Shown here piece after piece: positions 1 to 64,000 of a DNA stretch of 64,000 nt. The stretch is from assembly GCA_002049455.2 (NCBI GenBank), contig KV918889.1, positions 124,001 through 188,000 on the forward strand. The letters are read 5' to 3'. The notes beneath the pieces are model-generated. The model made no database searches, was not told the origin of the DNA, and was given only the letters and a program-made list of their open reading frames with translations. The stretch is from Porphyra umbilicalis. Lineage: Eukaryota; Rhodophyta; Bangiophyceae; Bangiales; Bangiaceae. Each line of letters starts with the position of its first letter. The first letter of the stretch is position 1. Both the position numbers and the translations under genes were made by a program.

Positions 1-1
1 G

Positions 2-3000
2 CTGACGCACTTCCAGCAGCTCGTGGAGCTCCAAGAGTCGGTGCGCATCCTCGCGGAACTCAACGCCATCTCTTCGTCGGTCGCCACGGGCGGGGGCGGG
101 GGCGGCTCTGCAGGCGGCGGCACGGGGGGGGCAGGCGCGCAGGGCGCTGGTGGCGCTGGCGGAGGGGCGGGCGGCGGTCGCGGCGGCGCCGGCGGCGGCG
201 CCGGCGCGGGCGGCTCGTCGGGCGGCATCTTGTCGATGGATGCGCGCGTCGAAAACGTGCGCGTCATCCTCGCCGGCTGGCGGGACCGGCTGCCCAACGA
301 CTTTGAGTCCCCATCCGTGTGGAACGACCTGCTGACGTGGCGCAACCACATGCACCAAGTCGTTGTCAACGTGCTGCAGGCGATGAAGGATTCTGCGGCG
401 TCTGGCGGGGGGCGGTCGGACGTCTCCCAACAGGCGCTGGTTATTGGCGTCAACGAGACGGCTGCCAACGTGCACCGCTACGCGCGGGCGCTGCGCAAGC
501 AAAACCTGCCCGAAGTGGCCATCAACGCCCTGCAGCGGCTCTACCCCTTCCAGACGATGGAGCTCAACGAGTACTTTGTCAAGACCAAGGAAACGGGCAA
601 GGCCTTTCTTGCATCGCCGCGGGAGTATGGCGCCAACGCGTTCCATGTGGGCTTGTCTCAGCTCAACGGGACCAATATGGACATGTTCAACGACCGCCAA
701 AAGGCGCAGCTGTTCACGCTCAAGGGGCGGCTCTACGACGCGATGGACCACCCGGTGGCGACCGTCAACTTGCAGTACGCAACGGCGTTGGCGCAGTCCG
801 AGGATGTGGGGTCGGCGTGGCTCGCCTGGGCGCGCCAGTGCGACAAGCTACACGAGGTGGCGGCGGTGGCGGGCGCCGCATCGCCGTCAGTGACGATGGG
901 GGCGTCCCCCGCCGCCGCCACTTTGGTGGGCGGCGCCGCGGGCGTGGCGGCAACCCCGTCGGCGGGCACCGCCGGCAGCGGCGGTGCGCCGGGCACGCCT
1001 GTGGGAACGGCGCCGGGCGGCGGCACGCGGCCGCCGGGCACGCCCGGGTCTGGTGCACCAGACCCCCGCGCCGCCGCCGCCGTCGCAGCGTCGCCAATGG
1101 ACAGCTTGGAGCAGGAGCTCCAGTGGCGGGAGGCGGCGGCCAACTGCTACCTGGCGGCGGTGCGGTTTGGCTCCCGCAAAGCCCGCACGTTTTTGCCCCG
1201 CGCGCTCCGCCTGCTGAGCGTGGACGTGATTACGCGGCTGCGCCGCGGCAAACCGCCGGCGCCCCTATCGTTGGCGTCGCACGGGGCGGCGACGCCGGCG
1301 GCGGCGGCGGCGGCAGCGTCGGCGGCGGCGGCCGCGGGCGCGCCGCCGGGCTCGGCGGCGGCTGTTGCGGCCGCCGCCGACGCGGCGGCGGCGGGCGGCC
1401 GCAAGCCCGCCTACACCCCCACGACCGGCATTGGCGTGGAGGGCGTCTTTACGGTCATGGTGCCGCAGCTGCCCATGTGGGTGTGGCTGCCGTGGCTCCA
1501 ACAGCTCGTGCCGATGCTTGCGCGCGCGGAAGCGGGGTTGGCGCAGCTCATCCTATCGCGCATGGCGCAGACCTACCCGCAGGCGCTCTTTTTCCTGCTG
1601 CGCTCCTTCCTCGAGGAGCGCATGTCCATCGACCGGCCGGTCCGCAACTTGACCTACGACGCGCTCAAGGCCGCCCGTCCCAACACCGTGGCGGTGCTGC
1701 CCGCCGAGGCGTCGGCGCAGATGCAGTTGAGCCAAGCGTCGAAGCACATGCAATCCGTGCAGGGGGTGGCGCTGCAGGCCAAAAACCGGCTCGGCAACCT
1801 CGACAAGGTCTACCACTCCTTCCTCGCGTCGGCGGCGCAGAGCGTCGAGCCCAACAAATCGGCGATTGCGGCGAAGGCCCAAGCCGTGCTCGTCGAAGTG
1901 CACAAGGCGCAGCGGACGTACGAGCGCACGCTTGCGGCGTTTCGGGAAGCCCAGCGCGCGCATACGGCGGCGGCGGCGGCCGTGTCGGCCGCCTCTTCGG
2001 CGCAGGCGGCGCACGGGCTCGACGCGGCGGGCCCGACGCGCCGGGCGCCCGACGGCAAGGACGCGGGGGGGCCGTCACGGCCGCCGAGCGCGCCCACGAC
2101 GGCGGCGCAGGCGCAGGCGCAGGCGGCGCAGGCGGCGGCAGCGGCGGCTTCGCGCGCTAAGCCCCCGTCCGCCTCGCCGGCGGTGGCGTCTGGCGGCGGA
2201 AGCGGCGGCGGCGGCGGCGGGGACGTCAAGCCCGGCAGCGTCAAGCCCGCCCCCCCCCCCTGCGTGGGAGCCTCTCCCGCGGCCGCGACGTCCTCTCCAC
2301 GTCGGCCTACGAGCACGGGGATACGGTGATGGCCATCCTCGTCAAGGCCTTCCACCCGCTCTACGTGGAGATGGAGCGCGTCGCTCAAGACTTGGCGCAG
2401 CGCACAAAGCCGCAGCAAGAGGAGCAGCTGCTCGGGTTGATGAACGCGCTGCTCCACCGGTGCTACCAGCTGTCGACGTCGTCGGGGAGCGACGTGCAGC
2501 AGTCCCTGCGGGCGGCGCTTGAGGAGGTGTCGCGGATGTGCTTTGCGACGCGGCCGCCAGACGCCAAGGGCGGCGGCGCGGCAGGCGCCAGCGGCGGCGG
2601 CAGCGGTGGCGGGCGGGCCGCCGCCCCCGCGGCGTCGTCGGCCAAAGTGCAAGCGTCCATCTCGGACCTCAAGGCGGCGTTTGAAGCCGAGCTCGCGCCC
2701 CAGACGGCGACGGACTTCCCGACCCAAATCGAGCCCTTTATCGCCCGCCTGCGGCGGTGGAAAAACGTCTTTCAGCGGCGCGTCGACTCGATGCCCGAGG
2801 AGCGCAACCTCGAGCTCCTCTCCCGCCACCTGATGGACCTCCACGAGTCGGAAGTTGACGTGCCGGGCCAGTACCTCATGGCCGTTGCCACCGAGCCGTC
2901 GCCCGACCGGCACGTCAAAATCGAGCGCTTTGGCGCCTGCGTGCGCGTCGTGCGGCGGCACTCGGTGGCGTCGCGGGGGCTGACGCTCCACGGCAACGAC

Positions 3001-4365
3001 GGCAAGCAGTACCGGTTCGTCCTCGAAACGTCGGTCAACGCGGTGTGTCAGCGGCAGGAGGAGCGGTCGGCGCAGCTGTGCCGCCTCTTCAACGCCTCCT
3101 TCCTGTCGGCGCACCCCGAGGCGCGGCGGCGGCGCCTCGCGCTGCACGTGCCCGTGCTCGTGCCGACCGGCCAACACACGCGGCTCGTGTCGGACAACGT
3201 GCCGCTGTGCTCCCTGTCGGAAGCGCTCGAGCGCCACTGCGAGGCGCAGGGCGGGGCGATGGACGACCCGCTCGTGGCCTTTCGCCGCCTGTGCACGTTG
3301 CCGGTCGGGGCGAGCCGCGAGGAGGCGACCGCCGCCCGCCGTGCGGCGTACGTGGAAGTGTGCCGCCAAGTGCCCGTCACGTGCCTCTCCTCCTTTATCG
3401 GCGGCTCCATTGCGAGCCCCGCCGAGCTGTTTGCCTTTAAGAAGCGCTTTGCGGAAACGCTCGGCATCGCGTCGGTCGTCTCCCACGCGCTCGTCGTTGG
3501 CGCGCGGCGCCCCCAAAACTTGTCCTTCTCCTGGACGTCGGGCGCGGTCGTGCACGGCCACATGCGGCCGCTCGTGTCGTCGCGGGGGCTCCTCGAGTGC
3601 GACGAGGCGGTGCCGTTCCGCCTCACCCGCAACATGACCGCCTTCCTCGGCCCGACGGGCGTCCAAGGGGCGCTCTTTGGGGGGATGGCCGCGACCGTGG
3701 CGGCGCTCCAGTCCAACGACGAGCTCCTCGACGTGTACCTCCACGCGGTGATTCGGGACGAGCTGTCCATTTGGGCGGCCTCCCACTCACGCTCCTCCTC
3801 GGCGTCGGCCGCGTCGTCGGCACGCGCGGCCGCCGCCGCCGCGGCGGCGGCGGCGGCGGGCGGGGGCGCCGCCTCGGCCGCCGCCGCGGGCGCGGCGGCG
3901 GGCCAACGCGCGGCGGCGGCGGGCGCGTCGCCCGCCGCGGCCGCGGCGGCCGCCAGCGCGGCAGCGACGGCGGCCACGGCGGCTGCCGCCGCCGCCGCCG
4001 CCCCGCCGCCGGCCGCGCCCGGCACGCCCGGCACGCCCGGCACGCCCGGCTCCCCCGCCGTGCGCGCGGCGGCGTCGCCTGCCGGCGCCGCCGGCGCCGC
4101 GTCGCCCGCCGGCGGCCCGTCGGCGGCGACGGCGGCAGCGGCGGCGCCGGCCGACTCGCCCGGCGCCGTCGCCGCCATCCACGAGTTTGACCTCGTCGAG
4201 TGGCGCCTCCACGAGTCGGTGCGGCTGGTGTTTGGGCGCCTCAAGCCGCCCCGCGCGCCGGGCGTCGTCGACGGCGTCGCCGCGCACGTGCACGCGCTGC
4301 TGCGGTTGGCGCAGTCGGAGGCGGCGCTGTCGCAGATGGTGTCGAGCTGGCACGCCTGGTTTTGA
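2..4365 (+). CDS. TRA1: TRRAP/Tra1 histone acetyltransferase-complex scaffold, C-terminal part (5' partial, one frameshift)
   Basis: This is the C-terminal part of the giant PIKK-family pseudokinase that docks activators to SAGA and NuA4/TIP60 complexes in the nucleus. The reading frame is open at the window edge, so the N-terminus lies outside. The first 2.2 kb encodes FAT-type helical repeats (LYPFQTMELNEYFVKTKETG region). The second part encodes the PI3K-like domain with its VPFRLTRNM block and ends with a FATC tail (SSWHAWF then stop). The usual kinase catalytic DFG and HxxDxN signatures are not visible, as expected for TRRAP. The frame changes at an 11-C run (2250-2260): the upstream frame stops at 2329, while the downstream frame is already open before that point, so a one-base homopolymer error is likely. 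An Ala/Gly/Pro-rich insert of about 130 residues (3790-4180) separates the kinase-like domain from FATC. Short Ala/Gly runs also interrupt the FAT part. No introns are apparent. Confidence 0.9.
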
Positions 4366-5352
4366 GGCGCAGCCGGCGGGGCTGCAGCGGGGGGGGGGGA
4401 GTACGAGAGATGGGGCGAGTGGTGGATGGTGGCGGAAAGGAGGGAACGTGGCTCGACTGCGGGGGCGTGTTGCACCCTTGGTGGTGGTGGTGCGGGATTG
4501 GCATTGGGATGCTTGCTCGTTGTTTCGTGTTTCTTTTGTGCTTGTGCTTGTTCATTGAAACGGTCTGCCATGGCATGGCTTTTGTTCCATCCCCATGTCA
4601 CAACCGTCGCGCTGTCACTGTGGGTGTGGCGCCCGGCAGGCCAAGCGGCCAAGTCAGACTCCGTCTGTCGGCAAGCTTGCGGCCTGTGCTCCCGTGCGTG
4701 TCTATGTCCCTTTTCTCCCGGCCGCCGCACGACCACGGCTCCTCTCACCGCATCGGGCAAGCGCGACGGGCACAGAAGCAGGTGGCGCCACCGCCGCCAC
4801 CGCCGGCGGCTCTTGTCGAGGCGTCCCCCCCCCAGGGGCGGTCCCCGCCGGCGGCAGCGACGGCACCCACCACCGCCCGCGGCGGGGCGCGCGGAGCGCC
4901 CCCGCGCCGCGCAGCCGCGTCGCCGCCCGCCGTGCCCGCCGACGCGCCGGCTGCCACCGGCGTGGCGCCCCGCCGTGGGCGCCGCCGCGCGGCGCGGCCG
5001 CGCGCGGACAGGCCGGGGGGGGACGCGCCGCGCCGTCGGCGACGCGCCCGACGGCGCCGCCGCCGCACGGGGCGGCTCGCACGGGGCGCGCCGCCCTCGT
5101 GCGGCCCGCGTGGTGGGCGGCGCGGGGGGCAGGCGGCACCCGCGGCGGTGGGCGTGGCGGGGGGGGGGGGGGGGGGGGGGAAGGCTCCCGGTGGAACCCC
5201 CGGGCGGGCAGCGGCGCGGTGACGCGCAGCGGCGGCGGCGGCGGCTGCTGCTGCCGCACCGCGCGCCACGCGCCGCCGACGGCGCGGTGGGGGGCGGCGG
5301 CACCGGGCGGCCGCCGGCGTGGCGCGCACCCGCCCGACGGCCGCCGTCGGTC

Positions 5353-5383
<31 letters not shown>

Positions 5384-6700
5384 GTGGCCGCGCGCGGCGG
5401 GGCGGGCGGGGGCTCCGCACACCACACCCCCCGCCCCACGGGGTCGCACCGCCGCGGCCGGCGGCGAGGTGGGGGGGCCGCCGACGCCCGTGGCGCCGCG
5501 ATGGGGCGGCCGCGGCGCGGCCGCGCGTCGGGCCGACGCCGCCCCTTGGCGCCGACCCGCGCGTCTGGGACCAGACGCCGACCACCCCCCGCCGCCGCCC
5601 TTGCGCGCAGACACGGGGGGGGGGACCGCGGGGGCGGCGCGGGGGATTCGCGGCCCGCGTCCGCGGCGGCCGCGGCGCGCCCGGATGCGCGCGCGCGGGG
5701 GCGAGGCGCCCCACGACGGGCGGCCAATCGGTGCGCTTGACCGCCCCGTTGCACACGCAGATCAAAGGGGGTGCCACTAAATTTAGATCGGTCCACCACC
5801 TTGCTTCCCGTCCACGTCACCGCACCGCGCCGCCGCGGCGCGCGCAAGGCGCACCGCCGGCTCGTCCCGTCGACCGCCCGCCGCCCCTGCCTGCCACCGC
5901 CGCGGCGCGCGCAACGCACCGCCGGCTCGTCCCGTCGACCCGCCGCCCCTGCCTGCCACCGCCGCGCGGGCCCCTCCCGTCGCTGTGCAGCCGCCCCAAA
6001 AACCAATGGCGGGCCTCCGGGTGGCTGCAATTCATTCGCACACCTCCCGCCAAAAAAAAAAAAAAAAAAAAAAAAGCAAAATTGCGTCGGCAGGCACGCA
6101 AACCGCCTCTGGCGGGGCCCGCCGCCGCCCCCGCCCGCCCGCCGCCCGCCCGCCCGCCGCGTCGCGCGCCGGTGGGGGGGGTGGCGCTCGCGCGCGCGGG
6201 GGGGGGGGGGCACCCCCCGCGGCTCGCGTGCAGGTGTCGCGCCGCCGCCTCGCCGCGTTGCCTCGGCCGCCCGCCGCCCGCGCGCGCCCGCGGCGCGGCG
6301 GCGCGGCGGCGCGTCGGCGGCGCTTCCGACGCCCCGCCCGTGCGTATTGGGGGGGTGGGGCCGCCGCCCGGCGGCCGCCGCCCGCCGCCCGCGCGCCGAC
6401 CAACCCCGCCGCCGCGGCACGCGATTGGTGGGTGGGGCGTCGGGGGGGGTCGCCGCCGCCGCCGCCCCCCCGCCCCCGCGGGGGGCGCCGACGGGGGGGC
6501 GACACGCGGGGATCTGTGGCGCGATTGGCTGCGTCGGGGGGGGGTCGCACCGGGCGCGGCGGCCGCGGGCGGTGGGCGTTTGGGCGCGCGCGCGCGCGCG
6601 CGCGGCGCTGCCCGTGCCCCGCCCACGCCCAAGCCCCGCGGCGGCGCCTTTGTCCCGCCTCGGCCGCCGACGCGCGCCCGTAGTGCGCGCGCCTTCCCCC
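4366..6700. other. Extremely GC-rich intergenic stretch without a supportable gene
   Basis: Several long open frames occur on both strands, but they are Arg/Gly/Pro/Ala-rich in every frame, which extreme GC content produces by itself. No domain or convincing start was found. The stretch holds a 20-G run near 5161, a tandem duplication at 5831-5969, and a 24-A tract (6052-6075) that stands out against the GC background. Confidence 0.5.
5831..5969. repeat. Imperfect tandem duplication, unit about 62-67 bp
   Basis: Two adjacent copies of a unit containing CACCGCCGGCTCGTCCCGTC followed by GCCCCTGCCTGCCACCGCCG. They differ by a few indels. Nothing suggests that this codes for protein. Confidence 0.75.
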
Positions 6701-6719
6701 TACTGGGGAGGCATGGGGG

Positions 6720-6927
6720 GGTATATCAACCCTGCCGCACACCTCCCCCCGTCTCCTCATCTGTCCCTCATCACACCGACCGCCTCCACACTCTTCGACT
6801 TTTACCATCTCACACTCTTCTCGCCTGTCTTCCTCCCCCGTGCTCTTCTCCTCCCTCCCACTTTACCCCCTCCGTCCGTACATCACTCCTCCCCCCGCCT
6901 CCTCCTCTCCCCCGACCCCTACAAGCC
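6720..6927 (+). promoter_or_regulatory. Candidate TATA-like promoter and pyrimidine-rich 5' leader
   Basis: A TATATC sequence at about 6722 lies roughly 200 bp upstream of the ATG at 6928. It is followed by a C/T-rich leader in which purines are scarce up to the start codon. The sharp change from GC-rich DNA to this leader marks the 5' end of the downstream gene. Seen by eye only, with no transcript evidence. Confidence 0.4.
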
Positions 6928-8088
6928 ATGGGTTTCAACCTCCTCGGCGCCGTGGCGTCCAAGGTCGCCGCCCACTCGGGGGCCATTGCGCGGGCCGCCA
7001 AGGGCGTCGGCGCCTTCCTGCCGCGCGCAAGCCGCGCCGGCAAGATCCACGGGTCCGTCGAGCACAAGGTCATCTTTACCGCCGTCCTCGCCAGCACGGG
7101 CATGTTGGTTGCCGTGCGGAGGAGCCTCGCCCCGCCCAAGGCGGCGAGCGTCAAGGTGATGCCGACCGCCTCAAAGGCGACGCCCGTCCCTTCAGTGGGG
7201 TGCGGCGACAAGGCGGCGCCTACGGACGCAGCGGCGCCCGTCAAGACGGCGTCGGTGAAGGCCGCCGCGCTCGTCAAGCCGTCGCCCGTCGCCGCCGCCG
7301 TGACGCCCACCGAGCCGACCGCCAAGGCGGACTCGACCACCGAGACCGTAGACCACTCCATCGAGGTCACTCGCGCCAAGTCCGCCGTCCCCAACAACGC
7401 CACCGCCCCCACCAACGCCACCGCCCCCACCAACGCCGTCGCCCCCACCAACGCCGTCGCCCCCTCCAACGCCGTCGCCCCCACCGAGGCCGCCGCTCCC
7501 ACTAACGCCGTCGCTCCCGCCAATGCCGCTGCCAACACGACCGCCGCTCCCACCAAGGCCGCCACCACCCGCAAGACGGCGGGGCCAACCGTGGTGGGTC
7601 CCCGCACGCAGCGCGTGTCGGCCGCTGCCACCACCCGCAAGACGGCGGGGCCAGCCGTGGTGGGTCCCCGCACGCAGCTCGTGTCGGCCGCTGCAGCCCC
7701 GACGCCCATCTCGGCGTGTGCCTTCACTCTCCCCCGCAAGCCGGCCGGCACCACCAACGCGGGGGCGGCTACCAAGACGGCTGCCACCCTCGCCGTCGTC
7801 CCCGCTGCCGCCATCACCCCCATGCCGCCGGTGCGTCACGCGTGGATCTCCTCCGCCACCACCCGCGCCGCGTCGCTCGTCCACCCACCCCGGCCGACGG
7901 CCGCCCGTGTGCCCTCGTTCACCCCTGCCTTGACTCGCCGCGGCGCCACCGCTGCCTCCACCACCACCCGCCCCCCCGCGCCAACTGCTGTCGCTGTGGC
8001 GGCTGGCTCCCGCCGCCGCCTGGCGGCTCGGTCGACGCTGTCGATGGTTGCGCGCCTGGTGGGGACCGCGCCTGTTGTGTGTCCTTGA
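6928..8088 (+). CDS. Hypothetical Ala/Thr/Pro-rich repeat protein with one short hydrophobic segment
   Basis: 386 residues; not recognised. The start is the first ATG after a pyrimidine-rich leader. The N-terminus (GFNLLGAVASKVAAHSG) could be amphipathic or targeting-like. A hydrophobic stretch at about residues 50-66 (VIFTAVLASTGMLVAV) is the only candidate membrane segment. The rest is low complexity: repeats of the APTNAV type at about 7380-7530, then two head-to-tail copies of a 22-residue unit containing ATTRKTAGP and VVGPRTQ (7561-7692). The tail is basic and Thr/Pro-rich. After the stop the DNA becomes AT-richer, as expected for a 3' UTR. A mitochondrial or plastid membrane-anchored protein is possible, but function is unknown. 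Confidence 0.65.
   Translation: MGFNLLGAVASKVAAHSGAIARAAKGVGAFLPRASRAGKIHGSVEHKVIFTAVLASTGMLVAVRRSLAPPKAASVKVMPTASKATPVPSVGCGDKAAPTDAAAPVKTASVKAAALVKPSPVAAAVTPTEPTAKADSTTETVDHSIEVTRAKSAVPNNATAPTNATAPTNAVAPTNAVAPSNAVAPTEAAAPTNAVAPANAAANTTAAPTKAATTRKTAGPTVVGPRTQRVSAAATTRKTAGPAVVGPRTQLVSAAAAPTPISACAFTLPRKPAGTTNAGAATKTAATLAVVPAAAITPMPPVRHAWISSATTRAASLVHPPRPTAARVPSFTPALTRRGATAASTTTRPPAPTAVAVAAGSRRRLAARSTLSMVARLVGTAPVVCP
7561..7692 (+). repeat. Two tandem 66-bp coding repeats
   Basis: Unit begins GCCACCACCCGCAAGACGG and is repeated once directly at 7627 with only a few substitutions, keeping the reading frame of the host gene. Confidence 0.85.
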
Positions 8089-9202
8089 TGTTTACCGGGT
8101 GGGGTGTCTTTGTGTGTTTTCTTCGTATTCTTTGTTGCGTGCCCGCGTGTGAGCGCCGCCGTCTCGTCTCCCTTTCCGTCTCGTTTCTCTGCGTGGTTTC
8201 CTCTCCAACTATTCTTTAACACAATATTCAATGTTTTTTCTTAAACGTTGTTTTTCCTCGCACGCGCAGTGGCGTACCGCCTTCCTCTATTTGTTTTGTG
8301 TCGGCAGCGCCACAGTAAAGCTCTCTGCGTGCGCTCAAAGCTCCTCGTCACCCACCTCCCTTGCTCGACCCGCAGGCATCAACGCGGCCGACCCCACCCC
8401 CCTGCCCCCCCCCATCACGAGCAGCGTGCAAAAAAAAAAAAAATTAAGGTGCCGAGTCGCTCGTGCTCATGGGTACAGTACAACGGGCCAGCGCAAAAGA
8501 ATAAAAACAAGGAGGGATGGCCAACAGCACTCCCAGGCAGACAATGGGTGGTGCGCCCGCCTGGGCCTCACGCTCAACAAGACCCTCCCCACACCCACAG
8601 ACCGACGCACGCCGTGCATCAGTGCCCCGCCCGTCGCGCCAAACCACACTGGCGACCGTCGCGGCGCGGTCCGCGCCTTGCCCAATGTCGGCTGGTGCGG
8701 GCAACGCAGCTGCAGGAGCACCGACACTGCCTGCACCGCCGAGGCAACCCCACCGCCCGTGGGGATGCGCTCACGGCGCCACGCCGCTGGCAGGAAAAGG
8801 ACGCCGCCCCTGCCCACACGCGCCTCGACGCCACGACCGCACACACGGTGCGCACAAGCGGCACCCGCGCGCGCCGCCCCTTGGCCCTCGGTCCGTCCCC
8901 GCGGGCGGCCCGCCCGACCGTCCCCACCGCCCCGTCGCCCGTCACCGCCGGAAAAACCGGCGGCGGGTGGCACGGGCAGACGCAGCAGCCCCCCCCCCCC
9001 CCCCACCGCGTCGTGCTGCCGCCCACCGCCCGGCGCCGGCGGCGGCGCCCCCGACGGCGCCAGCGGGGGGGCCCCCAACGGCGGCGACCGGGGCTCGGGC
9101 GACGGCGGGGGCGCCCCCCCCCGCCCCCGGCGGGCCCACCCCCGTGCGGCGCGGGGGCGGGCGCCAGTGGCGCCCGCGGCGGCAGCGCCCGCGGCGGCGC
9201 CG
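8089..9202. other. Intergenic: AT-richer 3' region then GC-rich DNA with homopolymers
   Basis: 8090-8260 is comparatively AT-rich and looks like a 3' UTR and terminator zone. From about 8700 the sequence is GC-rich with long C runs (for example near 8991). Long frames on both strands are low complexity and I could not support a gene. Confidence 0.45.
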
Positions 9203-10559
9203 TCAACGACGGCGGCGGCGGCGGCGGCAGCGGCAGCGGCGGCGGTGCCAGGCGGGGCGGGGGCACCCCCCCCCCCCCCCCGGCACGCCCTGCCCTCGGG
9301 CAGACAGGCGATCGCGCAACACCTCCTCCATGGCGCGGAGGGCGAGGGCAGAGGCCCCCCCCCCCCCCCCGCCCCCCCCCCCCCGTGCCGTGTTGGCCAC
9401 GGCGCGCCACCGCCGCCGCGGCGCGGGCCCACTCGCGAAAGTCCGCCTGCAGCGCCGCGTCGGGGTCTGCGTCGGGCGCGCCGCCGGCGGCGCCCGCCGC
9501 CGCGGCGGCGGCCGCGTCGGCGCGCGCGCGCGCGGCGAGCAGCGCCGCGTGGCGGGCGGCAAGGTCCCGCTCGTCCGCCCCCGTCAAGTCGCCGAGCGTG
9601 CGGATGGGTAGGCCGCTGGCGGCGAGGAAGAAGCCATAGCCGGCGCCGACGCCGAGGCCACACCCGCCGCCCTGTGGAGGAACCGTGGGGGGCAGGGGGT
9701 GCCGACCAGGGGCAGGCGTGGGGGAACAAAAAAAAGGGGGCAATACAAGGCATGACGCGGCGAGTGCACGGGCGCCGAGCGCAGGTCAGAGATGTGCCTG
9801 TCGAGCAGCTCACGAGGGGACGGCTGCGAGCGACGCCGGATAGTCACGGCGCTCTCGGAGCGCAACTTGCAATCGACAAAGCGGGGGACAGCCTGCCGGC
9901 ATGCACGACACGAGGTCGAGGGGGGGGGGGGGAGACCGGCAACGTACAAAGCCAACGAGCGAGAATGGAAGGCCCAGTGCTGCACATGATCATCGCGCAA
10001 GAGGTCATGGGGGCGGCGCAAACGACGGACGAACAGACGATGAGAATTGAGACAAGGACAGGCACGCGGGAAACTCACCACAAACGATCGACCAACATGA
10101 CAAGCAAAGCCACGAGCCAGTACAGCGCGTCAGAGGCACAGCCACAAAAAAAAAACCCACCAAGAACCCCTGTGGGCGCGAGCGGTGCGCACCTCGCGCC
10201 GGTCCACAAAGCCCTGGCGTCGCGCGGCAGCGGGGCGTGGCCACCACACGACCAGCCTTGTCCACCAGCCGCCACCACAGCCAGCTACCCGTCGTCCGCA
10301 CGCTCGCGGTCACGACTGCCATGGCATGGGCCACAGGCGGCCACCAGCACCACCTCAACAGCGGTTCGATGCTGCCCTCACCCTTCCCCGCCCGCCACCC
10401 GACGCACAAGTCAGACGCGGCGCGGCTCGCTGGCCAAAACGTACTCCGCCCCCCCACGCCGAGGCCGATGCCCCACCCGCACCCAAACCCAAAGCCGACC
10501 CCGACACCAATGCCGCAAAAGGGCTTTGCTATGGGGCCCCCCCGCTTGGTGACGCCCAT
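9203..10559 (-). CDS. Glycine-rich membrane-type protein, TGD5-like (tentative); exons and frame uncertain
   Basis: Exon 1 (10559-10445) starts at an ATG and encodes PIAKPFCGIGVGVGFGFGCG plus a further Gly run. A GTACGT donor follows. After an intron of about 770 bp, an acceptor CAG (9672-9674) leads into GGGCGLGVGAGYGFF and then a charged Ala-rich helix (DERDLAARHAALLAARARAD). Two Cys-Gly-x-Gly blocks of this kind are typical of the plant TGD5 family, small chloroplast-envelope proteins of ER-to-plastid lipid transfer; this rests on remembered family character, not a search. Joining the exons in frame requires one base fewer in a 7-G run at the end of exon 1. Later, around 9358-9410, the frame is lost again at long G runs and may resume as ALALRAMEEVLRDRLSARGQ. 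The 3' end is therefore a guess. Confidence 0.4.
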
Positions 10560-11195
10560 CGTGGGAGCCCCGCCGCGGGCGCGCCGCGGCGCATGGGCCG
10601 CGGCGGTGACGCCGTGGCGGGGGGCGCCGCCGAGGGGTTAGCCGCGCGTTGGGAGGGACCAAGAGGAATCCGCCTGTCAAGGGAAGGCCGCGGAAGAGGA
10701 TAAAAGGCGGTGAAAGAGGATACGGTCGTCATCAAGCAGCGAGAGAGAAGGATGCCCCGGCGACAGTCGGGAGATGGTCGGCACCACCAGAGCCGGGTGG
10801 AGGCGATGACGGTGGAGTGGGGGGAACCAAGCCGCCGCGCCCGCGCAGATCCTTCCTGCATTGCGGCTCATTTCAGGGCCAAGACCAATCGCATTTGCCT
10901 TGTTAAATGCACCTGAGAACAGTACTGTAGTCGGTCTGGCAACGTAGCGCTGTGAAGTAAATAGGACAGTGGCTGTCATTGGCCGCTGTCTGCCGCTTAA
11001 TCTGCTTAATCCGCTGCTCAAGCACCCCGCGGCGGGGAGGCCCGCCCCCCTCGCGGCGGCGTGCACTCGTCGCCCCAAAGCGCCCCAACGCGCCCCAAAG
11101 CGTGCGTGGCAGCCCGCCGCGCCCCGACCGGCACCGCCCGGCACGGCGCCCACGCCGCCGGCCGGCCGCCCCCCGTCGATTCCCCCGCCATTGTC

Positions 11196-11393
11196 ATGAG
11201 GGTCGACGGTCCCCCGCCCGCCCTTGTCACCCCAATTCCGCCCGCCGCGGTCGCCGCGCGCGGTGGCGGCGCCCCCCCCCCCCCGGCGGGGGCGCCGCCG
11301 GCCGCCGCCCCCGCCGCGCCCCCGGCGGCGGCGACGGCGGGCGCTCCCGGCGGTGGCTCATGGCTGATGGGGGCCTACCGCACCTTCTTTTGA
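11196..11393 (+). CDS. Small Pro/Ala-rich hypothetical ORF
   Basis: 65 codons from an ATG to TGA. The N-terminus is MRVDGPPPALVTPIPPAAV and the C-terminus is GGSWLMGAYRTFF. The two ends look less random than the Pro/Ala middle, which contains a 12-C run that could hide an indel. It lies in the interval between the divergent TGD5-like and FkbM genes. Not recognised; it may be spurious. Confidence 0.25.
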   Translation: MRVDGPPPALVTPIPPAAVAARGGGAPPPPAGAPPAAAPAAPPAAATAGAPGGGSWLMGAYRTFF

Positions 11394-11563
11394 CGCCTTG
11401 TAACCGACCGCCTTGGTGACCCCGCGTCGGTTGTGCCCGCCGTCGACCGCTGTGGACTCGTCGTCGGACGCTGCGCCCCGCGCCGTGGTCGGGACGGGGT
11501 TGGCAGCTCCCCCCCCCACCCTCCCCCCCCCCCCCCCCCCCCCCCCTGCCTGCTCGGTGCACC

Positions 11564-12863
11564 ATGTCGTCGACGTTTCGCGGCCTGCGCGCGTCGGCCA
11601 TGTCGGCCCGCGCGGCGCCGTGGCGGACGCTCGCGCTCCGCGTCGGCGTCGTCTCGGCCGCCTTTTTCTGCGGCGTCCTCGTCGCCCGCGGCGGGCGGGA
11701 CGGGCGCGGTGACGGCGGCGCGCGGGCGGCCGCGACGGCGGCCGGCGCCGCCGGCGGCCGCACCGCCGGCGCGTCCGAGGCGGTCACCGCTGCAGCGGCG
11801 GCGACGACGGCGGTCGCCCCCCGCCGCGGCGGCGGCGGTGGCGGCGGCGGCGGCGCAAAGGGCGGCGCCCCCAAGGGCGGGAAACCCCGCCCCCCAAAGG
11901 CCTACCTCGGCCTCCCGCCCACGACCGCGGCGCTGCTCATCAACATTGGCCCCCACACCTCGTCGCTGCTCCCCCCGCCGGGGGCCGCCAACACGAGCGT
12001 CCTCGCCGTGGAGGCGCACCCCGCCGTTGCGGCGGCGTTGCTCGTCAAGGAGGTGCCCCGCTACCCGGGGCGCTTCTTTGTCCTCCCCGCGGCGGTCGTC
12101 GGGCCGTCGTCGCCGGGGGGGGTGCCCGGCGGGGGGGTGCGCTCCTTCCACACGTACGGCCTCCACGGGCGGTCGTCGTCGCTCGCAAAGCACGCGCACC
12201 CAGAGACGAGCTTTGTGCGCGACGGGCCGGGCGCGACCGAGGGCGCCGTCGCGTTTGTGGCCGAGCTGACGCTGCGGCAGCTGCTCGACGCCATCCCGCC
12301 GCGCGTGACGCTGCCGCTGCTCAAGGTACGTTGGGGGGTGGGGGGAAGGGGGGGGAGGGGTTGGGTGGTCTGCGTTGGGTGAGGAGCAGGACGCGTCGTC
12401 TGTCCTCGTGCGGTGAGCTGTTGTCCAGAGGGAGGTCACTCTTGCGCGCGGGCCTTGCGAGTCGGGTTGCCCATGTGGCTACGTTGTTTGTGTTCTTGCA
12501 TCGACGCATTCACCGGGCGGGACCTGACCTTGACCGCCTCTTTGTCGTGCGTGTGTGTGCTTGGCGCGTGCCCCTCTTCCACGCTGCGCGCTTTAGATTG
12601 ACGCCCAAGGCATGGACTGGGACATTGTCGTTGGCGGCGGCGGCGCCGTCAAGCGCGTCGACCGCCTGCAAGCCGAGGTGGACATGCGCGTCGGCCACAG
12701 CGATTACGTCGGCGTGCGTAACAACTTGGAGAAGGACTGGCGGCCGCTCATGGCCAAGCTCGGCTTTGAAGTCGAGCACATCAACAGCCCCGAGGCCACA
12801 GAGACGCAGGTTATCTTTCGGCGCAAGGGCGTGGCGCCCAAGACGTACCCCGCGCGGGCATGA
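11564..12863 (+). CDS. FkbM-family SAM-dependent methyltransferase, type II membrane (two exons)
   Basis: Exon 1 is 11564-12325; the intron 12326-12596 has GTACGT and TTTAG borders in phase 0; exon 2 is 12597-12863. The product has 342 residues. A single N-terminal hydrophobic segment (LALRVGVVSAAFFCGVLVA) follows a short basic tail, suggesting a type II Golgi or ER protein. A Gly/Ala-rich stem comes next, then the methyltransferase: INIGPHTSSLL in place of the usual glycine loop, VLAVEAHP as the acidic motif, and LLKIDAQGMDWDIV formed across the splice junction, which is the FkbM signature. Such enzymes O-methylate sugars or other small groups. The start follows a 23-C run, so the leader length is uncertain. 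It is convergent with the Cgr1 gene. Confidence 0.78.
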
Positions 12864-13186
12864 GGGGGGGCGAGCGGCCGCTCGAGGGAGCGGAGCGGCC
12901 TCGGATGGCGTGGTGTGTCTGTCCAAGTGGCCCGCGCACCAACAGAAGGATGAAAAAAGAACAACCAGCAACGACTGTGTACATACACGGCAAGTACCGT
13001 TGCCGGCACTCAAACCGAGAAGAGGGGATGCCGGAACCCACCGCACCACCCAAACCAGTGCCGGCAACGCCACTCCCTCTACATGAACATCCTCGTGCAC
13101 CGCCCACAAACGTAGTCTGCACCCCTCGCGCCCACCGCTATGCTCGGCACCGGGCCCGCCGTAAAAAAACCCTCATGCACGCCACT

Positions 13187-13939
13187 CTACTCCCTCCGCA
13201 GGCGGGACAGCTGCTTCTTGCTCATCTTCTTGATAGTCTTGGGGTTGCTAATCTGCTCAGCGAAAGCAGGATGCAGCGATGAGATGACGCACAAACACAG
13301 CGGAGGCACGAGGGTGGCGACGCACAGGCGCGACCAAGCAGCGCAGACAGGCGACGACGAGAAACGCAACAGAATACGATGGTTAGAAGACGCAACGTAG
13401 CATGCCATGGTGCACAACTCCACAACTGCACTGTACGGAGCCAGTGCCGCCACCGCCGCCCGAGACCGGCCCACGGACAGCGACGAGTACGTATGCGGAG
13501 CGGCCTTCCTCTCTGGAGGATGGAGGAAACACCCACGTAGCGCGAAACTCAAGCTGCCATCCCCTGCAGACGTGACAAAAGAGTCCTCGCAGGCCGCTCC
13601 CCCAGCCAGAGCACCGACGCCAACCTGCACCCTCAGCCGCACCCCCTCACCGACCCCCGTTCCCCGCCACACCCACCCGCAACGTACAATTTGGCTCTTG
13701 GCCGACCGCAGGCGGTTGGCCTCTTTGCGCTCCGCCTTGGCCTGCAGCCGCTCGCGCTCGGCCTTGGCCACCGCCCCGTGGGCGGCCTTCCGCGCGGCCG
13801 TGGCGGCCGCAACCGCCTGCCGCTCCTCGCGGAGGGCGGTTTTGCGGGCCCAGGAGGGCGCGTCGCCGCCGACGCGCACACGCAGCGCCGACGCGCGCTG
13901 CTTTCGGGGGGCCTTCCACGGGCGGGGCGTTGCTACCAT
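13187..13939 (-). CDS. CGR1: Cgr1/CCDC86-type nucleolar rRNA-processing protein (two exons)
   Basis: Exon 1 (13939-13688) encodes a 5' part with PRPWKAPRKQRASALR and SWARKTALREERQAV, then a highly charged Ala/Arg/Lys/Glu helix (ERERLQAKAERKEANRLRSA). A GTACGT donor opens an intron of 435 bp. Exon 2 (13252-13187) encodes ISNPKTIKKMSKKQLSRLRR and a stop. This is the arrangement of the Cgr1 family: Trp-Lys near the start, a basic coiled coil, and a terminal NP-x-K-x-KKMSKKQL block. These proteins act in the nucleolus in 60S and rRNA processing. The total length of 105 residues suits the family. Acceptor choice is ambiguous by one codon (CTGAG or GAGCAG), with no effect on frame. Confidence 0.8.
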   Translation of the reverse strand: MVATPRPWKAPRKQRASALRVRVGGDAPSWARKTALREERQAVAAATAARKAAHGAVAKAERERLQAKAERKEANRLRSAKSQIVRCGWVWRGTGVGEGVRLRVQVGVGALAGGAACEDSFVTSAGDGSLSFALRGCFLHPPERKAAPHTYSSLSVGRSRAAVAALAPYSAVVELCTMACYVASSNHRILLRFSSSPVCAAWSRLCVATLVPPLCLCVISSLHPAFAEQISNPKTIKKMSKKQLSRLRRE

Positions 13940-14189
13940 GGTGGCAGCGAAGGCGGGGGAGGGGGGGGGGGAAGAGGGGGGGGGGAGTCGGCCGTACGAA
14001 CGGGATGGAAACGACGGTCAGGTGGTTCGTTGGTTGGCAAAGGAGGCGCGTGTACACAGCGTGAGCGGGCACGGGTGGGGGGGTGGGGGTGACGACCGAG
14101 GCAGGGGAGGGCGACAAATCGGCGCCGCGGGCCGGCGTTGGGGAGGGGGGCGGGGCGGGGTCGTGACGACGGGGGACGGGTGTCATGGG

Positions 14190-15180
14190 CGGTGACGACG
14201 CCGGGCGGCTCTATCAGAAATTAGGACGCAGAGCGATGGATTCATACGCGACTTAGAGCGAAGCCAGCAATGTTGGGACTGAAAGCGCTTGCGCAACAAC
14301 ACCTTGGCCTGAAGGTCTTCTTCGGTGGAAAACGACCTCCTACAGCTGGGTTTTATGCGCAAAAGGCCGTGGCTGGCCTCTACCCCTCTCTAAAAGCATG
14401 CATATGGCAGTTGGAGTCGTCATTGGTTCTGGAAATACCTTCCATTGACATGAGTGAGGCCGGCAAAGCGCGTCATGACGCCCTTCCGGCGTCCGCTGGT
14501 TGTCCGGAGGGTGGGAGCCACCTGTCGGCTAGTAGAGCTGGGTGTGGCAGCTCTTTAGGATGCAGGGGTCATTGGGAAGACAACAAGGGTAGGGGGAGGT
14601 CTAGCTTCTTTGTGATTCAGTTTTTATGGGACCATCCCTGGTGGGCATGCGGGACCCGACGGAGCCAGTTCCCCCCCATAGAACAGACATGTCTTTGGGT
14701 TGCTACCAGGATTTATGCACGGAGGCACTCTCATAGATTCATAGTCGCCCAGCTGAGGTAGTCGGTCTGCCCAGCCTCTGGCTTTTGCCTGTGCAGTGGG
14801 CAGGTACCGAAGAATGGCGGTTTGGCTGCCTTTGAAGCCACAAAGGACCCACCTCCGGGCAAGCGGCCGCCTCCCCGCTGGATTTCTTGTATTTAACAGG
14901 CTCCCACTGGACCAAGGAAGAGTTTCAGGTGGGTGGCGTCGCTGGCTGATGCCTGGGGGGCATCGACGGTGGGCGCAACAAGAGTGCATAAGGGTATTCC
15001 GGGCATCGAGAGCGAGCCACTGCCACTATGGTGTGGCTGGGCATCAAAGCATAAAAAATACACACACAGACAGCTCTTCGTATGAAGTTCTTGTTGATAT
15101 GCGGGGGGGGGGTGGTTTTGCCTGTTTCATAGGCAAGGGCCGGACAAGGTGCTCGTAGCCCAGCTGTGTCGCCCGTATTG
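14190..15180. other. Lower-GC unique region, no supportable gene
   Basis: A sudden drop in GC separates this kilobase from both flanks. An open frame at 14270-14761 (+) encodes 163 residues (starts MLGLKALAQQHLGLKVFF), with no motif that I recognise, and a comparable frame exists on the other strand. It may be a decayed mobile element or a promoter-type region. I cannot assign function. Confidence 0.35.
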
Positions 15181-15731
15181 GGATGCGATTTCCTGACCAA
15201 AATTGCGATAATCCGACGGCGTTTCATTGGAAGTGCCCACGGGGCGCGGCGCGCGCGGTCGGCGGCGGGGCGCGCGGGCGCCGGGCGGCGACCGCTGCCG
15301 CCGCGCTGCCGCGCGGCCGCCGCCGCCCGCCGCGCCGGCGGTGCACCGCCGCGTCGGGCGGGCGGGCGGGCGTCGGCGGCCACCGGGGCCCGCCACGACG
15401 GCGGTGCGGGGGTGGGGGTGCCGCCGGCGGCGGCGGGGAGGGTGTGCGCGACGCGGCGGCCACCGCCGGCGTGAGGGGAGGGGGACGCCGCCGTCGTGGG
15501 GGTGCGGCGCCGGCGGCGCGGGGGGATGGCCGTGCCGCACTGTGTGCACGAGGGGGGGGGGGGGGGGAGGGAGCCGCCCACGGCGGCGCTTGCGGCGACT
15601 GCAGTCGCCCCAGCAGCTGCTGGGGCGGTGGCAGACGCGACGGCGGCGGCGGCGGCGGGCGCGGCGGCGGCGCGCGAGGTGACCGACGGGGCGGCGGCGG
15701 GCACGACGGCGCCGTCAGATGCACCGCCCAA
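14925..15731 (-). other. GC-rich open frame with a single CxxC, doubtful
   Basis: Long Ala/Pro/Arg-rich open frame. The only feature is PSCTQCGTAIPPRRRRR, a lone CxxC next to a basic run near 15500-15560. No partner zinc ligands are visible and frames on the other strand are equally long, so coding status is doubtful. Confidence 0.15.
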
Positions 15732-15995
15732 GCCGCACGCCGGCGGTCGCCGCTTCCCACGTGGCCCGGCTCGTGCGCGGGGGAGTCACTGCCGCCGCTG
15801 GGCTGCCGCCCGTGGCGGCTGGCGAGACGCGCCCGTGGCCACTGGCGGTGGCCCGGCGTGGGGCTTGAAGAAACCCGGACCGGCACACGCTGCCACTAGA
15901 GGTGGCGGCGGCGGCGCGGGCGGGCGGCGTCGGTCGGTCGGGGTCGGGGTCGGGTCGGCGGGGTCGCCGTCATTGGTACGAGCCGGTCGATCATC

Positions 15996-16042
15996 GAACA
16001 GATGCACAGGATTGACATGATGTCAATCCTGTGCATCTGTTC
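15996..16042. repeat. Perfect 47-bp palindrome (23-bp arms, 1-nt centre)
   Basis: The left arm starts GAACAGATGCACAGG (15996-16018), a single G lies at 16019, and the right arm 16020-16042 is its exact reverse complement. It lies in intergenic DNA between the 15-kb GC-rich block and the cystatin-like gene. It can form a long hairpin or cruciform. Confidence 0.95.
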
Positions 16043-16551
16043 CTTGCGCCACCCGAACAGCGGGTGGGCTCTTCCAAACTCTTGACGCCGGCGCTCGGCA
16101 GCCGCGCACAGCGCGGCGCCCCGGCGGGCGCCATCCGTACACAAAAGCCGCCCACCGCCCCACGGATCCGCGAGCAAGCAGTGCCCCCACGGTACACCGG
16201 CCCTTAATCACTAACAGGGGAGGCGGCCCGCATGGCCGGAGATGGGCTTGGCGGATAAGCTGACGCAAACTGGCGGGCCGTGCAGCCGCGCCAAACCGGT
16301 GCTATCTTAACAAAACCAATATATATGGAGGAACACGCGCAGTACGATATGGAGAAGCGTCAGATGACCCGTGCGCGAGACGCCCGCGCTTTGGTACCAG
16401 ACAGGCAAGGTGTATAATACTTTGAAGCGTTCCGAATGATTTTACACTTCTTTTGTTTTTTGTTGTGTTACAGCAAAGAGAGACCCCAAAGTCAGCCGTC
16501 GTTGAGGGTGGTGGTGGTGCTCGCCTCCCCCTCTCCTAACGAGCGCGCCGC

Positions 16552-17109
16552 TCACATGGAAGGCACCGGCGACGGCGGCGGCGGCGGCGGCGGGAACTTA
16601 GGCAGCCCGTCGCACACGTGCGGCACGGGCGGCAGCGCGACCAAAAATGCGTGCGCCTTGCGGCCCCACACCGGGACGTGGTCGTTGCACAGGCGCGACC
16701 ACTGGTGCGACGCGCAAAACGACGGCCAGTCGGCCACAAACGCCTCGTGGCAGGTCGCGGGCGACCCCACGGCCGCGCGGTCGCACGAGGAGCGGAGGTC
16801 AAACTTGCGCACCGCGTCCCCATACTTGAGTGTAATCATCGTGCGGACGACCGCGTGGTTCTCCGGGTGCCCGTCGGATGTCTCGTGCGAAAAGACGCGG
16901 TCAACGGTGCGGAGGGAGCAGGGGAGGCGGTTGTTGCCGGCGGCGGCTTGCATCTCGTAGAGCGCGTACTTGACGAGCGCCGCCGCGGGGCGGGCGGTCG
17001 TTGGCAGGGAGAGGCGGGTGGAGGGATGCGCGGGGGAGGCAGCCGCGGAGGCGGCGACGGCGGCGGCGGCCGCGGCCGCGAAGGCGGCCAGGAAGATCTT
17101 TGAGACCAT
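16552..17109 (-). CDS. Secreted cystatin-like protein
   Basis: 185 residues. The start MVSKIFLAAFAAAAAAAVAA is a clear signal peptide with a likely cleavage after ASAAA. The mature part has a predicted helix (ALVKYALYEMQAAAGNN) followed by strands (LRTVDRVFSHE, NHAVVRTMITLKYG, RKFDLRSSC), the order expected of a cystatin fold. No clear QxVxG inhibitory loop is visible, so protease inhibition is not shown. Several Cys (SSC, TCHEAF, SFCASH, RLCND, VCDG) suggest disulphides. The C-terminus is a Pro run. A single exon. It could instead be another cystatin-superfamily secreted protein. Confidence 0.5.
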   Translation of the reverse strand: MVSKIFLAAFAAAAAAAVAASAAASPAHPSTRLSLPTTARPAAALVKYALYEMQAAAGNNRLPCSLRTVDRVFSHETSDGHPENHAVVRTMITLKYGDAVRKFDLRSSCDRAAVGSPATCHEAFVADWPSFCASHQWSRLCNDHVPVWGRKAHAFLVALPPVPHVCDGLPKFPPPPPPPSPVPSM

Positions 17110-19040
17110 GGTGGGGGGGTGTTGGGGAGCAGACGACGACTCTGCCGTCAAGGGGAAGGCAGGTAGGAGTGCACTCAACGGTGCAAAGATCGTCGTCGAG
17201 AAGGTGGTTGGGGAAAAGGGCGACCGAGGTGCTGAGCAAGACCGGGGCGAGTTGTGGTGTCCGAGGGGTGGGGATCAAAACCATCTCTCGGCGCTCGGCT
17301 GCGCGGCCTTCTTGTACTGTACATGTCGGGGGCACAAGGCACACCGGGCAAGTGGTATGCCCTGGCGAGTGAGCCCGCAGCGGACCACGCGCGCGGGGGT
17401 CGCGGGCCGACCTGCTCGCTCGCCTGTTCGCCAGGCGGTCGGTTGCGGCTGAGCCGCCCACCCACCCTCACTGCACCCCGATGAGGGATGGGGGTGGAGC
17501 CCCGCGCGACCGCTTACGAGCCACTGCCAGCCGTCGAGTACGCATCCGCGGCGAGCGCCTCTGGACAGCGGCAGTTTTGGGCATGTGCGCACTGCGGCAA
17601 GGTCACGCTGCAACGGCGTTGCTGTCCACAGCGCGTGCGTCTGCCGTAGCTGCAAGCGGCCGTCCGTGTGTAATTCGGTCCTCTGTTTCGTCCCCCCGTC
17701 CGGTACGTACGACTAATGGCGGGATCTGTGGGTCTTCCTGACTATTGATGGCAGAGTTCAGGGCTGTTGACGCACGTAGAAGGCATCGCCCTCGCGGAAG
17801 ATGACACGGCTCGTGTGTCAGGTGGCCTGCGGGGGGTACCGTACAGTAGGGAAGGGTGGCTGCTCTTCCATAAAGGCTGCCGAGCCTGACAAGGGTCGTC
17901 GGCGCCCGATCATTGCTGTTTTCATTGCTGTCGAAACGGGCCCCATGTGGGGGTACTGTATCGCGCTCAGGCAGGGCCTCTGCCACTGATGCCCCTCGTG
18001 TGGTGGGCCTTCCGCGACGGATGATGTCGTGCATTGGGCGGGCGAGCAGCCGACGCGAATGGGACGGGCGGTACCAGGCGCACGGCAAACAGTCGCTACG
18101 AATCGACGCGCGGTCAAAAGGTGGACCGCGTGGCTCCCTCGACGGAGGCTGCGGTGGGCGCGCCCGCCCGCCGACGTCGGCATGTCAGGGGCGCGCGTCA
18201 GGCTCACTCTTGTCCAGAGCGCGGCATGACACTCCTTGCCGAGGCGGCCGACCCAGGCTCCATTAATGGCCGTCGGTTTCGCCAACGTGGCACGTCGGCG
18301 ATTGTTTCGCGCGCCACTGACGCGCCACGCACACCCCCGCGACGGCGATCCACCATGGATCACCATGATGGTGGGTGCTGACTGGGTCGACGCGCGCGGT
18401 CGACGGCGCGGTGCGCTACGCTGCACGCGGGAGCGCGCGGCAGCCGGCAGTCAAACGGAAGACAGCTGCGCGTGGCCCCCCAACACGGAGTGTTTGTCGA
18501 CAAGTTGTTGGGTGCTGAATTTGTTTGTCTCATTGGTGATCCAACATGGTAAGTAACGTGCACTTAAATACATGGTGTTGGTCGCTTGCCTCGCTCCGCC
18601 ATCGAGACACACGCGTGGTGGTCCTCGTCACGCCTGTCCATGCCGCAAGCCTGAATGGCCGACCCCGTCATCATCACCACGCGCGTGGCACGCAACGAGG
18701 TGGGAGAACAGGGACGGACGGCGCACAAATCGGGTGCTCGCGGCCGCGGCGCGCAGCATGGCGCTTCCATGGCAGCAAGCAGCAGCGTCTGCCGCCGGTG
18801 AGGTCCACCCACGGCCGCCGGCGCGGCCGCGGCGCCCGGCACGCCGGCCACAAGACGCAGGCGGCGGGACGTCCATGTACAGCCCGCCGCGCCGCCGCCA
18901 CCGGGCCGCGTGCAAAGCGCCGGCGCGGTCGTTTCCACGGGCGCTCGCCGCCGCCGCGCCCGCGGACAGCGCCGACTGGGCGGACGCCGTCCCCCCCCCC
19001 GTCCTTGCCCCCGTCCCTATCCCCCGGCGCGGCGGCCGCA
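17110..19040. other. Intergenic, no supportable gene
   Basis: Mixed GC sequence with short open frames on both strands and no recognisable motif. The last 300 bp (18.76-19.04 kb) are GC-rich and could hold an upstream exon of the gene starting at 19041, since another frame reads MALPWQQAAASAAGEV there, but no convincing splice pair was identified. Confidence 0.4.
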
Positions 19041-19892
19041 ATGGTGCACACGGGCGTCCGCCGCCCTCCCCCCCCGCCCCCCCCGCTCGCGAGCGCGCCC
19101 GACCGGCTCATTCCCGCCGCCGCCGCCCGCCGCGCCGCCGCCGACAATGTCGACGGGGACGACGCGGTGGCGGCGCGCGCCATGGACGCTGTCAACGACC
19201 TGGCAGCCGCGCTGACCGCCCGCGGCTGGGCCGACGCGTCGTGCCGCCACGCGTGGCTCGCCGCCGCCTTCCTCGCCGACCGGGACGCGTGGGCGGCCGG
19301 CGCCGGCCGCGTGCCCCCGTGGCTGCCCGTCGCCCCGCGGCCGGCGCCTGGCCGCCTCTGCCGCCCCGCCTCCCAGCCGGCGGCGCGCCCGCCGGCCGCG
19401 TCGGCCCACGCCCACGCGCGGCGGCCGGCACTGGCGGCGGGCGCGTCGGCAGAGGCCGACGCGCCGCCGCGCGGCCGCCGAGGGCGGCCGGCGGTCGCGG
19501 CGACACCCGCCGCCAGTGTCCCCGCGGGCGCGCCCCCCCCCGCGGCGGCGGGGTGGCCCCCCCCCGAGCCGCTCGGCACCCTCCCCGCCGTGGCCGCCTT
19601 CCTCGCCGCCCCCGCCACCGCCGCGTCGGGCGCGTCCCTCGCCGCCGCCGCCGCCGCCGTCGACGCGCTCGCGGCGGCCGTCGACGCCCTCCCCGCGGCG
19701 CGCGTCGGCCGCTGGCGCGCCGCCGCCGCGTCGCCGTGCGTGGCCGCGTCGCGGTCGGCGGCGTCGCACGTGGAGGCGGTGGGGGTGGCCGCGGGGTTGC
19801 GCCCGACCGTGGGGGGGGGGGGGGTGCCCCCCGTGCTGCGCTACCGCCTCGCGTGTGGGGGCGCGGGCATCGACACGTGCACGTGTCTTTGA
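19041..19892 (+). CDS. Hypothetical Ala/Pro-rich protein
   Basis: 283 residues from ATG (MVHTGVRRPPPPPPPL) to a stop after GGAGIDTCTCL. Not recognised. Two segments look structured: residues about 45-80 (AMDAVNDLAAALTARGWADA then HAWLAAAFLADRDAWAAG), a likely helical pair, and the C-terminal 90 residues (LGTLPAVAAFLAA onward), again helical and Ala-rich, ending in a Cys-rich tail. The middle is low complexity and basic. The frame stays open far upstream, so the start could be earlier. It is convergent with SDHAF3, and a G-rich run near 19810 could hide an indel. Confidence 0.45.
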   Translation: MVHTGVRRPPPPPPPLASAPDRLIPAAAARRAAADNVDGDDAVAARAMDAVNDLAAALTARGWADASCRHAWLAAAFLADRDAWAAGAGRVPPWLPVAPRPAPGRLCRPASQPAARPPAASAHAHARRPALAAGASAEADAPPRGRRGRPAVAATPAASVPAGAPPPAAAGWPPPEPLGTLPAVAAFLAAPATAASGASLAAAAAAVDALAAAVDALPAARVGRWRAAAASPCVAASRSAASHVEAVGVAAGLRPTVGGGGVPPVLRYRLACGGAGIDTCTCL

Positions 19893-20392
19893 GGGGGGCG
19901 GGGGCGGCGGTGGGTGCTTGGAGCTGACCGCGTTGGTGGGCGGATGGTGGGGGGGGGGGGGGGACGTGGGGCGGGGCGGGCGTGTCGGGCTGGGTCGGGC
20001 GCAACCCGTAGCGATACGCCCACCGGCGAGGGGGTTGGGAGAGGAGGAGGGACGTGGGACACGCAGACACCGGCGGCTCGGGGCCCGCCGTGGGCCGACG
20101 CGCGGCAGCTCCCGCCGTGGGCGGCAGACGCGCCAGACGTGCCGCACCGCCACTGCCGCGCCCGCCCGCGTCTGGCCCGCTGCGACGCACCGCGAGAGCG
20201 ACTGGAGCAGCGGCCAGCACCGACGGGTTTGCCGCCGCGCCCCGACCGGCGCCACTGCAAAGACTCCAGGCGATGCGCGCACGGCGCGCCGACAAAAAGC
20301 CAGTGACCCGCCTGGTGGCACAAAACGACAACAAGTGAAAGGGCGACGAGCGCGCCACGCGGCGGCCACCCAGCCGCCGACCACGGGCGCGT

Positions 20393-21506
20393 TTACTCTG
20401 TCTTGCCTCCCCGCGGCGCCGCCGGTCCGTCGTCGTCTGCGTCGGCCGCCGCGTCGCCCAGGCGGGGGGACGCGGCGCGGGCGGCGGCGGCGAGCTCGTC
20501 CAGCTTGGCCGTCTGCTCCTCGGACAGCGCCTCTGAGGTGCCGCCGTCCAAGTCTCGGCCGACGGGGCCCCCCTGGGCGTCGGCGTCGCAAAACACACGG
20601 GGCGACACGGAGAGCACCCGCGCGCCGCCCCACCCCGCGCGGGGGGTGACCGACACGGAAAGCGCCCGCACACGTCAGTTGCTGACCAGGCGCCCACGGC
20701 GGCGGCCCGGCGCGCGCACAACCCGCCCACCGCCCACACGGGTCGGCCGCACGCGCGCGCGGGGCCACCCGCACCCGGTCCCGCGCCGCACCACACCGCC
20801 GGCGCCGCCCGACCGCACGCGCACCGCACCGCCCCGACGCCACACCCACCCGACGCAGACGCTGCCCGCCCACCGGCGCGCAGCTGCGGCCTGCCGCCCA
20901 TCCCCAGCCGCCCCCCCCCCCCCCCCCCCCACGCGAAAACGTACCCGCGCGCGCGCGAGGTGCACCCAGTACTCCTGCCACGTTTGCATAAAGGCGTCGG
21001 CTTGCGCCGGTTCCACCTCCTTGTGCGCCTTAAACTCCTCGCGCACGTACTGCAAAGGGCAGCGGGCGGCCAGACGCACGCACCCAAAACCACAGCGGGG
21101 CCCCCGGGTCGCCCCAAAAAAAAGCAGCACACACCGCACACCGCGACGGCGGGTCGTCAGCCAAACGGTCAGCCTCTAGCAGATGGCGGCCATCTCTCTC
21201 AACAACGAGCGCCACATCCGCACGCTCTCACACGATGCGACACGCACCAGGAAAGGGCAAGCAGCGCCACAGAGCGACGCGCCCGCGCGCCAACGCCCCC
21301 GCCGCCCCGCCACCCCCCCGCGCGGCTCACCCCACATAGCAACAACGTACGCGGTCGCCTAATGCGCGCTGTGCCGCCGGCAGCACCGCCGCGTGGATGC
21401 GCAGGAGGGAGCGGTAGAGGCCGAGCACGTCGCGGCGGCGGGGGCCGAGGCCGCCCGCGGCGGCCGCCGCCGCGGCGGCGGCGGCGGTCGGTGGGGGGAC
21501 GGGCAT
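20393..21506 (-). CDS. SDHAF3: SDHAF3/ACN9 succinate dehydrogenase assembly factor (three exons)
   Basis: LYR-motif protein of the mitochondrial matrix that helps mature the iron-sulphur subunit of complex II. Exon 1 (21506-21351) encodes RRRDVLGLYRSLLRIHAAVL (LYR motif) and ALGDR; exon 2 (21049-20945) encodes YVREEFKAHKEV and FMQTWQEYWVHLARAR; exon 3 (20572-20393) encodes SEALSEEQTAKLDELAAAAR and a stop. All joins are phase 0 with GTACGT donors and CAG acceptors (introns of 301 and 372 bp). The total is 146 residues, normal for the family. The LYR, then GD-x-YVREEF, then W-x-Y-L and terminal EEQ-x-x-L-x-EL blocks occur in family order. The N-terminus is a short Pro/Ala leader with no obvious long presequence. 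A 38-bp dyad lies 335 bp upstream of the ATG and is shared with WRAP53. Confidence 0.87.
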
Positions 21507-21840
21507 GGGGGTTTGGCGCGACCGCCGGGGGCGGGGGGAAAAGAGGGTAAAAACAGAGGTAAGGAGGAAGGAGGGGAGATGGAAGGAAATAGACGCGCGT
21601 GCGGGTGGCGGAGGGGGGGAGGAAGAGGCGGGGTGCGTGCAGGCGACACAGGCGAGGGGGTGCAGCGGCGGAAGCGGACGGCACAAAGGACGCGGAGGAG
21701 CTGGTCGGTGGAAGCGCGAGGGGGAACGATCGGGTCGATCATCCGAGAGCGTCGATGCGGATCAACGCGTCGCCTTCATCGCTGGCCAAGCAGTTTGGCT
21801 CGTGTGCGCTGCCGCATGAGGTAGGAAATGCTCGTTAACA

Positions 21841-21878
21841 GTTTCACATGACATTGATGGGAATATGCCGTGTGAAAC
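21841..21878 (-). promoter_or_regulatory. 38-bp imperfect dyad element upstream of SDHAF3
   Basis: Read in the direction of SDHAF3 it is GTTTCACACGGCA, then TATTCCCATC, then AATGTCATGTGAAAC: an inverted pair GTTTCACA / TGTGAAAC around a central block. 34 of 38 positions match the copy at 27328-27365, while the flanks do not match. Position and orientation relative to the gene suggest a promoter element. Confidence 0.55.
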
Positions 21879-22845
21879 CTCCGGGGGGGGGGGGGGGGCG
21901 GCGGCGCGCTGCGCGCGCTCGCGCCCGGCGGCCGGGCGGGCCGGATGCGCTGGGCGATTGTTAAAATCGTCCTGATGATTGCACCGATTTCTGGTCCTTC
22001 AATCATTGCATATCTCGTAGCTGCGGGTCAGAAATATCCAGGGGCGTCGATCTGCGGATGATCACCCGCCGACCGGACCACTGTCTCGGTAAACAAGACC
22101 GTCATCCAGGTGGACCGCTCCGCCGCCCCTATCCGCCACCATGACGGACTGCCGCGAACCCCACCACCCCGCGCCCGACCCGCAGCGACCGTCGTCACCA
22201 CCACCATGGCGCAATGTACCGTTTCTCGTGGAGCACGTCGGCTCGTAGCGCTTGTCGGGTTCCATGCGCGGATGTACCGCTATGCGGGTAGCGCGGCCGG
22301 ACGTGGCGACCTTCGGGGAGTGTGCGTAGCTTACGCGGGGCGTGTGGGCCCAGCAGCCGACGAGGGAGCGCGTGTGAGCCTGCCACCGACCGCGGGAGCG
22401 TGTGGGGAGGTGTTGCCGACCGTAGTGCGCGCAGGGAGACGTCGCCGTCCGAGGAGGGCGTGTGGGCGTGCCGTTGACCGGGGACCGCGGTAGGGCGAGA
22501 CGCTGTGCGTGTTACCCCGTTGTGTGCTGCCTGTGATGTTCTGCAGTGAGCTGCTGTGTGCCATTGTGAGCTGTACGTTGTCGACCTGTTCTCGACTCCA
22601 CACTCGGTTTGGATGTGCGCGGCCGTGGGACTGGTGCCTTCTTCTGCACCTGATTGCCGCCATTTGTCTTTCCATTTTGTGTCCTTGGGCAGGAGTGTGG
22701 CTCGTGCTCTATTTTCGCCGGATGCTAACCGCCTTCCGTCCTGTCCTGCTCGTTTTCTTATTGCTGTCTTTGGGGAACAGATCATGCCAGAGATCACCGC
22801 CGCCGCCGTGCCCGGCGATGCCAACGACGAGACGGCGGTGGCGGT

Positions 22846-22947
22846 GGCGGCAGTGTGCAGCGGGTGGTGTCTGGGTTGCAAGACCGGACGCTGCGCGTAT
22901 GGGACGCGGGCCGGGGGGAGTGCGTTGGGGTGCTGAGCGGCCACTAA
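22846..22947 (+). pseudogene. Isolated WD40-repeat fragment
   Basis: A single WD40 unit (VVSGLQDRTLRVWDAGRGEC then VGVLSGH) is immediately followed by TAA and AT-rich DNA. No other blade is found nearby in any frame. It is therefore a truncated remnant or one exon of a gene I cannot reconstruct. It is not part of the WRAP53 gene 4.6 kb downstream, whose blades are accounted for there. Confidence 0.4.
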
Positions 22948-23188
22948 TTTTTTAGGAGGTGGTCAACTGCGTGTGTGTGGTGGAGGTGGGTGGGAGTGGT
23001 ACACGCGGAGTCATTCCGGGCACCGGCACAGGTGCGAGCAGGCGAAGTGTGCGCGCTTGGTAAAAGTGGGGGGGGCGATGACGTCGTCACGTTGTCTCCG
23101 GGTGCGCACTGCGCGCCTTTGCCCGAGACAGGCATTGAAGCGGCCAAAACCGTTCTGTACGCCCACCCACTCGGATGGCCTGGCAGTA

Positions 23189-23320
23189 CAGTGCGTTCTC
23201 TTTAAAAGAGACAGCTGATTCAGCTCAATATGAATAAAAAAGTGGCCTGCACGGACTGGAATGGAAGACTCGCGACCCATATTCTCTTGTAAACCATTCT
23301 CTTGTAACGAGAATGCACTG
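23189..23320. mobile_element. 132-bp Tc1/mariner-type MITE
   Basis: The left end reads CAGTGCGTTCTCTTTAAAAG and the right end, reverse-complemented, reads CAGTGCATTCTCGTTACAAG. The 23-bp terminal inverted repeats match at 20 positions, and both outer sides are flanked by TA (23187-23188 and 23321-23322), the target duplication of Tc1/mariner elements. There is no coding capacity. It lies in the repeat field between SDHAF3 and WRAP53. Confidence 0.75.
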
Positions 23321-23699
23321 TAGTCGTCTGTCGTCTGAAGAGGCACTCTTTTGTCCATATGTTATTCCACTTCAACGCTCACCTCTTTAGGTGGGCGATT
23401 TCCCGTCCGTTTGTATCGTGCAGATCGCGTCTCTTGCTTGGGTGTCCGGCTTGTTTGATGGCCTGGGGGCTAATGTGTTGCTTGTCGCCGAACCTACGAA
23501 ATATATTTATCGAAGATTTCTTCGATATATGGCTCAGGGCAAAGTCCGACCCGACCACGAGTGCCAGCTGGGATCATCGGTGGTTCATCGCGGGCTTGGC
23601 CATTCGGCCAACATGTTTAGGGGGATCGCCCCGATGGCCACGCCCGGTTGCATTGTCACTCCTGTCTCCAGCACTCCGGCGGGGTTGGGTTGCATTGCA

Positions 23700-24010
23700 G
23701 AACCCCTGCTCTGGAGCCATCTGGGCAGGGGTGGGGTTGACCCCAGTTTCCCGCACTGCTGCCTTCTTGGGGAGGGGGTGTCTGTGTCTCTGATCTGCCG
23801 CATTAGAGGCATGCGTGGGGGGATGATGGCGCCTCCACCCCACTGCCAAATCCCTGCTCTGGAGCCATCTGGGGAGGGGTGGGGCTGACCCCGGTTTCCC
23901 GCGCCGCCTTCTGGGGGGGGGGTTCTTTGTCCCTGATCTGCCGCATCAGAGGCATAAGTAGGGGGAAGGAGGCGCTTCCCATACCTCCGCTGTTGGAAGC
24001 TCCTCATTTC
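23700..24010. repeat. Imperfect tandem duplication, unit about 159 bp
   Basis: The unit contains CCCTGCTCTGGAGCCATCTG, a GGGGTTGACCCC-type block and CTGATCTGCCGCAT. It occurs at about 23704 and again at about 23863, with a weaker partial copy just upstream. No coding evidence. Confidence 0.7.
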
Positions 24011-24019
24011 TGCCGGCAC

Positions 24020-25540
24020 CCCACCTCAGTCGGCTCTGTGTATCCTGGCCAGCGGTCCAGTCACCGCATGGGGAGGAAGCTCAGTGCCTTTCGAAACTGT
24101 GCGCTCTAAGCGGCAGGGGCAGCCATTCTGCAGTCAAGCAAGAGCGAGTCACAGAACCAACTCACAGAGTGGAAGGGGCTGCTTGTTCACTACTACCCCA
24201 CTGTCTTTCTAATCTTGCTCTCTGTTCCACCCCTCATACCCAACCGTGTCCAGTCCTACCAACAGCTGGGAGATCACCGTATGCTCAGCCGCGCGCCTCG
24301 TGGCTTCTGCAGCACTGAGGTGAGGTCAGCCATCTTTCCAATGTCGATGATACCTGGCTAGACCAGCCACGATTGTCTGTCGGCAGTGTGTGGGCAGGAG
24401 TCGCCGGGGATGTGCCTTGTCACGTGCAGCTTTGTCGAGACGGACACCGTGAGGTCGAGACCGGCGCTCAGCCTCAATGAAAGCAAAACCACACCCTTGC
24501 CCTTGTACCGAATGGGGGCATCCCGCTTGGGGCTGGAGGGGAGACCACCACTCGAAACGTATGCTCTGCGGAAACCATGACGGTCACAGCACAATTGCCT
24601 CGTTCAACTTTACCAGGCTATCCCACCTCATGGATGTCCACCGACAACTCAAGGTCCAAAGCTTGAGTCCCGTCCACCCCCAGACGGGCCCGCGAACAGT
24701 CAGGCATCCGCAGCTTATCCCTGCCTCAACCACTAACCCGCCACCTGATTATGAAGTGATTGCCCGTGGCGCCGCCAACCATGGCATTCTTCGGTCGGTG
24801 TGTGTCTGGTGTCAGAGTATCGCGCTGCTCCCCTGTTCTGTCGATGAGCTGACCTGACCTCGACCGGCACCTTCCCCCACTCCAGTGTCACTTCGCCCGC
24901 TCTGGCCACACCCAGTTGGTGGCAGCTGTTCGTGTTGTAGCTGTGAGTGAGCTTCGGTACCCGCCACTTAGCAGCCTGGCCTGCACGCGCCATGGGGTAC
25001 GGTTCGTACCGCGTGCTGGTAGAGGGTAGACTCATGCTTTGGGAGAAGCGACTCAGTGCCTGACGGAGGGGGATTAGCTCTCTAATTTCGGGGGTGTAGG
25101 CTCTGAGTGGCAGGGGCTGCGAAGGCCATCTAACCGGGTTGGTATGACCATGTCGGTCCAGCCTTCCTCTTCCCTTTTAGTAGTCAAGTAGAATACACAG
25201 ACAAAGAACCGATGGGTATGTAGAAAAAAAAATGTAATGGACAGCAGGCCTCAAGACCGGGCGACTAAAACAATGCCGTGTCCCAAGTGCCTACTCATCA
25301 ACGGCGTCGTCGCCGTCGCGCACGTCAGGAAGAAACGCGCAGCCGTCTACAGCGGTCAAACTATCAACAAACAGCGCAACACCCATGCGCCAGGGGAAAA
25401 GCATGGAGCACAACGAGAACAGCAACCACACTGGGCGCTGATGCCGGCGTCGCAGGCAGCACCGGGAAAAGCAGCGGGGACCACGACGAACGGCACAACG
25501 GAGGGATGGCACTCTGCTTGGCTGACTTGCCCACATCGGG
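24020..25540. other. Unassigned mid-GC intergenic DNA
   Basis: GC is nearer 55 percent by eye. Short open frames on both strands lack motifs. Probably old transposon debris. I see nothing supportable. Confidence 0.4.
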
Positions 25541-25546
25541 GGGCCG

Positions 25547-26945
25547 CCCACAGGGTGCGTGCACGCAGGTGCCGCAGTCGAGTGCTGCCGCCAAATGGCG
25601 GGGTGTGGCCCACAGAGGCCCCCACTAGAAATATGGGCCAGATATTTATTAGCCCGAACATTTCGGGCTCGCGATTCTAAGCGGAAAGCCCACAGGGTGC
25701 GTGCACGCAGGTGCGGGGGCTGAATAGGGGGGTGTGGCCCACAGTGGCACCCGTGGCAAATACGGGCCAGCAATTATCGGCGGGCCGATTTTGGGCCCCC
25801 ATTTTTGGCCGGTACGCGCGCAAACCGGGCGCGAGCAGGGCGCCCACAGGGTGCGTGCACGCAGGTGCGGGGGCTGAATAGGGGGGTGTGGCCCACAGTG
25901 GCACCCGTGGCAAATACGGGCCAGCGATTATCGGCGGGCCGATCTCGGGCCCCCATTTTTGGCCGGTGCGCGCGCAAACCGGGCGCGACCAGGGCGCCCA
26001 CAGGGTGCGTGCACGCAGGTGCGGGGGCTGAATAGGGGGGTGTGGCCCACAGTGGCCCCCGTGGCAAATGCGAACCAGCAATCATCGGCGGGCCGATTTC
26101 GGGCCCCCATTTTTGGCCGGTGCGCGCACAAACCGGGCGCGAGCAGGGCGCCCAGAGGGTGCGTGCACGCAGGTGCGGGGGCTGAATAGGGGGGTGGGGC
26201 CCACAGTGGCCCCCGTGGCAAATACGGGCCAGCGATTATCGGCGGGCTGATCTCGGGCCCCCATTTTTGGCCGGTGCGCGCACAAACCGGGCGCGAGCAG
26301 GGCGCCCAGAGGGTGCGTGCACGCAGGTGCGGGGGCTGAATAGGGGGGTGTGGCCCACAGTGGCCCCCGTGGCAAATACGGGCCAGCGATTATCGGCGGG
26401 CCGATTTCGGGCCCCCATTTTTGGCCGGTGCGCGCGCAAACCGGGCGCAAGCAGGGCGCCCAGAGGGTGCGTGCACGCAGGTCCGGGGGCTGAATAGGGG
26501 GGTGTGGCCCACAGTGGCCCCCGTGGCAAATACGGGCCAGCGATTATCGGCGGGCCGATTTCGGGCCCCCATTTTTGGCCGGTGCGCGCGCAAACCGGGC
26601 GCAAGCAGGGCGCCCACAGGGTGCGTGCACGCAGGTGCGGGGGCTGAATAGGGGGGTGTGGCCCACAGTGGCCCCCGTGGCAAATACGGGCCAGTGATTA
26701 TCGGCGGGCCGATCTCGGGCCCCCATTTTTGGCCGGTGCGCGCGCAAACCGGGCGCGACCAGGGCGCCCACAGGGTGCGTGCACGCAGGTGCGGGGGCTG
26801 AATAGGGGGGTGTGGCCCACAGTGGCCCCCGTGGCAAATACGGGCCAGCGATTATCGGCGGGCCGATCTCGGGCCCCCATTTTTGGCCGGTGCGCGCGCA
26901 AACCGGGCGCGAGCAGGGCGCCGAGAGTGTGCGTGCTCGGAGGTG
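25547..26945. repeat. Satellite array, eight 154-bp units plus divergent end copies
   Basis: The anchor CACAGGGTGCGTGCACGCAG, or the CAGAGGG variant, recurs at 25691, 25845, 25999, 26153, 26307, 26461, 26615 and 26769, exactly 154 bp apart. A divergent copy starts at 25549 and a degenerate partial copy at 26923. Units are nearly identical. Each contains AATAGGGGGGTGTGGCCCAC and CCCCCATTTTTGGCCGGT. Open frames across the array are by-products of the repeat. Confidence 0.97.
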
Positions 26946-27327
26946 CTCCGAAATGTCCTGTTTTACGTGATATCGGCATGCTCTCTGGGGCCACTTGATA
27001 GGTCCGATATTCTTGACTACCGGATCTGTGGCTGAGAGCTGTGGTCTAACATGCGTTTTTATCAGCTTGCGAGGACCGGGTTTCCGTTTCATCTGCGATC
27101 TGGACCCTATCTGGCTCGTCATATGCCCCTTGACACGGGCCCCGCCCCCTTGACATGCCGCTTCTTGGGGGGCTGCTTTGTGTCTGGGCAGGGTCGGTCG
27201 GCGTGTCTGGGGGCTGGTGTCTGTGTCTGGCACGTATCCGGCTGCCCCATGGGCGTCTCAGGGTGGTCTGTTCTGCTGTGACCACAGCGCTCGCTGGAGG
27301 ATCGTCGTCATTTGATTGGCTGAGTTG

Positions 27328-27365
27328 GTTTCACATGGCAAGTTCCCACCAATGTCATGTGAAAC
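27328..27365 (+). promoter_or_regulatory. 38-bp imperfect dyad element upstream of WRAP53
   Basis: GTTTCACATGGCA, then AGTTCCCACC, then AATGTCATGTGAAAC, 105 bp before the proposed ATG. It matches the element upstream of SDHAF3 at 34 of 38 positions in the same orientation relative to the gene. Its arms GTTTCACATG / CATGTGAAAC are a perfect 10-bp inverted repeat. Confidence 0.55.
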
Positions 27366-27469
27366 TGCGCACGGCCGATTCCTTCACGTGCCGCATCCCC
27401 GCCCGGCCGGCCGCGGCCGCCCGCCGCTGCCGGTGCCCCCCCTCCCCACCACCGTGGCCGACGGGCGGC

Positions 27470-28740
27470 ATGCGCGCGGCGACGACCATTGACGGCGTGC
27501 ATGTCACTCTCGTCGGCGCCCTCACCACCCCCCCCCCGATGGCTCCTTTTACCGGTCGGCAACGTGGTCCCCCGACGGCACGTGCCTCCTCGCCGCCACC
27601 GACGGGCGGCGGCTGCGCTTGTGGGAGGCCCTCGACGACGCGGGCGACGGGGGTGCGGGGGGCGCCCCCGGGTGGATCACGCCGGCCGCCGCGCCCCGTG
27701 CGCCGGGCGGTGCCGACGGGCGCCCGTCACGCCCGCCCCACGCACCACCGTCGGCGGCGTGGGCGGGCGGCGGCGCGGCCACCGCGGCCCCCATGGTCCC
27801 GCCGCCCCCCCCCTCCCCCCCTCCCGCTGCGGCTGTCCCCCGCCCTCGACTTTTCCGAAGCGGAGCGCGTGCGCGACGTGGCGTGGTACCCGCCCATGAG
27901 CTCCGCGTCCCCCCCGACGTGCGTCTTTGCGGTCGCCGCCCCCGCCTCGCCCGTGCGGTTGCACGACGCGGCGACGGGGGGGCTCCGCGCCACCTACACG
28001 CCGACGCGCCTCGGCGAGTTTTTGGACCCCCCCTACGCCCTCGCGTGGACGGCGGGGGGGGGGGCGCTGCTGGCGGGCGGCGCCCGCGGCGTCGCCGCCT
28101 TTGACCCGGCCCGCCCGGCCGAGGCGCCCGCCGCGGCGGTGGCGGTGCGGCGGGTGCGGCCGCTGGGCGTGGTGTCGGCGCTCGGGACGGCGGCGGGGGG
28201 GGCGACGGCGGGGGCGGTGGCGGCGGCGGTGGCGGGCGCCCGGGGGGGGCGCCGGCGGCCTCCTCGTCGGCTCCTTTAACGGGTCGGTCGTGCTCCTGCC
28301 CGCCGCTGGGGGTGGTTGCGGCGCGGCGGCCCTGTCGGCCGCCGGTGCCGCGGTGCTCGCGCCGGCGGGCGGCGGCGGCCCGACGGCGGGCGGCGTGACG
28401 GCGGTGCGGCTGGCGGCCGACGGGGTGACGGCCGTCGCGCGCGGCCGCCGCTCGTCGGCCGTTGCCGTGTGGGACGTGCGCGCCTTGCGGGCGCCCCGCG
28501 GGGCGGGGGGGTGGCGCCGCCCGCGGGCGCCGCGGGGTCGGCGCCCCTGTACGAGCTCCCGGCGCCGTCGGCGGGGCCCCAACGCTTGGAGCTCGACGTG
28601 AGCGCCTGCGGGCGGTGGGTGGTGGCGGGCACCTCGGGGGGGGAGGCGGTGCTCTACGCGCTGTCCACGGGGTCGCGCGTCGCGCGGTGGCCGGTGGGGG
28701 GGGGGGGGGGGGCGCCCCCGTCAACGCCGCCGCGTTTTGG

Positions 28741-28773
<33 letters not shown>

Positions 28774-28995
28774 GCTCGTCGCCACCACCGCCGGCGGGCG
28801 GGTGTGGACGCCCCCGTGGGGGGGGGGGGGAGCGACGGCGACACCACAAGCAGCGGGGAGGACGCCGCCGCCGGCGCCGCCGGCGCCGCGTGCCGCGCCC
28901 GTCCCCGCGGCGGCGGCGGCGGCGGCGGCGCGGACCGACGCGCCGGCGGTGGGGGCGTGGCGCTGTGGCGCGTCGGGGGGCTGCACCACGCGTGA
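27470..28995 (+). CDS. WRAP53: WRAP53/TCAB1-like WD40 protein (several apparent frameshifts)
   Basis: WD40 protein that in animals binds the CAB box of scaRNAs and telomerase RNA. The blades appear in family order: FYRSATWSPDGTCLLAATDG with RLRLWEAL; RVRDVAWYPPMSSASPPTCV with SPVRLHDAATGGLRATY, the most diagnostic block; PYALAWTAGGGALLAGGARG with VAAFDPARPAE; GLLVGSFNGSVVLL; GGVTAVRLAADGVTAVARGR with AVAVWDVRAL; LELDVSACGRWVVAGTSGGE with VLYALSTGSRVARW; and a final VALWRVGGLHHA then stop. These pieces lie in three different frames. Each change falls at or beside a run of G or C (27528-27537, about 27800-27826, 28242-28249, about 28504-28511, 28696-28712, 28743-28772), so assembly indels are more likely than decay. 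The ATG is tentative. Confidence 0.75.
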
Positions 28996-30164
28996 CGGGC
29001 GGCGGGGGCGGGCGGGGGGGCGGGCGTCCACGGCGGCCGCGCCGTGACGGCCGCGACGGGGTGGGGGGGGCGCCGACGCCGCGCCGTGGGGCTCGCGCGG
29101 CCGCGCCGCCACGCGTCCAGCGGGGGCACCCCCGCCCGGCGGGCGCGTCGTCGGCACGACGGGGGTGGGCGCGTGGGCGTCGGCAGGCACACGGCGCCGC
29201 CGGCCGCCGGCCGCATGGGGGGTGTGCGCCACCCGCATCGAGGCGGCGCGTGCAACCGCCGACGCGGCGCGGCGCGCCGACGCGGGCGGGGTGGGCGGGC
29301 CCCCAAAGACGACGCCTCGTCGCCGGCAGAGTGGTCGGCAGCGGCCACGCCGTCGCTACCTGCCACGGGCGGTCGGCACAGAGGCCGGGCCGACGTACAG
29401 GCCGACGAGTTGTCGGTGGGTTGGTGGCCCCCTCGGCACGGTGAGGGCGCCGCCGCCGAGCGCGGTGGCGGTGGCGCGATCCGCGTCGCACGCGTCGCGC
29501 GGTCGGCGGGGCGCCCCCGCGCGCGGGCGGTGGCGACGCCGCGCCGGCCGCACCGGCGGGTGGGGCGGGTGGGGCGCCCGCGGCCGCCGCGTTCGGCGCG
29601 CAGAGCGCGTCGCGGGCGGGGGCGCGCGGCCGCGCGGCGCGCGTGCGGGGCAGGCGCGCCGCACGCGCGCGGCAGGCGCGGGCGGCGGCGACAAGCGGCA
29701 AGGCAGAGCCCGTGCGGGGCGCCACAGCGCCGGGGGGTCGGTGGCCGACCGGACGAGGTGCGCAGGCGGCCCACCGACGGCGGGCTGCCCGTCTAGGGTG
29801 CAGCGGATGTGCGTGGGATCGCAGCCCGGTGACGGACGCGGCGCGACGCGGTTGCGGTGCGACCACCGCGCCGTGGTGCTGCATCTGTGTGGTTGCACGC
29901 AACGGGCGGATTCGTCGGGTTTTGGACGGCAAGATGTGGCGGGCCCCCCTTTCACGGTGTCGGAAAGGCCTCTGGTTGGTCGTTTTGGCCGGCAGCTGCT
30001 GTCAAGACTTTTTCCTCGCTGAACCCGCGCTACGAAAATTCATCATGGGGTCCTCCTCCCAACAACCTTTCGCGATGCGTACTGTAGGTTCAGAAAGTGT
30101 TTCCTATTTGCAACTGTTGCCAAACTCTGGCGAAACGGCCTCTACGCGGTTGTAGCGGCTGATT
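28996..30164. other. GC-rich then mixed intergenic DNA
   Basis: 29.0-29.8 kb is open in several frames on both strands but Arg/Pro/Ala-rich throughout, with no recognisable domain. 29.8-30.16 kb has lower GC and is unassigned. A 3' end or an additional gene cannot be excluded. Confidence 0.35.
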
Positions 30165-30175
30165 CGTATCGTCGT
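30165..30175. repeat. Left target-site duplication candidate of the KDZ element
   Basis: CGTATCGTCGT, repeated in direct orientation at 44570-44580. It borders the left terminal motifs of the 14.4-kb element. Confidence 0.65.
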
Positions 30176-30589
30176 GAAGTAATCGGGCGCATCCACATTC
30201 ACAGGATCGGGTGTGAGAATCGGCTGTGAACGGCTTCTCCACCAATCGGAGGCCGGCATTTCACCACTGAGGACGCTGGAGGGCCCTTCAGACACAGCCC
30301 TGCACCACCCCACAATGCGGCTCGTGGAGGCACCCTTCCAGACATTGACACGCAGACGTCTGGGCCCAGACACCCAGTGGGCCAGACATGAATTCGGGCC
30401 AGGCCCCAGACAGCGGCACGCGTCAGCGCCCGCGCCACCGTGGTGGCGCCCGCGCCGCCGTGCAGCACCACCGTCGTCGCCGCCCCTGCCCGCGCCACCG
30501 CCACCGCTGCGCCGCCGCCGCGCGGTGCCGTCGCGGCCCCCGGTGCTCCCACCCCCCCCGCCGCCATCCCCCATTACCCCCCCTCCCCC

Positions 30590-31545
30590 CTGGGTCATCT
30601 AGGATTGCACCCACCACGTAGCGCGTGCTTTTGCGCCATTATCCGGGCCCGGGCGCCGCCCCGGCGCGTCGGCGGGCGGCGGGGCGGGTGGGTCGACCGG
30701 GTTGCTTGGTGGCGTTTCGCGGCTGATGCTGGTGCTCCCCCTCCCCCCCCGTTCTTCTGGCACCACATCCACCGCGTAGCGCGCCTTTTTGCGCCTTTTT
30801 GCGGGCCGGGGTGCCGTCCCGGCGCGTCGGCGGTCCGCGGGGCGGGCGGGTCGATCGGGCTGCTTGGTGGCGGTTCGCGGCTGATGCTGGTGCTCCCCCT
30901 CCCCCCCCGTCCTTCTGGCACCACATCCACCGCGTAGCGCGCCTTTTTGCGCCTTTTTGCGGGCCGGGGTGCCGTCCCGGCGCGTCGGCGGTCCGCGGGG
31001 CGGGCGGGTTGATCGGGCTGCTTGGTGGCGTTTTGGGGCTGGTGATGGTGCACCCCCCCCCCCGCCCGTCATCTGGAACCACACTCACTGGTAGCGCGCT
31101 CTTCTATGCGGTTTTGCGGGCCCGGGCGCCGCCCCGTCGCGTCGGCGGTCGGCGGGGCGGGCGGGTCGTGCGGGTTGTTTGGTGGCGGTTTGCTGCTGCT
31201 GCTCGTGCTCCTCCTCCCCACCCCGTCATCTGGGACCCCCCCCACCCTGTAACGCCACTTTTTGCGCCTTTTTGCGGGCCGCGGTGCCGTCCGGGCGCGT
31301 CGGCGGTCGGCGGGGCGGGCGGGTCGATCGGGTCGCTTGGTGGCGGTGTGCAGCTGCTGCTGGTGCTCCCCCTTCCCCCCCGTTCTTCTGGGACCACATC
31401 CACCGCGTAGCGCGCCTTTTTGCGCCTTTTTGTGGGCCGGGGCGCCGCCTCGTCGCGTCGGCGGTCGGCGGCGCGGGCGCGTCGATCGGGTTGCTTGGAG
31501 GCGGTTTGCGTCTGCTGTTGGTGCCCCCCCCCCCCTGGCAGGCAG
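30590..31545. repeat. Subterminal tandem repeat, six units of about 158 bp
   Basis: Landmark (C)GTAGCGCGC or close variants at about 30616, 30775, 30933, 31091, 31249 and 31406. Each unit also contains GCGCCTTTTTGCG (weaker in the first and fourth units), GGCGCGTCGGCGG or GTCGCGTCGGCGG, and a C-rich stretch. It lies between the left end of the transposon and its transposase. No equivalent array is seen at the right end. Confidence 0.9.
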
Positions 31546-31597
31546 TCACCGCTTCCACCCCATGGTGTACCGGGCGCTTGCTTAAGGGCAGCTGGCC

Positions 31598-34500
31598 ATG
31601 TCCAGCGACCGGCCGCCGCCCTGCTTTTCGGGGCCTGTTGAGTTCTCCTTCTCGGGCAGCCGCGACGCGGCCAAAGCTGTAGTTGCTCGAGTGGCGCTGC
31701 TTCCGGGCCATGAAGGACCGAGCAACATTGTGCACATGGGCACCTCGTTCTGCCGTGGCCAACCTGTGGGGCGGTCGTGGAGCGATCAAGTCGACCGAGC
31801 TCGAGGAGGACGAGCAGCTCCTGACCGCGCTCCGTACGTCAAGAAGCGGTATGATGTCAGGTCCAACGACGACGCCCACCGGCGGGGGCGGTCGACCGGC
31901 GGGGCCAGGGTCGAGGACGGTGGCCAGAATGAGGATGCTGGCGGTACTTTATCCGCTTGGCCCGTGGCTCCACGATTGCGCATTGAGCGCGCCCCTGTGT
32001 TGGTCGAAGACCACGTCCACGAGACGCTGACGGCGTGCATCCAGCGTGCCTGCGGGCTCGCCACGTCGCAGCCGCTCGTCGCCCGGACATCCACCGTCAC
32101 TGCCCGAGTGATTGGCGACAAAGGCTCGCGGTCGCGAGCGATTGTCCTCCGCAGTGGCGTCGGGAAGAAGGATGTCGCCATCCTGTGGGTCTCCTGCCGT
32201 GACGGTCTCCTTTGTTCTTGTTTTGGCGGGACCCAGAACGCCCTCTTCCTCTCCGCTTCATCACGCAGCACCAAGTGCGTGCACACGGCCGCCATGAAGA
32301 AGGCGCTCGCGGCGTCGGGCGTGAGCATTCAAACCTTCCGTGGACGAATGCGGCTGCGGGCAGACGCGGCCGACTTTGCGGTACACGACGAGTACGGCTC
32401 CACGATCCTGTGGGCGGTGCTGTACAAGTCGGTCTTCTCCGTCGTCTCCTTTAGCTCCGGCAACGTGCCGGCGTGCATTGCCCCGGGTTGTCGCCGATTT
32501 CGCGGCCGGTGTGGCCACGTGCGCGTTGCCCGCCATCACCGAGGACCCGATGGCTTTTTAGACGTCAGCACCGGGACGGCGCCGGCAGTTGTCAAGGCGC
32601 GCCTTCACGCCCGCAAGCATGCAGGCGCCCAGCGGGCCAAGATGATCGACAACGAGGAGGAGGACGAGGGGGTTGAGAAGGAGGAGTCCGACACGATCCG
32701 TGGCGTGCACGACACCGACCAGGCCAAGCTTTCTTCCCGCGTCGCGCGCAACTTGCTGCCGTGCTCGAGCGAGTGCGAACAAGGGGAGGTATGGACGCGG
32801 ACGGCCGACTGGCGTGCTCTTTACATGAAGCGGCCACCGGGACCAGCGGCGGCGAACGCGCACAGCTTGAAGATGCTCAACCAGCTGTATACCTACGCGC
32901 TCGGAGCGGGTCACATCAAGGACGTACGAGACGTGCTGGTGGAGCCCTATTGTGGCAGCTGCGGGCAACGACGCGAGGAGCGTCACGAGGTGGTCAAAGA
33001 GCCGGGCCTATTGACGACACACCACCCTTCTGCGCCATCTCTGCAGGTATGTTCCACGACGCTCCTTTCTGCGCATGATCTTCTCTCCGTTTTATCGTGC
33101 AGGCTTTACTGGAAACTTGTGTTTGTGGTGCGCCCGGCAGCGGCATGGCACGCTCTGACCGCTCCGATAACTGACTGTCGTCCTTGTCTCCGAGAGGCTC
33201 TTGGTCGTTGATTTTTCGTTTGGAGTAGGTCTTAGTTGGCAGGTGGGAGTGCGATGCTGCAGAGTGCAAGCGCACGGTCGAGTACGACGGCAACGAGGAC
33301 GCGGTGTTCTCCCTGAGGCGGAGGAACAAGGACAAGAGGTGGTTGCTCTTCACCCGCGGGTTGCTGGACAAGTTGGTGTCCTTCATTATCGCGGGCCGCA
33401 CAACCTACACGGCAGCCACCCGGCACCTCTCCGCCGATGTGCGGTCCTTCTGCTTGCGGCGGCAGGACGTGGTGAAGCTGGGAACCGCCATCATCAAGAC
33501 GTTTGAGATCCCGCCCGAGTCTGGGCGATGCCCGTTGTGTGGTCCCAATCCCGCCTTCATTGTGATCGATGCCCAAGCACTTGGGTGCTCCGATCCCGAC
33601 GACACCACGCCGCTGCGTCCTGGAGAAAACTGCCCCGTGCTCGACATCCCGGCGTCCCAGCTGTGCCTTCTTGAGAAAGCTCCTTTGCGAGAAGCGGTCT
33701 CGAAGGTGCTGCGGAGCTCAACAGCGCTGACGGCCAGTCAGGTCGCGGCGTTGCGTACCTGGCACGCGACGGTCGATGCCCCTGGTCGCCCGACGCCGGC
33801 AGCTGCCGCCGCGAAGGTATTCTTTCACTTCTTCCCGCTCGGCGAGGAGCAAGCAGCCGCCCCACCGCCCGCCGCTAACGCGGAATCAGCGACCAACAGC
33901 AGCCCTACTGCCAATGCTGATGCTCCGTCGACGCGAAAGCGACGCCGCTCGTCCATGGCTCCCACCCTCGAGAGTGCGGTGCGCGTCGACAAGGACGGCA
34001 AGCTCGTGCTTGGAGGAAAGGGGCCCTCTCCCAAGAAGCCCGTGGAGGTGTGGTCCGACCGCGTCGGCCTGTGCCGCCCGGCCTTCGAGTTGTACCCGCT
34101 GGAGGAGGCGGACGCGTGGTGCGCGGCGCGCCCCTTCTTGCACGCCATGCTCACGGAGACCATCTGTGGCATGTTTCAGAGCTTTGACGAGGCGGCGGTG
34201 GAGCTGTTGGCAAACGCCATTCGCATCCGGGGTAGGAGCGCATGGCGCCACTTCTCGGCGGCTGCCGACGGTGTGGGGTACGTCGCCAGTTTTTTGGGGT
34301 GCTTTGCGGACGATCTGGACGAGGACCGCTTGCTCCGCGCGTCGGTTGGAGAGATGCTGCTCAAGGCTGTCTCCATCGAGAAGTTCGTCGACAGAGCCTA
34401 CGAAGAGCAGGCGGCCAAGAAGAGCACTCTCGAAGCCGGGTGGCAGAATGCCAAGTACTGCGCGAGGTGGAAGGGCACCCCCACGCCGGCGGACTACCTG

Positions 34501-36648
34501 GATTGGAGAATGGAGCAGAAGGACTTGGCCGCGCTGGACGACAACGACCCGTTGGTCAGCTACGAGTACTTTGCGGGGTTGCCCCGGGTACGGCCGGGCA
34601 TCATGGACTCGGAGGCCGCCAAGCGCCGCGTCCAGTACCGCGGGAAGGACAGGCACGTGGCCGACCTGGAGGGGGAGGGCGACGCGTGCAACAAGGCGTT
34701 TTCTATCAAGGCCGGTTTGACGCAAGGTGTCTTCAACGTTGTCTGCCCCCACGTCATCACGCTGGGCTTTCGCTGCCTCTTTCGAGCGGAGAGCGTGGGG
34801 GAGGCGCTGTCGATCGTCCTGGAGCGGTTCCCGAAGCTGCCGCGGGTCATATTTTATGACGTTGCGTGCAAACTTGACAAGAACGCGATGAGGCGCGTGA
34901 GGCCCATCATGCGCGCACACGGGGTCCGCTGCATCCTTGACCGGTCGCATTCCATTACGCACACCTGCTCGCCCATCTACATGCCAGACGACAGTTTGGG
35001 GTCGACCGCGGGCGTCGCGACCCAAGCCGCCGAGGTCTCCCACTCCGTCGCCGTTGTCAACCGTACAAGCCTGGCCTACATGGCCCCGGCCACCTACATG
35101 GTGCACAAGATGGTGCAGGTTGCGTTCATGAACGTGCGCAAGCAGTATCGCCTCAGCTCCGACAACTCCTCTGGGGAGAACGATCACGTGTGGCTCGCGC
35201 CCTTCTTCCACACCAAGGTTTCCCACCAATGCACGCGCATCTCGTCGTGCTCGTGCAAGCGGCAGCACTCTAACGACACGTCGATTGAGGAAGAGCCCAA
35301 CGTGGAAGGGCGGGACAACTCGGTGGGGGCGGCCAACGATGCGGCGGCGGCCAGTTCGGCGGAGGCGGTCCTGGCATCTTCGGAGCCAGAGGCCGCGGTG
35401 CAGCTCTTCCCGGCGACGAACTCAGACGATGTGGCCAGCAGGGAGTTGGGGCAATCCAACTTGCAGCAGGTGGGCAACGGCGTGGCGGTGGCCAGCTCGG
35501 TGCCGGCAGCCATCGTGTCGGTGGTGTCCGATGCTGCTGCGGTTGTTGACAGGGAGGATCCGAGCGCGCCGGCCGGGACGTACGCTTTCCTTGAGGCCGG
35601 GGAGGCGGCGGTCGACGGACCTGCTACCGATGCCGATCTCGGTGCAACTGGTTTTGTGGACTTGTCCAGTCCCGTCGACGAAGATGTTCAAGTCAACGGA
35701 GTGGCCGCCGGCAAGGACGAACTCGACAAGTTTCTGCACGGGTGGCTGCTGAAGGAGCACGAGCGTGTTGCGGCCGGCCGACTGCTGCTCAACCCCGAGC
35801 CCATGGACACACAGCCGCTAGCCAGGGAGGTGCTTGTGTTTTCCCAAGGCTTGTTCAAGCACCCGCCTGCCCAACCTGTACGACCGCGGAACAAGGGGCG
35901 CATCCATCTCACGGGTGCCGACTTCCTTCGACTGGCGGGAGAGAGCTGGCTCAACGATGAGCTCATCAACTCTTTCGTGGCACTCATCAACGACCGGGAC
36001 CAGCTGCTACGCACCGGGAGGAGACTCGGCGCGGAGGCGTCGTCGTTGGAGGTCGGCCGCATCGTGCCACGGACGAGAATGATGAACTCTTTCTTCTTCT
36101 CGCGGTTGGCGCCGCACCCGTCCCGCTACAACTACGAGTGGGTGCGCAACTGGGGCCTCAAAATGGGGCTCGACTTGGATGCGGTCGACAAGATTATCGT
36201 TCCCGTGAACCTGGCCAAGCTGCACTGGGTGCTGGTGGCTATCGACATCAGCAAATGCTTGTTTTACTTCTACGACTCCATCACCCGCGCGGACCGGCAC
36301 GGAGTGGTTGATGTTGTGCGGAGGTGGTTGGGTGACGAGGTGCGCTCGCGCTTGGGCGATGACGCCGTCGCCCGCTGGGATGTTGATTCGTGGGCGGTGC
36401 GGGCGGACCCGGCCTGGCCGCGTCAGACAGACGCGGGGAGTTGCGGGGTGTTTGCCGTGGCGGCTGCCGATTGCTTCTCGTTGGGTGCCCCCTTGTTGTT
36501 TTCTCAGAAGGATATCCGTACTCTGCGGGAGCGCATCGCTGTTGCTTTGTTTTTTGATGACTTGTGTGTGGGTGATGAGGTGCTGTCGGCGTTTCCAGTC
36601 GTGGACTCGCCGCCAGGAAGTGACGGGGACGACGAAGACGATGATTGA
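31598..36648 (+). CDS. KDZ transposase with N-terminal SWIM zinc finger and C-terminal Ulp1 SUMO-type protease (two exons)
   Basis: Exon 1 is 31598-33046; a 182-bp intron (33047-33228, GTATGT..GTAG) joins in phase 0 to exon 2 (33229-36648), giving 1622 residues. Residues about 206-230 form a SWIM finger (CSC, 16 residues, CVH), with a second Cys/His cluster (CIAPGC with RCGH) later in exon 1. Residues about 890-1140 are the KDZ RNase H-like core, with GVFNVVCPHVITLGFRCLF, VIFYDVACKL and ILDRSHSITHTCSPIYMPD. Candidate catalytic acids are D968 (GEGDACNK), D1027 (FYDVACKL) and E1133 (SSGENDHVW). The C-terminus is a C48 protease: H1482 (KLHWVLVAID), D1499 (FYDS), Q1549 and C1555 (DAGSCGVF). A Cys-specific deSUMOylase-like activity is likely intact. 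The N-terminal 100 residues are uncertain. Confidence 0.87.
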
Positions 36649-38655
36649 GTAGGTTGTTAACTGTATATGACCTCTTTTTTATTGAACAAGCACGGCCACC
36701 GTCCGCCACTGCCAGCACACATGAACCCCGCCGACTCCGTAAGGCAGTCTGAACCAGAAAGAAGCAGATAGGCTCGTATGTATGACGACACAGCAATGAT
36801 CCCTATGAACAGACTTCACGTGCGAAACTCTCAACCAGAGGGGGTCTTCCATTCTTCCCAATGACACCATTGAGCAGCGACACGTTCGTACTGAGCGGAT
36901 GAGGATTGTAGTTCCACAAGGATGGGGCGACTGCTTTCGAAAGTACTTGCTACTCGCTGGAATAGGCTACGGCGCTGGCCGCTCAGGGAGATGCACACAC
37001 GGCACCTTCATCGCTGCAGTGAAGAGCGCGAGTAACTACCAGCTGCTGAATGGCCACGTAGCACAAGATAGTTTCATCGTACATCAGTCGAGACTGGCAG
37101 TGATCGCAGCGACGGAGCAGACGATAGGAGCCCCCAAGTCGAACTAGAATACACCAATCTCCTGTCTACATGTTTCCCACGGAACTGCAGATGATGTACT
37201 GGACGCGTCGCAAACTGGTGCGAGCCTGGAGTGTGTACGCACAGCCAGCGAGATGTAGGCATGAACGAAAGTGTAACTTGCATACAACATGTCTCGTTTG
37301 AACAGAGAGAGTACAGGGCATCCCCACGAGCAACATCAGTGATGGGTACCAGACACCAGGTCTGGCGAGTGTGCGGTCCCCGGTGAGTCGCGTTACCGCT
37401 ACAGCTGTACATAGCAACTAAGTGAGCGGTGTAACTCTATGAGATCCGTAGGGCACCACCTGCCGCACTTCCCTGTCGCCGGTGCCGAGCGTGCGCCTCA
37501 CTACGTGGCTTGTATGAGAGCTCAGACATGAGACATGCGTACTACAAAAAGTCGTTGCGTCTTCGAATAGATCAGTTAGGTCATGGCCGCCCTGTTACAG
37601 AGCTGGTGAACTCCACCGTTCCCGTATCTGACTTCAAGCGGCAGATCTCGGGTCCAAAAGCGGACTAGGCACGGAGCGCACCTGTCGCGGAACTGACCGC
37701 GGAGGGATCGTGGACAGGTGGGTTATCTGTGGAAAGGTGCATGTCCGCCGGCGACCATGCGGTAGCCACTATGGCCTCCTTCTCGTGTTGAAGCCCATCT
37801 CTGTGTGGCTCGCGAATGCGATGCAGTGAGTGCAGTACATGCCGGTGGTATGGAGGTTGGGCATTCTTCGACTGCGAGAGCGGGGGGGAGCGGCTCTGAA
37901 GGAGGGGGAACGATGCCACAAGTCAAACTCCAGGCGGACTTGGCTGACGTGTACTCGGTTCATTGCTGCACTTACGACTTACATGCCAGAGGGCCTCCAC
38001 GACACCCGTGCCACGTCACAGAAGTAGCCTGGGCGTACACTAAACAAGCGGCGACGAATGACTGCACCTGCCTGTGTCAGCTGTCTCAACGGCTTGATCT
38101 CGGGAGGCGGGAGGGCTTGCAGAAGCATCGTTCCCGCGCTCTTCCCCCCCGTGTTTTCGGTCTGCCGGGACGGTGCCGTGACCAGCAGCACGGCGACTGA
38201 GGCCGCCCCTCTTCGTCTTCAGACTCCTGTACATCCTTCTCCCTGGCCCTCACGGCCACCAATAGGTAAGTTTCCATCTTCTCCAGTGCTCATCTTTCTG
38301 ATAAGGCTGGACGCTAAGGATACGAGACGTTGATTCCGCAGATGCGCCTGCGCCTGGGGACATGCCCCTCTCTGCGCTATTCCCTGGGGACCAAGCGGAA
38401 GCGGCTGGGACTTGATGCTGGTCCTTGAGCTCGATGGACCCCCAGCCCGTTCAGAGCGCTTCAGAATCTGCCCGTCGGTTGTTCCTTTCTCTCTTGTTCA
38501 GTGCTGTTCCCCGCCAGCCGCTGTGAGCACCGGTTCCTTACTGACGAGGCACGGTTCATGTTTTTCTGCTCTTTGCGCACGGAGTTTCTGTTGTCTACAG
38601 CAGGGAGCATTGGCTGAGGACGGCGGGGTCTTATGCAACTACACCGACCGCGTTG
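36649..38655. other. Intra-transposon spacer and probable helicase promoter
   Basis: Two kilobases of lower GC than the flanking genes, with no supportable ORF. Near the 3' side, a strong donor (ATAG/GTAAGTTT at 38266) and acceptor (TTCCGCAG at 38341) outline a possible 76-bp intron in the leader or in a short 5' exon of the helicase gene. Confidence 0.45.
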
Positions 38656-41309
38656 ATGGCGGCCGTGGTAAACCGCACGTGCAAGTATGTCGCCGTCTTA
38701 ACCCCGTCGATGTGTGTCATCCATAACTGGGCCGACGCGACGGAGATTGCGCGCCGCGTGGTCACCGCTGAGAACCACGGCATGCTCGCCACCCGGTGCT
38801 TTCCAACACAAAAGGATGCACTGTGCTGGCTCACCAACCCTGTGCACACGGAGGCGATGGCGGCAGCCGCGGCGCTCGTTAGGTGCACGGAGCCGGTCGT
38901 CGATGACTGCTACGACGAACACATTGCTGTCGTGACGCGCTCTTCGTCAAGCTGTTTTGGGATTGACTCGGCCAGTGTCGCTCCTGCACTGGCTATGGTG
39001 CGGGACCCACTGGTCGGCGCTTGCGTGTTCCGGCGGTTTGCTTCCAAGTCGCTCGCCTGGAGATGGCTGGTCGGCGATGCGGGGAGGTGCTTGCTGGAGG
39101 TGGTCGGGTGGCCACAAGGCGACGGCGCTCGCCCTGTCCGGCGCATCGGCGGCATCCCAGGGTCAACCAAGCCAGGCCCGGCCTCAACGGCGGCGTCAGC
39201 TCGATCCATTGGTGGTCCCGCTCGGGATGGACGTCCACCACCGCCCTCTGCAGACGACTGCGAGTTTGTGAGCAGCTCATGCGCGTCGTGGACTGGGGGG
39301 TCCCACCACCGCCGCCCCAGGCATGAGTATGGAGCCACGCCGCTGGGCAAGCGCACCGTCGCTCCCTCCCGCTCTTTCTCTGGTGTGGCGGCTTTGGGAC
39401 CAGGGGAGGGGCACGTCAGTGGCATCTCGTCCGTTGCACGCGAGCGACGGGTGGCCGTCGAGCCGCCCATGATCGAGCTCGACCTGACGGATGGCGGACG
39501 CAACAAGCGCCGGCGGTTGGGGATGTCGGGACGCGACGATCTCGTGCGACCGCGCAACGAGCCCCCACCGAGAGCTGGCCGGTCTTCGCAGTGGTCCGCT
39601 TCGGACGCAAGCGACTTGCTTCAGGCAGCCCGTCAGGTCGTCACGCCAGATGGTGGCGCTGGGTGTGCTGGGTCAAGTACAAGCCGTGGTCGGGCAGCCT
39701 CTGGCGCGCGGCATCTCGGTATCGTGCCGCAGTCAGCGCCATCTTTCTCTGCGACGCCAGACGACCACACCTCTCACCCGGATCGCAGGGGGCAGAGTCC
39801 GCGTCGTGGACTTGGCCGGCGTGGGCAACATCCTGCCTTCTCTTCTGGCCGGTTCGACGGTGGGGACAGTGATGGTCTCGCACTGTCTCCCGACGGGGTT
39901 GGGCCTATCGGCTTGTTGGCCGGCGCGGGGCGGTGGGACGAAGTGTGTGAGCAACTCTTCGCTCGGGTCAACAGCGCGTTCATCTCGGGGGGCCGGGCGC
40001 TGGCAAGTCGACGCTCTTGCGGCGCCTCCACGCCTTTCTCCGGGAGCGCTATCCGGCGGAGGGTGAGGTGGTGGTGCTCGCTCCGACTGGCACGTCGGCC
40101 AAGACGGCCGGCGGCATGACCTACCATTCGTTCTTTGGCTTTGGGCGTGACTACAACCCCGAGAGGCTCGACCCGAGCATCGAGGCCGCGCGCTTGCTGC
40201 AGACCGCCCGCTTTCGTCCGATCAAGGCGCGGCTTAGCCGCGTCCGGGCGGTGCTTCTGGACGAGGTCTCCCTTGTTGGCGCTGACAAGTTCGGCATCAT
40301 GCACGAGTTGCTGTCCCAAGCACGGTCCGACGCCTCCCGCCCCTGCTTGTGGTTCGCATTCGGGGATTTTCTCCAGCTCGGCCCGGTCAAGGGGGCCATG
40401 GCCTTTACCGCCCCATGCTGGCAGCGTCTTTTTGGCGGCTCCTTCTTGGATCTTCCCGGCTCCTTCCGGCAGAGCGATCCCGCATTCATCCGCGCTGTCC
40501 GAGATGCACGTGTCGGAAACTGCTCGGACGCTGTGGAAGGCCTCGTCAAGGATTGCTGGGTGGATGGCTCCAAGTATGAGAGCATGCGATACGATGTTCT
40601 TCACCTGATGCCACACCACAAGGGGGTCATCATGCACAACCGGGCCTGCCTGCAGCGCCGCACGTCAGGTGCTGAGGCGCGTTCTTTCGTGGCGGTCGAC
40701 GACGTGGAGCAGGACCCGGACGGGGACGTGTCGATTCCTCCACCTGCCTTGGCCGCTGTTTCCGGCGAGTCGAGGAGGGCGGCGCTGGTGGATTGTGTCG
40801 CTCCAGCCGTGGTGCTGCACTACCTCCATGCCCGAGTGATCATCAACACAAACCGTCGCAAGGCGCTCGGTGTTTGCCATGGCAGTGTCGGCTTTATCTC
40901 TTCTTACGAGGCCGACGGTACTCCTGTTGTCCGTCTCGACCACCACACGTTGCCGGCTGGTGTGGACCGCGGGCAGTCGGGCGTGCACGACGCCGGTGAC
41001 TCGTGGATTGAGATTGCTTGCCCCCCGGTGAAGTTTACCGCTCGCATCCTCGCTTACCCTGGTGCTTTGGCTGTTCGCTTGCAAGTTCCCTTTGTTTTGG
41101 GCTGGGCCACCACCATCCATATGTCTCAGAGTTTGAGTATCTCCCGGGCGGTGCTTGATTTAGCTGAGTGCTTTGAGGCGGGTATGGTGCAGACAGCTTT
41201 GAGCCGTGTCCCGACCAAGAGTGGGTTGCACATCAAGTCGTTTGCGTCCTCGCGGCTGCGGGCGGACCACAATGCTATGAAGATGTATGGCGAGTGGCGT
41301 CGGTTGTAA
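38656..41309 (+). CDS. PIF1-family helicase with two N-terminal viroplasmin-like domains (one homopolymer frameshift)
   Basis: The N-terminal frame (ATG 38656) has two copies of an RNase H1-N/viroplasmin-like fold: KYVAVLTPSMCVIHNWADA then RCFPTQKDALCWL, and HIAVVTRSSSSCFGIDSA then VFRRFASKSLAWRWL. A long disordered Ser/Arg/Gly linker follows. The helicase part lies in another frame: Walker A GGPGAGKSTLLRRL, TGTSAKTAGGMTYHSFFGFG, motif II VLLDEVSLVGADKFG, motif III FAFGDFLQLGPVKG, SFRQSDPAF, and a C-terminal block ending ALSRVPTKSGLHIKSF. The two frames meet exactly at a 6-G run (39987-39992) inside the Walker A loop; one more G would make the P-loop continuous. PIF1 enzymes unwind DNA 5'-3'; here a role in element replication or transposition is inferred. 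5' exons may be missing. Confidence 0.82.
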
Positions 41310-41344
41310 GTCAATATGTCTTGCTAAACTCTCATGTTGCTCGT

Positions 41345-43831
41345 TCACTTTCTCGCCGCATCGTCAGGATACCTCACTGGTAGGAGGAGGGCAAGAGAAG
41401 CACTAGCCGCACTCATGTCGGCAGCAACACGAGCGTGACGCATCCGTCTCTCCTCGGCTGCGTCGACGCCCATTGCCACCCCCGTTTCCGCCGCCCCCGT
41501 GCCCGCCGGCGGTGTCACCTCTCTGGCTGCGTCTGTAACACCCGCACCCACCCCCACCGTTCCAATGGATTGAATAGGCAGAGTAGAAAGAGTAGATGGA
41601 GCAGACACGCCTCCTAATTCAGAACCCGATGCACTTGTCCCAACGACCACGTTGGTAGCGCCACGCACGCCCATCCTAACATCCGACGTCGGCTCGGTCG
41701 ACGGTCCACCCGACAGAGACAGTCCGGCAAGAGCACCATGCACGACGGCCGGAAGGGGGCGGAGATGAGGCCGGGCACGCGCAAGCTTGACGTCGGTATC
41801 TCGTTCACCGTCGGGCGCTCCTTTGGCGCTGGCAGCACGGACCCCAGCTGCGGGGTTTCGTGCAGGAGCAGCACCCGTCGCGACTTTTCGCGGTCGGGCA
41901 GGACGCGCCGTCTTCGGCGCCTTGGCGGTGGCCTTGACGGTAGCGGAGGTACTGCCACCCTGGACGACCGTCACACCAACTGCGTCCATGGCGACTGGAC
42001 CACCACCAATGGCACCAGCTTCAGGTACATGTGTACCGCGATGCGTCGCCGGCGGCGGCGGCGCCCCACCTGCGCCTGGATTAGCCGCGGAAGCTGTGCG
42101 CGGCTTGCGGGCAACGGGAGGTCGAGCGCCACGAGCACGTGGCCGAGACTTGAGGAGCTCAACCCGTTGCGCCCGCCGCCGAGCCGCCTCCTTGCTGTTG
42201 TCCACCGCCACATCTGACGCCATCGACGCGTACTCCTCAGTGATGTTTTGAGGAAGCCCATCCTCAAACGCGGGCACATCGGCAGGGCCAGAGTTTGAAG
42301 CGGAGCCGGTCCTCGAGATCACGTTGCCCTCGGAGGCAGACGGAGCCAGCCCCGCAGTGTAAAACTCGTGGCGCGACGCAGCTGTCAAAGGCGCATTCTT
42401 GTTCACGTCGGCCCTCCCAGCGAAGGCCAAGTCGGTCAGGATGGTGGAAAACTGCTCCTCCTTGGTCACCATTAGAAGCAAGCAGGCGATCACAACGGTC
42501 ATCTTCATCGGCGACTTGCCGCTCACGCGCTGGACGCACTCGACCGCCGGCAGCTTGTCCTTCTTGAACAGCGCCGACGACTGGAAGCTCATGTCCTCCA
42601 GCGCGCTGATAATGCCGGCCAGATCTACGAGGATAGCCCACCGAGAGGATGCGGCCAGGCGTTTGCGGTTGAGCAGGAACGCCAATGTACCGTCGGGCGG
42701 CTTCGTGCTGCCGAGATCTTGAGGGGCCTTCCAATGCGGCCACCATGCCCGGCACATGCGCTGAATCGCGGCGGCGTCGGCCTTTGAGCCCGTCAGACGA
42801 GGAATGCCAGGCGCAGCAGAGGGTTCGGACCGAGAGCGAGCTAGGCAAAGGACCCCGTCCCCGAGAAGCTTGCGCAGTACGTCCTTGCCGTCCGCCTTGT
42901 TAATGACCGTGCGCAAGACCGATACGACCACCTTGACGGCGGACGCGGGGGGATGCACAGTTGGTTGATGGTCGTGTAGGACATGTGGAGGGATGAACCC
43001 CGCGTCGCCGTCGTCCGCCGCGTCGAGATCAGCCGAGTCCGTGGCCTCCGCAGCAGTTGCCATCGCTCGCCTGCTGGCTGAATCGGTCTCGTCGTCAGCC
43101 GAGCCGCGGCCGCCCATTGTGCGGGTGCGTCCAGCGACGCCAGCGGATCCGGGTACAGACACAAACAGCCCCGACTGTGGCACTAATCCCTCGTCCTCTC
43201 CCCCCCCGTCATCCTCCTCCTTGTCACCTCCATCGTCGGGGGCGTGGCCAGACGTCTGCCCGTTGGTGAAAATGACGCGGCCGCCCGCCGGCACAACCTC
43301 CTCTTGGCCGTCGTCACCGCCGTCAATCCTCCCAGGCTCCATGTCTGAGCGACCGGCCGTGGCGGCCGCCGGGTTGGCAGTGGTTGTCGACACAATTGCA
43401 CCACCACGCGGTAGACCTCCTTCCGTGGGGGGTTCTTTGCGGCTGGCAGCCGGCTGCGCCTTGCGCAGAAGCAGCGCACTAGCTTCCGCCAGCGCGTCCG
43501 CCTCGAGATGTCGGTACGCGTAGGCGAGGCCGAGGTTAACAATGCGCTCGGAGTGGGTGTTCGCGTCCGTGAAGAATTCCAGCCGGTCAACAACGCGGAT
43601 CCAATGGTGGGTGGGCGCCTCCTCCGGGTTGACGGAGACGACCATGCGGCTCACAGCACAGTGTAGCGCAGCGCCGTAGGGGGCGAGGTGGAGGTCGAGC
43701 TTGGAAGCCGCGTCGTACAGGTTACGCAACAAGGAGCAGAGAAAGGGCAACTTTTTCTGCTCCGTGATGTCCAGGTGCTCGAAGAACTGCAGGTACAGTC
43801 GCTGCTCGGCGTTGTTGGTGACCGGCTCCAT
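41345..43831 (-). CDS. Unrecognised third protein of the KDZ element
   Basis: 828 residues from ATG 43831; no known domain recognised. Residues about 1-125 look folded and mixed alpha/beta (LYLQFFEHLDITEQKKLPFL, HHWIRVVDRLEFFTDANTHS). An acidic disordered stretch follows (GGDKEEDDGGGEDEG). A second folded block spans residues about 290-470 and includes IQRMCRAWWPHWKAPQDLG, LAFLLNRKRLAASSRWAILV and MKMTVVIACLLLMVTKEEQF. The C-terminal third is basic then low complexity, with a nuclear-localisation-like run (AARRRAQRVELLKSRPRARG). The gene ends 35 bp from the helicase stop, tail-to-tail. Its intact length inside the element suggests a selected role such as DNA binding or complex assembly, but function is unknown. 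Confidence 0.75.
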   Translation of the reverse strand: MEPVTNNAEQRLYLQFFEHLDITEQKKLPFLCSLLRNLYDAASKLDLHLAPYGAALHCAVSRMVVSVNPEEAPTHHWIRVVDRLEFFTDANTHSERIVNLGLAYAYRHLEADALAEASALLLRKAQPAASRKEPPTEGGLPRGGAIVSTTTANPAAATAGRSDMEPGRIDGGDDGQEEVVPAGGRVIFTNGQTSGHAPDDGGDKEEDDGGGEDEGLVPQSGLFVSVPGSAGVAGRTRTMGGRGSADDETDSASRRAMATAAEATDSADLDAADDGDAGFIPPHVLHDHQPTVHPPASAVKVVVSVLRTVINKADGKDVLRKLLGDGVLCLARSRSEPSAAPGIPRLTGSKADAAAIQRMCRAWWPHWKAPQDLGSTKPPDGTLAFLLNRKRLAASSRWAILVDLAGIISALEDMSFQSSALFKKDKLPAVECVQRVSGKSPMKMTVVIACLLLMVTKEEQFSTILTDLAFAGRADVNKNAPLTAASRHEFYTAGLAPSASEGNVISRTGSASNSGPADVPAFEDGLPQNITEEYASMASDVAVDNSKEAARRRAQRVELLKSRPRARGARPPVARKPRTASAANPGAGGAPPPPATHRGTHVPEAGAIGGGPVAMDAVGVTVVQGGSTSATVKATAKAPKTARPARPRKVATGAAPARNPAAGVRAASAKGAPDGERDTDVKLARARPHLRPLPAVVHGALAGLSLSGGPSTEPTSDVRMGVRGATNVVVGTSASGSELGGVSAPSTLSTLPIQSIGTVGVGAGVTDAAREVTPPAGTGAAETGVAMGVDAAEERRMRHARVAADMSAASASLALLLPVRYPDDAARK

Positions 43832-44569
43832 GGCCGTGCTGCAGGTGCAGATCAACCAGAAGAAAAGAGGAAGGAAACAATGCAGACCACAGCACTAATG
43901 CACAAGAAAAAAAAGGAGTAAGGAAACATGGCAAGAGAACAGTGGTGACCAACAGACAAGGCGCGGCGCTCCAGGTACCCACGATGGACACACGGCCACG
44001 CAAACGTACGCTGCAAAAAGGACGTGTTCAAGAGATAAGGAACCACACCACAATCGCCCGTCAATGGCACCGGTCCTGAACACGGGGCGGGATGTCGGCA
44101 ACTGGCCGGGTGCAAGTATCCGCCAGTTCCGCACGCCCCTCAAGCCCAGTACGCCACTGTCAACGACCAACAACCCCACGGCACGGCAACCCAGCCTCAC
44201 CGCGGGTCACGGCATAGCAGACCGAAGGGGACTCCCCGTCGTACCCGACGGCGATGAGAGGCGCACCCATCGTCGTGCATGGCAGGTGCAATGCGTTCAA
44301 TCGGCAACCATCGCGGCGGGCGCGCGCGCTGAAGCGGGCCCCAATCTCCAAGGCAGGCGCGCGTCAGTGATGCGGAAGCCAGCAATCCACGAGAATCGGA
44401 GGCAATCGGCCGAAAATCGCCATCCCTACCGGTCCATAATTGGACCGAGGTCCAATTCAACGCCCCCCCCCAAACCCCCCGCAGGCGCCCCCCCCCCCCC
44501 CCCCCCCGGATTCTCACAGAGTCTGTTCACAGCTTCTCTGTGAATGCACATTTGGGCAATTCCTATCTC

Positions 44570-44580
44570 CGTATCGTCGT
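44570..44580. repeat. Right target-site duplication candidate of the KDZ element
   Basis: CGTATCGTCGT, identical to 30165-30175 and in the same orientation, adjoining the right terminal motif cluster. Confidence 0.65.
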
Positions 44581-46900
44581 TGCGCCCAAAAGTGGAGAGT
44601 CAAGACCTAACAAAGAGGCGCTGTTCCGCGTTTGATTGGCCCAGACATCGATCGGCTTGACTGGGGCCTCTCCAGCTTTTGGCGCAACGACCATATCAGT
44701 TGTGCAACAGTTGAAGTGTGAGTTTTTTGAGAGAAATGCTGTAGGAATCGGTGTTTGCACCACTTTGGGACCAAGAAGACTAGAATGACGCCTTCCCTAC
44801 TGTGTGAAAGCGGTCCGAAAAATCTTGTGGTCCGAAACTCTACGAATTCACCCGCTGCATGCGACCACGGGGAAACTACAACTGCGCGGTGGTCCGCCTG
44901 CTGCCCCGCGGTCGAACCGACGGACTTTCTCCGGCATCCTCTGGTTGTGAACGCCCGGTCGACGATCCCAGGAACATTGTTGCCAAAACACGGTACAGTA
45001 CCGCTGTGCTGCCCGTTCCTGCCTCCTTGGCTGGCACTCCTGTGGACGGCCGCCGCCCCTGACGCTGCGCTGTTGATGGCACACGCAGCGAGGCCGAGGC
45101 TGTACTGTAGCGCAAAGCAGGGGCTGTTCGCGGGTGGCGGTTGCGGCAGTGCGACACAGGCAGCTCGGCTTTGCATCGGGTGCGTCCCTATCTATGTGTT
45201 TTCAACAAGCATCCTGGCTCGCCTCTGGCCGCGGTTGCGATGCGTGAACTGCCTCGCCACAGCAGCTGGAACGCACCTGTTGCTTGGCCCAATCGCGGCA
45301 CCATCCTGATGCCGTCGGCACCAGGGGTACGATATCCCTGTTGACCCTGCTGGTATAATATTGCTGTTGCCAGGGGCGGAAGGACGAGCCAATTTCACTA
45401 TGCTGATCGCCCATTGTGCAAAGGCGCCTGACACCAGTCGCCGCGAGACGTCCCAGCGACTCTGAACGGGGAAGAGACTCAGCTTGTGTCGTTCGGCTTG
45501 GCCCCTCCGACGAATGGGAAGGGAGCGACTCGCCACCTGGTCAGGAACAGCTGGTGACACGAAGCCCTGTCAACGAACCGTGCGGGATCCGCGGGAAGGA
45601 CCCCCCCGAGGTTGTCGAGACAGCGCAGCGCCCCCGCTGTGCCTTGCAATTCACCGCGGCGGTGTTTCCACCCAAAACGCGACGCACAAGATGCGCTGGC
45701 GCTGGCGCTTTCGCCATGTCGAGGACACTAGCCGGTGCGACTCCCCTCGACAGCCCGGTGCAGCACACAGCCATTTGATCTGCGGCCGCATGGATTCCAC
45801 GGGCCACGTGCAGCTGCACACTGTAGCTGTGCCGCGCTGCACAATGCTGATGGATGACCAAGCCACCAGCAGTGCGCCCAGCTGCGGCAGCCGCCCCATT
45901 GGTGAGCGACCTGAATTCCGGCACTGGGGCCACACTCCTGCGGCCTCTGCTGGTACAGTATCGACCGGCACGCGCACAACTTGTGGGGAGGCAAGTGCAG
46001 GTTACAGTACAGGATGCGTAGAGTACGCGTGGTCAACGAAGAAAGCTAAATCGCTAAACCAAACCGGCCAAGAAGTTGAACAACGTGAAGTATAGCGTTA
46101 TTCTGGAGTGGAAATAGGAAACATCAGAGCGCACAATGACAGTCAGGCTGTATGTGATAGGAGATTTTCAACGGCGACTGATGACTGAATCGACCTTTCT
46201 GGTCAAATGGCCTCGGGCGGCGGCTTCATTGAAGGATTTTCCACAATGAAATCGTGGATGAGTTTGCTCGGACTTCACGGTTTATCAAGTGGACACCTCT
46301 ACATGGCGTGGATTTGCATGCAGTTCATGCTAGAAAGCATGTGTTGGTCGCATGGCTCCGCCACCGTATCGGCGGTGGGAGGCGTACATAACTCGTTGTG
46401 AGGCAGGCGGCATGGGGTGGCGCCATCGGCCAGCATCTCTGCTGCCAGCCGCAGTGAGCCTCCGTCCAACCATTTTCCCCGACCGCAACGCCGAGCGGCC
46501 GGGGGCTTTGAGCGGCTACCCGGTATGCGACGGCAGCCATGGCCTGCGTTGGCAACGTTGGCGACGTGCTGGGGCTAGTGCCGCCGCGTTCTCTACAAGA
46601 AGAAATGCTCGTCAAATAATGCACTGTAGACGTTCATTAACTTAAAAAATGCCATATCTTATTGAGTAGTTGATAGATTAATCCACTAGATTTGGGATCC
46701 CTACATCAAGAACATAAAATATGCATGTACACCCATATTATGGGTGTGTTTGCTTTAACCTCAACGCGGTTGCGTTCGTATGAATAATGATATTTGCAGT
46801 CCAAGTTTTTGTATACCAGCCAAGAGATGTCGAGCCTGAGGCTTGTGAGAGGAAGCTGTACATACACACAGTTTGGTAGCTAGTTCGTGGCTAGGCAAAA
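44581..46900. other. Low-coding intergenic DNA with an AT-rich island
   Basis: No gene is supported. Several TACAGTAC-type palindromes occur at about 44995, 45955 and 46010. 46620-46860 is the most AT-rich stretch in the window and holds a 9-bp-arm hairpin (ACACCCATA/TATGGGTGT, 46729-46747). At 46614 the sequence AATGCACTGTA resembles one end of the MITE at 23189-23320, with no matching partner end found. Confidence 0.45.
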
Positions 46901-46912
46901 GCCGCCAAATGA

Positions 46913-47332
46913 TCACAACTGCTCAGCAGAGATGAGCGTCTGGATGAGCGGGCCCCAGAGCGGACCGTCGAGCTGCGTTGGCTCGCGAGGCGGGGCGCTG
47001 GCGCGGAGGCTCTTCTCATCCACGCGCGGCGGCACGGTGGAGACCATCCTCGTGCGGTCCCTCGCGTTCGCAACCAGAGAGGGGCGGTCCGTTTGCGCCG
47101 CGACGTCTTCTGGGTGTGGGGCATGCGGTGGCATATTTGACATGTCGCAGACGTTTCCGACGTTTCCGTTGGGCCTTGTGAGCTGTGCCACGACGATCAT
47201 CGTTGCATTCGGCCTTATGGTGTGGCCGGCGGCATCGGCGCAGTTGCCTCCGCGTCTGATGAGGGTGCCAGGGGGGTCGAACCAGACGAGCCGCCCACTC
47301 TCCGGACGAGTCGGCTTGCTGGCTTTCTCCAA
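46913..47332 (-). CDS. Hypothetical open frame, possible gene fragment
   Basis: 139 codons starting MEKASKPTRPESGRLVWFDP and ending GPLWGPLIQTLISAEQL. Composition is less biased than shadow frames, but there is no recognisable domain and the opposite strand is equally open. It could be a degraded element remnant. Confidence 0.2.
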   Translation of the reverse strand: MEKASKPTRPESGRLVWFDPPGTLIRRGGNCADAAGHTIRPNATMIVVAQLTRPNGNVGNVCDMSNMPPHAPHPEDVAAQTDRPSLVANARDRTRMVSTVPPRVDEKSLRASAPPREPTQLDGPLWGPLIQTLISAEQL

Positions 47333-47400
47333 TAGCTCAGCCCGTGGTCTAGAGGGCCCACCAGGGTGATGCCACGGGCTACGTGAGTCTGGCGAGCTAC

Positions 47401-47622
47401 TCAGCGCACCCTTGCAAACGGCAGGCGAGAACTTGCCCAGTGCCGCATAAAGGCCGCGGCCAGCGACGCTCGGTCGGTGGAGCTGCCGCGAAGCAGAGCA
47501 GCTTGTCCACGGAAGGCGCGTAGGCCAACCGCCATCTCTACCCGGTCAAGACAGAAGAAGACGAGCAACAAATCATCGTCACCGCCGCCTCCATCTCTGT
47601 CCTTGGCGGAGACACCGTCCAC
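47401..47622 (-). CDS. Short hypothetical open frame divergent from the trypsin gene
   Basis: 73 codons with an acidic start and a plausible folded segment (LLLVFFCLDRVEMAVGLRAF). It begins only 32 bp from the protease ATG on the other strand, so it could be a real divergent gene end or antisense noise. Not recognised. Confidence 0.2.
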   Translation of the reverse strand: MDGVSAKDRDGGGGDDDLLLVFFCLDRVEMAVGLRAFRGQAALLRGSSTDRASLAAAFMRHWASSRLPFARVR

Positions 47623-47654
47623 CGCATCTCACCGCCGACGCTCGTTGGCCAACC

Positions 47655-49241
47655 ATGGACGCATTGCCGCACCCTGCCGCCCGTGCAGCGACACGCGCGC
47701 ACCGCCGGCACGCCGCGGCGGCGGCAGCGGCCGTCCTTGTCACCGCCTTTGCTGCTGCGGCTTCTGCCAACGGGACGGTGTTGGGGGCCTCTGCCCCCGC
47801 CACCCTCAATTTGTTTGACGCCCTGGACCGCCAGTCGGCCGACGACCCGGCCGGCGCGGGCCCGCCCGGCAGCCGCCGTCGGATCTTCTTCTGTAGCGGC
47901 CCCGTGTCGATCACCGCAACATGCCCGTGCTACTGGAGGGTCCAGGCGGACAGCACGGTTTCCGGCCTATTCCTCGACGCAGCACTCGTGCTCGCGAGAA
48001 CGCAGCCGCCGGGAACGACCGAGGCGGACCTAGAGGCGGCGGCCGTCACCCTGGCCAGCCTATCTGTGTCGGAGGGGGAGCTGACGCCCGTGCAGGGGCC
48101 TGATGAGGAGTTTTTGTTTCAGAGCCGCTCGGCGATCATCCGCGAGTCCGTGACGGTTGTTGCCACCGCCACCCTCCGGGGGGGGACGGGCCTCGGAGAC
48201 GACGGGGACTGCGCAACCGCCCTTCTCATGCCTTTCCGCCCGGTCGAGGCGACGTGCCCGACGCTCGACATCTCCATTGGCGGCAGCGGCAGCCGCCTCG
48301 CGGTCGCCCGCGGGCTGACAGCTGGCGCGGAGGAGCCGCCGGCGGCCTTGGCCGCCGACCTTACCGAGGAGGACGTGGACGATCGCCGGGAGCCAAAGTG
48401 GATGCGCGGCGACAAGTTCGCGTCCGCCCAGTCTTCGCGCACCTTCGAGCGCATCGTCGGCGGCACGTCCCTCACCGACCCCGCAGCCCGTCGGTGGGTG
48501 GTCAAGATCTACGACATCATCAACGACCGGTTGCGCTTTACGTGCACAGGGTCGGCAATTAGTCGCCGGCACGTCCTGACCGCCGCGCATTGTGAACTTA
48601 CGGTGGATTCGGTGGTCAGCTTTTTGCCAACGTCGACGACGGGAGCGGGCACCAACGTGAGTGTCGTCGCCGTGACGGGGCACCCCGACTACGACGAAGA
48701 CACGAATGAAAACGATGTGGCGGTGCTGCGCCTGGCGGAAGACGCACCTGGGTGGCCGGCGGCCGACGAGCCTCCGCCCGTGATGGTCAACGCCGTCGCT
48801 GCGGTGCCCGCTGATAACTCGGCCGCCCGCACGTCTGGCTACGGCGTCATCACGGAAGACCACTTCTTTGTTGCGGGCGCGCGGTCGGTCGACGTCGTCG
48901 TTGTGCCGCCAGACCTGTGTGAGGAAATCTACGGACGCATCGGACCGCCCGATGAGCCAGCCTCTGACGGCCACGCGCCCGCGCTCATGATTTGCGCTGG
49001 GATACCCTCGGGCGGCTGCGACGCATGCCAGGGCGACAGCGGCGGGCCCCTCTACCAGACCACGACGGTGGAGACTGGCGGCGCAACGTCCACCGTGTCG
49101 GTGATTATCGGAGTGACGAGCTGGGGCGTCGGCTGCGCACGTCCGGGCGTGCCGGGCGTCTACGCGCGGGTCTCGGCCTACATCGAGTGGCTTGAATCGG
49201 TAATTGGTGCGCCGATGAGCATGCGGGCGGCTGTGGCGTAA
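47655..49241 (+). CDS. Secreted trypsin-like serine protease (S1A) with long propeptide
   Basis: 528 residues in a single exon. A hydrophobic Ala-rich signal segment lies at about residues 20-40. A pro-region of about 225 residues of unknown fold follows, with several Cys (FFCSGPVSITATCPCYW). The activation site is R266-IVGG. The catalytic triad is complete: H312 (LTAAHC), D354 (ENDVAVLRL) and S462 (CQGDSGGP). D456, six residues before the Ser, is the S1-pocket Asp of trypsins, predicting cleavage after Arg or Lys. Cys pairs typical of the fold are present, including the one around the Ser (CDACQGD) and GVGCARPGVPGVYARV. The protein is probably extracellular or vacuolar and is activated by proteolysis. 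Substrate is unknown. Confidence 0.95.
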   Translation: MDALPHPAARAATRAHRRHAAAAAAAVLVTAFAAAASANGTVLGASAPATLNLFDALDRQSADDPAGAGPPGSRRRIFFCSGPVSITATCPCYWRVQADSTVSGLFLDAALVLARTQPPGTTEADLEAAAVTLASLSVSEGELTPVQGPDEEFLFQSRSAIIRESVTVVATATLRGGTGLGDDGDCATALLMPFRPVEATCPTLDISIGGSGSRLAVARGLTAGAEEPPAALAADLTEEDVDDRREPKWMRGDKFASAQSSRTFERIVGGTSLTDPAARRWVVKIYDIINDRLRFTCTGSAISRRHVLTAAHCELTVDSVVSFLPTSTTGAGTNVSVVAVTGHPDYDEDTNENDVAVLRLAEDAPGWPAADEPPPVMVNAVAAVPADNSAARTSGYGVITEDHFFVAGARSVDVVVVPPDLCEEIYGRIGPPDEPASDGHAPALMICAGIPSGGCDACQGDSGGPLYQTTTVETGGATSTVSVIIGVTSWGVGCARPGVPGVYARVSAYIEWLESVIGAPMSMRAAVA

Positions 49242-51580
49242 CTGTTGCCCCACGGCACGATGCCGCCCTCCAACGCCGCCGTCTGCCACGCGGCTACCCT
49301 CGCGCCTCGTTGTGTGGTACGCATGTTATTCCTGGGTGAACTGCCCGCCTCTGTCTGACCACTGTGTCCTACCTCTGTGTAGTCATTGCACCTCTTCTTT
49401 CTTTCTTTCTTGCCGCCGCACCCAGGGGTTACATGCGGACCCCTTGCGCCGTGGTCTTCCACTCTAGTCGGGGCACATTTCTCTTTTTTCGATGAGGACC
49501 ACACATGTGGCGTTTGACGATACAGTCGTTCTCTCAAAGCCTCGCATGCCAGCTGCTGCACAACTCTTACAAATCAGCTTTCGAGGGGTCGCCAGTGACA
49601 CCTACCAACACCTGGAATCGCCTCCTCAGCTATTCAGACGGCGATTTCTCGCACAAGACATGTTCTTGAGTGTCTACTTTTTCTGGGAAGCACAAGAAAG
49701 CACGGGTGCACGCACGCCCATTTTCGCAAGCATTTCTTGTCAGTCGGCATGTCGACGCACAAGAACTTGTATTTAACATTGAACATGTGCACCGGCAAGT
49801 TCAAGGAGCACTGCGCTACACAGCGTTTTGTCCCCGATTCCTTAAAACTGAGAACTGCGAGATTCGAACACGCCCACCGATGGTTCGCAGAACAGTCGCA
49901 CATTGATCACGCGATCAAATGATGCCCACTTTTTGTTGATCTCGGAGACAGAGCCCGCAGTGGAGTTCAGAAGTGCTCGAAGACCATCTGCACCGATATT
50001 CAGTGGGAATTATCCTCACACCAGCACCTGCAGATTTGGCAATTGTCCGGCGAAGTTGCTGCCCCATGCTCATGAAGGATCATTCCGATTCGCTGGTTCT
50101 AATCGTTCTGCGTATCGTGCTGAGAACTGTCCTGAAGTGGGAGTAAGATCATCCTGAGGATCGTGCTCAGGACTATCCTGGCGTCGGAGTACAATCATCC
50201 TGGGGATCGTCGTCATAGATTGAGTGAATGAGTGCGCAAGATTGATCTAGATTCCTGCCTCAAGGACTCGATCGTAGATGATAGCCTGGACTACTTCGAG
50301 TGACGTCGTGAGGAGGGTCTGCCGAAACCGATCAGAGAGTAAGACCTGCCCATGGGGCGTCGCTCCTGGGCCACAAAGCGTGTGCAGAGGGAACCTCAAT
50401 GTTACTTGGTAGTCGTGCGACCGACACGCTGTTTCCCGGCGCAGAGGGGATGGGAACTGGGTAAACATGCGTCGGCTCGCACATCGAGAATACCGTGAAG
50501 TCCCGGACGCACCCAGTCCCGATTTATCAATGATTGGGTCTCCTTCACGCGCAGTAAATTCGTTCTCAGCTCAGTGGCAATCTCGTCCCCTTTCGTCCTT
50601 AGGGCGGTTCCAACAGTACCGGTACGAACCAAGATATGCGCCACGTTGCAGAAACGTGTCTCATATGGCCCTACGTGTCCGGAAATGACGTTCCACCAAC
50701 AGTACGAGGCTGTCCGGTCCGGAAACGCCCCTCCAGCCACTTAGATTTCCATGGTAAGTACATCTTGAATGAAGCGAATAAAAATCCCGATACCAACTCT
50801 GCGTCCCAAAAAACGGCCCTTTTTCCGGACGTCTGGCGCCGCTTCGGATTGAGATTAGCCCAGTTGGGCCGTTTCGGCGTCGAATGTGGGCCTCAGGCAC
50901 TCTCGAAGCCGTGAAACGACGATCGCAGGGGGTGCCACGTGTGCCGCTGATCGACAAGCGGCCGCGTCGGATGGCGCACCGGCGCACCGGCTGGCACCCC
51001 GCGATATCGAGGCACTGGCACGTCTGACAGTGAATAGCACGTCGATCATGGGGGGTGGGGGACCGCACGACCCTGTCCATTGCATGATTATGGCCGGGCG
51101 ATGCCAAAAATGAAGGTCGCAGTCTCTGACACTGGAGAAAGCAGGAGAATCGGGTGGTCGAATGTGGGCCGTGCGAGGATCGGCGATGTGGCCTGGATGC
51201 ATCGTGCGCCGCGATCGTGGAATCCTACACTGGTGAAAACGTCCGTCCGTCCCGGTACGGAGGATAGGAGGGAGATTTTCTGATCTGGAAGCGCATGCCT
51301 GTTCGCTCCAGGGGTGCTTTGCGCGGCGCAGACCGCCGCGGTGTCTTCGGTCAACTGTCCGTCCAGTATCCAATGGTCGTCTCTCTGGTTATGCGTGTAT
51401 CATGCTGATGCGTGGGAGAGATTCGTGGACGGCGAGTCGGTTGTCGAGTGTCGGACGCTGCCTCGTGCGAAACGCAGGACGTGCATGCGGGGGATTGTCT
51501 CCTGAGCTTGAGTTTCGAGTGCAAGCTGACAAATGACGCTGATGCTGACACAACCCCGTTGCGAGCACCGCTGCGCCCCC
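49242..51580. other. Unassigned lower-GC intergenic DNA
   Basis: No gene recognised. Short direct repeats around 50135-50210 share ATCATCCTGAGGATCGT / ATCATCCTGGGGATCGT. Open frames are short. The left end of the adjoining Harbinger element may lie here, but I could not find its terminal repeat. Confidence 0.4.
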
Positions 51581-51589
51581 ACCCCCCGA

Positions 51590-51990
51590 ACGGCCTGTTT
51601 GCGCGGGTACCTGTCTGCTGTGTGTGGGCACAAGGACGTTTTGGGGGGGTCGTCCGGGCGGCCGTGCCCCGACGAGCGGGCCGTCCGCCCCCCCCTCCAG
51701 AGGCACCGTTTGGGCGGGTACCTGTCGGTGGTGTGTGGGCACGAGGTCGTTTTTGGGGGGGTCGTCCGGGCGGCCGCGCCGCGACGGGCGGGCCACCCGC
51801 CCCCCCCCTCCAGAGGCACTGTTTGGTCGGGTGCCTGTTCGAGGTGTGAGCGCGAGGTCGTTTTGGGGGTCGTCCGGGCGGCCGCGCCCCGACGACCGGG
51901 TCGTCAGCCGCCCCCCCTCCAGAGGCACCGTTTGGGCGGGTGCCTGTCGGTGGTGTGTGGCCATGAGGTCGTTTTTGGGGGGTCACCAGC
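51590..51990. repeat. Tandem repeat, about four units of about 111 bp
   Basis: The landmark GGG(T)(A/G)CCTGT recurs at about 51605, 51716, 51829 and 51938. Each unit also has a TTTTGGGGGG-type G run, GTCCGGGCGGCCG and CCTCCAGAGGCAC. It lies immediately upstream of the Harbinger transposase gene. Confidence 0.8.
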
Positions 51991-52019
51991 GCAGCCGCGC
52001 CCCGACCTGCACCGCCACC

Positions 52020-52720
52020 CATCGTGGCCATCGCCCTCACCCGCCGCCACCACCACCATCGCCCCCACGCACCGCAATCGCCACCATCGTCACCGTCGAC
52101 CGTCATCGCCACCATCGCCTCCGCCCACCGTCACCGCCACCATCGCCCCCGCCCACCGCCACCGCCACCATCGCCCCCGCCCACCTCCACCGCCGGCATC
52201 GACCCCACCCCGCCGACCACCACCGCCACCATCGCCCCCGCCCACCGCCACCGCCACCGTCGCCCCCGCCGACCGCCACTGCCGTCGCCACTGCCACCCC
52301 GCCGATTGCCACCGCCACGATCGCCCCCGCCGACCGCCACAGCCGTCATCGCCGTTGTCCCGCTCATCGCCAACGCCGTCATCGCCGCCGCCGCCCCAAC
52401 TACCGCCACCGCCACTATCGCGTCCGCCCACCGCCACCACCGTCATTTCTGCCACGCCGCCCATCGGCACTGCCATCATCGCCGCCTCCCCGCCCACCGC
52501 CACCGCCACGATCGCCTCCGCCCACCGCCACCACCGTCATTGCTGCCACGCCGCCCATCGGCACTGCCATCATCGCCGCCTCCCCGCCCACCGCCACCGC
52601 CACGATCGCCTCCGCCCACCGCCACCGCCGTCATCGCCGCCACCCCGCCCACCGCCACTGCCATCATTGCCGCCTCTGCCATCATTGCCGCCTCCCACCA
52701 CCATCGTCGTCCTCTCCCAC
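52020..52720. repeat. Complex CCACCG-type microsatellite/minisatellite
   Basis: C-rich irregular array built from CCGCCCACCGCCACC and CATCGCC units, including a longer unit of about 90 bp repeated near 52450 and 52545. It lacks stops in one frame, so it extends the transposase ORF upstream by chance. I do not regard it as coding. Confidence 0.8.
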
Positions 52721-52766
52721 TGCTGTCGACCACCGTCGTGGTGAAGATCCTCGCTCTGCAACGACA

Positions 52767-54314
52767 ATGAACGCGGAAGCGTCCTCCGACGAGGACCACC
52801 TCGCCATGGCCGAAATCCTTACGGTAAGCGCGACCCTCACTCTCCGCCGTACGCGCGCGCTGCGTCGCAGTGTGCTGAGGGCGCGGCGCCGCCGTGGTCG
52901 CGGAGGATCGATGCCCGGTCGCGCGCCAAACGCGGCTCGCGATTTCGACATCGGGGCGATGAGCATCATGCGGGACTATTTTGGGTGGGCGGGGCGGCCG
53001 CCGGTGTACGGTGAGCGCTACTTTCGTACTCGCTTTCGGATGAGCACGGCCCTCTTCCTGCAGATTTACGACGCGCTGCGCAATCGACCGTGGTGGCGGC
53101 GGCAGATCAATGCGACCGGGCGACCGCAGGCACACCCGCTGCAGAAGTTGTTCGCTGCAATCCGTGTCCTCGCTTATGGGGAGGCGTACGACCGAGGTGA
53201 CGAGTACGTAAGATTGAGTCGCTCGACGATTGCGGTGGCGGTGGACAAGTTTGTGCGCTTCATCATCCAGCGCTTTGGTCCCGAGTACCTGCGCCCGCCC
53301 AATGACGCCGAGCTCAACGACATCCTGCAACGTAACGCTGCACGGGGCATGCCGGGCTGTATCGGGTCGATGGACTGCTCGCATTGGCAGTGGCGCGCCT
53401 GTCCGACGGCCCTGGCGGGGCAGTTCCAGAACCGCAAGGGCCGTCGCACCATCGTCATCGAGACGGTCTGCGACGAGAGCACGTACATCTCCCACTTCTG
53501 CATTGGCTGCGCCGGCAGCCAGAACGACATCAACGTCCTCAGGACGTCACCGCTGTACCACAACATTGTCTCGGGGGCTTGGCCGCCCCGAGACAAGCCC
53601 TTTACCCTCAACGGTCGCACGCGCACATTGCTTTATTACCTTGCTGATGGTATTTATCCCCGCTTTCCCTTTTTTGCCACCCCTCACCCGCAGGCCACGA
53701 CGCGCAAGCAGCTGACGTACAACCGGCTACAAGAGGCGCTGCGGAAGGACGTGGAGCGTCTTTATGCGGTGCTCGCATGCAGATTCAACATCATCATGCG
53801 GCCTGCGCGCTTTGAGACAGTCGGCGCGCTGCGGCGGGCGGGCACGGCCGTCGCTGTTTTGCACAACATGAACGTGCGGGAGGACAAGCATGGGTACCTT
53901 GCTCAGAGGCGCATGGCGGCTGCGCATCACGTGGACGACGACGTGGCTGGTGGTGAAGGCGGCCTATTCGGAGCGGCCGCCCAGAACGAGGCGGCCGCCG
54001 GCGACGACCAAGGGCCTATTGGCGGCGCGGCCGCCGATGGTGGGGCGGCCGCCGCCGACGACCAAGGTCCTATTGACGAGGCGGCCGCGGACGGCGGGGC
54101 GGCCGCGGATGCCCCTGCAGGCATGCTTCCTGGCGCCGTACCTGGAATGCACGCGCATGTACAAGGATTGGCTAACGCTGAGGGCACACTGCTGCACTCG
54201 CTGGCGGCGCGCGTGCAAGCGCTTGACGAGAACGAGCACGAGATGTTACGTGACGACCTCACTGAGCATATCTGGGCTGACCGTCGTGACCTGCTGCAGC
54301 CTTATGTGGGATGA
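52767..54314 (+). CDS. PIF/Harbinger DDE transposase (plant-type)
   Basis: 515 residues from the ATG in ACAATGAACGCG. Residues about 65-200 hold the helical DNA-binding part (DYFGWAGRPPVYGERYFRTR, RPQAHPLQKLFAAIRVLAYG, SRSTIAVAVDKFVRFI). The catalytic DDE triad is complete: D203 (GSMDCSHWQW), D254 (SQNDINVLRTSPLY) and E330 (KDVERLYAVLACRFNII), with LYYLADGIYPRFPFF between. The C-terminus adds an acidic Ala-rich repeat with DDQGPI motifs and ends in LTEHIWADRRDLLQPY. The enzyme cuts and pastes short-TIR elements into TWA targets together with a Myb-like partner, which here is the convergent broken gene downstream. The frame is intact, so this copy may still be active. Confidence 0.92.
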   Translation: MNAEASSDEDHLAMAEILTVSATLTLRRTRALRRSVLRARRRRGRGGSMPGRAPNAARDFDIGAMSIMRDYFGWAGRPPVYGERYFRTRFRMSTALFLQIYDALRNRPWWRRQINATGRPQAHPLQKLFAAIRVLAYGEAYDRGDEYVRLSRSTIAVAVDKFVRFIIQRFGPEYLRPPNDAELNDILQRNAARGMPGCIGSMDCSHWQWRACPTALAGQFQNRKGRRTIVIETVCDESTYISHFCIGCAGSQNDINVLRTSPLYHNIVSGAWPPRDKPFTLNGRTRTLLYYLADGIYPRFPFFATPHPQATTRKQLTYNRLQEALRKDVERLYAVLACRFNIIMRPARFETVGALRRAGTAVAVLHNMNVREDKHGYLAQRRMAAAHHVDDDVAGGEGGLFGAAAQNEAAAGDDQGPIGGAAADGGAAAADDQGPIDEAAADGGAAADAPAGMLPGAVPGMHAHVQGLANAEGTLLHSLAARVQALDENEHEMLRDDLTEHIWADRRDLLQPYVG

Positions 54315-54916
54315 TGGTGCGTGTGGGTGAGTTGCATAAAGGTTTTTTTTCCTCCCGCCCTGCGGGTTTTTTTTTCCTCACCCATTTCGCCGGCCGCCAG
54401 CACAGTGCAGACGACCACGACACCGGCGAGATACCACGGGCATGGCGCCCTTCTGTGGTGGTCCAGACACACTGCAACGGGTCCCCAGACCCCAGACCAT
54501 AGTACAGAAAGAGCAGTTTCCTAGACCACAGTACAGAAGGGCACTTGGCAAGGAAAAGATGATACGACGGCTGAGCTGGTGGAGAAGTCATCGGGAGTGC
54601 ATGTCGAAGAAAAAAAAAACCTGCCGTACGGCTGGAAAAAAAAACTTGTGTACCTACCTAGCTGCTATTCTATGCTACCAGTCCCCAGGAGGGAGTTGTA
54701 TGACTCCATCCCAGCACACAAATGCAAAGAGAACACTCAGAAACAGGGAACACGACCATCGGTAGATACGTCCCGCTGGCCAAAGTAACAACGGTCACGC
54801 ACGCAAGGTCCACGGCGTCGTCAAAACGTCACGTCTGCATCAGGGTCGGAACTGGAGCTGGCGGTCTGCCGAGGGGGTAGAGGCGGCCGGCGCCCGCTGC
54901 TACAACTGCGGAGGCG
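54315..54916. other. Spacer between convergent Harbinger genes
   Basis: AT-richer DNA with A runs and a short direct repeat (AGACCATAGTACAGAAAG / AGACCACAGTACAGAAGG near 54495 and 54524). Probably the two 3' UTRs. No gene seen. Confidence 0.5.
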
Positions 54917-57900
54917 CTAGCGGCGAGACGATGGCGGCGAGGGCGTGCCCAGGTACAGGGTGTCGTCCTCATATGCCACCCCCGTGTCGTCATCCAGGCT
55001 GTCCACATCTTCCAAGTCCTTGTCGGCGTCCGCAATCGCCGCTTCCCTGTTGGGTGTGGCGGTCGCCGACATATACACGGCGCCAGCAGTGTGCGACGCG
55101 GCCGCGCCGTGCCCCGCCCGGTCGGGCGTCGACAGCGCGGCCGCGGAGGCCGCGTTGCCATTGGAAGCACCGGCCGCTGATGTCGCCAGCGGTGCGGCCG
55201 CCGCGGCCGAGTTACCGTCGGCCGCGGCGGCCGCTGAGGACGCCCTTGGTGAGGATGCTGTCGCAGGGCTGCCGTCGACCGCGGCGGCCACCCGACGGAG
55301 GGCCATGTCCACATTGCGGAACATCTCGCTCGTGCGCCGCCGCTCCTGCCAGTCCGCTTTCTTGGTGCGCATCGCGGCCGCGGCGCGCGCGCTGCGCCGG
55401 CGTGGCGCTGCGACCGGCGTAGCCGCCGCGTCGTCCCCCTGGTCGCCGTCGCCCTCGTCAACGTCCCCATGGTCGCCATCGCCCTTGTCGCTGACGTCCT
55501 TGGCCCCGTCGCTCTTGTCACCTTCTCCCTTGTCCCCGTCTCCCTTGTCGCCGTCGCCCTTGTCGCCGACGCCCTTGCCCGCGACGAGCCTGTCGTCGCC
55601 GCCTTTGTCTTTGTCGCCGTGGGTGTCTGGCGACGCCCGCAATCTGGACCCGTTGACGACGCCGTCGTCGTCGTCGACGAGCTCGACGACCCCAATGACC
55701 TCCTCGTCCGCACCCTCCGCTGTGGCCGCCAGGGCGGCGGCCGCCTTTGCCACAGCCGCCTTGTCGCGGGTGAGCTGCTCCTGCACGGCTGCGTGACGCT
55801 TGGTGGCGGCCGCCAGGGCGGCCGCCGCTGCAGCCTGACGCTGCGTAGCGTCGGAGACCGCGACAACCGCATGACTCTTGGCGGCCGCCGACTTGTGCGC
55901 GGCCGCCATCTTGGCGGCCGCCGAAGTGTTCGCGGCAGCCATGTTGGCGGCCGCCGACGTGTGCGCGGCCGCCATCTTGGCGGCCGCTAGGTCGGCGGCC
56001 GCTGCCTTGGACACATCCCTGTCCGTCAAGTGGTGGCGCCCCGTACAAACCCTCCTCTCAGCGTTGAGGCGCTGGGCCTTGGCGTGTGCCAGGCGCTCTG
56101 CCGCTGCAACTCGTTCTTTGGCGTCAGCGGCGGCGGCAGCGGCCACCTCAGCCGCACGCCGCTGCGCCTCGGCGTTGGCGAGAGCCTTGTCGGCTTCAGC
56201 ACGGCGGCGTGTGGCTTCCGCCGCCGCTTCATCCGCTCGTGCTGCCGCCATAGCCGCCGCATCAGCGGGTGACTTGGACATGAGCACAGCAAAGGTGCTG
56301 GGGGATGCGGCCTCGGCGCCGCGGCCGCCGGTCGTACTTGCGGCGGCCGTCGAGTCGCGCGGACGCGCCACCGCCGCCGCCGCCGCCGCCGCGCGCGCTC
56401 TCGCCGCCTCCGCCGCCATGTTGCCCGCGCTCCGGGTCATGTGCGCGATGGAGTCGGAGCGGGCGGCCGCCCCTGGAGCGCCGGCCGTCGTCGACGTCGA
56501 CCGGCTCCCAGTCCACTCCATGGCGGCCTCCTCAGAAGCCTCGGATGCCCGCAGCGAGGTCGCAGCCGTGGACGCCGTGCCCGCCGCCCTTTTGAGCGCG
56601 CCTGCCGCCGTCGAAGGTGGAGTAGCGGCCGCGACCGTGCTGGCCGCCGTGTCAAGATGACCGGCGGCCGCCGTGCGGCCGCTATCCTCGGCCAGGCGGG
56701 CGTCAAGTTGCTTCTCCCAAAACGCCTTGCCTTGTGCGGTGTCGCGTACGTGAGGCATAGACCAAAACTCGATGACGTGCTTGCGCTTGGCGAGCTCGTT
56801 GCGCTCCGCCGATGACTTGGCCAAAGAGTTGAGCGCGGCGGTGTGCGCCGCCGACTCCCGCTCGAGAGAGACGTCTGACCGAAAGGCCGCCTTGGCGGCC
56901 TTTGTCCCGACGAACCGGTCCACGTCCCCGGTCGCGCGGCGCTTGTTGGGCGTCATGGAGACGCCGTCGTCGTCACCGTCAGAGACGTCGAAGACTTCGC
57001 CAGACACTTTGTAGCCAGCCAGCTTCATGTGCTCCTCAGCAGACTCGGTGCTGAACTTGGGATGCACGCGTAGGAACCTCCAGCAAGAAATAAAGTCGCA
57101 CTTGATCGCCGACTCTTCCCGACGTATCCCCTGGTACGGCTCCTTGTCGTTTTAGAGGGCGACAGCCGCCATGTCGAGGTCCTCCTCCGTCAACGCTCCC
57201 GTCAGCTGCTGCTTTACGGCAGAGATGCGGCACCCGTTCAGCCGGTGGGTCGCATTGCTGATGTCGTACCGGAAGGTGCGCTCGAGGATGCGGTCGCTGC
57301 GCTCCAGCCGCTTCTCCAGGCCCGGCAGGCGCGCGTCGATCATGGCGTTGCGGCTGCTGTCGACCATCGCGTTCCAGAACGCCGTGTTGGTCTGGTTTGT
57401 ACCCAACACGGGGTCCAGCGTGGTCTTGAGCCACCCCATGCAGAGGCACAGGCGCTCGTCGTCCGTCCACGCAATGCCCCGGCCCGGGGCCTTCTTCTTG
57501 GGAAGTGGGCCCGCCGGCGCCACGTCCAGAATCGCCCGCCGCTCAGCAGCCGTCGGCGGCGCTGCGGCAGCGGCCGCGGCAGCGGCCGCTGCCCGAGCGC
57601 GCGCAACACCCTCCGCCGCCGCTTGCGCCGGCGTGATGACCGCCCCCACAGTTGGGGGTGCGGCGGCCGCACTTGGAGAAGGCGTCGCGTCCTCCATCGC
57701 CTCCGGCGTCGCCATGACGACCGAGCCCAACGAGGCAGCGGCCGACGGCGTCGGAGCCGCGGCCGCCGCCACGGCTGCGGCCGACGGTACAGGCGCAGAG
57801 ACCGCCGCCACTGCAGCGACCGACGGCGCCGGCGCAGCGGCGGCCGCCACGTTTGCGGCCGACGGCGCCGGCGCAGCGGCCGCCGCCGCGGCTGCGGCCG

Positions 57901-59161
57901 AAAACCTTACTCTTCGGGGGGAGACCGGTCGCCAGAGGGTGTCGCCCCGCCCAACTCGCCCTCCTCCTCGTCCTCCCCTTGCTTCTCCTTGTTGTGCTCC
58001 TGGTCCTCCTCCTCCAGCAGGTCGTCCTGCCCCTCCTGCTCGTCCTCCGTCGCCTCCGGCTTGTAGAACACCGCGTTTGGCACGTACGGCTTGATTGGCC
58101 AGGTAGGAACGTGCAGCTCCACAGGCGGGCCACCGCGGGTGTTGATTTTTAGGACCGACTGGTTGAGCAGTGGCATGTTCCACGGGCCGCGCTGGCCCGG
58201 TTTCGTCGGGCGCAGCCACGGCGGTGTCGGCGGCCGCACCTCTGGCGGCCGCGGGACCCGCCGCGTCGACCACCGCTTCGGCGCCGGTGTCCCCGGGATG
58301 GGCGGCGTCGGCGGCCGCACCCAAGATGGGGTTTGCGGCCGTACACGAGAAGGGGAGGTCCGACGCTGGGACGCCAGCAGTAACGGCCGCGCCCCAACGG
58401 ATAACAGCGGCCTTGGCGACACCGGCAGGTGCGGCCGCGCCCCAAGAGGGGAGGGCGGCCGCTGCGTCGCCGGCGGGTGCAGCCGCGCCGCAAGGGGGGA
58501 GGGCGGCCGCTGCGCCGCCGCCGGTTGCGGCCGCGCCGCAAGGGGGGAAGGCGGCCACTACGCGGCCGGCGGGTGCGGCCGCGCCGCAAGGGGGGAGGGA
58601 GGCCGCTGCGCCACCGGCGGTTGCGGCGGCGCCCCAAGGGGGGAGGAAGGCCGCTGCACCGCCAACGCGGCGCTCGACGACGGATGGAGCGGCGGGGGAG
58701 GCGGACCCGCCTGGGACGGAGCGGAGAGGTTGGGGAGGAAGCTGCCGTACGTAGCCGCGTACGGCGACGGAACCGGGTACGGCAAAGCCGGCAGGTGGGT
58801 GGTGGGAGGCGAGTGGCCAAACACCGGGTGGTAGAGCGTCGGCGGGAAGAGGTACGGTTGCCCGGGAGGGTAGTGAAAAGGCGGCACACCTGGCGGCCAC
58901 AACGGCGGCTGCAGCGGCTGCCCGTGCGGCAGCGTCGGCTGCTGCTGCTGCAACGGAGGCGGCTGCGACGCCGCGCTCGATGCGTTGGTGGTAGTAGTGC
59001 GCGCCGCCCAGGGGCACGGGCACGTCGCTGGGCACAGCGGATGGTTGCGCCCCACCTCCCGCGCGCGCCGGCACATCACACACAGCTGCCGCAGGCCTCG
59101 CCGCCGCTCCGTCTTGCTTATACGCGTCGCAGGCGGCAGCGGAGGCGACGGCGGCGGCGGA

Positions 59162-59197
<36 letters not shown>

Positions 59198-59217
59198 CCG
59201 CCCGTGCACGGGGCCAT
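54917..59217 (-). pseudogene. Harbinger Myb/SANT-NAM-like partner protein, broken by TAG, a frameshift and TAA
   Basis: Begins at ATG 59217 with a 16-Pro run and a Cys cluster (C46, C49, H59, C62, C66, C68) after KTERRRGLRQLCVMC. A Pro/Gln-rich part and a 48-bp repeat follow. TAG (58558-58560) interrupts that repeat where sister units have CAG. The same frame resumes (NMPLLNQSVLKINTRG, then an acidic EEEDQEHNKEKQGEDEEE) and is lost at a 6-C run near 57918; the next frame carries an Ala-rich stretch and the Myb/SANT domain (AWTDDERLCLCMGWLKTTLD, NTAFWNAMV). TAA (57152-57154) then interrupts the frame, which continues without shift as NDKEPYQGIRREESAIKCDF and FLRVHPKFSTES, the NAM-associated block found in these partners, plus a long Ala-rich coiled coil. 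Such proteins import the transposase and bind element ends. This copy looks inactive unless the stops are read through. Confidence 0.78.
58380..58667. repeat. Six tandem 48-bp repeats
   Basis: Units begin (G)GTGCGGCCGCGCCGCAAGG or GTTGCGGC variants and repeat every 48 bp, so they keep the reading frame of the Myb-like gene (Pro/Ala/Arg-rich 16-residue unit). One unit carries the TAG stop. Confidence 0.9.
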
Positions 59218-61094
59218 GACGGCCCAGAGCGCCTTCCGACACAGACAACCGGCTCGAGGGGGGCACCACCATGCGAGAGGTCAGGGTACACACGGCCGGC
59301 GAGCGGACGCGTCCTGCGCGGTCGGGGGGCGGTGACAGGGAGGAAGGGGTGGTGGTGAGCAGTCGGATCGGGCACAGGTTCGTGTCCGCACGGCGCGATC
59401 CGACCTCGATCCGAACGAACGCGTAACCGCACAGCCAGCGTGTCAACAGGGACGCCGCGACGTCTGGCAAAAGAGGCCCTCACGGCGGGGCGCTCGGCAG
59501 GAGGCCACGTGAGGGCAGTGGCAGCCCTGTCTGTCCCTCGCCTAACAGCGCATCGCGTGACGCACGCGACCACTCGGTCGCTGACGCAGACCATGCGAAG
59601 GGCGGCCGTCCGGGCTGTTGGTCCCCAGCGCAGTGTAGCCTCCGACGAACGGCATTGGGCAACGCTCTGTTTGACCCGTGGCCTGTCAACTCAAATTGTC
59701 ATGAGCCCATTTCTCACCAACCTCTCGTGAGTGGACTGTAAACTGTCTTCCGAAAGATCTCTCCTGCAGCTCCAGATCGCAATGAGCCAATCGACGACCT
59801 CAGCGTTGGCGTCCGAGGGGCACCAATCGTGCCAGGGCCTGGACGTCCGCGTTCGGTGCTTCCGGAATCACGGAAGCGTCGGGGGCCTGCCACCTGGCAC
59901 CACGCGGAACGCAGCAACCGGCAGACGCATGCTGCGCACACGCACAACCGCGGCAGCCGGGGCCGTGCTCCGGGAGATTCCAGGTGTACACAGGATAACG
60001 ATTCCCACCGCAACGCCGCCTACATAAAAAAATCTGCGTGTGTCACGAGGGGGCGCCGCTAGAGCGTGCAACGCGGCCGCGTCCCAAGCTTCTTCTCCTT
60101 TATGAGGCACAGAGGGCCAGCTTCGCGTCGTGCCGTATCCAGGGGCCTGCAACTCCCCCTCCCTACACGCCGTCTTTGTGGCCGGCCAGGACAGATACGC
60201 CTCAAAAACGGCATGGACACTGCGCCACACTGTGGGGAACAGAGAATACGTATGTAATCCCAAGAACAGCATCCGTGCCTCGCAAAAGGGGGAGCCAGGA
60301 CACATCACCGCCGGCGCCGCTGCCACGGCCGCCCGCTTTTTTTGGCTGCTGCCACCCACCTCCAGCGAGGCGGGTCACACAAAGGGCGGCCGCTGACGGT
60401 TGTAACGCGGTTTCGCAAACAGTCACGCGCGGCCTCACAACACACCACGTGGGCGATTCGCAAGTGGGGCGGCCGCTCACGGTCTAACGCATGGTTGTTG
60501 TGGCCGTGCAGGGCCACTCCGTGTGGCTGCCGCGCCGTCGCGCCGCGCCACGCCCCTCGCGGCAGCCCCACGGTCGCATTTCTTTCTATGCTTCAGCAGC
60601 ACGGTCACGCCAGGCGCACGCCCGAGTGGCGGACAACAGGGTTGGCCGCCGGTGGTCCTCACCAGCACTACGGCGGCAGCGGTTGGCCTCTCATTTGGGT
60701 TTTTCAGGGTGCCGCCTACCGCGTACCGCCACGCCGCGACGCCACGCGTCGCACACGCGGCCGCCTGGAGCTTTGCGTGTGGCCAAACGCGTGACCGCTC
60801 CCTAGTCAACGGCAGACGCAGACAGCCACGCATTTTATTTGTCACAGCGCAGTGGTCATTGCCAAGCGGCGGCTTCACGCACCGCCTGCACTGCCGACGC
60901 TAGTGCAGAAGAGTGACAAGGCTGCCGCCACGAAGCAGCGCCCATCGCCGCGCAGCCTCTTCTAGCCTCTGAATGGCATACTAGTCTCTGTCAAGGGAAG
61001 CGCGAGGCACGCCAGTGAGGAAAAAAACTCTTCAGAGAAGAGAAAAAAACCTGTCTCTTTCCCACGGTTCCTACTCTAGCACACACACAGATGA
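59218..61094. other. Intergenic DNA between the Myb-like gene and the Ala-rich gene
   Basis: No supportable gene. Mixed GC, short frames on both strands. May contain the promoter of the Myb-like gene and the 3' UTR of the Ala-rich gene. Confidence 0.4.
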
Positions 61095-63149
61095 CTAGCG
61101 CAGCTGGCGAGAGCGCTGCCGAGACAGCGACGCCACGAGCTCGCGAAAGCGCCGACGACGCTCAAAGTCCTCAGCTGTCCCACCCGTGTTCCCTGTCATA
61201 TACCACCCGTCATCGATTCCCCCAGCGGCCGCTGCAGCACGCACACCGGACTCCACCTTGATGGCCACCGACGGACGCATGCCCACGTCTACAAACGTGG
61301 ACGGGGCTGCACTGCCCGCGGACGCCACAGAGGCGGCCGCACTGCTCGCGGCCGCACCACCAGCGGCCGCCACAGAGTCGGCCGCATTGCCCGCGGCCGC
61401 AGTGCCCGCGGGCGCCACAGAGTCGGCCACCGACGACGCCGCAATGGCGGAGGCCGAGGCCGACTCCACCTTGATGCCTGACTCCACCTTGATGGACACA
61501 GAGGGACGCATTTGCACGTCCACCGAGAGGGAAGCGGCCGCATCACCACCAGCGGCCGCCATAGAGCCTGCCGCACTGCCCTCGGCCGCGCCGGCCGCGG
61601 CCGCCAAAGAGGCTGCCGCAACAGTCGCAGCCACACCACAAGCGGCCGCCATAGAGTCAGCCACCGGCGACGCCGCAGTCGCGGTTGCCGCGGTGGCCGA
61701 CTCCAGCTTCACGCACACACAAGGAGGCATGTCCGCGTCAACCGCGGGTGAAGCGGCCGCCCCACCGACGGCCGCCACAGAGTCGGCCGCACTGCTCGCG
61801 GCCGCACCACCAGCGGCCGCCAGAGAGTCGGCCGGACTGCTCGCAGCCGCAGTGCCCGCAGCCGCCACAGAGTCGGCCACCGACGACGCCGCAGTCGCGG
61901 TGGCCGACTCCACCTTGATGGACACAGAGGGACGCATGTGCACGCCCACCAAGAGGGAAGCGGCCGCACCACCACCAGCGGCCGCCATAGAGCCTGCCGC
62001 ACTGCCCGCGGCCGCCATAGAGCCGGCAGCACTGCCCGCGGCCGCCATAGATCCGGCAGCACTGCCCGCAGCCGCGCTGGCCGCGGCCGCCAAAGAGTCG
62101 GCCGCAACGGTCGCGGCCGGACCACCAGCGGCCGCCGTAGAGTCGGCCGCACCGGCCGCGGCCGCACCACCAGAGAGGGACGTGCCCACATTCACCGAGC
62201 GCTGTCCAGGCTCCACCGAGACGGACAATCCCGCGCGCATTTCAATGCACAGCGCCGGTAGTGGACACGGGCCGGCGACGGCGCCGCCAGTCATAGCGGC
62301 GGCGGCCGCCTCAGCGCACCGCGCAGCCAGTCGCTCGCCTTCCACCAGGGAAGCCGTCACGCCTTCCATTGCCGCACGCTCGGCCAGAGCACTCGCCGCC
62401 AACGCGCGCGCGGCAGCGGTGCGCGCAGCGGCAGCGTGCGCGGCTGCCGCTGCAGCGCCGTCCACGTCCGTCAACTTCTGAGCCTCGTGGCTCTGGATGG
62501 CATCCTCATACTCCTTCAACGCCGTCGACCAGTCCATAGTGAGCACCTCCGCAGCGTAGGGCTCTACGAAAGCGGTCTCGGCCGCGGCCATGGCGGCGCC
62601 GACGGCAGCATGTCCCGTGGACGTCGCAGCGGCCGCCAAGGTCGCTGCCGCCGCGTCGACACCATCGTCGGCGGCCGCCGCCACGCCCTTGTCGCCCGCG
62701 GCCGCCACTCCCTCGTCGCCGGCGGCCGCCGCGCGCTCGTCGCCCGCGGCCGCCACGCCCTTGTGGCCGGCCGTCGTCACGCCTTCGTCGTCGGCGGCCG
62801 CCGCGCGCTCGCTGTCGGCGGCCGCCGCGCGCTTGTCGTCAGCGGCCGCTTCCAGCTTTAAAACGGAGGCCGCACCGGCGGCGAAACCGACCGCGGCCGC
62901 GCGCTTCAGGGCCGCAACGTACTGCCGCCCAGCCTCCTGACCGGCCTGCATGGCGTCCTCTTGGTCCTTGCGGCGCTCGAGCCCCTTCTTCTCGTCGACT
63001 TTGGCCTGTCGCGCCAAAGCGGATGCAGCAGCAGCGTCCGCACGGGTGCGCGTCGCGACTTCGCAGGTGTCCACAATTGACTTCAGCTGCTCGTCCGAGA
63101 TAGGGGCAATGCCCTTGCGGCCCTCGCTTGGTGTAAACGAACGCTCCAT
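61095..63149 (-). CDS. Ala-rich protein with repeated SUMO-consensus blocks
   Basis: 684 residues from ATG 63149; not recognised. The N-terminus (RSFTPSEGRKGIAPISDEQL onward) is charged and helical to about residue 80. Several short Ala/Asp/Gly repeats follow, then a helix (STALKEYEDAIQSHEAQKL). The C-terminal half repeats a block of about 70-90 residues: Ala/Ser/Gly-rich linker, then V-x-MRPSVSIKVES or variants (VKLES, AIKVES, a doubled IKVESGIKVES, and a degenerate SVSVEPG). I/V-K-x-E is the SUMO acceptor consensus, present five times. The end is basic (EDFERRRRFRELVASLSRQR). GCGGCCGC octamers encode most Ala runs, as in the neighbouring Harbinger genes, hinting at a shared origin. It could be a third Harbinger gene or a host protein. 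Confidence 0.6.
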   Translation of the reverse strand: MERSFTPSEGRKGIAPISDEQLKSIVDTCEVATRTRADAAAASALARQAKVDEKKGLERRKDQEDAMQAGQEAGRQYVAALKRAAAVGFAAGAASVLKLEAAADDKRAAAADSERAAAADDEGVTTAGHKGVAAAGDERAAAAGDEGVAAAGDKGVAAAADDGVDAAAATLAAAATSTGHAAVGAAMAAAETAFVEPYAAEVLTMDWSTALKEYEDAIQSHEAQKLTDVDGAAAAAAHAAAARTAAARALAASALAERAAMEGVTASLVEGERLAARCAEAAAAAMTGGAVAGPCPLPALCIEMRAGLSVSVEPGQRSVNVGTSLSGGAAAAGAADSTAAAGGPAATVAADSLAAAASAAAGSAAGSMAAAGSAAGSMAAAGSAAGSMAAAGGGAAASLLVGVHMRPSVSIKVESATATAASSVADSVAAAGTAAASSPADSLAAAGGAAASSAADSVAAVGGAAASPAVDADMPPCVCVKLESATAATATAASPVADSMAAACGVAATVAAASLAAAAGAAEGSAAGSMAAAGGDAAASLSVDVQMRPSVSIKVESGIKVESASASAIAASSVADSVAPAGTAAAGNAADSVAAAGGAAASSAAASVASAGSAAPSTFVDVGMRPSVAIKVESGVRAAAAAGGIDDGWYMTGNTGGTAEDFERRRRFRELVASLSRQRSRQLR

Positions 63150-64000
63150 TATAGTCAACAGTGCAGGCCGGGGGGTGCAGCGTGGTGAGGGAGAGCGCGG
63201 TCGTGACGGCGCTGGGTTCGATGTGTGTGTGTGGGGGGAGGGTGAGGGGGTACGGACGTGGGCGGTGCCGGTGTGCAGCGACAGAACAGAGCTGAGCAAT
63301 CGCGCGCCTCGGGAGCGCAACGCAGACTACCAGGTGCCTCCTGGGGTGCGAGCGGTGCGGTGCCAGCGCGTGCACAGAGCTCGCAGAGAGCCGCTGACTG
63401 ACTCGTTTCCACACAGAGCGACGCCCGACAATCCAGCACACAGACGAAAAACCAGTGCCCGTCCACGAGAAGATGGGCATCCGCGATCCACGCGCTACGT
63501 CCGATCACGCAGCATTCGACGATTCCTATTGGCTGTCTGACATGCAAGCGCAGCCGCGCGATCACACAGGCTGTCATCCTCGGCCTCGTGATTTCGTAAC
63601 GCCTGCACACCCTGCCACGTCTCGAGCCCACCTCGGCAGCTCCAGGTGGCGCACACGCACGCCCGGCCTGACAGCGACCGGGGCCGCGCACCGCAATCTG
63701 AGCCCAGAAGACGCCCACATGCAACCGCGCGGAGACATCCGTCGGAGCGTCCCTCGCACGGGCCGCTACGTGGAGGCCCTGTGGTGGCGAGAAATCGTCG
63801 CTGGTGCCGAGCTCGCGTCGCGAACGCGTCAGCCCCAACTTGAAGCCCCAAATGACGCGCCGCACGCAATATTCGGGCTCTGTGGAGCTGTCGTGGCACG
63901 CCGATTGGGGCCGACAGAGACCACATTTGGGGCCAGACAGCTGTATTGGAGCTGAACTGGGCGTTTGAATAGGCTACGTGTCACTTTTCGAAACATGATC
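63150..64000. other. Upstream region of the Ala-rich gene; nothing else supported
   Basis: The first 150 bp on the gene's 5' side are C/T-rich on the coding strand, like other leaders here. The remainder has open frames on both strands without motifs. Confidence 0.4.

Follow-up and report, generated by a model that had tools for sequence, protein, structure and literature searches.

The locus and its element

The window, a 64,000-nucleotide stretch of the Porphyra umbilicalis genome, contains a complete KDZ-class transposon of 14,397 bp on the forward strand (30173-44569), whose edges were set by comparison with copies from two other contigs, C34 and C223. KDZ transposons form a little-studied superfamily. 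The element lies between two copies of an 8-bp target-site duplication, CGTATCGT, at 30165-30172 and 44570-44577. It carries a two-exon transposase gene and a PIF1-family helicase gene on the forward strand, followed by a large third gene, ORF3, that is convergent to both. We are highly confident that a single KDZ transposon occupies the locus, that its edges are those given and that all three genes are core genes, and the best explanation of its present state is that the element is complete and is autonomous now, or was until lately.

Edges and target-site duplication

An earlier sequence-only reading of this DNA had interpreted it as a complete transposon of the KDZ class that holds three genes and is bounded by a target-site duplication, a proposal that independent copies now strongly support, and had placed the edges just inside an 11-bp direct repeat. 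Both copies of this 11-mer, CGTATCGTCGT, are present (30165-30175 and 44570-44580), and these are its only two occurrences in the window, where the mean expectation is 0.02 and none of 100 shuffles had two. Genome-wide (83.8 Mb), the 11-mer is not special, as it occurs in 20 places against 25 for a reversed-pattern control. The true duplication, as shown by the C34 and C223 copies, is the 8-bp CGTATCGT; the trailing CGT of the 11-mer is the first three nucleotides of the element on the left and belongs to the sequence of a miniature element (MITE) on the right.

Whole-genome searches with the element ends, coupled to alignment of the edges, yielded two further complete copies with matching edges and 8-bp duplications of their own. 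The left end was found in six places. Of 21 matches to the right end, four are long, on C129 (the contig of the window copy), C34, C223 and C37, and 17 are short ones to the C-rich stretch. The C34 copy measures 14,620 bp and is flanked by a perfect duplication, CGCTGACC; the C223 copy measures 14,471 bp and is likewise flanked by a perfect duplication, GGGGGCCC. The duplication is thus 8 bp long in all three complete copies, and its sequence is different in each. All three copies start with CGTGAAG and finish with CCTATCTC, and homology between copies begins and stops at most 3 bp from the proposed edges. Since the left ends of the C34 and C223 copies start with CGTGAAG beside their own 8-bp duplications, the element spans 30173-44569: the right edge first proposed is retained, but the left edge moves three nucleotides outward.

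No true empty copy of the insertion site was found in a search of the same genome, and neither empty alleles nor movement of the element were seen. The perfect duplication and the open transposase frame are compatible with the recent insertion first proposed, but the copies that share the element ends differ from the window copy at dS ~0.76-1.8, so no recent sister copy is seen and recency is weakly supported.

The insertion lies within the first bases of a 124-bp MITE (44572-44695), whose inverted arms occupy 44572-44599 and 44668-44695 (TATCGTCGTTG... ...CAACGACCATA). At least 38 further genome places, 83-95% identical, carry this MITE among the best 40 of 116 candidates.

Terminal motifs

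The inverted end motifs announced by the sequence-only reading are present, as CATTCACAG stands 23 nt inside each end in opposite orientations (30196-30204 on the forward strand; its reverse complement at 44538-44546). Between copies the motif co-varies at both ends, reading CATTCACA in the window and C34 copies, GCTTTSACA in C223, and GCTTTCAC at both ends of C37, which has lost its right tip. We regard it as the probable recognition site of the transposase, given its shared offset and its co-variation. Apart from this 8-9 nt motif, inverted similarity of the termini is weak (24-31 of 70 positions identical) and there are no long inverted repeats; in a shuffle test, local-alignment scores of the two ends did not exceed those of the best shuffles. 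Three C tracts (C9, C6 and C20; 44463-44507, forward strand) lie 62-107 nt from the right end and occupy the same place in C34 and C223; runs of at least eight C are common in the window, with 51 in the 49 kb outside the element.

The transposase gene

Two open reading frames, one SWIM-like and the other encoding KDZ and Ulp1 domains, are the two exons of a single gene. Exon 1 (31598-33046, forward strand; 483 aa) is separated from exon 2 (33229-36648, forward strand; 1,139 aa) by a 182-bp GT-AG intron (33047-33228), and the spliced frame is open over 1,622 aa. By eye, C34, C223 and C142 show a similar donor and acceptor in the corresponding position, and in C142 both transposase stretches lie within one open frame of 1,521 residues. 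A C-terminal Ulp1 domain and a SWIM-like zinc finger are features of KDZ transposases, and in addition to its KDZ domain the window protein presents the former and a pattern resembling the latter. The KDZ match itself is modest (PF18758, E 7e-5; 23.1 bits, below the Pfam gathering score of 26.6), and 9 of 86 listed KDZ homologues have a precomputed PF18758 assignment. Across 22 aligned sequences, the window's included, four motif residues do not vary: Y, D and V in YDVAC, and E in QAAEVSH. The Ulp1/C48 protease domain is assigned with greater strength (PF02902, E 1.2e-23, residues 947-1106 of exon 2). The "SWIM-KDZ-Ulp1 transposase" first recognized holds for KDZ and Ulp1 and is now described as one two-exon gene, while its SWIM part is a CxCx15-30CxH pattern (CxCxnCxH at aa 206) in an exon without Pfam match up to E 10. 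Named KDZ homologues come from Pyropia vietnamensis.

Upstream of the gene, a tandem array of 158 bp x 5.9 (30611-31535) ends ~60 bp before the start codon. An array of 157-158 bp stands at the same place in five of six copies (window, C34, C223, C37 and C142), and its unit sequences differ strongly. The constant period may reflect nucleosome spacing at a promoter, control of end length, or array turnover only.

The PIF1-family helicase gene

The second gene (38656-41309, forward strand) encodes a PIF1-family helicase with an unassigned N-terminal region. Identification as PIF1 rests on PF05970 (E 6.6e-9) and on matches to solved PIF1 structures (E 6.6e-24), and agrees with the first reading. 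The viroplasmin domain named in the same reading found no profile support: neither the window frame nor five homologues matched viroplasmin PF01693, and a five-sequence profile matched no PDB chain of an RNase H1 N-domain. A Helitron domain was likewise absent among the Pfam matches.

In this assembly the gene has one frame break, at Walker A (~39.99 kb), which qualifies the earlier statement that the frames are nearly intact; the transposase frame is open. The helicase gene is open in C34, C223 and C37, and an open version of 884 aa, 99.8-100% identical to the window gene, is found on a 12,928-base contig of another public assembly. A KDZ homologue at 99.7% is likewise found on a 12,928-base contig. 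The P. umbilicalis protein record BU14_0219s0028 matches the helicase gene at 99-100% over two stretches. Among 23 aligned helicase stretches, 21 retain the Walker A motif GGPGxGKS/T; C91 has Q in place of K, and the match of C36 starts past the motif.

ORF3

ORF3 (41345-43831, reverse strand) encodes 828 aa and has no significant sequence match in Pfam, NCBIfam or PDB, in agreement with the first description of a large unknown protein. Its named homologues are from Pyropia yezoensis. The protein contains two conserved blocks, and a poor structural model predicts two long helices and, in the middle part, a mixed alpha-beta structure.

The three-gene arrangement across the genome

The KDZ, PIF1 and ORF3 genes were each searched genome-wide and then matched by position. 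The KDZ search, which covered the best 41 of 856 candidates, gave 40 loci from 67 matches, the remaining 27 being second pieces of the same loci. For PIF1, 51 of 110 matches were used after weak matches and second pieces were dropped (from a search covering the best 96 of 142 candidates), and for ORF3, 44 of 50 after removal of six second pieces. PIF1 lies downstream on the same strand at 34 of the 40 KDZ loci, and at 32 of them ORF3 also lies convergent beyond PIF1. Five further copies sharing the element ends have the same gene order as far as they are preserved; one of them, C210, is truncated and retains only SWIM and the start of KDZ.

Eight KDZ loci are without the standard arrangement. 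No ORF3 was listed at C400 and C442, and at C442 its position would fall beyond the contig start. PIF1 was not listed at C312, C257 and C104, and at C342, C24 and C172 it is upstream and divergent. At C172, where KDZ is ~34-41% identical, ORF3, PIF1 and SWIM-KDZ are all present in flipped order, with no Ulp1 match. Conversely, PIF1 and ORF3 occur together with no listed KDZ in five places (twice on C42, and on C124, C145 and C450); because the KDZ search covered the best 41 of 856 candidates, absence of KDZ at these places is soft evidence.

Several of these loci show peculiarities of their own. At C37 (28687-53527), ~10 kb of extra DNA separates the transposase from the PIF1 gene, and a similarly long gap to PIF1 is seen at C13:352415. 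On C450, a diverged ORF3 relative (L049 6034-8283) and PIF1 (L049 9391-10000 with L050 1-1376) share a strand, and the 20 kb read there gave no match to KDZ; an ORF3-PIF1 pair on C145 (~121.6-125.4 kb) resembles the C450 pair. Nearby on C450 (L050 4257-6413), a 719-aa frame has 60 matches in the genome; its C-terminal part resembles by eye a 2-oxoglutarate dioxygenase, with no match in Pfam.

Selection and co-inheritance

Substitution rates show purifying selection on the transposase, PIF1 and ORF3 genes. Among the copies that share the element ends, omega is 0.09-0.38 overall at dS 0.76-2.2, excluding the very close pair C223/C210. By gene, it is 0.15-0.25 for the transposase (0.44 for C223/C210, at dS 0.08), 0.09-0.16 for the PIF1 helicase domain, 0.27-0.38 for the PIF1 N-terminal part and 0.24-0.27 for ORF3. 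Copies in which a stretch was broken or missing were excluded for the gene concerned, leaving three for ORF3, four for the helicase and its N-terminal part, four for the KDZ exon and six for the SWIM exon. Eighteen more elements were compared, and their eight closest pairs for each gene gave omega of 0.14-0.17 for PIF1 and 0.10-0.34 for ORF3. When every pair with dS < 2 is taken, the median is 0.27 for PIF1 and 0.51 for ORF3, the latter probably being raised by saturation.

Pairwise distances of PIF1 and ORF3 agree closely (r = 0.90, a value reached in none of 5000 permutations) in the 23 elements compared, out of 32 that have all three genes in the standard order. PIF1 is 44-88% identical between copies. 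Of the 23 elements, 21 have an open PIF1 helicase stretch, the window copy being counted by its helicase piece, and an open ORF3 stretch is likewise present in 21. Since PIF1 and ORF3 recur at 32 of 40 KDZ loci, are under selection and have congruent distances, they are co-inherited, selected core genes of the element, and not the cargo that the sequence-only reading had seen in them.

Relation to known elements

In the usual view, a cut-and-paste DNA transposon requires a single transposase together with host repair. The fish Zisupton described by Boehne in 2012 is reported to contain a single coding sequence and to have subterminal inverted repeats of 99 bp. The window element shares with Zisupton/KDZ elements the KDZ domain, the C-terminal Ulp1 and the 8-bp duplications, and resembles them in its SWIM-like pattern, but it adds a separate PIF1 gene and a conserved convergent third gene, and its end repeats are weak. 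According to the available part of one source, 8-bp target duplications occur both in Zisupton and in the Dileera family Zisupton-1_PGr (PMC12730594); the length of the duplication is therefore compatible with either group. The same text gives Kyakuja 7-bp duplications and 5'-CA..TG-3' termini (PMC12730594), whereas the window element has 8 bp and ends of the form CGTGAAG...CCTATCTC. Zisupton and Kyakuja elements have also been reported from Chlamydomonas (PMC8226300, available part).

Accessory genes and helicases are each documented in other transposons. Fungal KDZ elements may carry TET/JBP genes, as stated in the accessible text of PMC12730594. Like the window element, these are KDZ transposons with an accessory gene, but that gene is a dioxygenase, whereas here a helicase and ORF3 are found and no dioxygenase domain occurs among the matches of the scanned frames. 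Among DNA transposons that encode a helicase, KolobokH has a RecQ helicase and the red-algal Kolobok-1_CCri has RecQ on the complementary strand (PMC9587614, in part), and DEAD and Helicase_C domains are named for AcademH and KolobokH (PMC10799480, in part). Their transposase superfamilies differ from that of the window element, and their helicases are of the RecQ or DEAD/Helicase_C type rather than of the PIF1 family. Helitrons do encode a PIF1-family helicase, as the window element does; theirs is joined to a Rep nuclease and they insert into AT dinucleotides (accessible portion of PMC4289320), in contrast to the KDZ transposase and 8-bp duplications described here. Five texts that use both kinds of terms, in the portions available, name Zisupton/KDZ and helicases apart from each other, or only in the reference list (PMC12730594, PMC7473861, PMC12477816, PMC11258239, PMC12411881).

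KDZ transposons and DNA transposons with other helicases are thus known already, and the KDZ-PIF1-ORF3 lineage was not found among the papers listed in the literature searched, a body of mostly subscription-free papers that did not comprise the original KDZ/Zisupton papers. The lineage contributes to KDZ an element with mapped ends and duplications, and is a warning that counts of PIF1 genes in red-algal genomes include some that belong to transposons.

Proposed mechanism and alternatives

This red-algal lineage has kept PIF1 and a third protein through divergence nearing silent-site saturation, which suggests that the element probably requires helicase activity and a dedicated partner in order to move. 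In the mechanism that we propose, the spliced SWIM-like/KDZ/Ulp1 protein would bind the paired motif that stands 23 nt in from either end, and its KDZ domain would cut the element out and insert it with an 8-bp stagger; the ends, the duplications and the open frame are observed, and the biochemistry is inferred. PIF1 would then act during opening, copying or repair of the DNA, excised or integrated. PIF1 helicases are described as unfolding G-quadruplexes and as acting in break-induced replication (PMC3999857, PMC10279920, both in part), and the GC-rich element, with its C tracts near the right end, could plausibly pose a G-quadruplex problem for such an enzyme. ORF3 would assist as a DNA-binding partner or as a bridge within the complex. 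These roles, PIF1 in opening, copying or repair of element DNA and ORF3 as a DNA-binding or bridging partner, are offered tentatively, at somewhat less than even confidence.

A rather unlikely alternative is that PIF1 and ORF3 are passengers, captured once by an ancestral KDZ element, that benefit the element or its host indirectly, for instance through evasion of silencing or protection of the genome, and have no role in transposition itself. The transposition roles of both proteins are inferred, which leaves room for such a view, and the TET/JBP genes of fungal KDZ elements are thought to aid escape from silencing (PMC12730594, available part). Nevertheless, a helicase is no obvious silencing factor, and passengers would hardly be expected to persist at 32 of 40 KDZ loci across deep divergence, with congruent distances and under purifying selection.

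Unlikely as well, in our estimation, is that PIF1 and ORF3 constitute a module for replication or repair and give KDZ transposition a copy-like character, either by DNA synthesis that the helicase drives from the cut ends or by obligatory gap repair. Such a module could be rearranged around the transposase or separated from it: C172 has the flipped order ORF3-PIF1-KDZ, and C450 has ORF3 and PIF1 with no KDZ detected in 20 kb.

It is very improbable that the locus is a row of two or three independent elements, or of host genes, mimicking one transposon. The five places with PIF1 and ORF3 but no listed KDZ, C450 with none found in 20 kb among them, might be read in this sense; these absences are weak, given a search of the best 41 of 856 candidates, and the idea is largely refuted by the enclosure of the three genes within one pair of ends and one 8-bp duplication in all three complete copies, and by the repetition of their order at 32 loci. 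Finally, a chance 11-mer beside unrelated end-like motifs, with true edges elsewhere, could draw on the shortness of the terminal match and on the 20 genome places of CGTATCGTCGT, no more than in the control, but is refuted by the copies, whose homology limits fall at most 3 bp from the edges and two of which have their own 8-bp duplications, and its probability is negligible.

Surroundings of the element

Outside the single KDZ transposon that we favor, the window holds other repeats and genes. A tandem array of 154 bp x 8.2, with units 96% alike, lies at 25688-26946. Beyond the right end, a trypsin-domain frame (47451-49241; PF00089, E 9.5e-35) is possibly an ordinary host gene, and a Harbinger-type transposase frame (51549-54314; PF04827, E 4.5e-52) contains tandem repeats in its first part.
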